Part shown: positions 1 through 64,000 of the stretch, in pieces | Position numbering within the stretch: position 1 is the first letter of the stretch | Layout: each line of letters opens with the position of its first letter | DNA from: Scatophagus argus | Lineage: Eukaryota; Chordata; Actinopteri; Scatophagidae | Direction: 5' to 3' | Assembly (NCBI RefSeq): GCF_020382885.2 | Contig: NC_058510.1 | Location: 3,964,862-4,028,861, forward strand | Length of the DNA: 64,000 bases | Notes under the pieces: model-generated | What the model saw: only the letters and a program-made list of their open reading frames with translations | Told to the model about the DNA's origin: nothing | The model's database searches: none | Translations under genes and position numbers: made by a program

Positions 1-1218
1 ATTCCATTGTGTTGGGTTGACCTTGCTGTAATCATCAAATTGGACAACTCTTCTTCTATCCTTTTTGCTTAAACCGGACAAACATAAAAGCCTGGATTTT
101 AGTTTTTTTGTTTTCCACCTGTTGTCATAATTAGGTTCTCAGTGTATATTTTGATCTGTTTATGCTCTCTGTTTTCTTTCTTTGCACTTTAACTGAGGCT
201 CAGAAGAAGAGAGGCTGCAATTACTGAAAATGTCCACTAGAGGCTGCCAGAGGACCACACAGGGATATTAGCACAGGACATGATCCCAGCTGCATGCATC
301 CATCGCTGCCTGCATTATACCTCAAACAATAGGATTTGAAAATAAGTGAATTTGTCTCACCATCCCTACCACTATCACTGCCCACATACCACTCACATTT
401 AGACAAGGATACATAATCCTAAAATGACCAGCAGCCAACCACTTGCTTGTAAAATATTAATAGGACTGGTTTAACTTGTTACCACATCAGATGAGTGTAA
501 CACAACAGAACATATAAATTCATATGTAAAAATCTATGTTTACAAATTCGTGTTAACGTTGCTCTACATTCAGTATGAATAAATGATTGGTGAGATACTT
601 GCACAGACTCTTTCACCTTTTCGTCAGCAGCTCTGCCTCTTACACAGTCATCCTCACGTTCTTCTTCTTCTTCTTGTTTTATCGGCGGGTTTTGTTTGAC
701 TGAATGACTTCTCGTCACTACATGTTACAGCTGGTGATCTACTTGCTGCCACATGAGATCTATGGGAAGACATTCCCATAAGAGTAAAGAGTAAAATAAG
801 GAATAATCACAGGAAACACAGAAGGGTTATATGTGTGTGTTCACAAATAATAAGGTTATGAAATCTGGTCAATGCTATATTAGGATGGAAAGCTGTCTCA
901 TTAAAATTGCCTTGATATTTTGTTGAATAGCATTAGACCGTCTGGGATTCCCTCAGTGTTTGAGCAGCTTAGGTAAAAAAAAAAATCCCCAAATTTTACT
1001 TAGAGGGGATTTTTCACTTTGAGGCAGCTTTTGAGTTTAGTCTGCCACAGCTCTTTTGACACGTTATTTTTAGGAAACGCTGACAGTGCAGTGCTGAAGC
1101 CGGTTAAAATGTGATTCATCAGTTTAGTCCTGAATCATCTGTCTTTACTTCATCAGACTTTACTTACTTTAATTGCCAGCCTCCAATTATTTTAACCTAA
1201 TTTGGTTTTCAGAAGTAG

Positions 1219-1252
1219 TAAGATAAGAACTTTATTGATCCCTCAGGAAATT
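1219..1252 (-). mobile_element. LINE 3'-tail fragment
   Basis: The motif aagataagaactttattgatccc matches the 3' terminus of the larger LINE fragments at 2706 and 16942, in the same minus-strand orientation. Only the extreme 3' end remains, so the assignment rests on a short match. Confidence 0.45.
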
Positions 1253-2705
1253 GTTGAAGTAGCTGTTGCTGTGTAGCTTGTAGCTGTAGCTTGTGGCTTG
1301 GTCAGTTTTTGTTTTTTTGTTGTTTTTTTTTTTTAGCTTCTTAACAGAAAACTATCTCTTTAGTTGCTTGCTCTGTTGTGCCCTGTTCCCTTCTTCTTCT
1401 CTGCTCCTTTCCTTTCCTCTCATCACGTTCGTCCTCTATAGTTCAAGTACCAAGAAAGTCAGTGAGGTTGAAGTAATGGCCGACTTCACTTACCAGCCAG
1501 AACTATCGACTGCTGCACAGACCACCAGAACCCCTGAGAATACAACACACTCGCACAAAACACAGCCATCCATCTTTACCCAGTTAACACAGCACAGATG
1601 CTTTAAGGACACAGAGGACAAAGTCACCTCACATGACAAAACAACCACAGCTCATGCAGCCATGTGTTCTTCTGCAGCCTTACAGAATACTAAGGGAAAA
1701 TAAGGAAATTAAATTGGAAAAGAACACAGAAGACGGAAGAATGGCATCAATATTGTGATGGGGAAAACAGAGACGGGGAGGAAACAGAACAAAAGCAGTC
1801 ATTTGATTTTTGTTACATCTCATCAGGTCTGTTTCACTTCTGTGCCGGCACTGCAGAGACAAGAGAAGCTGTCAGACTGCTATCAGATGCTCTATTTCTG
1901 GCAGACAGAGACTCTGTGTTTGGTTCAGCACACACATACGCTCACAGCGATCACAGCGACGTCCCCTCCGTCTCCCCACAGCCTGCTGATGCTGGGGTGG
2001 GATACGTTTGTTAGAACAGAGATGGTAGAAGTAAGGTAAGACACACATTAAAGAACAGATTATCACCATTAAGATTCAGTCGTGATGTGGGGTTTTCTAT
2101 TAGCAAAATATTTAAATGATGGCTTAGGGGTGCTATTGATTAGGGTCGCAAAATCGAATAGTCTTTAATTTGTCCTTTCATTAACTGATCCTGATTTGCC
2201 TGTCGGACGCTAAAGGTGTCCAACCTATGGCTCACACTTTTCTCCGACCACGCTTGTGTGTCTTCCTTGAGCTATCATTTCCGACTCTTCGGATTAATCG
2301 CCTGATTAATCAATAATAAAAGTCCTTGTTAGCTGCAGCCCTGGCACTGCTATTGCATTAGTGTCACACTGCTTGAACCAGCAGGAAAAGCCAAATCTGG
2401 CATAGCCTCCCCTTTAAACTTTTCTCCATTAGTTTTATTCTTGTATATAAAAATCGGCATCCGATTATGATGCTGGGGTCAGCACGGCGTCGCTCTGATG
2501 TTTGAGAGCAAAACTGAACTCAGATTCAGGGTCATGGAATCTAATGTTTTTGCTGCTGAGAATAATTGTGCCTAAGTGGTATTGATCATATGGGGATGAT
2601 GATTCAACACATGCTACAGTGTGTGTTACTGTAGCCTGATGCAGCATACAGTGTGTAAAGGTCACTCTGTACTACATCAGGGCTTAACAGCAGCATATTT
2701 ATGCA

Positions 2706-3385
2706 TAAGATAAGATGAACTTTATTGATCCCGCAGTGGAAAAATTCACTTGTCGTGGCAACTCACAAGAACAGAAAAAGAGTGCAAAAAACAAAAAGTG
2801 TGTAAAAACAGTTACAAAAAATATAGAGGTAATAAATTAACAATTTACAAGTACAGTAAACACAGTAAAATATACAGCTATGTACAAGTCCTCATAAGGG
2901 AGGAAAAGAGGACCAGACTGTTGAGTTGTACAGTCTAACAGCAGTGGGAATGAAGGACCTGCTGTAGCTCCTTCCTACACTGAGGGTGTAGCAGTCTGCT
3001 GCTGAAGGAGCTGCTCAGAGCCTCCACTGTCTGATGCAGAGGGTGAGAGGTGTTGTCCATGATGGATGTCAGCTTGGCTAACATCCTCCTCTCACCCACC
3101 TCCTCCATGGAGTCCAGTGGCAGGACAGAGCTGGCCCTCCTGACCAGCTTATTTAGTCTCTTCCTGTCCCGGTCCGTGCTGCCCGGTCCCCAACAGACCA
3201 CAGCATAGCGAATAGCAGAGTCCTAAAGAGTCCGTAGCAGGGGCCTGCACACTCCAAAGGACCTCAGTCTCCTCAGAAGGTGGAGGCGACTTTGGCCCTT
3301 CTTGTACAGGGCATCGGTGTCATGTGACCTGTCCAGTTTATGGTTGAGGTGGACACCCACCTGTGTGTGTTCGCGTGCCTTTCCC
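2706..3385 (-). mobile_element. 5'-truncated non-LTR retrotransposon (LINE), decayed reverse-transcriptase C-terminus
   Basis: On the minus strand two adjacent frames encode the typical C-terminal end of a fish LINE reverse transcriptase: LYKKGQSRLHLLRRLRSFGV in one frame, then VCWGPGSTDRDRKRLNKLVR and VGERRMLAKLTSIMDNTSHP in another. The frame change near 3205-3230 and an early stop show the copy is dead. The 3' UTR continues to an ATCTTATC-type tail at 2706, with an AATAAA inside the tail. The protein is truncated at both ends, as expected from incomplete target-primed reverse transcription. The family resembles the jockey/Rex type; I cannot assign the clade exactly. Confidence 0.8.
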
Positions 3386-3458
3386 TCCATCATGCATTTT
3401 ATGAGTGTGTTTCTGTCCTCCCCAGATCTCTGGGATGAGTCATACATTAGCCAGAGCA

Positions 3459-3462
<4 letters not shown>

Positions 3463-3502
<40 letters not shown>

Positions 3503-3507
3503 GTGCG
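3463..3507. repeat. (GT)n microsatellite
   Basis: An uninterrupted GT dinucleotide run of about 22 units abuts the decayed LINE copy. It passes through several long open frames, which are artefacts. Confidence 0.95.
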
Positions 3508-4527
3508 CGCGCCAGTGGACTGCGGTGTGTCTATCTCAGGGAATAGATTCAGAGCCAAAGGCAGAGAGAGAAATAGTGACACTGTGAAAGTGCTATTAGA
3601 GACAGATGATTGTAGCCCTGAGGAAGCTTGTAAAGGACACGTACATCAGTACCACTCTGAAATTCTGATTCCTCTTATCTCTTTTTTTTTATTCCCCTGG
3701 CCTCTCTTGCTCTCTTCTCTCTGTCCACACAAATTTAACACGTCGCTCCCTGTGGGTGCTGTCAATTATTTCACACAGGCTTTAAGTCAGGCTGCCATTT
3801 CAAGGTGTAATGGTTTAATTCTGAGACTTCGAGGCATGATGGCTGCTAGTTATTTGCATTCAGAAGCCGTTTCTCAGGTTTGTGCTTTTGTTTTGAAACC
3901 TTCTTTCACTTCAAACACACACTGACCCTCAAGATGGAGCAGGGAGCCATTCTCAGCAGGACACGGCATGAATCCACTGCTTTTGTAAAGAGAGAAATAA
4001 AGAAAACGTTTGTCTGCCATTTATAGAGCTCACTTACTTAAAAAGTCTGAATACAAATTTGGATATTTTTTGCATACAAATGTGGATTCAGAATCCATCT
4101 GAATGTGCACCATGGGTCCTGAATACACATTTGCAGATTACTCTACGCATTCATAAATCTGAGTATACATTTAGAGATTCTTTTACGAATTTACAAATCT
4201 GATTACAGTAGTAGTACAGTCAATATGGTAGAGTAGTCTGAGTGTCATTACTGCTGACTGTTTTTCCAAAATGTGGATGAAAACACGAAGTTCACTCCTT
4301 CCTTCCAGGCAGCTGCTGGTTCGATATCTTTTGTGTTGTGACCTTCGGACAGACGTCCTCACTCTGATTAAAGAGATGACGAACCCTGATGTTGGATGAG
4401 GCTGATAGCACAGAGTCATTTACTCTCTTATCTCTCCAGATGACTACTGTCTCTATGCTAATTCTCTAATCTCTGTGATCGCAGTGTGCCTTTAAATCGA
4501 GGTGGACTTACCTGTACGTGGCTACTG

Positions 4528-4532
<5 letters not shown>

Positions 4533-4560
<28 letters not shown>

Positions 4561-4561
4561 G
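4533..4561. repeat. (TG)n microsatellite
   Basis: A TG dinucleotide run of about 14 units lies in the cntnap2 intron. Confidence 0.95.
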
Positions 4562-4677
4562 TGTGGGTGAAGATGACATCATCCCATGCTCTCAGGCTAT
4601 AACCACTGGTTGTACTTTATACTGGTGAGTCCTGATCCATGGCAGTGGGGGTCCGGGTTCCAGGTTTTCTCCAGCTG

Positions 4678-4742
4678 CTGGGTGGTGGTGGAGGTGGGAC
4701 TGGAACTGCACTGCAGCGAGGGGGGGGTGGCATAGAGGGAGG
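4678..4742 (+). repeat. G-rich tract with G-quadruplex potential
   Basis: GG runs separated by single T or A (gggtggtggtggaggtggg) are followed by an eight-G run and further GG runs. It is a two-tetrad-type motif, weaker than the pair in the pip4k2a 3' UTR. A GA-rich run follows at 4753-4775. Confidence 0.5.
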
Positions 4743-5893
4743 TAGTGTCAGAAAGAAAGAGAGAGAGAGAGATGCTTACCAATGTGTTACGGTGTTAAGA
4801 GATCCACATAGCAGAGAGGAAGAACGAGGGGAAAGAAGAGGAGAGGGAGCTAATTTGCCTCACAAACTGTACAGAGACACTTCAGATAGGTAACTACAGA
4901 TGGATGCATGTGTGCACGTAAACCTGTGTGTCTTCATTTGTGTGTGATCTTGCACATGCATGAGTGTGCCAGAGTCTGAGTGACTCATTGTCAGCCTCTG
5001 TTATTCTAAATTTAAATTCCATTTTCTCCTGCATGTGATTTCCTCATAGACTGGAATTAAGCCAAATTTGTGATGCTTGTGAGCTTAAAATGCAGTCCAC
5101 CCCCTGAATTAATCGGATTGCAGGCAAGTTGCACAGAACCCTGACGTGTGTGTGAGTCAGGGGGGAAGATGAGCCGTCGCAGAGTGTGTGATGTTAATTA
5201 TTTTGCATGCTTGTTTGTTCCTGCATGTCTGTTATGTCTGTGTTTCTTGGCTCGGTGTCTGTGCTGCCCGACATCCTGGTTAAGGAGGAAGCTAGACGTG
5301 GCACTGATGAATACACCTGTGTGTGTTCAGTATGACAGGGTGTTACAACCACAGGTGTGTTTTCCCTGTCTAAAACACACAGTCATTAATCGACCGTCGA
5401 CGGTTCTCATCTCCATCCTCCTCCCTCGCTGTATGTCTGTTCGCTGCAGTTCAGTTTGCTGCTTCTCCATGTTGTGTTCATGACATTCACAGCAAAGGTT
5501 TAGAGAAGGTCACCACACTTACAGCCAAAAGTGCACAAGGACCGAACTTCAAAGAAGAGGATAAGTTGTGGTTAATTTGTAGTGTTTTTGGCCTTATTAT
5601 CAAACTGTCCATTGGACGTAAGCATAGAAGATATTTATACTGAGAAAAGGCACAAATATCAATATTGTTTAAATAAACATCAGTATTGCTTAACATTTAA
5701 AGGATGTTTTTTAAAGGATGTTTTTAACAAATGTACAAAATATAAACAAATTGATTAGAAAAGGAAGAGTATTGATGTCTTTTTTTATCAGTTTGTCACT
5801 ATTTCTCACTAATCCAATTTTTTTAATGTGTTTAACTCTTTTACACATTAATTTCTATAACATTCTCTCATTCTTTACTCTTTATCTGCTTTC

Positions 5894-5936
5894 CTCTGTC
5901 TGTCTGCCTATCTGTCTGTCTGCCTGTCTGTCTGTG
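5894..5936. repeat. (TCTG)n tetranucleotide microsatellite
   Basis: Imperfect TCTG units with TGCC and TATC interruptions, inside a pyrimidine-rich stretch of the cntnap2 intron. Confidence 0.85.
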
Positions 5937-6151
5937 CCACTTCAGCCCTGACTGCTGAGTGTGTGTTCGTGTGTGCATTTTTACATGTTACATGTCTGTT
6001 TCTGTATTACAAAGAGTGTGGTGAACGAATTTACATTAATGGTCTTTTGATGTGCATCAAATACACCATACTTTCATTAACACCCCCACCCATCCACCAC
6101 CCTCACTACCACCCTCCCTCTACTCTCTCACCCCCGCATCAACTTCCATTT

Positions 6152-6165
6152 GTTGCCATGGCAAC
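6152..6165. promoter_or_regulatory. Perfect palindromic RFX X-box motif
   Basis: The 14-mer GTTGCCATGGCAAC is the ideal palindromic X-box, two RFX half-sites with no spacer. It is intronic, about 3.6 kb upstream of the first cntnap2 exon in the window. The motif is seen directly; binding is inference. Confidence 0.6.
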
Positions 6166-6252
6166 TGTGTTTGATCTCCTCTACCCTGCCCCTCCATTTG
6201 AGCACTCGTCTTGTCACCCCAATTCTTTCTCACTCTACTTTTTTTCAGCCAC

Positions 6253-6448
6253 GCACACACACACACACTCACACACACACACAGACTCTATTCTGTCTTT
6301 TGTCCTCCCTCCCTCATGTCTCTCACCTTTCCCCTCACCACCACCCCCTTTCAGAGATGCAGCCACACCCTCCGTCTCTGCTAGTTCTGCAGTTCGTGCC
6401 TTCCCTTCTTTTTTTCCTCCCCTTCGTGCACACACACACACACACATA
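6253..6448. repeat. Two (CA)n microsatellites flanking a pyrimidine-rich tract
   Basis: CA runs lie at about 6253-6284 and 6427-6448, with C/T-rich sequence between them. The combination creates long open frames (to 205 codons) rich in His/Thr/Pro/Ser, which I reject as genes. Confidence 0.85.
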
Positions 6449-7928
6449 CATACCTCACCCCACCTCACCCCAAAACACAACAACCGATTCTCCATCCTCC
6501 AGCCCTCTCACCTTTTGAATAATTCATGTGATGTCAGTGGTCACGCTGGTGAAACACCATCACAAGGTGCAGACCTCTGATCAACATGCTGACCTTGTCG
6601 CAGTTGTGACAGTGGGTGTGTTTGAGTGTATTTTACACAGTTAGATGTGGGAGGAGTCACATGGGGTATGTGATATACGACACGACTGTAGGAACTAGTT
6701 GTAATCATATGTGATGGTACATCTCATTAAAGCAAAGTGGATTAGCACTTTTCTAAACATGATTAGTGTGTGGAGGGCTGCTGGTTTGCTTGCGTATGTG
6801 CGAATGTTTTACCGATCCGTCTGGAAAGCCCCGTCAGAAACCTCCAGCAGAGATGAGGATTACAAGCCTTAAGATCAGTGAGTGTGTGGCGACTGGCTCT
6901 GAGAAGCTGATATTACTTTGTTAATGTTCATGTTTTATTGATGCTTGTGGTGGGCAAACATCTGTAACTCTGTTTGCAAGAGTCCACCATCAAAGTGGTT
7001 ATAAATTTTATTGAGACTGCGTTAGAGAAGTGTTGATGCAACTATCTGGTCATTTTGAAAGCCCATGTTTGTTCTTTGGTTATAGTTGATTGCATTATGT
7101 TCAAAACTATCCTCATTATTTTCTTTTTGTATGCACATCAGATGAGATTTCAGAGATACGAGATGAATGAACACCTGTGAGGACAATCACGATTTCACAA
7201 GTCTTTGCAAAGCTAATGTATTGGATTACATTAGATAGTGGGGTCCTCTTGTGTACTTGTGTCTACCTCTTGTTTCTCTAAAGAGACGTGATGCCATTAA
7301 AACCACTGAGCTTCGGTTCTTATGAAATGTGTGGTGTTCATTTGAAGCATCGTGTTATTTTAACTGGAAACTCGCTGCCTTCTAAGGAGCACTCCCTCGT
7401 AGAATCACTTGCCCCAAAAAAATCAGATGCAACGGAGGCTTGTGGGCTATTTACTCCTCACCAGCATTGTATGCAAAGCAGCCACTTCTGCTCCCTACAC
7501 AGAGCCTATTAGTATTCACAAACAGGCCTCTGCAGTGATCAACACATGCTCAGGCATACAGGAGAGACACGACTTGTATTCATATTCATATTCTGTGCTC
7601 ACAGGACTGTTGTTATCAGTATTCTGCTCACTGTCCTTGATGTAAACCCTGTGAGACACTTCTTTCCCCACCACGTCTGCCTGTGTCTGCCTCTCCACCT
7701 ATCCTGCACACCCCCACGCAAATGCAAATTCAAACACACTCTCTCATCCACGCCATTTTCAATGTGTGAAGTGACTGATAGCAGATTGTCCAGTGTAGCA
7801 GACTGGTGATGCTGAGCCACAGATCAGTTTGAGCAAAGACACATCCAAACAGTTTAAGGACCTCAGCCTGTGGTGCATGAAAACGAACCAGCAGAGCCTG
7901 TTTCCAACACACACACTCACATACAGCA

Positions 7929-8215
7929 TACACACACACACACACACACAGTGCAAGTGTCTGAGGGAGGTCTGGTCGGTTTGAATACGTAGAAGACTCA
8001 TATAGCACTGAGCTCTATTCCTGGAAGCACAATCAATAGTGTTCAAGCACACACACACACACACACACGCACACACTTGTATTGGACCCATCAAAATGGA
8101 ATAAAGAGAGAAAATTACATTATAAGCCATGTCCAGATGCTCAGAACCCCATCATCTAAGATAACATGATTCATTAAATAAACACACACACGCACACACA
8201 CACACAGGCACACAC
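7929..8215. repeat. Cluster of three (CA)n microsatellites
   Basis: CA runs lie at about 7929-7950, 8049-8078 and 8182-8208, roughly 100 bases apart, in the cntnap2 intron. Confidence 0.9.
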
Positions 8216-8570
8216 ATACACATAGCAGCAGTCCAGTTAGTCATCCCTTGTTCATATTTTGCTGCAGGATCGGCCAAACGGCAGTTCTTTCTGGGTGTGG
8301 CGCAGTCGTGCAGCAGAGCAGCCATGCATGTAAAGCTTAAAATCGAGCTCCATCTGCACAAACACATACACACAGCCAGAGTTTGTGTGAAGGTGTAAGA
8401 TATTTCCCACAAAGTGTTCAAGACAGCTGAAGGCCATTTTGAAATCAGTCCAGGTTTGTGCTGGAGTGGAGCACGTCTGAGGATGTTTTTATGTCTTTAG
8501 TAAACTATAGATGCTGGAAGGATTTTCTTTTATCACCGTTTTTGCTGTCTGCAGTTTCTGCTCTGTTATC

Positions 8571-8619
8571 TCACATCAATGATCAGAATCAGAAATTCTG
8601 ATTCTGATCATTGATGTGA
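8571..8619. repeat. Perfect inverted repeat, 24-bp arms, 1-bp spacer
   Basis: The left arm 8571-8594 (begins TCACATCAATGATC) is the exact reverse complement of 8596-8619, with a single A at 8595. The flanking bases 8570 and 8620 no longer pair, so the palindrome is sharply bounded. No transposon ends or target duplication are visible. Confidence 0.95.
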
Positions 8620-9756
8620 CCATGCTTATGAGCTTATACTAGAACAGCAATGTTTCTGCTCACTGAAGGTGAGTGAATTTAATGCTGTTGGTGCTGCAGT
8701 TTATAATGAATGCTCAGGAGCCAAATCACCTCTGAAAGAACAATCAGCCCTTCAGTCAGTACTTTTCAGCTCCAAACAACCATCAGTAAAAATCAATAGT
8801 TGCCAAGATTGGAAAATATGCTGTGTGTAACCTACAAACAGCCTGTAAGCTACAAGAGTCCTCCATTCAGTCAAACACAGGAGGCAAATCTTCAACCCAA
8901 ATGTGTTTTTGAAGAGAGGGACGTGTAGGTAGTTTGGTGTTAGAAATAGGTTACATCCTGTAGTAATAACTGATGAAGACTCAGGAGCACCAGTCTGGCT
9001 TTGCGCATGGCAGCCTGGGGTGCAATCATTACCAGGATGTTTGGACAGGGTGGACAGCAGAAAACAAACTAGAAACCCTGTGCAGACTTTTGTAACCTTG
9101 TGTTCACACACACAATGACACGAGAGAGACTTTTCATAAGATCGTGACCACATGTTGAAAGAGCGGCATGAACGAGATGTTTTAATTCTGTCAAATATGA
9201 AACGGATATCTTGTCTCCGCGTTATGCTTCCATATTCTGAGCCTGTGAGGCATCCTGTGAGGAGGAGAATGAATTAGGAGAGAGCCGTGATAGCGGAGGG
9301 TTGTTAATTCATTATTCATCCTCTAATTTGACGTTAGAGGTCAATGTCAGTGTATGTTCCTCCTCCACTCTCTCCCTCCTCATCTCTCGGCTCTCTATTC
9401 CTTCATCATTTGTCTCGACTCACATTCTCACTGGTTGTTCTGGACTTGCATTTGGTTTTGTTGTGTCTGTGCATCAGCAAAATTTGTGCCTGCTCAAGTT
9501 GGAGTGTAAGCTCAGTTCAGTGTACATGGGCTTTGGGCATTCAGAAAAAAATGTTGATCTTCTTTTGTGTGTGTTCTGGATAATCAGTGCTGATGCTTTG
9601 TCTTTAAAAACTGCTGTGCTCTGTGCTTCAGATCCCTGTCTCTCTCTCTGTCTCCCCACTTTCCCTCAAAAGCAAATTAATTGCATGGTAACAATAACAA
9701 GATCCATCCAAACTCTCCGCTGATCCCAGCTTCTCTCCAACTCTGTATCTGTGCAG

Positions 9757-12312
9757 AAACTGGGCACGTCGACCCGGTCCTCATCGAGCGTTACAACACC
9801 CCAGGCTTCGTCGGGTGTCTGTCGCGGGTTCAGTTCAACGGAGTGGCCCCCCTCAAGTCCGCACTGAGAACCGCTGCACAGGCCCAGGCCACACCCACAG
9901 CCGCACAGCCAGACAGACAGCCTGCAGCCACCTCGCCGGTTTCTTATCAGGGCAAACTGGTGGAGTCCAACTGTGGGGCATCACCTCTCACCATCCCACC
10001 AATGTCTGCCGCGACAGATCCCTGGCATCTGGACAACACAGGTGAGGAGTGCTGAGAGGGAATTCAGTGATGCGCATGAACATGTGCATATACAATCTCA
10101 GTACTTGATCCCTTCCATACGCGAACTCCTCCTCTCTCTTAGACATGTACACTTTCATGTTCACACACACACACAAGCCTCACTACTCTCGTGTCTGATG
10201 TTGCATTCCACACCAGTGTGTACTATTTTTGGATGTGGATGTAGCAGGTTTCCTCTGGGTCGGTGCCAACAGTTCCTTTGGGAACGTTGAGCTATCGGAG
10301 ATCAGTCAGCTCCACTAACCTGGACTCCGTGTCCAAACTCACAGTCGGCCTTCCACAGAAACAGTTAGTATTTGTTCTGCTTTACATTTTCTATCGTAAG
10401 ATTCCTACAGCCTTCATTTAGACTCTGATTAATTTTGTTGTTTGTTGGTCTTTTTATTGATTTTATTGTTTATTTTTGTTTCACTTCCCACCTTCCTAAC
10501 TTCCTGTTTTTCCATGTAAAGTCTTTGCTTGATTGGTTCTGTCCTCTCCACTTTCAGTCCTCATTTCCCCACATTTAAGCTAAGATGATCTCTTGATATT
10601 TTATACCAACACATCAGAAGCAGCCAAGAGTCTGACTGCTGTCCTGTCCCGCTTCTCATTTTCTCCCACTTTTCCCTCCCCAGCCTCTTCTGCTCCTTCT
10701 TACTCTTGCTCTTTACTTCTCTGGAGAACTACGCAGTCAGCAGCAGAAATAGCTGACAGCTCATTCCAGGCTGTGGGAGTGTGTCTGCATATATGCAGGT
10801 TGTTGCGTGTTGTAAGGTTTAATGATACATGTCTGTCCATGCTTTCACACTTGTTTGTGTGTGTGTAAGTGTATGTACAGACAAAATGATCAGACTGAAA
10901 ATGAAAACTGTTATGCTTCTTTCTTTTCGCCCATCACCTCCTCCTGTCATTTCTCTCCAGTTCATTTGCCCTTCTTTTCTATTCATTCAGGCAGAATCAG
11001 AGCAATTAGATGATTGCTGCGGACAGAGAGTTATAGTAGACCGCCAGGGGCAGCAGCTGTTATTAACCTCTTAACCTGTCATGGATCTTTAATGAATTAC
11101 TTGAACAGCAATACATTAAATAACCTCCACTAGTCATCCACTAAGGTTCTTAGCACTGCTGTATTCACCCTGTTGACTGTCTGATGTACTGTATGTGTGC
11201 AGTGAAGCTGGGGCCAATCTAGATGTAACCAAATACTGTGTCGGTCCTGTTCTGTTTTCGCTGTTGAAAAGCAAGGCTTTGTAGTTATAATTTGTAGTTT
11301 AATTCAATGTGACTTTTAACTGCAGGAAACAAAAGATCAAGGACTCTGTTTCTGCTGGGAGCAGAACTGTGATGCGTTGGGAGGTTTTTGTATCCTTGAA
11401 ATGCACTTTGCCCATCAGTTTAATATTTTCATGTGCACAAATGGTTACAGTGTAGCTATTTAAGGTAGTTGTATTACTACAATGAATATAAAACATCAGA
11501 GATCTTTTAGTCAATCTTTTAGTCTATTTGGTAACACGAGTTGCTTATTAGCGTGCATTTTGGTAGCATTCTAGCTGTTCCCTAATCTAAACTGTTATTG
11601 TCCACTTATGTGAGTCTGTATGGGTTGAACGATTCTTTTCTTCTTGCTGTACTCAGATGCAGAGTTCCCCTTCAATGAAGAGAGAGTGATTCCTGATGGA
11701 GTCAACAGAGACTCAGCCATCATTGGAGGTAAAAAAAATATCTTTGACAGATTTGCATTTGAGGTTTGTATTACATTCTCAAAAGTATTATAAATGACAA
11801 TGAAATCAGCCCAGAGCTCTGCGAAGTGTTGTGTTGAAAAGTCATGAAAGATTCACGTGGTTCTAAGCTGCCATGGAAAGAACAATGAGATGTTGGGCTT
11901 CATGGTGGTTTCGGTGGTTTGAGGCTTTCGTCACATGTCATTGATCCTTCTCTCTAATGGACTGTTTTGACCAACCAGCCATCTGAAACTCTAAAACGTA
12001 TATATCAAAGAAAAGCAACAAAGTAAGCAAAATCTCACGTTTGAGAAACTTGAAGCATCAAGTTTGCCATCTTTGGTGAAAAATGATTCCATTATGTCCG
12101 CATCCTCCGCAGGTATCATTGCAGTCGTGATCTTCACCATCTTATGTACTCTGGTGTTCCTGATCCGCTACATGTTCCGTCACAAAGGCACCTACCACAC
12201 CAACGAGGCCAAAGGCAGCGGGGAGTCCGCCGGGGAGTCGGCGGACACGGCCATCATTGGCACCGACAACCCAGAAACCATCGACGAATCAAAGAAGGAG
12301 TGGTTCATCTAA
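9757..12312 (+). CDS. cntnap2: Contactin-associated protein 2 (Caspr2), C-terminal three exons, partial
   Basis: Caspr2 is a single-pass axonal adhesion protein of the neurexin superfamily that organises juxtaparanodal Kv1 channels with contactin-2. Coding exons seen are 9757-10041, 11657-11728 and 12113-12312, with AG/GT borders and matching phases (1-1-1). The first exon encodes the end of the last laminin-G domain ([20 protein letters not shown], then LVESNCGAS). The second encodes the juxtamembrane stalk ending DSAIIGG. The third encodes a transmembrane helix ([17 protein letters not shown]), the protein-4.1-binding motif [13 protein letters not shown] and the C-terminal PDZ ligand EWFI. 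The ending [10 protein letters not shown] separates it from CNTNAP3, 4 and 5. The N-terminal exons lie left of the window. An Ala/Gln/Thr/Pro-rich insertion sits between APLKSALR and [10 protein letters not shown]. Whether it is paralogue a or b cannot be told. Confidence 0.93.
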
Positions 12313-14660
12313 CAGCCAACGACGGGACTTGGACAGAGGAAGTGATTCGTCAGACCACTGGTTGCCACAGAGATGAAGGAGGTTTAAGTCAGTGACCCAT
12401 CACAGGAGAGATGAAGGAATTCAATAGGACAACAATCTCCCACAGAGGGCGGGGATGCGGGAAAGACGTGTACAGAAATCCTTTTTGTTTGTTTGTTTTG
12501 AGGTTTTTTTTATATATCCAGAATATTAGAAAGAGAGGAGGGACAGATAGCAGCAGAGCACAGCTGTAAGAGACTGTACATGTATATACTAACCGGCTTG
12601 TCCTTCTTTGTATTGTGCTTGGGAGTTTTCAGGAGTCCTTTGAATACTGTATATGACAAATAATTATACTTACTGGGTCGTGTGATAGCACAGATTTATT
12701 GCCAGTCTCTGTTGCATTTTGATTTTATTTTTTAACAAAAATCTCATATCAAAAATGGTCAAATCAACATGCCAAACCTGTTTTTGTTTTTTTTTTCTTA
12801 ATTTATCAGGCTGCGGTTACACCAGTCTGTCAGTGACATGCCGCCCACAGTACATTGTGGTAATGTAGAGTTGAATATGGATGCCACAAGTCACTTTGTA
12901 AATACAGTATTTTGTGTTTTGGGTTTTGTTTTGTTTTTTTTGTCAGAAGATTTATTCAGAGTCCAGTACATACAGTAAATACTAATGAGAAATTTCAGAT
13001 CTATATTAAAATAATATCGTGCATCTGTCCATTACATTATATATGTATCAGATATAGAGTTTTATGTTTAAATCATATGACATTCGATTGTATGGGATGT
13101 TCCTTTCTGAGGAAGGGCAGAGAGGGGTTTCTCAGAGCATGATGGGAAATCATGACACTCCACAGTTGGTTTAGCTCAGCAGCTCTCTTTTCATTTGGAA
13201 TTGGTGGAACTGGGAGCCTGTACTCATTCAGACTTGTCAGTTTGTTTTCTTTGCCAAACACTTGAGTCTTACGTCATTTACAGATCAGCTCTGATGATTT
13301 GCGTTAAATGTTTGACTTTGAGTTGAAGAAATTTCTTATCTTATCTTATCATCTTAGACTGACGCTGTGGGTTTAAAGTGCGTGCATGCACCTGTTCGAC
13401 TATGTGTGGGTCAGATGGATATGATACGTTACACTGGACAGAACGAGTGCCAGAAAATTAAGGCAGTCAAACGAGCTCAAACAACTTGCCTGACACTTAA
13501 TAGGTTGTATTGATGCGCTGAAAGTCATGCATTACGTGGACAAAGCAGCCCTGAAAAAAACAACACTGATTAATATTTGTTATATTTGTTCAAGACCTGG
13601 GAGAGGTTAAGATGATAATTGGCTGACTAATCTGTTGTGCCTTCAAGGTGTTGAGCCATGTCGCCTTGCCCCAGACTACTTAACATAAACTGACCACAGA
13701 AACTTGACTGCTGCTTGAATTCTCATCAGTTTCAAGTTCAAGTTTCAGAAGTTTTTGCATCTGCTGAATTGAGTGGTGCTGTGTTCAATTACCCAGCTGA
13801 ATTCATAATGCTAGCGTTTTTTTAAAAAATCCAGCAAATTTCTCTCAAACCCTAAAAGAGTCTGACTTTTTGCAGCGTAGCTGTGTGGGTCCTGGTGCAG
13901 CCAGAGCAGCCACACTGATATACAGGAGAGCTGCATGCAACACAGTACACACCTAAGCTCTGTGATGCACATGCACCCACAAACATGCATGTCTGATAGA
14001 GCATGAGTCAAGGTTGTTCGTGCAGCTAATAAGAGCAACACGTTCAGGATGAGGAGGCTGCTGCTTTGTCAACATTGAATTCACTCTAACAGTGCCACTA
14101 TTGTCCAACATGCATTCAGAAGCTGTGCAATGTATATTTCTAACCGTGTTGTTTTTCCCCATCACTGGCGGATATGTTTACCTTACCGTAGCATTTACAG
14201 GACAGTGTGTTCCAGTTGAAACCAGCTGCCAACTTTGTTATTTCGTTGTGAATTTGCTTTTTCTGTGTGCGTCTGTCTGGAGAAACTGTTGCCATGTCAT
14301 CCCGTCACATGACTGGTTTTTGTACATCATCGTCGCCTCATGGTTGAGTGCTGACGGTAGATCACAGCATCAGAAACATTCGGACAGCTGGTGAACTCAG
14401 CCTGCCTTCTACTGCGGCCTCAAAGGAGACTTTCTCTGTCCACACCTCACATCCATGACGGCAAACGAGTGACTGTATCCTTTTTTTTTATATAGTTATA
14501 TTACTCAGACTATTACACATAAACACGCATACACATCCTTGATATGTGGTTTAAACTTGATGACGATGGTAATGGATTATCAGCTCCGACGGGCAACAAC
14601 ATAACCCACGTGTTTTTCTTTCGGTTCTATTGAGTTCAATAAAGAGTGTTTGATCTTTCA
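12313..14660 (+). other. cntnap2: cntnap2 3' UTR (inferred)
   Basis: About 2.3 kb of non-coding sequence follows the stop codon and runs to the first good polyadenylation signal I can see at 14638. It is AT-rich and contains poly-T runs, a Pumilio-type TGTATATA site (12581-12588) and a TTATC repeat near 13332. Its extent is inferred from the signal alone, so an earlier unseen cleavage site is possible. Confidence 0.5.
14638..14643 (+). terminator. Polyadenylation signal AATAAA, probable cntnap2 3' end
   Basis: A canonical AATAAA is followed within 30 bases by a GT-rich segment (gagtgtttgatcttt). It is the first well-formed plus-strand signal after the cntnap2 stop codon. Confidence 0.5.
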
Positions 14661-15920
14661 TGTCAGGCTTTTTCTGTGCATCGCTTTCATGTTGACATCT
14701 TCAAACACACAGCATTGAGAGGCACTTCTCACACAAGGACTAGAAGACAATCATGGGACATCTGGGGCCTCATAATAACCGTGAAATCAGGCCTTTGAAT
14801 CCGACTCATGAGCTACAGCTAAATGCCACAGCCCTTAATTAAGTGAGAACTTCATGAATGTGAAGATAATTAAGACCTGCAGAGATGCAGTAAATAATTC
14901 ATTTTGAAGAATGAGACTAAAATATGTCCTATAGCTGCAAACCTTTTTGTGGTGAAAGAAGGATGATTGCTCAGTCACAGAGTCAGAGATTCTCTGAGTC
15001 ATTTTTTAAAGTAATTTTAGTTAATCTGTTACCAGGTTCTGTTTGTCGAGGGTAGGCCTGTTTATCTATGCTGCAGCTCTTGCTGTTAAAAGCTTATTGG
15101 AAGCAGCTCATTCTTTATAATTAAACTGACTTCTTATTTTGCATTTTCAGGCTTTAAACTTTGTCCTTTAATGTTATTTCCAATTGCATATGAGCATCAT
15201 TTCTGAGTATTAGAGAGAGTCTGTTTCAGACAGGTGATAGGCTGCCCCCATGTGGCTAGATGGTGCAGCTTCTTTCAAAAATACCGTATGCAGTGCCATC
15301 TAAGGCTGCACAAAAGCATCAGAAACTACCCATGAGGAACAGTGAAAATGCATAAAATATATCAATAATGGTTTTCAAAACCATCCATAATAACCTTAAT
15401 GCCCCTGACCTTCGCGCTGCTAACCTCCGACGGATATGGAGAGACTGAGACTTCTTTCTGCCTCCACAACTACGGATATTTTACATTTCATACTTGTAGT
15501 CTTCAGGCCCAGCTGACTTGACTTTGTGAAGCTCACTCAGGAGCCACAAAAAACTTTCTTCATATATAGAGGAAAAGTTAAATAGTTGGGCAGGCTCCTT
15601 TCCTTAGTTGAACCAAGACGTTTCAGACCCCTGTAATGGCTCTTGATCCTCTATAGCAGTACTAAAGCAAATGAGTAATCTATTTGTATGTAAAAAAAAA
15701 AATATATATATAAACATGTTGTTTAATTATCAAATCCTTATTTACCCCTGTGTGTTTTCCATCTTAATATATGCAAAATTGTAGGCCTTTGCACTGTTAT
15801 AATGTATTTCTGTGAATCCAGTTTTGTGCCCGTCAATCATCCAGTAGGGGGCAGTGTGTGACGATATGTGCAGTATTGATCTGCCCTGCAGACTTCTATC
15901 AAAAATGAATGAATATGAAC
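14661..15920. other. Intergenic interval between cntnap2 and the lipocalin gene
   Basis: No exon, RNA gene or recognisable transposon is visible. The sequence is AT-rich, with a short A/TA run near 15691-15712. The interval separates two converging genes. Confidence 0.5.
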
Positions 15921-15929
15921 AATAAAACG

Positions 15930-15948
15930 TTTATTCATTATTTTTATT
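15930..15948 (-). terminator. Two candidate polyadenylation signals of the lipocalin gene
   Basis: TTTATT on the plus strand at 15930-15935 and 15943-15948 gives AATAAA on the minus strand about 360 bases after the lipocalin stop codon. A plus-strand AATAAA overlaps the zone at 15921-15926. Confidence 0.5.
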
Positions 15949-16307
15949 GGCTTATTTCAACAAAACATTCAACGTTACAAAAGAAAATCAGCAGTTACAA
16001 AGACAAAAAGTACACAGACAGCTTTCACAGTCACATATCCCTTCCTTTTCTCTCAATGTATCAACCCATTGTTGTCCCACTCTAATGCCACAGTTAATGT
16101 GTGACTTGGACAGGATGAGGTCTGAATTAGAATTAGGATCGGTCTTTGGTACGCAGCGGGGACTGGAGTAATAAAGCTTGGGTTTCATTGTCTCAGGTGC
16201 AGCTTTGTGATGCAGGAAACATCACAGCAAGGAGGACAAAACAGGATTTATCTGAGATGAAAGCCTGGGACTTCAGAGAGCAAGAGATGAAGGACAGCAG
16301 GGACTCC

Positions 16308-17651
16308 TCAGACCTCGGGACACTCGGCTGTAACAACACACATGGAGACGCCTGTGAGAAAAGCTCTGTAGTGTTGTCAGAAATGCATTAACGTTAAAGT
16401 GTTAATGACTTACCATTCGCAGGCAAGATGACAATGTTGTCAGGGAGGACACCAGTCTCCTGGGAGAACTGTGTGAACTTCTGCTGCAACTCGACGCTGA
16501 TCTCAGGCCTGCGACCTGCAAACACACAGTGCTTTAACCTTCACCAAATCCTGAACCCATCAGAGACATGCAGAAAAGCAGCACTGCCTGCTGTGGTACC
16601 ACTGATCCCAGACTTACTGTAAAGCTTGTTGAGGACCTCAGACACTCCATTCTTGGTCTTGATTGTGTGGACCACAGCGTAGTCATCATACACTACATCA
16701 ACGATGCGCATGTCGTTGTCATTGTTCCAAACTGAGGAAAGCAGAAGCAGTCAGGTCAGGATGATGAATCTTTTGTGTTTGCATCTGTCTTGTTAATGTT
16801 TGGGCTACTCTACTCACTGTGGCTGTGGAAGGTGAAGCGTCCAGGGGTTTCTGTTTTCTTAGCCAGGTGAGTCATTCTCCAGCAGGTACCATCTTCACTA
16901 CAAAGAGAGAAAGGGAGAGCCAGGTCAGTGTATTTACGATGAACTTTATAAGATGAACTTTATTGATCCCGCAGTGGGGAAATTCACTTGTTGTGGCAGC
17001 TCACAAGGACAGAAGAGGAGTGAAAAAAGCAAAGAGTGTGCAAAAACAGTTACAAAAGAATGTAGAGGTAAAATAAATTAACAATTTACAAGGTAAATTA
17101 ACTATTTTGTTCTACAGGAGAATCATCAGGATGTTTGATTGTTTGACAGTATGATTACTTATCAATCACTCACTTCAGGGTGGCATAAGAAAGATCCAGG
17201 TCTCCTCCATCAGTTGGCACAAAAATGGCAGTGCCCACCTTCATCCCTGCCTTGTGGCTGACAAACCACTGGGCGTTAGTGGCCATGCCAACCATGTACC
17301 ACTTGCCTGACATCTAAAAGACGGACAGAAGGAGGGACGTAAAGGTGAGAGGGTATCTAAAACTGCAGTACGTGTATGACACCATTCCTGTCTCTCATCT
17401 TCTAAGTTTGTTCCATGAAGTGATTGCACTAACATGTCCACCAACCACAGATACTGATATATCTCTTTTAATCTTCCTTTAATTTCCTGTTGATTTTTGG
17501 GAGTATCAGCAAATAAAATGTCTTGCAGTAGTAACACTTTCTGCCTTTCTCTTACCTTCTCCGAGTCGAAATCTGTTACAGGCGTGACATCTACGCAGGC
17601 AGCCAGCGTGCACGTCAGGGCCACCAGCATCTTCAGCAGTGTGTTCTTCAT
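16308..17651 (-). CDS. Secreted lipocalin, PTGDS-like but lacking the catalytic cysteine
   Basis: The spliced product has 183 residues; exons on the minus strand are 17651-17556, 17313-17174, 16897-16818, 16731-16618, 16515-16414 and 16327-16308, all in phase. Residues 1-20 are a signal peptide (MKNTLLKMLVALTCTLAACV). The lipocalin GxW motif is GKW at 35-37, DDY at 121-123 replaces the usual TDY, and Cys84 with Cys180 form the expected lipocalin disulfide. The last coding exon encodes only AECPEV, normal for lipocalins. Length and exon structure match the PTGDS/LCN15 group. At the position of the PTGDS active-site cysteine there is Gly59, so ligand carriage rather than prostaglandin isomerisation is likely. 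A LINE tail lies in intron 2. I withhold a symbol because fish ptgds/lcn naming is unsettled. Confidence 0.88.
16942..17096 (-). mobile_element. LINE 3'-UTR fragment in lipocalin intron 2
   Basis: This segment is close to 2706-2860: both carry taagatgaactttattgatc, then cgcagtgg, a CACTTGT-TGTGGCA segment, and caaaaacagttacaaaa. Orientation is the same (minus). No reverse-transcriptase coding remains. Confidence 0.75.
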
Positions 17652-17730
17652 GGCTTCTTTGTCTTCTGGGCTTCTCCAGCAGTGCGTGAAGTATCAGGAC
17701 GAAGTAAAGAGGGAAAGGCAAGTGGAGGCT

Positions 17731-17740
17731 CCTTATATCC
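17731..17740 (-). promoter_or_regulatory. TATA box of the lipocalin gene
   Basis: The minus strand reads GGATATAAGG 80 bases upstream of the start codon, leaving room for a start site near 17705 and a short 5' UTR. A TATA promoter fits a highly expressed, tissue-restricted secreted protein (inference). Confidence 0.6.
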
Positions 17741-17744
17741 TGGA

Positions 17745-20050
17745 GAGTCCTGTTCCCCATCCCCTCCTCCCCTCCGTCTGTCTCCTCCTTCCTCCCTCCT
17801 ACTGCTAGCTTCTGCCTCACATAAACTCTTTGGCTTTCACCCACTGACATGCAAATCACTGCCGTTATACAACTGGCACGCGTGGATGGAGGAGGGGGAC
17901 GTGAGGAGGGAAGAAAGGGGAGAGCGGGAACAAAATAAGGTTCTTTAAACACCTCTCCCCCTTCCCCTTCTCTGACACAAATGGTCTTGCATGCCTGGAA
18001 TATCAAAACAGCTGTTTGGCAAGAGTGCAAATTATTTCACCACATGGCACATTAAAGCTTGAAAAACACAGGATATTAACAATGAGAAGTAAGAGACTTG
18101 AAGGTATTTTTTCTGAGCTTTGGCCTCTTTGAGGATGCTGAAATCAACTCTATGAGCAAATAAAACCCACTCAAAATTTTTCAAGTGAGGTTCAATAATT
18201 AGAACTTTCTGGATATAATAAGTGAATTGCAGTAATTATCCATTCTCTTGCAGCAAATTGCATTACCAGAAGTGTTCAAGAAGTGATATTTAAGAGTTTC
18301 ATGGTGAAAAACACAATGACTCGATTGTTCCTCACAGTTTGCAGCTTATGTTAATAGTTTCATAAAACTCCTGAAACATTAGGAATCTTACAGAGATATA
18401 TTCCACTCTTCTCACTTTAGTAACAACACAGAGAGAAGTGTTGGATAAACGGCATCATCTTGTTTGACATGACATGTTGCATTAATCTTCTGTTTAGCCG
18501 GTAAACAGCTGAAAACAACCACTGTGTTGAAGGATTTGTCTCATTTACATTGAGCCATATGCAATGTGCTGATTGGCTGTGAATTCTTTATTTACGAAAA
18601 TGTATTGACGGATTCCTCAGAGGTCCCTTTGTTAAGAGACAAGACAGGCACCGGCTTGCAATCAGCTGGTTATGTAACACACACACACACAGAGAGGTGC
18701 TGGGTGGAGCTGGGGGGCAGTGTTTAAAAGCACATTTGGTAACATAGTTTTGTAACCAAACTCTCTCAACCCTTTCTGGGCTCCACATCTGGGCTCCATT
18801 AACTCCCACCCCTCTTTTGTGTTGTCATACACACACACACGCACCAAAAGCATGCATGCATGCAAGCACACACTCTCAATGTTATATCTGTTGCCTCATG
18901 GCAGATAAACTGTGATAAACTTTTTTCAAAAACTGAAAACATCTGACAATTTGATTGTGCTCCATGATCTTTTATTCACACATAACTGGTAACATTTAAA
19001 GTTTTATCATTTTAAAACCTTGGTGCAGTCTTTCAGATTCAGATATTTGCGTGTTTAATTGCATGAGAACTGCTGAACGCTGGATCTCTCTGCTGCTTGA
19101 CGCTGCCTCTTCAGCATGTTGGGACACAGTCTGAATAACAAAGAATGATAAGTTAAATCACATGGAAGGTGTGCTGCCTTCTTAATCAGACTGGAGAGAT
19201 TGGATAACATGTTGTTGACAGGTTTAAATAACTGATTGTTACACAAGTTAAAGGAACACATGCACAGCCTGCAGGAGCAAACGTGAAAACAGTTTCGGAG
19301 GGTGAGCAGGTCATGCTCCAGTCTCTCTCTTTCCTCACTCTAAATCATTTTCTTAAAAACTGACTTTAAAGGCAGATGTAAAACATGTTTAACTTAAAGA
19401 TAATCTAATAGGAAACTGTGACTTCTTCAAAGTATTCCTTTCTTCATGTAATCTTGGGACCCGAGCTCCAAAACGTAAAAACTTTTTAGCTGCTGTTTAC
19501 AGTTGTATTTAAAACCTGCAAATAGCTTTTAAAATGTCATTAATAGAGAAAAAAAAGTGTACAACTGTAATATATCCTAAGAGCCAGAAAATAAAGCTCA
19601 CTTATTCCATTAAGCTATCATATTCAAATCATTTCATTCAGATGCAGTTGCCATACTGTAATTGCGATTGCCATTGCTGCTTCAATATGTGTGCATCTTA
19701 GACAAAACATGTTACCACAAAATAATTACAGAACATTACACAAGGTATAGTAATAGCAGGTAACAGAGCAGGACATTACGTATTATTTTTGATTCACCAA
19801 GGAAGTTATGAAAGTACAGTCAGCTGCTGGCACACAGCAGAGCTGCAGCTGTGAAGGTGAAATGATGATCGACATGTAATGCACCGAACCGGTGAACCTT
19901 CTCGCAGTTCCACTGAGCGGGAGAAATGAAATAAGTCTGCAGAGCATGGACGAGATTCTCACTGTGCTGCAGTGTGCGATGATCTGTGAAAATACCCACG
20001 CAGAAATACTAACAAGCTACGCTGACAGCTAAAGGACTGAAAATCATTTG
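17745..20050. other. Intergenic interval between c8g and the lipocalin gene
   Basis: No exon or RNA gene is seen. It holds a short CA run (18680-18692), a GCAT repeat (about 18849-18864) and otherwise AT-rich unique sequence. The upstream control region of the lipocalin gene should lie in its left part. Confidence 0.5.
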
Positions 20051-20146
20051 GCACTTTATTACAGTTTGCAGGAGACCCTTCTTGTTTGAAAGTGTTTTTT
20101 ACACCAGTCGGCATGTCGTGAAAGTTTGTCTGCTACTCCATTTATC

Positions 20147-20152
20147 TTTATT
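20147..20152 (-). terminator. c8g: Candidate polyadenylation signal of c8g
   Basis: TTTATT on the plus strand gives AATAAA about 50 bases after the c8g stop codon. A second copy at 20055-20060 is an alternative. Confidence 0.45.
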
Positions 20153-20202
20153 GTGTGAGTCTTATAATTATCACATGAGGATCATGACTTCCTGTTGCTT
20201 GA

Positions 20203-23200
20203 TTACTCACTGATTACATGGTCCTGGTCCACAGCACCACAGTGACCTAAAAGAGGGGAAAATTTTATTTTATTTTCTTCAAATTGTATTTTCAAAATAC
20301 AATTTTCTTCAAATTGTATTTTGAAAAGTCACAAAATATATTCCAAACAATTTTTACTAGTGAAAACTGGAGATACGTCCAAGCTGTTATCACACATTAC
20401 ATTTAACAGCAGCTGGTAAGTTAGTTTATTTTTATTTCTTTTATTTTTCAGGTGGACATGGACGTACTGTAGGTGGGGAAGGGGAAGAGGTACGCCAGTC
20501 CAAAACTTTGTTTTTCAGCAAGCTGCTCAAACTTGGTCAGCAATGGCTCGGACAAATCATCTGTAGACCTGCCTGCAAACAGAGCATAAACACAAACATT
20601 ATGACATTACCGATGTATTTTTTTAAACACAGAGTCCAGTCCAGAATAAAACAAGATTATCAGAACTACCACCTGACTTTTAAATGTAAAACACCAAAAA
20701 CAAAGGTGACAGAGCTAAGGAACCCACTAAAGAGTTTCATGGTGATTTTGCCCCGTTTCTGGTAGTACATGATTGCGTAGGAGTTGTAGTCCGTCTCCCC
20801 GATCACTATCTCTGTGTTCAGCTCAGGACGAGCTCCTGGTGGACACAACAGAGTGCACTTAGACAAAGGGATGCTGCATTGCTCTACAGTTGATCAATCA
20901 TGTTGAGAAAAGCAATAAAAGGGAAGCACTGACCTTTAAGTGTTAGCTTGCCAGGGGTTGGGGATAGATCGTAGACCTGTAATATCTCCCAGCACTGGTG
21001 ATTACTGAGGAGAGAGGAGAGTTTGTGTCAGGTGAGGCGTTCAGTCATATACAATCTTTAATCAGCTTAATTTATAGAGGACACTTTTCAAAATCCACGT
21101 TACAAAGAGTTTAAAATCATCTGATAAACATATAAAAACAAGAAGGCAGGTAGAAAACAGGAAGGCATAAAAACTCAAGTTAAAAAGGAAAAATAACAGG
21201 GAGTAAGGCCGTGAAAAGCTACAAAAGTAATAAGTAATCAGTAAAATTTAAAAATCTATTCTAAAAAATATTGGGAGCCAGCGTAAAGAAACTCAAATAG
21301 GAGTAATATGATCCCATCTCTTCCTGTACTGTCTGGGGAGAATTTATAGATATTTGCTTGAAGTAAAAAGGTTGTTGCGGTAATTCAGGTGTGATGAAAT
21401 GAAAGCCTGAAAGATGTTCTCTGAAAGTCGTCATTAAAAATGACAGCTTAACTCTGCTTCTTCAAAGTAAATTGGGATTATTCAAGACACTTAAAGGGAT
21501 TGTTCACCCAAAATCAAAAACACATTCTTCCTGTTAACTGTAGGTTTGTTTATCCATCTAAATTGTTTTAGTGTGAGTCGCAGAGTTTTGGATGTAGAGA
21601 TATCTGCCTCCTCTAACAGAACTAAATGTAATGCTGTAATATTAGCTAGCTTTATCGAACCTCTCATTGAGCAGATGCACGCTTCCTTCTGCACAGTGAA
21701 GCAGTAAGAAAATCGTTCCTATATGAAACCGATCACGACAAAGTCTGAGCATAGTCTTCTCACCAAAAGAATCTAAATAGATTTTTTTTAAAAGCACCAC
21801 AGGTAAGAAGAAAAATACATAGTGCACTGTCCTTTTAATGTGCTTTAATGTGTTCACAGTTGGAAGAATTGAATTGTATTATCAGATAAATTCAGGTTTC
21901 ACACTGAACTAACTTTTTAATGTCTTATGAGACAAGGGTTTTGATAAAGTTTTCCTGTTCTTGGCTAAACATGATTTAAAACCCTCAGATCACATCAAAA
22001 ATACCCCACAAAAACNNNNNNNNNNNNNCACATCAAAAATACCCCACAAAAACAACAAGACACACACTCTTTGAATTTAAATTGTGTTTTGTACTGCCTG
22101 TGCTACTGCCCATGCCAGGTCAGGAAGAGCTAAATATTTTTGAAATGATGAGAGGAAGCTGACAGATTTAACTGCTCTGCCTCCTTCTTCCTGTTTTTGA
22201 GAACACAAATAAAATCAAACACATGTGGTGGGAGTAAGACGTCGGTGTGGCACATTTGCCCCCTCTGCTGATAAGCCGAGGTACTGAAGAGTGACGGCCA
22301 GCTGCAGGCTCAGTGCGGGCTGACAGACGCCGGTACTTACTGACGTGTTTTGATGCTAACAGACAGCGTTTGGTCAGAAGCAGACGGACGTGTGAGGGTC
22401 ATGACTGTGGGCTCCACTTTGGTGCCATGATGTATCAGGTGAGAGCATTTGGAGGCGGTGTTCAGCAGGTACCACGTTCCTGTCATCTGCAACACAGACA
22501 CACATGAGCAGGACTTACGCAAATCAGCATATTTGCAAATGGAAAATACGTTTGGGAGGAGTTTTTGGGACTTTCTTTCTTTCTCACAAAAGAATTTTTC
22601 TTTTAATTTTTTATTTACTGATGACTGCCCACATTTCATCTTATCAAATGATCCTCTAAACCCTTTGATTTGCCCCATCGCGCCACATGAAATGAACCCA
22701 AATTGAATATGTGGGGTAAAATCTTTTCTGCTGGAGAAAAGGATGCATCTGTTTCACATGTCCTGCTGTATTATTCAAACTGGGAGTTTTCACTGAAAAT
22801 CTCCCTTATTGCCTAAAACTCCATTCTGACACAATTACACAAGCATGTTCGCATTTCCAGCCCCCACATTAATCCATAGCCAAGCAGACTGACATGTTTG
22901 CATGTTCCAGGAAACACATGTACATTTGCTAGAACATTTCTCTTTTTAGAATGGGTAGCTTGACCTAAGTTTATATGTGGTCAACCGTCTGAGGCATTAA
23001 AATGAGCTGTTATTTTCTTACTTAAAAGTATGTTAGATAAGGATAAAACTTCCTGTTCTCCTCGAAGCAGTAACAGCTTTGTGTCTGCTATGTTGAGATA
23101 AGTTTGCCATGTTTTCCATGGAATATTTTGTGGTCCTGTTTGTGTTATCGGGACATTATGGTACGAACAAGTGAGAAACAGATATGAGCTGTCAGTGTGC

Positions 23201-23761
23201 AAAGGTCAGCTAACGGTGCTTCAGGCTGCAGCTGCGCTCCTTTGCCTGGAAACCATATTTCATTAATTTAACAAAATGAGAGTGTCTCTCTATTCAGTTC
23301 AGCCTTTTCAGGAATCTGTTTCCAGCTTTGTCACAATGACCTTTGAGTGGAAATTAAAAATGGTCACTTTCACCAAACCATTTGCCGTCTGGACTCCCTG
23401 CCTAGTTACAGAAAGCTGCCATCAGAAACATGGGATGAAAATAGAAACTATTTCACAAACAATTTTCCAAAAAGCACTTAATACAGACATAGACATGATG
23501 CAAGGTAATACATCAAGTCCAGCAAACATACAGTTCCCTATGTGATCTGTAGCTTCGCGTCTTGCCCCACTTTCTTACCCGCTGTATGTCTATGTTCTGT
23601 GCAGGTGGGGTCTCCTCAATAGGGTCAACTTTTGGCTTCTTAGGAGGTCGTCTCTGGGGTCGTGGTCGACTCCTGGCCCCCCCTACAGCCTCCGTGGTAC
23701 CCCACAGACACACACACATCAACGCCACCACTGCCAACATGCACCGCCATACTCCAGCCAT
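20203..23761 (-). CDS. c8g: Complement component C8 gamma chain
   Basis: C8 gamma is the lipocalin subunit of complement C8, disulfide-bonded to C8 alpha in plasma. Minus-strand exons are 23761-23579, 22486-22341, 21004-20934, 20835-20728, 20572-20468 and 20246-20203. They splice in frame to 218 residues (human 202). A signal peptide (residues 1 to about 25) is followed by a basic proline-rich segment (RSRPRPQRRPPKKPK), as in mammals. GTW at 64-66 is the lipocalin GxW. Cys75 aligns with the human cysteine that links to C8 alpha. Cys114 (HQCWE) and Cys207 (SHCGAVDQ) form the internal pair. GETDYNSYAIMYYQKRGKIT matches the TDY strand region of human C8G. The adjacent lipocalin on the same strand recalls the human PTGDS-C8G cluster. 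Intron 2 contains an assembly gap. Confidence 0.92.
20277..20323. repeat. AT-rich direct and inverted repeat in the last c8g intron
   Basis: AAATTGTATTTT (20281-20292) and its reverse complement (20294-20305) flank a single C. A direct repeat of cttcaaattgtatttt occurs at 20277 and 20307. The hairpin lies 30-75 bases upstream of the terminal c8g exon, around the branch-point zone. Confidence 0.85.
21060..21430. repeat. Possible degenerate fish interspersed repeat in c8g intron 2
   Basis: The segment around ggagccagcgtaaagaaac and aggagtaatatgatc resembles a repeat common in teleost introns. I recognise it only by general likeness, without boundaries or family name. Confidence 0.3.
21991..22053. 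other. Assembly gap (13 N) with a duplicated 25-base flank
   Basis: Positions 22016-22028 are N. The 25 bases before the gap (21991-22015) and after it (22029-22053) are identical, starting cacatcaaaaatacc. This is the usual mark of two contigs that overlap but were not merged. It is intronic in c8g. Confidence 0.95.
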
Positions 23762-24160
23762 AGCACTGGAAATAAAACCCTTAAGAATCTTCTCCTGTAG
23801 GTTGCTGAGCTTCCTGTGGTCTCACTTTTCTTTTTGTTTTTCAAATTTTTTTCCTCCTCCTCCTTTGTGTTGGGGTTTCCCTCTGCTTTTCTTTATCTGC
23901 TTTAGTCAGCCTCAAACACAGACACTGAAGAAATGCATATAGACATGCAATAGACAGGAGATAAACAAAGTGACACAGAGGATGGCCTGTTAGGTTTAAT
24001 ATTAACTTGGTTTACTGGCAGAAATGAGGTCAGGCTGCAGTGCTGCAGTGTGTGCATTTGAACTACAGAGGGCAGCCATGAATTCTCATTAAATACTGAC
24101 TTTTTAAAATAAATTCTACTGTCAGTAAAGCATAACCAGAAATTCATAGAAGAACCAAAA
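23762..24160. other. Intergenic interval: c8g upstream region and msrb2 3' flank
   Basis: About 400 bases separate two genes on the same strand. The minus strand just upstream of c8g is purine-rich (AGGAGGAGG and A runs), with no clear TATA box. No other feature is seen. Confidence 0.5.
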
Positions 24161-24166
24161 TGTGCA

Positions 24167-24172
24167 TTTATT
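24167..24172 (-). terminator. msrb2: Candidate polyadenylation signal of msrb2
   Basis: TTTATT on the plus strand gives AATAAA about 620 bases after the msrb2 stop codon. It is the first good signal I see, implying a moderate 3' UTR. Confidence 0.4.
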
Positions 24173-24791
24173 GACAAATTATTAGTCAGCTTTGCATGAT
24201 TCAATGGATCAGTCAATTTGATCTTTAAATGTGGCACCAGATGGAAAAACACACAAAGCAGCAACGCCATAACTTCCTTCGTCACAGTCTCTCCAGCAAA
24301 AAGCTCTTCATTCAGGTCCAGTGTATTTTAACATTTTTCAACACAATTAGACACTATGTCTGACAGTGCAGTGTCAAGCTGCTCGTGTAAACTACATTTC
24401 ATTCAGTAAACATACACCAAGTCAAAATTTCCTACTCAACAAAATTAGAAAAGGATAAAAAATGACAACAAAACTTGGTTGGGTATGTTTTTCATTATGT
24501 GACTGAGGTGACCGCAGGAACTGATGGTCTACAGTATGAGGTTTATGAGGTCACAGTATTTGGGTTTGTGTGAATCACGTAACAAATGATCGGCAGATTT
24601 TTAGACTCCTCTCCAAAGTTTGTGAGTGGGAGACTGAGCTCAACTCAGTGTCTTTCAGTTTGAAAACTACAGGAAGTCCATTTCCATCTAAATTCAAACA
24701 TGAATACACAAAGTTTCTCAGACCTGTATCGGCCCAAACCACTCTGGACCTTCACTTTGCCTGTGTGTTTTCGATAAGTCCTTGTAATTGA

Positions 24792-27533
24792 TCAGTTTTC
24801 CTCCTGCTTGTCAGATTTGCTGTTTCCTCGGGGTTTAAACGTGAGGGCCACACTGTTGATACAGAAGCGCTGACCTGTTGGCTCTGGTCCGTCATCAAAC
24901 ACATGACCCAGGTGGGCATCACACTGTACCAAAACACAAAAAGTCGTAGAAGAAAATTATACATCTGAATGCAAAGTATGGATGAGATGCACATTAAACA
25001 ATTCAAATTATAATCTGTTTTATTTACGCAGAGCTGTATTAACAAGAACAACTTTACTGAGCAAACATGAACTTTGGCTTCATGGCTCAGTTCAACACGA
25101 CTCACATTTTTACAAAGGACCTCTGTTCCCGCACTACCAAGGCTGTTGTCAGGGCGACGGACGATGGAGGCGTGGCTTTCATCCCGCTCCCATGTCCCAT
25201 GAGCCTCTTTGAAGGCTGGCCAGCCAGTCCCAGAGTCATACTTAGCCTCTGAACTATCAAGAGAGGAAGGAACATTTCCTCAGTGAGCATCTACTAATAG
25301 ATAACTAAATAAACAAGATAGTATGTGGGGAACTATTCCTTTAATCAAGGGTCTGACACATTGTCCTTTTCAAAATGCAATATGTTTACATATTTTGCAG
25401 AATACCCTTTGAGATCTGAGTACAAATAGCTAGATGTAAAGCTTGTATATAACCGCTGTGGCCTTTCAGTGCAGTATTTCAGAGGAAAGCTGGACGACGT
25501 TCTGCTTCCAACTTCACAGCCTAAAGAGGAAGTAAACTCTCCGGTGCTACCTATAGTCATGTTATTTTCCCTTAAAGTATGGAATAAATGATATATTGCC
25601 TTGATTTAAAAAACTTCAATAATGTAATTCACACTGTTTATTCACGATGTCCCTGAAAACAAACACAGCGGAAAGGTACAGTTTCCTTATGCACAGAATA
25701 CAGTCTGCTTACTTTTCTGACTACGTCACTGTTTAACTTGTAAATTCAGCCAAGTCTCATATTTAGTTGTTTGTGATGTTAATATGCAGTTCAAAGTCAC
25801 TGCTGCATTTTCTTTCACACTAGTTCGGTCCCAGATGTCTGGATTTGGAGCAGTCATGAGGCGCTGGGGGCAGAGCTGTTTTGCAGGATGTGATGTACAG
25901 ATGTGGAGGCAGATGTCTGCAGGGGTGTGCATTCAGTCACAAGCCAAACATTATGCTCTGCTTTCACCAACATGAAGCTCGCTGCAGCCTGCATGCGCTG
26001 TATCTCACAGCTTAAAGCATTTTGGCTGCGCCGACTGCCTGTTCCAACTACCATTAGAAATGTCTGAATTTAGTTTGGAAACACAAATATTTTTCCATTT
26101 TTTATTTTTCCAGATTTAACCAGACATGGAAGCTGTTACCTGAAAAGTGGAGCATCACAGCAGACACAGTGGTACATCCCCACTTCTGAATGGTTAAGGT
26201 AGATCCCACTAAAGGGCTGTGAACACACACACACACACACAATCACAGGGCCAATCACTAAGGCTGATTTCTCCATATAGTTTTGTAGCCTTAAGGCAAG
26301 TGCAATAGAGTCACTGGTCCTTATTCTTCTCATTATTAGCTACATGTAGAAATGAGTCTGTGTTTCACACTCAGGGCAGCTGTACTGGTCTATCACTGTG
26401 CTGTGGTTTATGTCAGGCTGGTAGACTGAGATAATGCTGGTTTGACACAAATGACTATTGATTATCAGTACTCACCACCTCAGTCCCCTTCTCTCGGGTG
26501 ACTACATACTGTTCCGGGGTCAGTTTCTTTTGCCAGTCTGTAGTCTCATCGTAGCGGGTGAGAGACTGCAGGCCTGCAGAAAGCAGAGCTTGCAATCAGA
26601 AAGGTCACAGAGATGCTTTGATGTACATTCAAGAATATACTAGAAGGACCTTAAATCCAGTTTCAATCAGGTGTCAACTGATACTTGACAATCAATGGCA
26701 GAACGTGCAGGCTGGTAGTCACACATTATGGAGGTCAGTTGCCCCAATGTAATTTTAATTTTAATGGGGTAAAATACAAAATGGAGACAATCTTAGATAG
26801 ACATTTAAAAACAATATTTTCATTGAAGTGCACAAAAAAAACATGAAAATAGAAAGAGAGAATGTGACAAGCATGACTAAGCTAACAACCCCGCTGTAGG
26901 CAAACTAAATATTTATAAACTACAGCCCCCCTTTCATACTTTTTAATGGTAACAATCGTTTTATTACAAATCCGTTGTGTAAAAGCTCAAAAGAAAAGCA
27001 CAGAAGAGTTGGGTGTTTACATTTTAACACGAAAAACACCACAACGTCAAGTGTCCTAGTCCTGAAATGAATCTGTAGGTGACTTGGGACCCCAGTTCTT
27101 TAAATTCAGTACCAACAGGAATGGGAACTAATGAACCAGAGTCCCAACCAACCCTGTTCTCCCATAACCGTAAAACGCAGTCTTCTTTGCACAAGCAACA
27201 TAATAAAAACAACAATAAGAATAAGAACAAACAGAAAGCCAAATAGACAGGCTGAAGAAGAATAACCCGTTTGTTATTCTCGGTGCCTTCCTGCAGATTT
27301 ATGTCCGAACACAAGACGGGAAAACTGCAGCACGGGGCACCTGCACGTGTTTGCAGCCTGCGATAAGACGGGATTTACCCGCAGGACGAAGAGACAGAAC
27401 ATAAATAACCCGGTATACCTCGAGACGTGCACACGGGCCGGATGAACGCCGGGATCCTCCTGGGTAACGCCGCCGATCTCGCCGTGGCGTGTTGAGAAGC
27501 AACCGCGAAGAGACGGGACGCGAACCGAGACAT
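24792..27533 (-). CDS. msrb2: Methionine-R-sulfoxide reductase B2, mitochondrial
   Basis: MsrB2 reduces the R-epimer of methionine sulfoxide in mitochondria. Minus-strand exons are 27533-27419, 26573-26476, 26216-26140, 25253-25106 and 24923-24792; they splice to 189 residues (human 182). Residues 1-38 ([20 protein letters not shown] and onward) are Arg/Ala/Ser-rich with no acidic residues, a typical mitochondrial targeting sequence. The catalytic domain has [42 protein letters not shown] and the active-site segment RFCINS with Cys167. Zinc ligands are C88/C91 and C144/C147 (two CxxC pairs). SGIYLN and [10 protein letters not shown] favour MSRB2 over MSRB3. The exon 4 acceptor is the upstream AG at 25255-25254; the AG four bases later would break the frame. 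The 3' splice site of exon 3 sits in a TG repeat. Confidence 0.94.
26222..26241 (-). repeat. msrb2: (TG)9 tract at the 3' splice site of msrb2 exon 3
   Basis: On the transcript strand a TG run ends about 7 bases before the exon 3 boundary (TGTGTTCACAG then CCCTTT). It takes the place of a pyrimidine tract. Confidence 0.9.
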
Positions 27534-28300
27534 GTTTGCGGCTGCTGTGTCGAGTCTTGTCTGAAGTCAAGTGCGCTTCATCAATGGAAGCCAAGTGCGC
27601 GCCCTGCGTCGGGGCTGTCGGTGTCATCGAGTTCGCGCCGGTCCTCCCCGGCTGATGCAGGCTGTCGGCTGGCTGACCCGGTCAAAAATCATATCACCAG
27701 CTATATAGGTCAAAGTGGACTGGAATCCGTGGCTTTTTATTGCCAGACAAGGTTCAAAGAGCACCATATCGTAATTGTGTAGCGGCTTTGTTGTGAGAAA
27801 AAAACACTGCAAGTCCCTGTATAGACGAGTATGTGAAGGGACCTTAAAGTTAAACACGTCACTTATCAGATTAACTTTATTTGATGCAGAGCAATCCTGT
27901 GATGCAGGATGTCTTCCTGCAAAACAAATGATCTAAAACTAAATTTTCTCTCAAACTATATAACTACTACTATAAACTGTGTTTACATGTTCGAGTGTGT
28001 TGAAATGGCCCGTACTGATTGTGTCAAGTGTTAAGTAAGCTGACACAATTTGTGGTAAAATGGCTTCCACGCCGATTGTGTTAAATTTGACACAAGTGCT
28101 GTCTTTGACCAGACTCTCCATTTGGGTCGAAATTCTGCACAGTTTGTGTAACTTTTAACACATCTCTTTTTGCAGTAAACCTCCACTGAGACACAAACGG
28201 CAGGTAAAGACCACACGCTGACCAGTCCGACTGTGGTGCAATCTTTTGGCTTAATACAGTGAATCCTCTTTAATGAGAAACCAAAGGTTAAACAATTGTG
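27534..28300. other. Intergenic interval: msrb2 promoter side and armc3 3' flank
   Basis: The first 150 bases next to msrb2 exon 1 are GC- and CpG-rich, continuing the CpG-dense exon, and probably hold a TATA-less promoter. Further right, 28004-28100 contains two diverged copies of a roughly 53-base unit starting AAATGGC. No gene is seen. Confidence 0.5.
28004..28100. repeat. Two diverged tandem copies of a unit of about 53 bp
   Basis: Both copies begin AAATGGC, continue to GATTGTGT and end near GACACAA; within each, TTGTGT and ACACAA halves can pair. It may be a decayed miniature transposon, but no ends are clear. Confidence 0.45.
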
Positions 28301-28306
28301 TTTATT
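28301..28306 (-). terminator. armc3: Candidate polyadenylation signal of armc3
   Basis: TTTATT on the plus strand gives AATAAA on the minus strand about 110 bases after the armc3 stop codon, implying a short 3' UTR. Confidence 0.5.
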
Positions 28307-28416
28307 TAAAAAGCCACATTCATAGAGAAAGAGAATTTTACTTTTTGGCTTGTGTTTGCACTGAAATAATTCAAATTAAAATGTCTGGTTACTGCATCAT
28401 TTACTACAGTGTTGGT

Positions 28417-31400
28417 CTATATAGTCTGATATTGCACAGCAGCAGGGGTATTGGATGTCAGCAGTCTTCCAGGCTGGTGCATAAGGTCCACTATGTAGCA
28501 GCAAGGCTGGGACGAGTGCCTGTTCCTGGACTTCCTGCTGAAGAGGAGCACTTCATTCCAAGCCCGGTTGTACTCACCCCTAATGAGTGTGCAGCTCAAT
28601 CCGATGCTATCAACCAGACACTGAAAAGTTAAAGGATAGGTCAGGGTGTGAATATTTGGAAACAGAAGATGGACTGAATGAAGGAGTGTTATTGGATGTA
28701 CATCAAAAAATGAGAGATGGAGATAAAATGGATTAAAACATGGGTGAAATGTAAAGTCTGCAAAGGTTTGGGACATGATGCTGAGAGGTAGCTGTGATAC
28801 CTTGAAGAGAAGCGCCCTGTGGCAGTAGATTCCCCTCTTGATCAAACCAATGGGAACAACATTAGACTGCAGCTGAAACTTGAGCTCGCTGAGGTGGAGC
28901 ACCCATGAGAATTCGTGCAACTTTTCCATCTCCACTGCACCGCCCATGGCTTCACTCACTAGCCTGACATGCAAAGCCATGCATACACAAATGCATTACA
29001 ATGTAGGACCCTTTTGATTTCTGAATTCTGATTTTGTGTGTCAGCTGTCATCTGACATTTTATAAGTTGGTGTGATTCTGGAGATTTGAAAACAATGGCT
29101 GCCAATCATTTAATATATCTTCTTCTCTATTTCTACTTTCATCCCTGCATGCTATCTGCTGATTGCATTAATCATCACCTGGCCAAGGCAGCGTACTGCT
29201 CTCGTTCATCACTCAGTGGAAGGATGGATTCTTTGGCCTTGTTAATGAGAAGCTGCAATGAGACGTCATTCATCATCTTCCACGGTTTCTTTGTGGGAGA
29301 CTCAGGTGGGGTCTCATCTTTGTGTTTGTCATCCTCTTTCATCTTCCTGTACGGAGAGACAGTACATTAAAAAGAAATCTGATTCACTGTCTTAAAATAG
29401 GGAGAATGTCAGTATAAATTTATACCAAAATGAGACTACTATGTTTCTACATATAGTTAAGTAATCTTGCATCTTGAAAAAAGGTTTCCCCACGTGCACA
29501 GACACTCTCATACTGGTGTTCTGGATTATATGGTGTGTTTCTTTCATTGTGTGTGTGTGTGTGTGTTATGTGCAGCATCTTCAGCTGAATCTTCATGGGT
29601 GTGCATGCATTTGCACTTGTGCATGTTTGGGGTTGTGTGCCTAAGTCCATTAGTCTAAACACAAAGGCTCTTTCACACTCTGAGTGTGTTGCCATCTTAA
29701 AAAAATGGGGTCCTTTAGCCAGTGAGGCCACATTAACAGGGCACACTGAAGAAAACAGGGAAAGGGGGAAAAAAGAGAACAGCACTGGATTGGTCCAGAC
29801 AAGGGGAGGGTGATAGTAATCTAACAGCCACAATGAATTGTACCAACAAACTACATGTTGTTGCTGGTAGTGTAGGAAACTTGCTGAGACTCAGCCAAAG
29901 CTCTACTACAATCTGTGTGGTTGAGCCCCAGCTAGCTGTCATAATTTGGGATGTAATATGATGCAAATTATCAGATTTTATGAATATTTTGAAAAATGAA
30001 AGAGACATACTCTGCTGCTGTGCTGATAACAATGATGGGCCGGTGCTGGTTGACAGGCTGATTGGACAGTTCCTCCAAAGTCAGAATCCTCTGACCTGCA
30101 CAAGCCTGAGAAAAAGAGAAGAGTATTATACCAAACTTCAAAATCTTAAAATATCCTTTCCATTTAGCTTATATTTCTTTAAGAGATGCACATACACACA
30201 CCTTCCCGGCATCATAGAAGCCATCTCTGATAATGTCAGTGGAAGCCAAATGACCAGTCAGGCTGTACTTAATAGACACGTTGTAGTTAAGCAGGTTGAT
30301 CATGGCCAACCCACTGAAACTGCTCTTACGATTCACAGATTCGTTAATTTCCTGAAGCATTTCAAGGGCTCTGAGAAACACAAGAGGAACACAAGCACTT
30401 GCAGCTATTCAGACACTGATAACATTGATTAAGAATACATACACTAACAAACATACACCGATCAGCCACAACATTAACACCACTGACAGGTGAAGTGAGT
30501 AACGTTAATCATCTGGTTACAGTGCAATGTTCTGCTGGGAAGCCTTGGGTTTTGGCAATCATGTGGAGGCTCTTTGACACACACCACTGACTTCAATATT
30601 GCAGACCAAACACACCCCATCTGGAGGCCCCACCCTCAATACACAGGACCCAAATAGCCCAACATTCTAATACCAGTGACCACAAAACACCCCCAAAGGT
30701 CCAGTGTTCCTTCACCTGACAAGACAGAGCTGTTGCAGCAGCACAAGTGGGACTTACAGCATATCAAGCAGATGGTTTTAATGTTGTGGCTCACTGGTGT
30801 ATATGCACAGGAGCAAAAGGTCCCACATATTCTAATATTGCTATGTAATACTGCCCTACACTGCCACCTACTGTCTATTGAAAAGATTACTATTTAAAAG
30901 AGTTTGCTCCCACCACACCACAGTTTTATAATGCTTTTACTTCACCCTACTTAACAATGTTCCTCCATTTCCATGCATAACGATTCTTCTGTCAGGCATG
31001 CAGTCATGTCATCTGTCATCTCAGTGTCTCACCCATATTTGCACATCTCCGCAGTTGTGGCCTCATCACTGGCACAGACACTGAGAGCCAAGCATGCATT
31101 ATTCAACACCTCCTTGTTGTAGGAGCGCAGCAAATTGACAAGTGGTTGAAGGCCTCCAGCACTTTGCAGCTACATAGGACAGGGAGTGGATGTTAGGTAG
31201 TCAGAGAAAGCATTTAAAATATTGTTTTCAGCCATTAGACACACACAAACGCCGACCTCTGTCCTGGCTTTTGTATCACAGGTCAGCACAGCCAGGCACC
31301 GTGTGGAGTTGACCAGGACCTGCAGATTTGTGGACTTCAAGGGCTCCACCAGAGCTTGTATGGCTCCATGTGACAAGATGCTGCAGCGGATGACCTCCTG

Positions 31401-34400
31401 TTCTGCCATGTTGCCAAGTGTGGCAGCAGAATTGGCCACCGTCCTGGGACAGCTTCCATAGAGCTGCTGGACAAGGATCTCATGGCCTCCTGCCTCATAA
31501 ACGGCACTGTGAGTTACCAGACATGGAGAGCAGATTTATTTCAAATCTGCAGAGCTGACGACAAGTGCAATCTCACAACGTAGCATTTCTGTATTGTGTG
31601 TGTGTGTGTCAGTTATGGAAATAATTAACGGAAAATGGAGTAAAATGGTTGTGTCCTGAGAACTTGAAGGAGACAGTAATAGTGAAATATTAAGTCAGAC
31701 AGTGAGTAAGACGGTGGGTATAGTGAAGCTCTGTCAGGGGAATATGAAGGTGGGAGACAAAATTGAGAAAGAAAGTGAAGATAGGTAGAGATATTCAATG
31801 AGGGAGAACCATGAGAAGATGGATGAAGCATTAAATCTGTGAAATATTGCAGACAAAGATTTACTGCTAATCTTAAAAATACCACCTCTTTTTAAGCCTC
31901 GGTTTTAGACTTATGACTGAATTTTTTACACATTTGGCAATATGTTACACATATCATTAATACTATGTGGCATACACACTCAAAAGATCTTGAAAGTATT
32001 GATATTCTAGGGCTTTTTTTGAGTAAAGCAGTGTAGAAATTATATTTAAATATCTAACAGAACACAAAATATCTTCGTTATTCCAAGATTAACCATAAAA
32101 GCACTCAGGTTGTCTGTAACTCACAGCGCATTGAGCTGGTTGCTATGTGTGAGGTCAGAGAGGGCCCAGGTTGCTGCCTCTCTCAGCTCCAAACTCTCAT
32201 TGTTCAGCAGTTGTACAACAGCAAGGATGCCACCTGAAACACACAGAAATCTGACATATTCACACTCCATTGTGGTGAGTATACTGATGTTATGGGAGCT
32301 GTGTGAACGTGTGTGTACCCAGGTCTCTGAAGCTGTCTTTGTTGGCTCGCTGGAAGCACATGGCGGGCACAGCGTGGCAGGTAGCTGTTTTCACGCTGAT
32401 GTCCTCCACAGACAGAAGCTCTACCAGAATCTTCTCCACATTCTGCTCAAGAAGCAGTTTGCGGTTCTCAGCTACACACACACACACACAGCCATGTACA
32501 TGTACGCACAATGACACACAGACAGAAAACACACACAGCTAAAGTTAGTACCCTTGTGAGTTCCAAACCTATAGTCGGACAGCTAAGAGAAAATTCTAAT
32601 TTCTCATCTCCCTGTGTGCTTACGGCTCTGAGCAGCCCTGGCGATGCATTTAACTGCACTGGATTGGATTTCGGGCACGTTGGGGGTGAGAACAAACTCC
32701 ATTAGCCTTGTCATTCCTCCACCCTCGTGGATCAGCTGGAAAGTCTCGCTGTCTCGCAGACAGTTAGCAACTACCTGTAAGGCCTCAGCATGGAGGTCAC
32801 TGAAGTCCTATAAAAATTAAAAAAATACAAAGGTGGACAAAGGATGTACACAGTCCTTAAATGGGACAGAAAATGCATCAGGAGTGGAGAACACGTACTG
32901 TTGCAAGGAAAATCATTTCCAGCTAGTGATGTTCTTTCTTTCATACTCACCTACCTTGTTACTTAATATATCCATAAGCTTCTCAAATCCTTGCTGTTTC
33001 CTGAAGGTGTTGAATGTGTCTTTGTCAGTGGTGACATTCTGCAGCGTCTTTAAAGCCAAATGCTGTATGACAGGGTAATCTGACGTCAAAAGTTCCAGAA
33101 GTGGAGGGATCCCACCCAACTTATGTAATGCTTGACGACTTTTGTAGTCCTACATCATGACAGAATAACATAGAGAAAATTTTGGAACAGTCTGATTCCT
33201 ACCCATCAAAAGCCTATAGCTTTGGTCTATGACAATGGCTTATAACTTCTGAGATACTTATATAAATCCAACTTCTACTTAAGTTTTAAAACTAAAAACC
33301 TAACAATCATATAACCTTGTAACCTCCTCTATGACAACTTTGAGTCACCTGAACCAGATTGAAGATGATCTCCAGGGAGTTCTTTGCGACATCAGGGTCT
33401 GGACTGGATAGAAGCTGGATTAGAGGTGGCAGGCCCTTACTGTCAAAGATCTGGACCTTACAGACAAAATCCGCTGACAGAGAGGCCAGGCACAGTGTTG
33501 CAAATTCATGGACAACTACATCTTCTTGAATAGGAGAGAGAAAATTTGAGTGTTAGCTATAGCTAATATAACCCTAAATATCAATATTTGAGTCTGTTCA
33601 TCCTGCATTGAAAACAACTCACCTTCAAGTGACAGTTTGTCAATTATTGATGGAATGACGTCTATTTTTTTCAGAGCATTCTTTACATCACCTTTCAATG
33701 AAAACATGATACAAAGTTAACAACAACCCTTCCCTCAATCTGTAAGTCAACTAAACTGTGAATTTTGTAGTCTCTAAATAGTCTATTGCCTGACAAGCAG
33801 ATAGATGGATGTGCAGTTGGTCTGTAAGTTATGATGCCAAGTGACTGAAAAGGCAATTCCGCATTGATTTTGTATGTTGTGCGACTCACTGTTGTTTGCC
33901 ATGATGCCCAGGGCCATGAAGGCGTTGCGTCTGACCAGCTTGTTGTTGTGAGCGATGAGCTGACAGACAGGCTCCAGTGCACCAAGTCCCAGCAAAGAAA
34001 CCTTGTTCTCCTCTCCTAACAACAGAGGGAGACAGTGAACAGGAAAATCGAGTTAAGTGCCAAACAGACCTGAGTGCATGTGGACAGTATGTATCACTGA
34101 GGCAGTGAAGATAAACACTGTAATGTGATTTTATACATAATATAAAGGGGCAAGAGTGGGGATAAAAGATAAAATGGGATGGTGCTCCAGCATATAAAAG
34201 GGAAAAAGGGTAATTTATTTGTCCTTGTGCTAAACTGGGTTGCACATTGAAATTAGTTTGCAGCCCCCCTCAGGCTACATCAATAGAACATATACACAGG
34301 TAGTTCACTTTAGAAAAGCTAAGAATGCAAATTAATAAAATATAGCCTGTGCGTATTTATACACACACACACAGACAGCCAGGAAATTATTCTGTGGAAT

Positions 34401-34878
34401 TTCTTTTATTTGCGTTTGGGTGAAAGTAAACAGCAGCAACAGCATGGTGATGATCATGTTCACAGTAAAGATGAGACGTCTGGGGAAACACTGTCCTTCA
34501 GCTCTGACTGTGCTGTCTACTGTACCTTTCTCTGCAAATGCGTGAATCGCTTCACAGGCTTTGATGAGGATGTCCTCCTCCGGGGAGGTCAGCAGCAGCA
34601 CTGCCGTTGCTGGGGTTTTGCCCTCAACAGTCAGCGGTTCAAACTGTGAGTGTGAGGAGAGAGTACATGCTTTATAACCTATTCCGTGTCTGTCCCCTCG
34701 ATGCACAGTATGTTTTCAGGCAATGGTATCTGTTTCAGTGGACACGAAACATGTGAGCCTCTCAGAAACACGTTGGCTTGTTTCATGACAGGGTGAAGAT
34801 GAGAAAGCTTTAACTGCATGAATGTCTCACCGTTTCCTTGCATGGAGTTTCACTCTCCTTCTTCACTTTCTTTCCCAT
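28417..34878 (-). CDS. armc3: Armadillo repeat-containing protein 3
   Basis: Armc3 is an armadillo-repeat protein expressed in ciliated tissue and testis and needed for sperm flagella in mammals. Sixteen minus-strand exons splice in frame to 787 residues: 34878-34831, 34643-34526, 34015-33890, 33691-33623, 33524-33349, 33149-32955, 32807-32624, 32471-32319, 32233-32125, 31506-31257, 31169-31033, 30370-30202, 30105-30011, 29346-29179, 28963-28801 and 28620-28417. The N-terminus MGKKVKKE and SPEEDILIKACEAIHAFAEKG match mammalian ARMC3. Tandem armadillo repeats fill exons 2-11 (for example GLPPLIQLLSSPDPDVAKNS, GGLQPLVNLLRS). Exon 12 carries SIKYSLTGHLASTDIIRDGF. The C-terminal EDR1-like domain includes FSWVLHLSELKFQ, GIYCHRALLF and LIRGEYNRAWNEV. 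It is shorter than human (872) mainly in the linker before the EDR1 domain. The exon 10 donor is an unusual GTCGGC. It is divergently arranged with pip4k2a. Confidence 0.94.
29549..29567. repeat. (TG)n microsatellite in armc3 intron 13
   Basis: A TG run of about 9 units between armc3 exons 13 and 14. Confidence 0.9.
30454..30801. mobile_element. Non-autonomous Tc1/mariner element in armc3 intron 11
   Basis: The left end (TACACCGATCAGCCACAACA) and right end are inverted repeats of over 30 bases with a few mismatches. TA dinucleotides stand at both borders, as Tc1 insertion requires. The terminal repeats and an internal stretch (gcaatgttctgctgggaagc) resemble a Tc1-like transposon common in fish, whose transposase would need over 1 kb. 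This copy is about 350 bases, so nearly all coding sequence is deleted. Confidence 0.8.
32473..32490 (-). repeat. armc3: (TG)n tract forming the 3' splice site of armc3 exon 8
   Basis: On the transcript strand the TG run of 8-9 units reaches the acceptor itself (TGTGTGTAG then CTGAG), with no pyrimidine tract between. A weaker T/C-rich patch lies about 45 bases further upstream. Confidence 0.9.
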
Positions 34879-36122
34879 TCTGCGGTCTGCGGGGACATTG
34901 TAGATTAACTGCTCAATGCAAGTAAGTCTATGACCCACAGTCAGGCATGCAGGTAGCCGTACTAGCTAAACTATAAAGCTAATGTGATAGCCGGCTAACA
35001 TTACTCTGTGGCAGCGTACACAAATGACGATCACAAACAAAAGATCACGAACAAAATATCAGTATGACTCACCAGTTTGTTTTCCTAACTAAATTACAAA
35101 TTCAAGATGTGTAGGCCTAATTAGCATGACAGCCTACCAGAAGAACCGAACTGTAGTTTAGTGTTTTGGAAAAGGTTGACATTGTGTTGCTAGGCAACAG
35201 ATGACACGCTGGGCGCAAAATACTTCAAACATTTATTTCTTTGAATCTCTCGGCTATTGTTATGATTCGTATTGTATTAGCAAGGCAATTTATGTTAAAG
35301 AATATCAGACATTACCGACCATCGATATCTACGGTACCGACTTTAATTTGTGGTGCTGCTTCCATGCATTTTGGAAAGGGACCGACGTAAATCTAGTCAG
35401 GTTATTCTAATTCATTATTCGTTCCATGCGCACGACAGCAAAATGTGAGGTAAAATTTTCAAATTAGTCCAAGACAAAAAACAAGTTGCTTAAGACAGAA
35501 TATGAATCCTAACATCTGAAAGACAGTCATCAATCGTCTTCCCAAGTTTGTCCTGATCGACTAATCGTAATTGACATTTGCACACATATGCAGGTTAAAT
35601 TCTGCATAAAATGAACGAGGTAAAATACTGGAAAATTGAAGGTAATTTCTTTCTAGGCCAGTACATGTGTGTGTGTGTGTGTGTTTATGTTGATGAGTGA
35701 TAAAAAGTCATAAAACAAATGAGCTCTACACAGCATTGGCACGCTGATGCCTCCCCAGAGAGACACTGACACAGCAATGTGCCAGTGGAAACAGCACAAT
35801 ATGCACCACAACACCAAATGACCTCTAAAGACAGCCTCTGGTGGTGTGGGGCACTGCTGCCTGAAAAGATATCCAGATTAATCTAAACTAAAGCAAAGCA
35901 AGGATGGGGGATGGCTGGGATGATGTACAGGTTTTTACTACTAATGCATTATTACTTGAGCTGCAAACGCGCGCCCACGCATGCTCACATTTACAGGACC
36001 TCCAGAAAATGTTGTCCAATGAAAGCTACATATTCAGTTGGGACTTTGCATTCATTCGTAACGTTTTTATTGTCATTATTAATGTAAATCTAAATGCAAT
36101 TTTGGACTGACACAAAAAAAGG
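34879..36122. other. Divergent intergenic region between armc3 and pip4k2a
   Basis: About 1.25 kb separates the armc3 start codon from a palindrome near the pip4k2a promoter. It contains an exact RFX X-box (35186-35198) and a short TG run (35667-35682). No exon or RNA gene is seen. Confidence 0.6.
35186..35198 (-). promoter_or_regulatory. RFX X-box upstream of armc3
   Basis: The minus strand reads GTTGCCTAGCAAC, two RFX half-sites separated by one base. It lies about 310 bases upstream of the armc3 start codon, a usual distance for X-boxes of cilia genes. The match is seen directly; control of armc3 by RFX factors is inferred from armc3's known ciliary and flagellar role. Confidence 0.75.
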
Positions 36123-36149
36123 TTTCTGTGCTGTTAAACAGCACAGAAA
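36123..36149. repeat. Perfect palindrome, 13-bp arms, near the pip4k2a promoter
   Basis: TTTCTGTGCTGTT (36123-36135) is the reverse complement of 36137-36149, around a single A. It lies just upstream of the GC-rich segment taken as the pip4k2a promoter. Confidence 0.9.
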
Positions 36150-36169
36150 AGTAGCATAGACCCAGTGGA

Positions 36170-37123
36170 GGGAGGGGGTTGCAGCGAATCAGCGCAGCAG
36201 ACACTGCAAAGCGCAGGCTGTCACCTCCCCTCCTCCGCCGAGCTGTCAGATGACAGCAGCACACATGAACCTCAATGCTGCAGACGGAGCTGCGCGTTTG
36301 CCGATTTTACGTCTAAATAAGTGCTCCTCGGCGTTTTAATTCAAGCGGGGCAAGAGTATGACATGACATGACACCCTTGTCATCTCTATGGACTGACCAC
36401 AAAATTGTAGGAGGGTTCAGAGCTGCTAGCTAATGTTAATAGTTAGCTTGAAGGCTAGTGGTAGCTAGCTGCTGAACGGAGTCTGGTTCTGCTTTGTGCC
36501 GTCAGCTGGCTAACGTTGCATAGCTGACTCGCTAGCGAAGGTCGGAGGGACTAACGCTAGCTGATGGTCAAGAGCGTCTAGTTAGCCATTCGTTAGAATT
36601 ATTGTGTCATTTTAATATTTTGTCTTACGTCTGTATGTGAACTTATGTTTTATTTGTCACGGGGCTCCACATTCCTCCTGTTTTACACGTTTATTAATTT
36701 TACGAAATTTATCGTTGACGCTTGCTAGCTAGCAGGCATTTCGGCTACGCTAACGCCAGCTCAGTGAGACCTCACATCGCAGGGGTGCGGAGAGCTCCAG
36801 ACTAGTCAAGGAAGGAAGAGAGGTGACTTATGATGTGGGCTGGGGGAAGCGGCGGGCTCTTAGGCGAAGGAGAACAGCAGTATTAGTTTTAACACATCGT
36901 ATTTTCTCATATTAGTCATTGTCGAGGTGGGGCCGTATCGTCAGTCAAGCTGTGTTGGACGGTGGATGAAGAAAAGAATTGGGGCGCTTGATTTACGAGC
37001 TGGCTAAATGAATAGTATTGGTGTTACTGAGTCGTGAGCTGGTGGCCACTGTGTCAGCTTCAAGGGAATACACTCTGTCAAGATTATCGCACAGACTGCA
37101 AAAACCAGCCAGTTTGCTTAAAG
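36170..37123 (+). promoter_or_regulatory. pip4k2a: pip4k2a promoter and 5' UTR region (inferred)
   Basis: The segment near 36170-36350 is GC-richer and has clustered CpG and GCGC, unlike the AT-rich flanks, and no TATA box. It continues as CpG-containing sequence to the start codon. The start site is not fixed; the transcript may begin anywhere in the left half. Two short upstream reading frames lie just before the main start. Confidence 0.5.
36966..37037 (+). promoter_or_regulatory. pip4k2a: Two abutting upstream open reading frames in the pip4k2a 5' leader
   Basis: Frame one is 36966-37007 (MKKRIGALDLRAG, stop). Frame two starts at the very next base, 37008-37037 (MNSIGVTES, stop). Both end before the main start codon at 37124. 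Whether they are in the mRNA depends on the start site. Confidence 0.5.
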
Positions 37124-40100
37124 ATGGCTTCGGCGAGCAGCATTGCCGCATCTATTGCGAGCAAAACGAAGACCAAGAAAAAGCACTTCGTTGCTCAGAA
37201 AGTGAAGCTCTTCCGTGCCAGCGACCCTCTGCTCAGCGTGGTTATGTGGGGAGTCAACCATTCGGTGAGTCAAACCATCTAATGTCTTTATGATGACCCA
37301 CACTTCTGTCTTCCCCGACCCTTTGATGTGCCACATTACGTCTCAGTTGCTGTCAGCTATCAGCCTTTGTGTTATTGCAAGCGGTTGACGAATGCGAGGT
37401 GACAGCTGGCCAGCCGTTTGCTACAGGGCTGTCAGTGTAAATATGTGACTGGTTGCAAATTTGCAAAAACTGTTTCAGCAAATCATTGTTTATTTTTGCT
37501 TTAGTAAGCTCTGTACAGTTACAGTTTTTGCATTATACGTGCATGATTTCAGAGTAAGCCCACAAGTGTGTGTGTGTCTGTCTGTCAGTGTGCGTGTAAA
37601 TGTGTGTGTGTTTGAGCAGTGAACTCTTCTTTGGCTTCCTGTTGTGCACATGTAGGATAAGCTCCGAGGGCCCTGTGTCATGAAAGATCTTCCCATGCAA
37701 GACAGCTTATCTGCTCTCTGCTCTGTTTCTCTTCCTTTGCTGAATATTTGCACTGGGCCAACACTCATATGTTTAATAGAGAGCAAACTTGGTTAACAGA
37801 GGGCACACAAATATTTCTGAAACCAAATCCCAAGTGTTAAACCTTTTATCAGTGTTTTACACAAATTATTATAACACAAAAAGATGGTGCTTGATCGGTG
37901 GAGTAAGTAAGGCATATAATTCAGAGTACTTTAAGTTCCTTTGCTCTTGCAGTTTTATTATCGATATACTGGTGAAACCTTTCCTCAGCTTGCTTGTGAT
38001 AATCATACCCTGGTTATTACAGTTAAGCCAGCCTGTTTACTGAACATTTTATCAGGTGTTTTAGATTGAGGAGAACTGCTTTCCACAGTGTAAACAAAAG
38101 AGCTGAGGAGTAAGTGAGCAGAAGCACTCATTTGTTCCTTCAGTCCATAAATGTCTGTTTATGCATTAGTATGAAATTGTTCCCATGCAGTAGTTAGTAG
38201 TGTAAAAGATCACATGAGGAAATAGTAAAACATTTTGGTACTTTGATACAGAGTGTTGCTTTGCTTTCAGATTTCTCTTTAGTTTTTCTGTCTGTGATTG
38301 TCTTGGGCAAGTATTGGAGGCAACTACTTTTTTGAGGATACTGTTTTATTTTACTTCACTAAATTTACTTGCTAATTTCAGTTGCTAGTTACTTTGCATA
38401 TTCAGATTTAGACTGTAACATGTAACCAATCAGATAATGTTGTGTGAGCTATATTGACTGAAACTGCAAAGTCGTAACTTTGTAACAAAATGGCCACTGG
38501 AAACACCACTGCTAAAGTCATTTATTACAAGATTGCCTGTCAGTTTCCCCTAGTCAACTTCCTATATGCTATGTCCAACATATTTTTTTATCTTTCAGTT
38601 TGTAACTTCTCATTCTCTTTTCTGATGAAGTTTTGTTTGTCTTCACATGATATTACGATTGTTCCCTTGGTGGTTTTTGGAAAATACACTAGCGGTTTAT
38701 GCACAGATAATAAGGTTATTTTGTTTAACGTCATATCTCGGTATTGGGAATCCTCAGGTCCTTGATGGAGGGTAAAAGAAACTAAAGATGTTAGCTTTAA
38801 CAGTTTAGGCAGGGGCATTTCTTTTTGGGCCTAGTGATAAGGGTAACAGTTTAGCATGGATTATGCAGCCTCTAGATAGACTGATGTGGGGCCAAGACAG
38901 CTAAAGATCCAAAGCACTTATTCTGTATCTAAGCTGTAGTCTGTCGATTACAGTCACCTGGCTTTGGCATTAAGTCTGAGCATGTGAAGGTGAAGAAAGG
39001 TACACAAGAGGTTCACGTCCATGCACCTATGCAGTATTGCTTAATTGTTCACTTTTGGAATGTCACTTAAAATCTCAGAAAAAGATGAACAGTGATACAT
39101 TGTCCACTCACTTTAGCTGATACCATCATCAGGAATGATATGTCATTTATCATCTATATGTCAGCTAGATTGTCTTCCAAGAAGGCACACAAAATTCTTC
39201 CCTTTAATGGTGTGGTTACTGCAGTCTGTGTTAAGACTTAACTCGAAGGTCTTCATCCAAAGTTAAATGGATTCATATTATTTAGATCATCTATTTATAG
39301 ATTTCATGAATGTCCAAATGAGTGAGTAGTCGTAAACTTTCCCTGTCTACAGGGTTTTTGAAATTTTGGTGATCTTCCAAAGACGCTTTAGCCAGCACTA
39401 AAGGAAAATCACCATTGCCAGAGTGGTAAGAAGTGAGAATGAAGATAACAATTCGCGTCCTCTCCAAGCAATTATTCAATTTTAAATAGAAAATCAATTA
39501 AAATGAGCTTTTTAATTTTGATCATCAATCAATTCTCTCGTACTTTTCCCCTCAAAATCACACCTACTTGTGCGCTTCTGAAGAAAAAAACAGGAATAGA
39601 TTTCAGAGATAACTGCACCATACAGCTACACTACCAAGTACTTATGCTGTGCACATGAAGATGATCGACTTACTTGTACCAGAAGTAACTCTGACAGCAC
39701 ATGAAATGTTGATGGTTTATTTTCTTTTTGAGAGATTTTTAATCGATTTACTAAGGAGGTTTTATTCAGAACAGATTTGAGAAACCATGCTTTGCAACAG
39801 GCTGAATACCTATCAATCTATATTTTACCAGATCTAACTATATGCAGACCTGTCATGCTTACTATTGCATGTAGAAGGATGAACTCTTCATATCTAATCA
39901 TGACTATCACCTCTTATCAATGAACCTGTTTAATTAAGAAATATTCCAAAAAACTTTCCCAGTCTTTTGTTGCCCCTGTACCAACTTGTTTGAAATGTGT
40001 TGCTGGCACCGAATTCAAAATAAGGATGTACTTACAAAAACGAAGGAAGTGGAGCAGGTAAAGCTTTAAATGTATTGACTTTGTAGTGTTGTAGTGCAAA

Positions 40101-43100
40101 TTATTACCTTCGGTCTTATGTTTTACACAGCGTCCCAACTTTTTTGGAATCTAGACTGTACGTGTTCAAACTGTTCTTGGATTGCATAACACAATACAGA
40201 GCTGCCGATGGCACATTTCCTTATGCCTTAGGCTACCTCCCATGCTGTTTTTCTAATTACTTCATAGGGTACTCTGTTTTTCATACCACTGGCAATGTAA
40301 AAATGACATTCACTGCCAGGTCGCCCAGTTGAGTTCCTGCCAGAGGCTGTGAAGACTGTAGGTTGGAAGTGTTACCAGCATGGAGTTTGCAAAAGTAACC
40401 TAAACCTGTAAAAACGTGACACTGCAAAGGAATGAATACCCGTTCTTGAGAAAGCAACCAAACTACAGTTAACATGGACGCGTTCTGCAAAATATAACCC
40501 CCACCCCTTACACCAGCTGTGGCCTGTCAGTCAGATGCATCAACTTAGGCTTGTCCTGAAAACCAGGCTCATTAAAGTGTTATTGCTCTAGAAGCACAAT
40601 TCTTAAATGACTGAACCGGCTACGTTGGAATGGAGCCTTGTTGATAAGGTAATCTAGACAGTAAAGAAGAGCCACAGATAATGCCTCTCTGTTTGTCAAC
40701 TGAAGCAAAGATATTATGTAGAATGAGTCAGATGGAGTGATAGGATACATCAAAATAAAGCAAACATGAATGTGGCTCAGGACATTCAGTGTAAGCCATC
40801 ACAATCATCCAAGGCTAAGAAAAGCCAACAATATATGTTTTGAGGTTTCTTTGTGTGGCAAAAGGTGTGTAGCGGCTTACTTTAATCCTGATACTTCCTA
40901 TTTTACCTACATCCCTCAGAGCCTGAATAGGTTACATACATACATGCTCAAGATTCTACAGAAATGGACTGTGGTCAAAGCTATAATTTTTTTTTCCAAT
41001 GGAAATCTCAGCTTAGTAGGTGTAAAAGCTCAAACAAACTACAGTCCACAAAATCGGTCTAAAACTAACAATCGCAAAATTTTGATTGGACTTCCCCAGT
41101 GTATGTTCTGTAAACGAGTGCCTTTCCCTCTGTACTTTATGCTTGTGAAAGTAGCCTACTGCTTCACTTCATGTCAGTCTGAGAGGAATTACTGTGTGCA
41201 CGTGCTGGATATGTGCTGACATGAACAGAATAGACACAAAGCACAATTATTGCCCACAAGATATGAAAGAACATTATCTTGGTTGTGTCCTGTGATATCC
41301 TATATATTCTTCATGAATGTAGTAGCTTTCATATGCAAGTATAAACCCTGTAAATCTTGGCTCTTAAATACATCAACACTCTTATTGTGTTTGGCCCTGA
41401 AAGTAAAATCATTTTAAAAAAAGACAAAACTTAGGGTATAGGAATTAATTCATGGTCCATTTATGGTTGTGAAAGAAAAAAAGCCATCATGATGAAACAG
41501 CTGCAGTGGGTGAATGTTGCAAAACAACCATAGGAACACTAACCCTTTTAAAGTCAATGTGTTCACCTTTTGGATCAAACATGTGAGGACAACACTGACT
41601 ATTTTGGGTTTGTTGGCAATAATTCAGGTCCTAACTAACACTGACATGTACGTTTAAAGAATGTTTCCATGTCCTGAACACCTTGTGACAGTACTTTTGT
41701 CTCTGCATTGGAAACTGGATCAAAATTTACTCCTTCACCTTCACATTTGTGAATCTGTAAATGGGATACAGTCCTGGCTTAGGTTAAGTGATTGTTCTCT
41801 TACGATCCCTTTTAATCAAGGGTAAATGATATCACTGATGTTGAAAATGTAAAGGTGTCACAATATGCTTTATTATTGTTTTGTTTTTTGTTTTTTTTGA
41901 GTGAATTTGTCACTGGCTGGAAAGCTGTGTTGTCACAGTGTGAGACACCCACTGTGTAACCATAGCTCTGAGTTCAGCAGCTCCTAACCTGAATGTCACC
42001 TGTTTAACTTTTTATTATCAGACATTTCGCTAACTTTTGTTCCCAAGGTGTGCTCCTAAATAAAAAGCATATGGAAAAAACGTTAAAGAAACACAGAGTT
42101 GATTAACAGACAGTTTGCTATATAAATATTTATACTGTCCATGTGTAGACAATATACAGTATTTCTGTATTTGGGTGGTCCCAAAACCTTATGGTGTGGG
42201 CCTTGACAACTTTGGACCAAGATGCTGAATCCATAAAGTACATCATTAAATTTTAGGTTGAAGACTTATGCGTTGTAAGGGTTAGAGTAAGCCAGTGGTT
42301 TGAGTTTGGGTAAGTCTCCTGGATCCTTAACCTGAATTAAGTATGTGTAGTGTAGACTGCAGCTACTATGTTATTTTGGTAGTTTCAATAACAAATTCAC
42401 ATATTACGATGTGGTAATATGTTCAAAGCTATAAAATTAGTCATCATCAATCAAATACTAAACATGATAAGTAAAATGTTAGAATTTATGTCCTCAGTCA
42501 GTAAACATGTACATAGAATACATACACACAGAACAGAATAGGATAAAAATTAAATAAAGTAATATACACGGTTATTTACAAATACACATGAACACCCAGG
42601 AGTCATTATTTTAATTTGCATCTGGCTGAATGTAATAAACAACAACAAGGTAGTGACAATAATATGGCATTATATATAGCATTGTTATGTATAATACTCA
42701 GCTAATTAGCGGCCCAGAAAAACTGCTCTGAAATCAATTTTTCGTCACAACCCAAAGTTTGGGAAAAGCTGATTTAGGCAACTTATGCAAGTCTGTTCTT
42801 CCTTTTTGTTTTGAGCTTCCTTAAGTTTTACTTTTTTATTTTTCTGAGTGTCTCCCTTTGTTACACTCTTGCAGTGCCTCCCTTAAACTCTGCACGTCTT
42901 GCAGGTTCATTCACTATTTTTGTCATTGTCCCTCTTTGTCATCCTGTCTAGCTGGCTTACTTTCCCCTCTTTCTCCCAGTTTTTTTCTCTTTGTGTCTCA
43001 GACTAGCTGTGTCTGCTTCTGTGCATTGCATAAGAGGGGATGCTATAAATATCTGCAGGAGTGACCTACAGCTAATATGTGTGATGATTATGGGTGAGGA

Positions 43101-46100
43101 AAACAGAAAAGCTGGAGCCTTACTTCCTGGCTCCCAGAGGCAATGACAAACCAAAGAGAAACTTGTAGGAAGCATCGTCTTGTGGTTTTGTCCGAGTGTG
43201 CGTCTCCAGAAACCTCTAACCATTTTCTTTTTTGTTTGCTCCTGCTTGCGTTCAAACATGCCTGCACGTGCCTATTATGTGTGTGTGTGTGTTTATGTGT
43301 GTCCTTCGCTACGAGTCACTATGCGGTGGCACACTCCTTGCGTAAATGCCCCGCGACATGTTGCTCAGCGGCTTGATTCAACCAACAGGACAGGTCGTAT
43401 ACCATAAGCCTGTTTGTTGCTCAGTCAGTCTAAACCACTATATCCTTTAATATCTGGCCTTTCACAGCACTGACTTCACACACATCACACTTGCTGAGCT
43501 GTCTGCATGGGTGTATGTGTTGAAGACAGCTATAATTTATGTGTTTCAACATAGGTAGGAGCATGTCTGTTGTAAATAGGTGCTGACATTGATTATAGAA
43601 GTTGCTGACATTGTATAATATTTGTGTTAATTATATGCTGGAACATAGGTTTTTTTAAGCCCTGGAGTGTGTGTGTGTGACTGAGTGCCTGACATTAACT
43701 AAAATAAACTTGAACGAGCTGTTAGTGTCTGATGTGAATGCAGATGTCTCTTTTAATTTCATCACAAACATCTTAGTGAGGTAGGTGGTTCTATTCATCC
43801 AAGGTCCCGTCTCTGTCTCACTAGCACCTGTACACACTTTGCAGCAGTCATTTTACCTTGTCACTGCTCCACTTTTATCAGCTGAGTGACCTCGTAATGT
43901 CTGACCTCTCCATGCTGTTGTTGTTAGCAGCAGGAGGAAAGGGAGTAAGGGCTACCTCTGGCACTGAAGTTGTCAATGTTGATACACACACCCAGATACT
44001 ACTAGTGTTTTCCACCCAAAAGGGCTTGAGTTGGATCCTAAAATAATCTGTATTCATCTTTATGTTGTATTGTTAAAATTGCTAAATGATATAAATAGTT
44101 CTGTCTGGGATTTATAAATGATCAGATGATGATGTAATAGCCTTGTTAAATGGTCAGTGAAAGGTCAGGTGCACAGTCTGTACAATCTACCACAGCTGTA
44201 GGTAACCTTTTGTTTTGCACTATCGGACCGTTAAAGGTCAAATGTCCAGTCCTTCAGCAGGGTGTGTCTGTAGTTCGCCTGTCCCAAATACCTTTAGAAG
44301 AAAATTCAGTGGGAATCCGCCCAAGATTCCAAGAGTCACTTTTTAGATCATGTGTCCTATTTCCCTTTACATCATTGACAGCTGTAACATCAGACATAGT
44401 GACTGATGTTTTTAAAGCTTTTCCCAACTCTCATATGTTTCAGTTATTGCATAAACTGAAAAACTCCAGTTTTGTTAACTCCTGCTACGTACAAGGCAAA
44501 ATTGCAGGAGCAGAGGGAAACCGCAAGCTATATACCTTTTACAAAATTACAGGACTGTAGACTCAAGATTGTAATGGGACAAAACCCCTGACAAAAACAG
44601 TCCAGTCCAACCATTTGTTGTTTTGTAAAGTTAGATTTGGACCCAAGAGTAAGATATGATAATCTTAAAGTGGATTGAGAGTAGGGTTGTATTATACTTG
44701 TCATGGCTTAAAGATTTTTAAATTATGGAATACAATTACAGTGTCAGTTGAAGCACATACTGATTTTTGACTGATTGTCTTCTTACACTTGTGGCTGGTG
44801 TGTGGCATGGTAGAATTATGGCTTGTAGAATGAGAAAGATACATGTGGTATAGTTATTCGGGATCCAGTAAAGGCTTGTTCATATATTGATAACAGTGAA
44901 ATCACAACATTGTGAACAAGAGAAGAGTTGAATACAAAGTAGAAAAAACAGCCACTAGTTTTAAATATATCAGTGGGACATGCAAGCATTGGGTTTAAAA
45001 ATGGTCTCAAAATTTCACATGTTTTTGTTGACTTTTGGCAGAAATATGTATATATAATATTGTGTAAATAAAGATTGTATCAGGCAGATGACTGAAGATA
45101 TTGATATTGAAGGACTGGTGGGAATGGTGACAAAAATATAATCACTGACCTTTGCTAAGGAAAATTTCAAGAGGAACTTGACAGAATTGCCACATCACTA
45201 TACATTGACTTTATACATTGGTGAGTGGTGACACATTCAGGTTGTAGCTTGCAAGTCAGTAACTGAGTTAGAAATGAGAAAAGATAAGAAAGATGATAAT
45301 CATAGCTTTTCTGTTTATTGTGAAATGCCTCCCCGCAGGCCACACATCCTGATGGCATGTCTCATTAGTCATCCTTCATTCCTTTCTGACTTTGGGAGAG
45401 GTTTCTATCCATTCTGATATTTTCATTATCCTTGTATTTCTTGTGCTAATGAAACAATCCAGTCATTTGTATTATTAGATCCATATTTCTTTGCCAAGAG
45501 AAATGTGTTTGACTGCTGTCAACACTATCAATGAGCTGTCTAATGCCTTTTCTGTCTGTCATTGTTCAGAGAGATAAGGCAATGCCATGCTGCTGACAGT
45601 GCACGCTCTCTTCACCAACTTCCTGTCCAATGGAGAAACAGCACACACTTGCTTCACTCTAGGCCGGAAAACCAGTCTGTATCACCATGGAGACAAACAG
45701 GAAGTGGTAGTGTGAAATTTGTCTGCAAGTTTGATAACTGCAGGAAGATAAGCAGATATGCTCAAGGCATCTGATTAAACAAACACCAGAACCTAACTAT
45801 GCTCAAGATGGAAATTATGTCAAGTGTTTAGCAGATAGAGAAGTAGTACTACAAAGGTTATTTAACATGGATTAGGTTCTCCAAGGGATTGTTAGGTTGA
45901 TATAATAGATTAGCCACACTTCAATGTAGGCCCTCTTTAAAACATTTAGCACCAGGGCAACACCGTGTTAAAATCAGTGCCTACCCCCCGACAAAAAATG
46001 GTACATAACATTGACTGTCAAAAGTGTGGCCTGTGAAAATAGCCCAAGGTACAGTAGTCGTTCTCACTCAGACTCTTTCATGCACTCTTCACAGTTTTTA

Positions 46101-49100
46101 GAATAGCATGTATTTAATCACAGTAAGAGGAATATTTGCCACTTAACAGTAACAGTGGAAACGTGGGTGTAGGAGTAGAATTTGGAATATTTCAAACTGA
46201 TGCAGATTGTTTTCTGAGTCTGCTCAAGGGAACCATTCATACCTGTTTCTTAACAGATAATCCCATAGCATTTTTATGGGTACAGTTATGTGTCAGTAAT
46301 TTCTGTTTGTTGCTATAAATTTCATTAGGGTTAATGTTCAGTACTATAGGGTCCTCACAGATATGCATGTGTGCTTGGGAAGGTCAGGCATTGTCTCTGC
46401 CCTAATGTGAAACACAGCCTTGTTGATGAGGCGACATCTCCCCGCTGAGTACCCAGGATTCATCTGTGCTGTGGTGTCACTGTGACGTCTGTGCCTGTCA
46501 CACAAGGGCACTGAAATATACTTGGATATGGCATCTGTTGTCTTCTGTTTGCTCTGTCTCTTGAACACCCTCCTCTCCATATTTTTTTCTCATGCTTTCT
46601 TGTTCATGCTTTTCAGATGTTTTCAACTCAAAGGTTTCCTTCCTAAAAATACTCTCCTGCTAATGATGCACACTGAGGCTGTGTTCACATGCTTCTTCTC
46701 TTTTCTTTTGCTTAAAAAGCTTACATTAATCCTAGAGGAAATTTAAAGTTTATGGATTTTCAGTGTTGTAACTCTCACTGACAGTAAGATAACATCAGAG
46801 TGCTATATGCAGCTTGAAGAACAGCTTCTTCTGTTCTTGAAAAGCTATTGTGCTCAATTTGTGCATGTTTGCGTAAGTGCTTTAAGGCAGGTTGGAATAG
46901 TGCACAACCAAAGGCAGGCTTTCTCCCATCACTGGACATGCTTTTGCAGACATCGTCATGAAGATTTGTTTTTCATTTGACCAGTAAAGCAAAACATTAT
47001 ATCATTAATGAGTCCTCATAACAAACAGTTTAAAGAAATTCTTTGAATATATTATGTGCTTTACAACACATAGCTTTTACAATATGTTGGTCTGGTAAAT
47101 CTTCAGTTTGTCTGATAGGACATTTTCAGCTAAACTGCTTTGCCAACACACTGGCTACTTGCTGCCAGCTCTTGCCTTGGGCAGTTTGTGCTTTTAAAAG
47201 TGAGCAAAACAAAGCGGACCATTAATGTTGCTAATTTCCCAAATAAATCCTGTAGTAGGCTACTTCTATATTTATTCTGCCCCATTTGTGCTGCCATCTC
47301 CACTACTGTCAACTTTCTGAGTACAGACTCATTTACCTGGTCACAAAAATTGCATCAGACATAAAAGTGGGTCAGTGGAAAAGGAGAAAGACACAGATGA
47401 CACACCCCACAACTGAGAGAGAATTTAGCCACAAAACTTATGCTTATCCTGACTGAGCAGTTCATTCATCTAAGTCAATCCTTAATGTTTAAACTCTAGT
47501 TCTAAATACAGGAATCTCTAATTTAAGAGGCCACAGGATCAAGTAGTCTTCTGAGGTCAACCTGCTAATCATAATCAGTCTGTTGGCATAAGTTAGGTGT
47601 GATCATCCAATTTAAAGACTTAACCGTGCGTTGTATTGGTGTTAGTCTAAAATAAAGTCATGGGAATTAATGTTATGAACATGTTTAAGCTACATTGTCT
47701 TAAAAAGCGTACTTCCTTATGGCCACCTGAAATATGCCAAACACTTTCATGGGTTAGTCAGTCATGCTGAGGCCATTCTCTGCACCATCTGCTGTAATAC
47801 TCAGCCACACTCAATCCTCAATGGTAAAAAATATTCTTCAAAGGCAGCTGCTGGAATTGTGATATGACCCCACCTCTTGTCTGTCTGCACAGTATGTCTG
47901 TGAGCAATGTATAAAGTTTGAAGTAAATCTGGGAATGTACTGTAGAAGAGCATACACACACTCGCTCCTTCACATGTTTTGTGGTTAATTTTCTATTTGG
48001 TCAAAGTTGAGTGTTTGAGATTATTCAGTCGCACCAACATTATAAGTGTGCTTTGTGGAATGACAGGTTATTAATAGATTCATGCAACCTGCCAACACTG
48101 CCTGCAGCCAACAATACATACACTAGCGTGCACACACACACACGCACACATCATATTTGTATCAAGCTGTGTCTGAGTCATAACAAATGTCATGTCCACG
48201 TAATACAGCAATGTGACGCATGGCCAGTTTCAAATGGAAACTCCTGCAATGTACCTTATGTGTTTGAAGCCCTGCTGTTTATTCAGTGCACAAGGTTTAT
48301 TGAAGCCTTCTGTACCTGACCATAAATGTACAATCATTCATAATCGTTTAAATGTTAACAGTCTAACACAACTGATAGAACTCAATGTCTAGTTTAATTA
48401 TTGTCATACTTAAGACTCAGATATTTCATATGACATTTTGAAAATATAATCACTTTAGAAACTCAAAGTACACTTCAGAGGTTCTTTCATTTGAAAGGTT
48501 TCCTAACACAGCCTTAATTGTGTTGATTTGTTTGCGACAAGTAATCTATCTGAAAAGAGTAATGTGAGCGCACTAAAAAAATGAGTGCTCCTTTGTAGTT
48601 TACGACAAAGTCACCATTTAATTTTAAAAATGCATTTCAACATGCACATCGAGGGAAGTGCAGATGAGGTTAAATGTCATCACACATAGAATGAGAAGTG
48701 AATATCTGCTCTTGAATTGTGAAGACACTCAACTGGAAGATTAGGAAATAGCAGTGCATCACATACTGCATGATATTAAGATTATCATCTTTGCAGGAGT
48801 GACTCATAACTTTAACTTTCACTCATACATACATATGATGTCTCTTTGTCTCTCCTCTCTAACCTGCAAGTCCTCATCTTGTCTTTATCTGTACATGGAA
48901 GACACCTTGAAGCTGCAGTATGTACATTCGTTTGTGCCCTACAGCTGTCCTTCAACCCTGTCAGCTACAGCGTCTTGAAAATCTAATCTGTAAACTGCTC
49001 ACATCACCAGGTGTTCTGTGTGCCAGAAATCAGTACTGATCGAGTACCTGCACCAGAGTATTTGACCTGAATCGTAAATTAGCCCTAATAGCTTGTCATC

Positions 49101-52100
49101 AGGTTGCTGTGATTTTGGAGAAAACATCTTCAGGTGCCAGTTCATCTTTGTGGCTGTTATGGTTGGCTACTCAGTTATCTGAGGTGGTTAACAAAGGAAA
49201 AGTGACATTAATTTATTAATTTTTCTTCTTACCTAAAGTTTTATTATCATTATTTTATTATTTATTTAAGGTGTACAGGCCCATAAACATATATTGAGTG
49301 GCATCTTGGCCAACTCTTTCTCCCTTTTACCAGTTCCAGAACCAAATGCTTATTTATATGTGTTTGCCATCTGTTATTGAACATGTTTTTAGAGGCAGGG
49401 TGTAATGCTGTGAAGACTCATGTGAAGTTATGGGCGTGCAGATCTTTCCACCAGTCTGTGGCACTTCACTGGCTCGGATAATATTGGATCATAAAAAAGG
49501 TTACATGAGTTGAGTGTGAAGTTCACAGCTAGCTGGTTGAACATCTATAGAATTCCTGTCACAACATTTAATGCCATCGTCACATGTAATAGTAAACATA
49601 TAAGGGAAACTATAATTGCTGCATACCTTCACTACAAGGCTTATATCAAGTGAAGTAAATGTTTTTTCCTATGTTTTGTTTTTCTTCTCAGATAAATGAG
49701 TTGAGCCATGTTCAGATTCCCATCATGCTCATGCCAGATGACTTCAAGGCCTATTCTAAGATCAAAGTGGACAACCACCTCTTCAACAAGTAAGGTCTTT
49801 TGAAGTATAGAACTGTTTAATTTAAGAACAGTGATAACACTGGAATGTGTAATTTTCATAATTCTCTGATATATTCTTTAGGACCTACAGCATCTCATCA
49901 ACTGTATCACGGGTGTTTTCTGATCTTTGTATACACACAGGGAGAATATGCCCAGCCATTTCAAGTTCAAGGAGTACTGTCCTCTTGTGTTTCGAAACCT
50001 CAGAGAGCGGTTTGGCATCGATGATCAGGACTTCTTGGTATGAAAAGCCTGGCAACTTTACCACCACTTATGAGTCAGATGTGCAGTTTGTTTTGTCATC
50101 TTTTTATTACTAGATAAGTGTGACTTGTCACATAAGAGAGCGCCAGCTCTTATAGATAGCTGGATGATTTTACAGGCAGCAGGTCAACCTGAAATGCATC
50201 TTAATCTTATCCATCTAGTAAAGTAACCACCTGATGCAACAGACACTTGAACAAATTTGACCATGAGCTTAACTATTAAACTGTCACTCTGTTGTGCTTT
50301 TTCCTTTCCTTCATTTGTTTCATCCAAGTCTTTCTCTTCTTTTGCTTCCCACTCTTTCCTAGTAAATCCCCATTCCCAGTGCAGGCAATGAGTTGGCAGT
50401 ATTTGGAGGTCGTTGTGTCCCAGCTCAGTGCAGCTGTCCTTCTCACATGTTTACATTAGGGTTCGGCTGGCTGCAGTGAGTGGGCAGTTGGGGGTGTTAA
50501 GACACTGGCCAGTGCGAAGGAATGTCATGACATTCTCAGCACAAAACTCCTTTCCTTCATGAGGCATTAGTCACATTGTGGTCTAAAAGGGTTACTGGTT
50601 TTGATTTTTTTTTCCTCTTTGCCCTTGCTCTAAATATATTGTTTATGTTATATTGGTAATATTCCCCATTGCCGACAAGGGGCGTCACCAGCTGCAGGCC
50701 TTCTATTTTGATGAAACACAGCAGTGTTGCTTTTAATGAGCAGTTCTAGCAAAATTGAATTAAGTTTGGGAGGGTAGCTGAAGTGCAAGCAGATCAGCTT
50801 TTTTGCTCACATTATGATGAGTGCACAGTGGAGAAAATTACTAACTAAATCAAACACATTAGAATATTAACTAAAGCTTTTCATCTATGCCAGCCTCAGA
50901 TGAAGGTCCTCTTTAACATTTTCAGCCTGTGAGACAAACCACTTCAATGTTACACGGGGATTGTAGCTATCCCTCTATGTCTCCCTGCTATTTTAACTTC
51001 CAGAAACAAGACTGCAACCATTTTTAGTTCTAAACACCAAAAGAAATGCTGCTTAACAGTTTTAGGATGCACCTTAAAGGTTAGTGCTCACTTTGCAATC
51101 CAAGCAGAAGATGCTATGATTGGAAGAGGGTAGTGAGGGCAGAGGACATGAGGAATTCTTGGAGAATGAGGCATTGAGCCAGGGGTGTTGGATCATGTTA
51201 CTTTTGAGTTCCAAAGTCTGGGCAGCAGCTGTTTGTGTCTGAGTGTAGGTTTAGACAGGCAGCGGGCATAGGGGTCAGAACCCCACATGTTTAGACTGGA
51301 GAGTGGGAGGTGGTCAGACAACAAGGAGCTAGATGCAGAACATGCTGTATTGTGGGACTCATTCAAATACACAACAAGATCAGTCAACAGGGAGTATATA
51401 GTTACACCGCTATCTGTTTGAAGTTCAAATGGGTTCTGACTCATAGTTGAACAGCTACTTTTAAAAAATGTTTCCAGTATTTAGTTACAAACCTTCAGAC
51501 AAGTAAAACACATGTAATAAACACGTCTTGGGTCTCTGAACGCACTGTGCGAGTTATGCATGTGCAAAACTTGACTTTGCAAAAAGTCAAGATGACGAGA
51601 TAATCATGTCTCAGTGTGTACATAAACATGGTCGTCATTTGGCCTTTCTGTCTTTGCTCTGTGTGTTTGCAGAACTCACTGACGCGCAGTGCTCCCTTGA
51701 ACAGTGAGGCCCAGGGACGGAGCGGGGCCCGCTTCCACACCTCTTATGACAAACGCTACGTCATCAAGACCATCAGCAGCGAGGACGTTGCAGAGATGCA
51801 TAACATTCTAAAGAAATATCATCAGGTGATAACAGCCTAGCAGCCAGTAATATACTGTATATAAATACAAGCCTCGATTCTTCCCAAAGACAGGCTTTCA
51901 TGTGCCTGTGGTAGACTCAAAATAACTCATAAACAGATTTTGACTAAAGCCTGTCACTGAAACAAACAGCAATCTCCTTGTGGGGGCCACAGCACTTTAG
52001 AGAGGCTATTGTTTGCTCTTGTTCTCTGAAAGAGCCTGTTCAAAGAGGGACTGCTTTACTAAACTATTTATTTGTACCCTTTTGTCTGCCTGCATGACAA

Positions 52101-55100
52101 ACAGGCCTACGCACACAAGTCAAGCACTTTTTCACCCAGTGCTCTGTGGCATAGTGTCAACGTTAATGATGCAATTTTACAACTTTTGCTCTGCCTATTG
52201 ATTTTGGGTTGGTCGATAAATGTCACAAACAGCCAGGGTACAGGTTCATACAATTACCCAGGACAGCTATTGCAGTAGATTAGAGCCCTCTTGTCTGTTT
52301 ATCACACTACTGTTGAACACAGAGTGACACTAAATCATAAAGGGATCATGCTGTGTTTTATAGACCTTATTTTCTCTATTTCCCACAGTCTTCCCTCTTA
52401 ACGTACACAGTAAACATACATTGTGACTACAAAAGGGCCATCATTTGATATCCCTTTCTCTCTTTTATTAGTTCATTGTGGAGTGCCATGGCAACACACT
52501 GCTGCCTCAGTTTCTGGGGATGTACCGACTCACCGTGGATGGAGATGAGACCTACATGATTGTTACTCGCAATGTCTTCTCTCACCGGCTTTCTGTCTAC
52601 AAAAAATATGATCTCAAGGTAAGAGGGGAAAGCAAATAAAGAGAAAAACAGGAAGCACGGAAATTGATCATGTTGCACTGATCATCTGAGCTTTTGGAAC
52701 AAGAATAAAAAGCACTGTTTCTCCTATAATTGTACAGGTCTAGATTGACCACTGAACAAAAATATAAATTCTTTATTTTGAAATTGTAACTTTTAACAGC
52801 TATATGCTGCAGAGCAGAGGAGAGACATAAAGTGAACATAGCGTTTCTCAAGTCGACAACAACTTAGAGCCTGTTTTACGGTTGATATGTTTCATAAAAG
52901 CTCATGTACAAGACAGGCTTCTAAAAAGGTCATGTATTAGTATCCCTAAAGAAGGTCAAGTGAGGTGTTGACTTTATGTTAAGATACAGCCAAACATGTT
53001 TAAACATGCACCGGGGTAATATGTGTATGTAGGTTGGTGAGGGGAAAACTAGTGCTTTCAGTAACAGCTAGGTTATGAAGAGTTATTTCTTTCCTTTGTT
53101 TCTAGGGTTCCACTGTGGCAAGAGAGGCCAGCGACAAGGAGAAGGTACAGTCACCCGTCGTGAGCCAGCATCCACTGTTAGTCATACCCACACAACTTAA
53201 ACTTAAGCACAGGCTGAACCTCTTAACCCTTAGTGTATACTTAAAAGAAATAACAATAATGATTAGAAACATGTCAAAAATTGACAGACACGTCAGAAAA
53301 ATCAAGACAATCTACCCGGCGTCTCTTCGTCTTTAAAGTGGAATATTTCAGTTGTTTGTCCCTCGTCTGTCTCGCAGAACTGATATGATACAGGTTTATC
53401 AATCCACATCGACACCATGTTGTTGCAAGTCAGTACGCAAGCCGCATTTTAATAACTGTTACATTTGTATTTAGTGAAATAATCTCCCACTTTCTACATG
53501 TTGTGGAGTAAATGAAACAATCGAGCCAGTAGATATCAACAATGACCATTTGTACTGCCTTTCACGTAGCTTCCTTGAAAATTATTTTTGTCCGCTGGAC
53601 AGGCCACTGTCCTTACAGCACAACAGGAGGTACGTTGCTGAAAGGGACAGTTGGCTCGGATGACAGTGGAGGTCGGAGTCTGTGTGGATTGAACAGATGG
53701 ATACAAAGCAGTAAAGTGCTGCTGATGTCTCGTTTCTAGTGTCATATCCATCTACGGTACAAGGACATTATAAAGTATTCAGAAACTGTACATTTTATTT
53801 ACAAATACACTAAATATGAAACTTAGCATTGTCTGTCTTTCAAGTAATTTAACCGCTGACACCATGCACTGAAAATTAGTCAGTTATTCTGAATGAACTC
53901 TATGAACTCCATGAATATTAAAAGCCATGTGGACAATGATAGAATGAGAGAGAGAACAAACTGGGTTTCCAGTGGTTTCAATAACTAGTACAGCTTCAAA
54001 CTATTCCAAGCTCACTGTCATCACCCAAATGGATCAATGAACACAACTTTGGTGTCAGCTTTTGTTTGCCTTTGGGTCAGGATGACAGTAGCAAATATCC
54101 ATCTCCTTCAGTTAGCACCTGCTTCATCACCCCATTCCCTGCCTATTCCCTGCACGCTATTTGTGTCTCTTTAATTTGCTTCATCCCCTCTAACCTCGCT
54201 TCTGCTCTTCCCTGCTTGCTGTCTGTGTGTGAAAGATTGAGAGCTGTGTGTGTGTGTGTTGGGTTTACAGTTGTATTCAGTCACATGTCTCATGGTGACT
54301 AGTCCTGTGTGTGTTATGTTTTCTGTGTATATGTGTGTCTGACTGTGTGTGTGAGAGCAGTATATATGAGCAATTGACAAGTGATTGACTGTGAGGGAAA
54401 TGCTGCTGTTTGTGAGGGTCTGGCTTTTTGAGTTTTTGGCTTTTGGCTGCTTGGACAGAGTCACTTGTGAGAAGTGAATTGTGTCACTGAAATTCCAATG
54501 GACCCGATGGTCTGCTGTGCTTCCCATTAAAACTCTACCAGATATATACATTTTATTTTTATAGTCAAAAGGCTTTGAGCTCTTGATTGATGATACCGGT
54601 AGTTGCTGACAGTGTCCTTGAATACAGTGACTTTGGAGCACCTGTTTGTTTGACCTGTCAGCTCAGCAGTATTGGAAGAGGCTGGTTGTCCACAGTGATT
54701 TTTTTCCTCTTTTTTTTTTTTTTCATTGCATGTTTCCACGTGTCGCTCTGCAAAGCTTTGTCTGCCGCGAGCAAGGTTTTTTATATAAGAGTGTCACAGT
54801 TTTGACCCAGAGGGGTTGAACTTTCCACCAGGTTTTTGCAGGGTAAAACCAACCATGGGGCATCATTCAGCGAGGCGTGGAAGACTTCGGGGAATCCCAG
54901 AGCTAAATATAGCTTACTGTAAATGGAAGAAGACGCAAAAGTTATTGGGGTTAAAATGAGTGGAAAAAAAAGCCGCTGAGGATTTAACACACACGAGCCA
55001 GACCTCTGTTTGTCTGCAGCTCTGCTGTGTGTGAAATATCATTTACGGTCCAGCAGTAGAAATTCAGTAGCATTACAGTACATTCTTGCCAAGCTGACAT

Positions 55101-55999
55101 GAGTGTTTTTCCAGAGCTAAGTACCACAGACTCTTAACTCACAAGTTAATGCACGTTGTTGCTATTAGTCTGTGGGGAATCCTGTGGTTGTTTTACATTT
55201 CAATGCAATGTAACTAATACAGTAAGCATTTTACGGTAATTGCCTCCACATGTGAAACCATTCACAGTTATCACTCAGTACATGATCTTACCCATACTTT
55301 TTAAAGTGGATACATGTTCACACCACACTTAAAAATGGTTATAGAGACACAACTAAGGCTCAGTCATCAAACCAGGATCTGACAAGAGACGCACTGAAAC
55401 ATCTTACAAAAAGACGTGTAGAACCGACCTGCAGTTACCCACTGCATGCTTAAAATGAGGAAGAGGGTGCAACATATTCAATTATTTGTTTTGTTCAGAA
55501 GGTACAGTGTGTGCACGAATGTGTGTGTGTAAAAAAGAAAAAGTTACTTCACACATACACACAAACAACAAGCACAGCAAGGTTATTTCCTGTCTGCATG
55601 ACTGTCTCCCTCTCATGCATGTATCTGCATGATATATAATGTTTATTCTGCATTTGTTTTGACGTTACGTTATTTCTAACACATTCTGATGTGTATGAAC
55701 ACCAGCCGCATTCTGTTGCACCTTGTGGACGTGTTCTGTTTTATCCACACATGACATTTTTTTTTTCTTTTTTTTTTTTTCCCCCCCATAAAATAGATTT
55801 TGTTAATCTTACAGCTGCTGCTTCAGGGTTTTGACTGTCAGACAGCAGCAGCGACACATTGCGATGATTGGTACATGATAAGTTTACACATTTTTTTAAA
55901 ATTTGTTTTTATTTTTTTACTTTCAGATTATCTCAACCACAACCTGCTCGAGGTGAATTTGGTCATCAGTTCATACTAGTTACTTTGTTTTACTTTACC

Positions 56000-56030
<31 letters not shown>

Positions 56031-59000
56031 CTGTTTAGGCCACTGGCCCATAATTTAGCAAAGACTGGTGCAGGTAACATGCGCAACTGCAGTATTTGTT
56101 ATGTTGCTTGGAACGTGTAGAGGTTGTGTTTGTATGTTTTTACACAGCTACAGGCCCCACTGGCCCTGGAATGTGGAAAACCACTTGTCTCCATTATGTC
56201 TCCACTCGGTAGCTACATGCTGCAGTTGTTACGTTGTTTTCATTAACTCCCTTCTGTCTGCTCACACCAGCTACAGCTGGTACCTCCGGTGGAGGCGCAT
56301 GACTTTAATGTGACAGGATGACTGAGTGTGAACTGTCCAGTAATTGTAAGCCGTTAGAGGTAGTACCACACCTGAATAGAGGATTGGCCGAACACAGGTT
56401 CATAGAATGGAAATTAGCTTGCCGTTGTTTCCTTGCTCTTCGTAGTTCCAGCTCTTAGCCTCCTTAGTGTAGCGCTGCCAGGTTGCTCTCTTTCTCTACC
56501 AGGCATTTAATACCAGTGTGGGCAGACCAGAGTCAAGCATGCATAGAATATACATTTGAACATTTAGGTATAATTTGTAGGGACGGTAAAAATGATTAAT
56601 GAAGCCATTAGCACAGAACTAGAATAGCAGCAAAAATTATTATACTTATTTATATCGTCATTGGCCGAACCTGTTGAACACAGATAATTTTATTGACCCC
56701 TTCAAAGAATTATAAACACCTAGACTGGATCGTACGGGTCGCTCGCGTTGTTGCCCTTTCCAACCCTCTACCGATCTTTAAAAACAAAACAAAAACAGTT
56801 GTGTTCTGTTACATTTTAAACACTTTGCCTTTACTTCCAACTTCCTTCCTCCCTTCCTCTCTCCTTCCTTCTCTCCTCTCCTCCAACCCTACCATCCCTC
56901 CCTCGCTTCCCCTTTTCTAGCAGCCGCCCCAACCAGAGGATGTGCCCCCGCGGCCCAAATCTGGTAACGTTCAGCAAAGGCTGCAAACACTGCGGATTGC
57001 CACGCGCTTTTACTGCGCCATGAAACACGTAAGAGATGTAAGAGAACCAGGGCTCATATACCAGGCATGATCTATTAAACCAATCTTATTTTATTGTTTT
57101 GTTTTTTTAAAAAAATTTATTTATTTTGTATGGCCGAGTATTTTCGTTTCCTCGTCTTCTCCAAGTTGATAAACTGTTATTTCAAGGCCGCACTAGTTTC
57201 ATCCATTTACAGTCACCTTTTGCTCAACTTGTCAGCCAGTTCAGTTTGATTTATGCCAGTTTGTTTTTGTTCGCACCATTCCTTCAGTGCCACCGTGTGT
57301 CTGAAACACTGGAGAGCAAGAAGTGTTTGACTGCGTGGTAAAAAATAAAAAAATAAGGGAACCAGAGATGGGAAGAGAAGTACGTACTTGTTACATTTCT
57401 GTAAAGATAATTTATTTCTGAGGAAGAGCTGTCTTGCTTTGTTGGTATTGTTATTTCAATACTGAGACTAACTTAAACAAATCTTTCTATGTTCCGCAGT
57501 AGAAACTGAGTATATTTGATATTCTAAATCAGTGGTAAATAGTTCCTTGAGACAATTTCCCAGCTCCATGTCCTGCACTACAGCCTTTGTTTTGTGAAAT
57601 AAAATATATTTGGCTGCGGCTGAGCAGGTGCCACGGGACATTAATTAATAGCTAATCTAAGAGATGAGTCAGGCTTGTTAGATTTTTAGCGTTCGTGCTG
57701 TATAGTATGCACAGCTAATCTTGCTCAAAGGCAGTGCGACTCGTAATGTTTCTTAATAACCGCAGTCTTCTGAAATCAAGCAGTCAGTATTGTTCACAGT
57801 ATCTCCGTTCTTTGTTTCTGGTTGTGCCTGTTATCCAAAAACAGTTCAGCACGTGGCAGTTGTAATATCATAATTTAGATAATCCGATTTCAGTACAGAG
57901 GCCGCAATAGTTGGGTCATGAAACACAAGATGAGCAAGTTGTTTTCACACACAAACAGTTTATTGTGTGTAAACTGCACAATTCAGACAAATTCTGCCAC
58001 TGTTCGTTACAGTGGGAGCTCATAATTTACAAGCTGCTTATCACTCATGTGAAACCTGCTGGTGGATGTTAATATATGCTCATCAGTAGGAATGTAACTA
58101 CATACAGAGGCTCCAAGTGTTAGCATACAAGAAATCCTACAGAAAGACAAAAGTTTTGTCCCTCTTAAGACAGCAGGACATCGCTTCCGTCCAACGCCAA
58201 GATCCACTTTCCAGGTGGCTGACAGGAGACCAAAAAGAAACGACATTCATTTTTTTTCAGTAAGGGGAGAAATTCACCTGTCACACAGCCTTACAAGGCT
58301 CACTGGTGTCGCACTCTTTCTTCTTGCCTCTGATATATCTTTCTGTTTTTCTGCTCACTACCTCAGTGTAGTGAACCACTCAGCAGTCAGACACATTTCT
58401 TTGCAGTCATTGTAACAGAGAGAATCAACAGCAGGCCAACTGATAGAATCCCACGCATGACTGGGAGAAGTTATAAGATGTATTGAAGCGTTTAGAGAAT
58501 AAACGGCAGCTAAAAATGAAAGAGTAGAACGATGGATGAGTGTGAGAGCGGAGGTGTCAGTTTAGGCGACAGGCCTGCGAAATGCTTTCACTCTTTGCAG
58601 TTGCGTCCTCATTAACTTTTTTATGTCTCATCTATATCCAGTCTAGCAGGTTGTACATCCCATATCTGTTGCAAATTGGAGGTCTATGTCTGTATATATA
58701 TATATATATATATGTGCTCTAATACTGTGCTATGTATTTGTGTCTTAATCTGTGTAAAGGCCTAATCTGTATGTGTATGTACGTATGTGTCGGTGTCTGC
58801 TGCCCAATCTCATTCTGGTGCTACAAAGTGTTGTGTTGCTGCTCTTCTCCTGCTGCCATAGAAACACTGTACTATCTAGACTGCTGCTGCTGCTTCTGCC
58901 GCTGCCGCCCCGTTACCACATTTCCTGCTCTCATTTTCCTCAGTGACTCAGAACTAGGCCCGCGTTCCTCCTCACACATCAATTCTTCCCCCTACAGGCT

Positions 59001-61235
59001 GCTGGCAGTTCTGCAGCAGCCAGGTTGTGAAGGAATTCTGCTTGTAGGCTGAATAGGCGAAATCCGTCACAAAGATGCAGTACGCTGGCTTACAGAGTTA
59101 TAAAAAGAAGTTTATATTCGATGCAAACCACAGTTCGGTTTCTGAGAAGCATCTTGGAATGTTGGTATGATTTGTCTCAGGGAGGGATGTTTTTTGGAGA
59201 CCAGCACAGTGCCAACGAGGACGTTTCATGGCTTTCAGCTGGATGTCCTCTTCTTTCGTGACACAAAGTGTATGGATCTACCAGATGCATTTAAAAAGCT
59301 TTGCAGTCGACCACAAAAAAATGCCCTTTGTTTCATGGTACCAAGAAGTAATCACATTTCACTGTAAACAATATGAAGAACCCGTGCATCAAATGGATCT
59401 GTGCCCCGCTGTCAGCATGCTGCATGTATTGTTTCACACGGTCCAATCACTTCTCTTGAAAAGAGGTCGGCCTTGGTTTGGAGACTGCCTGTACTTCATT
59501 AACCGAGTCTTTTTACCAGAAGTCTGCATTGTGTTTGGGTGAATCAGACAGGCTTATCTAACAAACCACCGGCTCAAAGCCTCATTTATGTCCAAGGGGT
59601 GTTTCAACATGCAGGGCTGTCTTGTTGTGCAGCTGTGCATTCAAACACACTGCTGACATCATTAATTTCTAAGATTAGAATTAGTCTTTGTCGTCGTGCA
59701 TTTTGAAACACTCCATATCTTATACAAGACAAGATTTATACAAGACAAACAGATCTTCTAGGCCTGTGTAAAGATATGCACAGTATATTAAATTCTTAAT
59801 GTTTTGAATATTCTGGGTTAAAAGGATGATTAACACTGATACTGGTGTTTACTTACTTGAGTAAATATTTTATTTCATGTCGATTTTTGATCTTTTTATG
59901 TAAAATATCTCAAACGGCATTGATTCAAACTAGGTGTGATTGGATGGAGTGACATTTATGGACACTCTCTCGTCTTCTAAAATAGAAATTGACACTTGAT
60001 ATGAACACCAGAATTCTGTCACATTTTTACCCAGGTCAGCCGTCAACAGTGCCATGCCTCTCAGGTTTGAGTCTTAGTGTTGTGGTTTTGACTGTTGTTT
60101 GTCTGGTCGCTAATCTCCAATACTAACGGGCAGGCCAAGGAGCTGCCCACCTACAAGGACAATGACTTCATCAATGATGGGCAGAAGATCTACATTGATG
60201 AGGAGAACAAGAAAATGTTCCTGGAGAAGCTCAGGAAAGATGTGGAGGTATGGCATAACAGTCATGACTGAAAAAGTCAAGTCTTTTTGGAAAAGCCCAC
60301 CCCTTCACCCCTTTCTGTTTGTATTAATACATGTCTTCTTTTTCCACTCTCTCAACTTGCTCCTTCTTTCTACTCTGTAACACCTCCCTCCTCCTTAAAC
60401 TTCCAATTCTCCTTACTTGCTTTTATTTCGCATTTTGTCTTACCCTCCTCCATCGTCCTCAGTTCCTGGCCCAGCTGAAGCTCATGGACTACAGCCTGCT
60501 GGTGGGGATCCACGATGTGGAGCGAGCCGAGCAAGAAGACGTGGAGAGTGAGGAAAATGAAGCCGAAGAGGAGGGCGAGAGTGACGGAGGGGGCATCGGC
60601 ACGCCCCCCGACAGTCCCAGCAACACGCTGGACAGCGCCAAGCCTCTGTCGCCTGGGGAGTTTGACCCCGCCATTGACGTCTATGCCATTAAAAGCAATG
60701 AAAGTGAGCAAATGCATGTGTTTTTCAGGCTTGTATGCAGTCTGAGGGTTGTATTCAACAGCTAAATAATAAACTCTGTATTGAGAGCTCCCCCTGCTGG
60801 TTATTGTAGTTATCATTCCCTTTGTTAAACCTGCTGCTGCTGTCAAATATGTCTCTTTTTGTTTACTCTTATTTAACAGTATCTGATTTTGCCTGAGGAC
60901 ACTTTTGCAAACATGTAGATTCTTATACCGGGTGCACTTGTTTCAAACTCCAGCTGCTCCCAGGAAGGAGGTGTACTTCATGGCTGTCATAGACATCCTT
61001 CAGCATTACGATGCCAAGAAGAAAGCTGCCCACGCCGCCAAGACTGTCAAACATGGGGTATGTAGCTGCATACGTATGATGACACTGATGAGGAAAACCT
61101 GACCAGACAATCGCAGTGCATGCGGTGACTGACAGTGAGTGTGTCCCCCTGCAGGCCGGAGCGGAGATCTCCACGGTGAACCCAGAGCAGTACTCCAAGA
61201 GGTTTTATGATTTCATCACCACTATCCTGTCATAG
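37124..61235 (+). CDS. pip4k2a: Phosphatidylinositol 5-phosphate 4-kinase type-2 alpha
   Basis: This lipid kinase makes PI(4,5)P2 from PI5P at internal membranes and in the cytosol. Ten exons splice in frame to 404 residues (human 406): 37124-37264, 49692-49789, 49941-50037, 51673-51825, 52472-52618, 53106-53144, 60134-60247, 60463-60703, 60954-61057 and 61155-61235. The start codon has good context (aaagATGG) and opens [20 protein letters not shown]. Exon 5 ends and exon 6 begins in DLKGS (210-214). [11 protein letters not shown] at 271-281 is the catalytic loop. An acidic insert ([17 protein letters not shown]) follows. [20 protein letters not shown] is the substrate-specifying activation loop; Ala in GAGAE is typical of type 2 kinases. 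Residue 112 (QDFL) is Leu where I recall Gln in human. Introns 1 and 6 are large; intron 6 contains a candidate extra exon. Confidence 0.96.
37265..49691 (+). other. pip4k2a: pip4k2a intron 1
   Basis: This 12.4-kb intron is AT-rich, with few repeats compared with the rest of the window. It contains a Tc1/mariner remnant near 39945-40160 and short TG runs (43278-43292). The longest open frames (40770-41219 and 44150-44560) have no family likeness or splice context that I can support. First introns often carry enhancers, but I see no motif cluster to name. Confidence 0.6.
39945..40160 (+). mobile_element. Tc1/mariner transposon 3'-end remnant
   Basis: The segment contains cccctgtaccaacttgtttg, atgtgttgctggcac and, at the end, acacagcgtcccaacttttt. 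These resemble in order the 3' end of a Tc1/mariner family common in fish genomes. No transposase coding or left end is visible. Confidence 0.55.
56006..56030. repeat. (A)25 run
   Basis: Uninterrupted A run after TATAT. A retroposon tail is possible, but no element is recognised to its left. Confidence 0.9.
56921..57028 (+). other. pip4k2a: Candidate unannotated cassette exon in pip4k2a intron 6
   Basis: About 90 bases of nearly pure pyrimidine lead to TTTTCTAG, followed by 108 bases open in the pip4k2a frame and then the strong donor GTAAGA. The junctions on both sides (exon 6 to exon 7) are phase 0, so inclusion would add 36 residues after K225: a Pro-rich start ([15 protein letters not shown]) then a basic/aromatic part ([12 protein letters not shown]). 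The acceptor is a TAG-CAG tandem (3-base choice). A second donor GTAAGA nine bases downstream would add three residues. The block is GC- and CpG-richer than its flanks. I do not recognise the peptide. The site is a loop of the kinase fold after DLKGS, so tolerance of an insert is plausible. Confidence 0.5.
58693..58712. repeat. (TA)n microsatellite
   Basis: About ten TA units in pip4k2a intron 6. Confidence 0.9.
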
Positions 61236-61252
61236 CCTCCAGGAGCGACGGA

Positions 61253-61305
61253 GGGGAGGGGAGGGGAGGGCACAGAGGCACATGGGCAAGGGAGGGCGGG
61301 TGGGG
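61253..61305 (+). promoter_or_regulatory. pip4k2a: Two adjacent G-quadruplex motifs in the pip4k2a 3' UTR
   Basis: First motif 61253-61270: four runs of 3-4 G separated by single A. Second motif 61284-61305: five runs of 3-4 G with loops CAA, A, C and T. Both are on the mRNA strand and begin 18 bases after the stop codon. Confidence 0.75.
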
Positions 61306-62792
61306 AAGAGAAGTGACGAGAGGCTGTGCTGTGATGGCTTTGTATCACTCTCCCTTCCACCATTCTCCTCATCCCTCCCCGTTTGTCTGTCTTTCAGGCC
61401 ACGCTCTGCAGCTACAACAACAACAAAAAAAAAAAAAAAACATCATTCGTTTACATTTAACCTCTCCTCTGTTTAGTTTTGTTCATGTGTTACTTTGGAT
61501 GATAAGGGTGTTGAAAGCAAGTGTCCAAGTCATTTTTTTAAATATAATTTGTTTTTGTCTGTATGGCTGTTCATGTGGGAATATGGCTTCTTTTTTTATT
61601 GCGGCTAGTACACCATTCAGAAACCTGCTTTTTTTATCTTGATGTTGTATTTGTTTTGCCCTCGTCATGTTTCGGGGGAAGCGGCGAAGGGAGTGTATCA
61701 TGTGTATGTAATCAGGTCAAGGGGAGTGCGGAGGTCAGATTGCGGCACAAACTGAGGTCCCTCTTGCATAGACAAAATGTTACGAGGAAATTAATGTTGA
61801 GCCTCAGCCTAATGCAATTGCTTCGTTTCAGGAAGTAGGAAGCAGTCTTCCAATAGGCCAACAGTCGGACTCCCCGACCCCTGCTCAAATGCTATACAAG
61901 TACTCAGCCAAACAAAACTCCTGTTCGGGTTCCTCTTCCATCACTCGCCCTTTAAGCGCCTCCCCTCCCCCGTCTCATTCTTCCATGTACAGTTTCCAGG
62001 TTCTCCTCTCAGCGCTTCACATCAGCTGAGATGAGTTCACTTGCCGCAGTAAATTATAATGCTCGTTTCCAGCACTTGTCTCTCCTCAGTGGTTGTCGGT
62101 GCTGTGTCCCTTTTGCTTTGTCGTGATGCACATTGTTTATGGACGATAAAGGAGAGGATGTGTACCTTTACAAAAAGCGAAGAGGAGGGATCTGAGCACA
62201 CGATTTCATTTAGTTGCATTTGCTCTTAATAATGTTGGGCATTGATGTGTCGGCCTGGTTTCGGTTCCCGTAGCAGGGGATGACTCAGACGCCTGGTGTG
62301 ACTGTAGTGACTGAGAAGTCGCTCGTTGTTGTATGTCTGGGGGAAGACACATGTCACACAGAAACATCAACGGCCCTTAACTTTTCTGTTGCCATCAGCA
62401 CCTTATGAGTAAAATCAAAAACGTTGCACTTTTATTTGTTATTAGCGGTTAGGAGCTGTTCTGTTACATGCGCTGCAACAAAGAGGAAAAGGAACTCTTA
62501 GAATTCAATCTTTAGAGGCCTGATCTCAAATCCCATCTCAGCCATTTCTCACCTACAGGTACTTCTGACTGTAAGGACTGGCTGGGAAGAATTTACTGCA
62601 ATATTAGACAGCGCACGAGTTCTTGTGCTAACTAACCTCTCCAGTCCTTCTTTGAGGTGCTCTGGGGTGCTGGTGTTGTGTTGTGCTGGGTTCTGGGACC
62701 GGGCCACAGTGAGACTGTGCTTGTGTGTTCAGGGCAGACAGAAGACTGTTTACCTCCAGCATCGTACCTGCACACGCCCAGTTATGGCAAGC

Positions 62793-62820
62793 AATGTGTG
62801 TGTGTGTGTGTGTGTGTGTG
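62793..62820. repeat. (TG)n microsatellite in the pip4k2a 3' UTR
   Basis: About 14 TG units, followed by TCAGTGTCAGTG. Confidence 0.9.
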
Positions 62821-63221
62821 TCAGTGTCAGTGTTCAAAAGTTGTAAAGGAGTGATGCTGGGGAGAGGAGCTGCACATGTAAAGATGCACGTTGTTAAGTC
62901 ATTAACACCAACAAGCAGCGTTTCTCTTCTCCAGGCCGAGCTGTAAGTCTGTTATCGGTGGCTGTTTGTGTCGTTGTTGTTGACATGTTTTTTAAAGGTG
63001 GTTTATCTGTGTTTGAATTTGGCAGTTTTGTGAATTGATGTGGTAATTTTTTTTGTTTGTTTCTGAGGTTTTTTGTTTTATGTTTTTGTTTTTTTGTTTT
63101 GTTTTTTTGTATATTTTGCACAAGAGGAAAGGAACCAAATGTTACGAATACAAACCCAATTAGTCGACATGGTCTTAACAAGGGAAATGCAATATACTCG
63201 TGTGTAAGTGAGAAAAGATGT

Positions 63222-63248
63222 TGTGTGTGTGTGTGTGTGTGTGTGTGT
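63222..63248. repeat. (TG)n microsatellite in the pip4k2a 3' UTR
   Basis: About 13 TG units in transcript orientation. Confidence 0.9.
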
Positions 63249-63900
63249 GACGTTGTGTATCACTTCTGGATAACCAACTTAAATAAGTAAAGTCGTCCTC
63301 TTTGACTATTCTAACCCATGCAAAAGGCTTCCATCACGATATGTTTGTTTAGATATCATAGATTATATTCACATTTTATATTTTTACATTGGATTTTAGT
63401 CATAAAATATAGTCGTATTTCCAAAAACAAAAAAACAAAAAAAAGGAAGAAAAGAGCCACCTTTAGGAATGAATGATGGTGCTGTGGTAACTGAAGAATG
63501 ATACTGCTTGAATTTATACAATGCTTACTATAGATGTACTTAAAAAAAGAAAAACGTAATGAAAAAACTGCATGTGACAGGACTGAGTTTCCTTTCCCCT
63601 CTTTAGTGTGTGTTGTTGGCTGTTCAGGTTCTCCTTGTGTCCCCACACTATAACCACATTTGTGAGCTGTTTGGCGTAAAATAGTCCCTACCGTGCTTTA
63701 AGTAACTGTTTTTCATTGTATACACTGTGCAAGATGTGTGCCTTTATACTCCAAAATTATTTAATTTTATACTTTGTAATCTTTTTTTAAAAAACAAAGC
63801 TAAAAGGTTATTTTAATAATAGGGTGTTTGCTCTGACATGCGTTATTTCCAACTTTATTTTCAACCTCCTTCCGCCTCTGTATTTAGACTTGTTCAGTGA

Positions 63901-63906
63901 AATAAA
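63901..63906 (+). terminator. pip4k2a: Polyadenylation signal AATAAA of pip4k2a
   Basis: Canonical signal followed by a GT-rich segment (acagttgtgtttta) within 25 bases. The remaining bases of the window are downstream flank. Confidence 0.65.
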
Positions 63907-64000
63907 ACCATGCTAACAGTTGTGTTTTAAACGACAATAGAAATAGAAAAAGAAAAAATTGCTGTCTTAAATTTGAATATAGTGGATCGGTTTTAGTTCT

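Follow-up and report, generated by a model that had tools for sequence, protein, structure and literature searches.

To our knowledge, the control and substrate choice of the PIP4K lipid kinases are not settled. The PIP kinases possess, after the inter-lobe linker, a subdomain carrying the DLKGS motif that has no equivalent in protein kinases; in the available portion of a structural report (PMC4570271), it is the region of greatest difference between the type I and type II structures compared. The same portion places this subdomain near the specificity loop, raises the possibility that the two act jointly on substrate binding, and describes a pairing of Arg-224 with Asp-228 in the DLKGS subdomain of PIP4K2B (PMC4570271). 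There is also a precedent for splicing in the PIP4K2A kinase domain changing the enzyme's partners: in the accessible part of another study (PMC10837360), exon 5 skipping (SLC27A5-IGF2BP3) is reported to change p85 binding and localization.

The locus considered here lies in a 64,000-nucleotide stretch of Scatophagus argus DNA (hereafter "the window"; all positions refer to it). An earlier note on this DNA had proposed that intron 6 of pip4k2a holds an in-frame cassette exon with tandem splice sites on both sides. By tblastn and splice-site assembly, the gene was laid out as follows:

37124..61235, forward strand: complete pip4k2a coding gene, with 10 constitutive coding exons
37124-37264, forward strand: exon 1
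49692-49789, forward strand: exon 2
49941-50037, forward strand: exon 3
51673-51825, forward strand: exon 4
52472-52618, forward strand: exon 5
53106-53144, forward strand: exon 6, the cassette's upstream neighbor, ending in phase 0
53145-60133, forward strand: intron 6, 6,989 b, phase 0
60134-60247, forward strand: exon 7, the cassette's downstream neighbor
60463-60703, forward strand: exon 8
60954-61057, forward strand: exon 9
61155-61235, forward strand: exon 10

Joined without the cassette, the ten exons encode an uninterrupted protein of 404 amino acids. The best match, the kinase motifs and the ordered exons identify the gene as PIP4K2A (type II alpha PIP kinase), and PIP4K2A also gave the best matches in the PDB for exons 7 and 8. 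Constitutive exon 6 spans just 39 nt and has a weak donor (0.3 bits), the acceptor of exon 7 is very poor (-1.3 bits), and these two sites, which flank the cassette, are outscored by the donors and acceptors of the cassette itself. A domain scan of ten frames in the window revealed two further coding regions before pip4k2a, both on the opposite strand: a frame with a SelR domain (24755-25279, E 2.7e-7), belonging to an msrb-like gene, and an armc3-like frame with an EDR1/CTR1/ARMC3 peptidase-like domain (28420-28995, E 2.9e-17).

The elements of the candidate exon are these:

56823..56920, forward strand: polypyrimidine tract of the cassette acceptor, with its terminal TAG at 56918-56920
56918..56923, forward strand: tandem acceptor TAGCAG; the exon would start at 56921 or 56924, i.e. 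with or without one Gln
56921..57028, forward strand: predicted cassette exon in its shorter-donor form; 108 b, 36 codons, open in phase 0
56969..57028, forward strand: codons of a 20-residue core, the most conserved part (20/20 identical in five euteleosts)
57029..57037, forward strand: optional Val-Arg-Asp extension, three codons between the donors; VRD+ and VRD- isoforms occur in relatives
57029..57046, forward strand: 9-nt tandem duplication with two GTAAGA donors (57029 and 57038), GTAAGAGAT/GTAAGAGAA

All of the elements that had been claimed for this intron (the pyrimidine tract, the TAG-CAG acceptors, the 108 open bases in phase 0 and the two GTAAGA donors) were found in place. Positions 56826-56920 are 88% C/T, and the tract lies in the window's only run, counting both strands, of at least 80 nt with a pyrimidine content of at least 90%. 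The double acceptor has the context CTAG/CAG/CCG. Every combination of sites keeps the reading frame, as had been stated: inclusion of 108, 105, 117 or 114 bases gives proteins of 440, 439, 443 and 442 residues, respectively, with no stop other than the natural one, and the frame is likewise kept on skipping. These four in-frame combinations are not independent coincidences, since the donors derive from a 9-nt tandem duplication and the acceptors lie 3 b apart.

Splice-site strength was scored with simple consensus matrices. On this scale, the cassette acceptors (6.8 and 6.1 bits) and donors (2.7 and 2.4 bits) fall within the range of the nine real pip4k2a introns, whose acceptors span -1.3 to 12.4 bits and whose donors span 0.3 to 6.8 bits. 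Seven acceptors and seven donors in intron 6 score at least as well as the weaker of the block's sites. They form five acceptor-donor pairs at a spacing of 60-200 b, four of which are open and in frame, all from the cassette block. When the intron was shuffled with its dinucleotides preserved, at least one open pair arose in 12 of 300 shuffles and four in none (mean, 0.04 open pairs). By themselves, the splice-site statistics make the block a fair candidate, and no more. Elsewhere in the window, two further acceptor/donor pairs that are open and in frame and match those of the cassette in strength were encountered, at 3426-3524 on the forward strand and at 46688-46762 in reverse-complement numbering; both are candidates.

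The base composition bore out only half of what had been said of it. The cassette is indeed GC-richer than its flanks (0.593 vs. about 0.40 in the remainder of intron 6). Its observed/expected CpG ratio (0.87) exceeds that of the window (0.38), but the 221 b directly upstream reach 0.93; CpG thus does not single out the exon. A GCATG, an RBFOX-like core, stands at 57065, 27 nt beyond the second donor, and the 200 nt before the exon hold three matches of the TCTT/CTCTCT/TTCTCT type. Because these motifs are short, and because GCATG occurs 76 times on the forward strand of the window, we make no claim regarding splicing factors.

Relatives were searched for the insert itself. The query was built from the 39 residues predicted for the insert and one adjoining Lys, and the candidates had been picked by whole-protein length. 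Of 63 candidates, 62 matched (best E, 3.8e-18); all 62 have the PIP5K Pfam domain and ray-finned fish names, many are labeled isoform X1 to X6, and the matches spanning the whole query are 83-100% identical to it. A search with the skipped form added 75 proteins, taken from the best 120 of 4860 matches, for a set of 137; most of these relatives' proteins are predicted database models. The junction of exons 6 and 7 could be parsed in 124 of the 137: 64 carry a homologous insert, 51 carry none and 9 carry an unrelated insert. Two of the 64 (Caranx P0018 and Merluccius P0031) have extra residues beside the insert. The core motif occurs somewhere in the protein in 71 of the 137.

Unrelated inserts at this junction appear in kin of the carps, catfishes, characins and knifefishes (P0079, P0081, P0082, P0089, P0093, P0095, P0099, P0100 and P0102) and in Gasterosteus P0068; they look like retained intron or ad hoc exons. 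Some models among the insert carriers (Caranx, Merluccius and Sparus) are odd. From these cases it is evident that single predictions at this junction can be wrong, but errors made independently would not yield one and the same peptide across models. In Pseudoliparis P0001 and Mugilogobius P0016, the cassette is joined to other downstream sequence without exon 7, possibly representing truncated products.

What settles the exon question is that many fishes have a homologous insert at this very junction. We therefore consider that 56921-57037 is, with high probability, a real cassette exon of pip4k2a, subject to alternative splicing and present since the early ray-finned fishes. The long pyrimidine tract and the moderate sites may make the exon optional, and the tandem acceptor and duplicated donor would yield four sub-forms.

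Both included and skipped products of what appears to be one gene were found at the level of database proteins. In Scleropages, the models P0091 and P0085, one with and one without the insert, agree at 404/404 aligned residues and, besides the insert, have one separate small difference; those of Oreochromis niloticus (P0062 and P0078), both of which lack exon 6, are identical over 405/405. The Anabas pair (P0006 and P0069) comes close, with 391/393. The pairs from Oncorhynchus mykiss (392/401) and Oncorhynchus kisutch (393/401) also differ outside the insert; they may represent duplicate genes and were not counted as evidence for skipping. Scleropages also has a second model without the insert, P0106, which agrees with P0091 at only 360/404 aligned residues and apparently derives from a second pip4k2a gene; pip4k2aa and pip4k2ab copies are mentioned in the available text of PMC8297816.

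The tandem sites are also reflected in the relatives' models, in which both acceptors and both donors are used. The proposal of an in-frame exon with tandem sites on either side was thus borne out by the homologous insert at the same junction and by its Q and VRD variants. Among the 64 inserts, the ends were Q..VRD in 33, P..VRD in 13, P..KH in 7, Q..KH in 5 and other in 6; hence, all four Q/VRD combinations predicted from the tandem sites occur. Pairs that are identical except for the Q exist in seven species (Gadus macrocephalus, Syngnathus acus, Osmerus, Salmo salar, Oncorhynchus gorbuscha, O. masou and Scleropages), so that the acceptor-pair isoforms are found in Scleropages as well as in euteleosts. 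Pairs that are identical except for VRD exist in three (Syngnathus acus, S. typhle and Vanacampus). The Q pair from Salvelinus fontinalis differs elsewhere (428/440) and may stem from two genes.

The carriers of the insert include Polypterus, Erpetoichthys, Huso, Lepisosteus, Anguilla, Scleropages, Brienomyrus, Esox, salmonids, Osmerus, gadids and many percomorphs. Among the cluster representatives in the matches listed, it is present in 0 of 31 carp-catfish-herring entries (none of them from zebrafish) and in 0 of 8 entries from lobe-fins, tetrapods and cartilaginous fishes. A search with a sturgeon-like query recovered Huso, Lepisosteus, Erpetoichthys and Polypterus (4/4 candidates); it reached no tetrapods, a silence that carries little weight because eel and arowana were missed as well. 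The simplest history would be a gain of the exon on the ray-finned stem followed by its loss in the carp-catfish-herring lineage.

Constraint on the insert is uneven. The 20 residues that end the 108-base form make up the core, which is identical at 20/20 positions in Epinephelus, Gadus, Esox, Salvelinus and Osmerus, while the remainder of the protein is 95-97% identical in these same five euteleosts. Core identity drops in other lineages: eel and arowana share 15/20 residues, gar 12/20, sturgeon 10/20 and bichir 10/18. The Pro-rich half of the insert is variable. In ten aligned inserts, seven columns (L, Q, T, A, R, F and Y) are invariant. The conservation of the core speaks for coding constraint. 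Among the models compared, the VRD extension occurs in euteleosts only and is lacking in eight insert-bearing proteins (eel, arowana, elephantfish, gar, sturgeon and bichirs); the duplicated donor therefore seems younger than the exon.

Where would the insert sit in the enzyme? The earlier note had put it close to the ATP-binding core; going by the available portion of PMC4570271, a more apt description of its position is the PIPK-specific DLKGS subdomain, close to the specificity loop. The insert appears to enter three residues past what we take to be the matching Asp (D-K-E-K, then the insert). Structure prediction with AlphaFold2 on the peptide alone gave coil for residues 1-14 and helix for residues 15-38, with a mean pLDDT of 93 for residues 21-30 and 77 overall; for the full-length plus-exon isoform, the mean pLDDT was 32, probably for want of diverse sequences. 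The core has a net charge of +4. Its helical hydrophobic moment, 0.22, was not above that of its shuffled composition (53% of 2000 shuffles were as high or higher), and the corresponding values for the cores of eel, gar and bichir were 25%, 49% and 12%; an amphipathic membrane helix is thus unsupported by this measure. Pfam has no family for the 49-residue ORF of the insert, and no PDB chain matched the insert, either by single sequence or by a 10-sequence profile. A DUF6479 match in the Epinephelus protein (E 0.12) was under its cut-off and was disregarded.

Taken together with the position of the insert, these features suggest a possible role, which we put forward tentatively and as somewhat short of probable: inclusion would add to the DLKGS subdomain a flexible, Pro-rich linker followed by a basic helix, tuning lipid-substrate or membrane engagement or docking a partner. 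In such a mechanism, the linker and helix would enter near the specificity loop, three residues after the Arg-pairing Asp, and no residue of the enzyme would be removed. The tethered helix might then influence how the lipid substrate or the membrane is engaged, or it might recruit a partner. The fuller proposal, to which we attach slightly less confidence still, is that a basic helix, tethered by a Pro-rich stretch next to the specificity loop of PIP4K2A, constitutes a splice-controlled module with four length settings, kept through most of ray-finned history and lost in the carp-catfish-herring lineage. If this were true, the module would act as a natural switch, setting either the substrate access of the PI5P 4-kinase or its choice of partner.

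The main rival to the tethered-helix reading accepts the exon as real and conserved and holds that inclusion mainly lowers or abolishes kinase activity, giving a regulated off-form. The location of the insert lends this some weight: in an alignment of 45 PIP4K2A sequences, the insertion point splits an invariant stretch of the catalytic domain (DKEK, then K..PT.KDNDFIN), and inclusion could thus weaken the enzyme. Moreover, the R-D pairing in the turn at the insertion point is among the differences between type I and type II structures in the available part of PMC4570271. However, the C-terminal half of the insert is strictly conserved in euteleosts, more so than disruption alone would appear to call for, and on balance we regard an off-form as rather unlikely, although less so than the two explanations that follow.

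Conserved non-coding DNA, such as an enhancer or a splicing decoy, might have been misread as an exon by gene predictors. High GC and CpG inside an AT-rich intron would suit such an element, as would the predominance of predictions among the relatives' proteins. Against it, the length changes among ten aligned inserts comprise whole codons, and many of the substitutions are conservative (L/I/V, R/K and M/I/V); the Q and VRD variants, furthermore, agree with the tandem splice sites. We thus consider this explanation very improbable.

A chance pseudoexon, i.e. ordinary intron resembling an exon, is negligibly probable: chance can produce a low-complexity tract rich in pyrimidines as well as common GTAAG motifs, and some shuffled introns did contain an open pair, but entries from bichir to percomorphs share a homologous insert at this junction, which in our view rules it out at the protein level, and the absence of four open pairs from every shuffle also stands against it. 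A repeat or mobile element was likewise rejected, as 56921-57040 has no second match longer than 13 nt within the window. No Rfam family reached its gathering score in the block, and ARAGORN found no tRNA there. In a set of viral contigs, the core pattern had no matches, and the 80 stretches that fit peptide patterns included no relative.

The exon had been described as unannotated. It is not new to databases, because it is present in public gene models, namely the relatives' predicted isoforms at NCBI and UniProt; yet no published description was found among the matches listed in open-licence literature on the gene, its isoforms or the peptide, and no paper was found for the peptide string itself. 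The available part of PMC6523245 makes no mention of the insert. The cassette is a conserved optional exon in a known kinase, predicted in databases and, as far as we searched, unstudied. Zebrafish belongs to the carp-catfish-herring lineage; the absence of the exon from the entries seen of that lineage and of tetrapods would explain this lack of study. The plus- and minus-exon forms offer a natural protein pair with which the role of the DLKGS subdomain in activity, localization or partners can be tested. The case also illustrates that raw sequence allows a cassette exon flanked by tandem splice sites to be recognized correctly.

The closest counterparts of the exon are the predicted ray-finned PIP4K2A isoforms X1 to X6 at NCBI and UniProt, which are database models; isoform X1 of Epinephelus fuscoguttatus, for example, has an identical 39-residue insert at the same junction of the same gene. 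As with the human and mouse PIP4K2A-L and PIP4K2A-S forms covered in the accessible part of PMC10837360, alternative splicing here affects the catalytic region of the same gene. The events differ: in PIP4K2A-S, constitutive exon 5 (51 residues there) is removed, whereas the fish event adds an exon between exons 6 and 7, a cassette that none of the four tetrapod entries among the matches listed contains. The 3-nt acceptor shift and the 9-nt donor shift resemble the short, in-frame tandem sites described in the available portion of Hiller et al. 2008 (PMC2279118); in contrast to the sites described there, both kinds flank one optional exon in pip4k2a.
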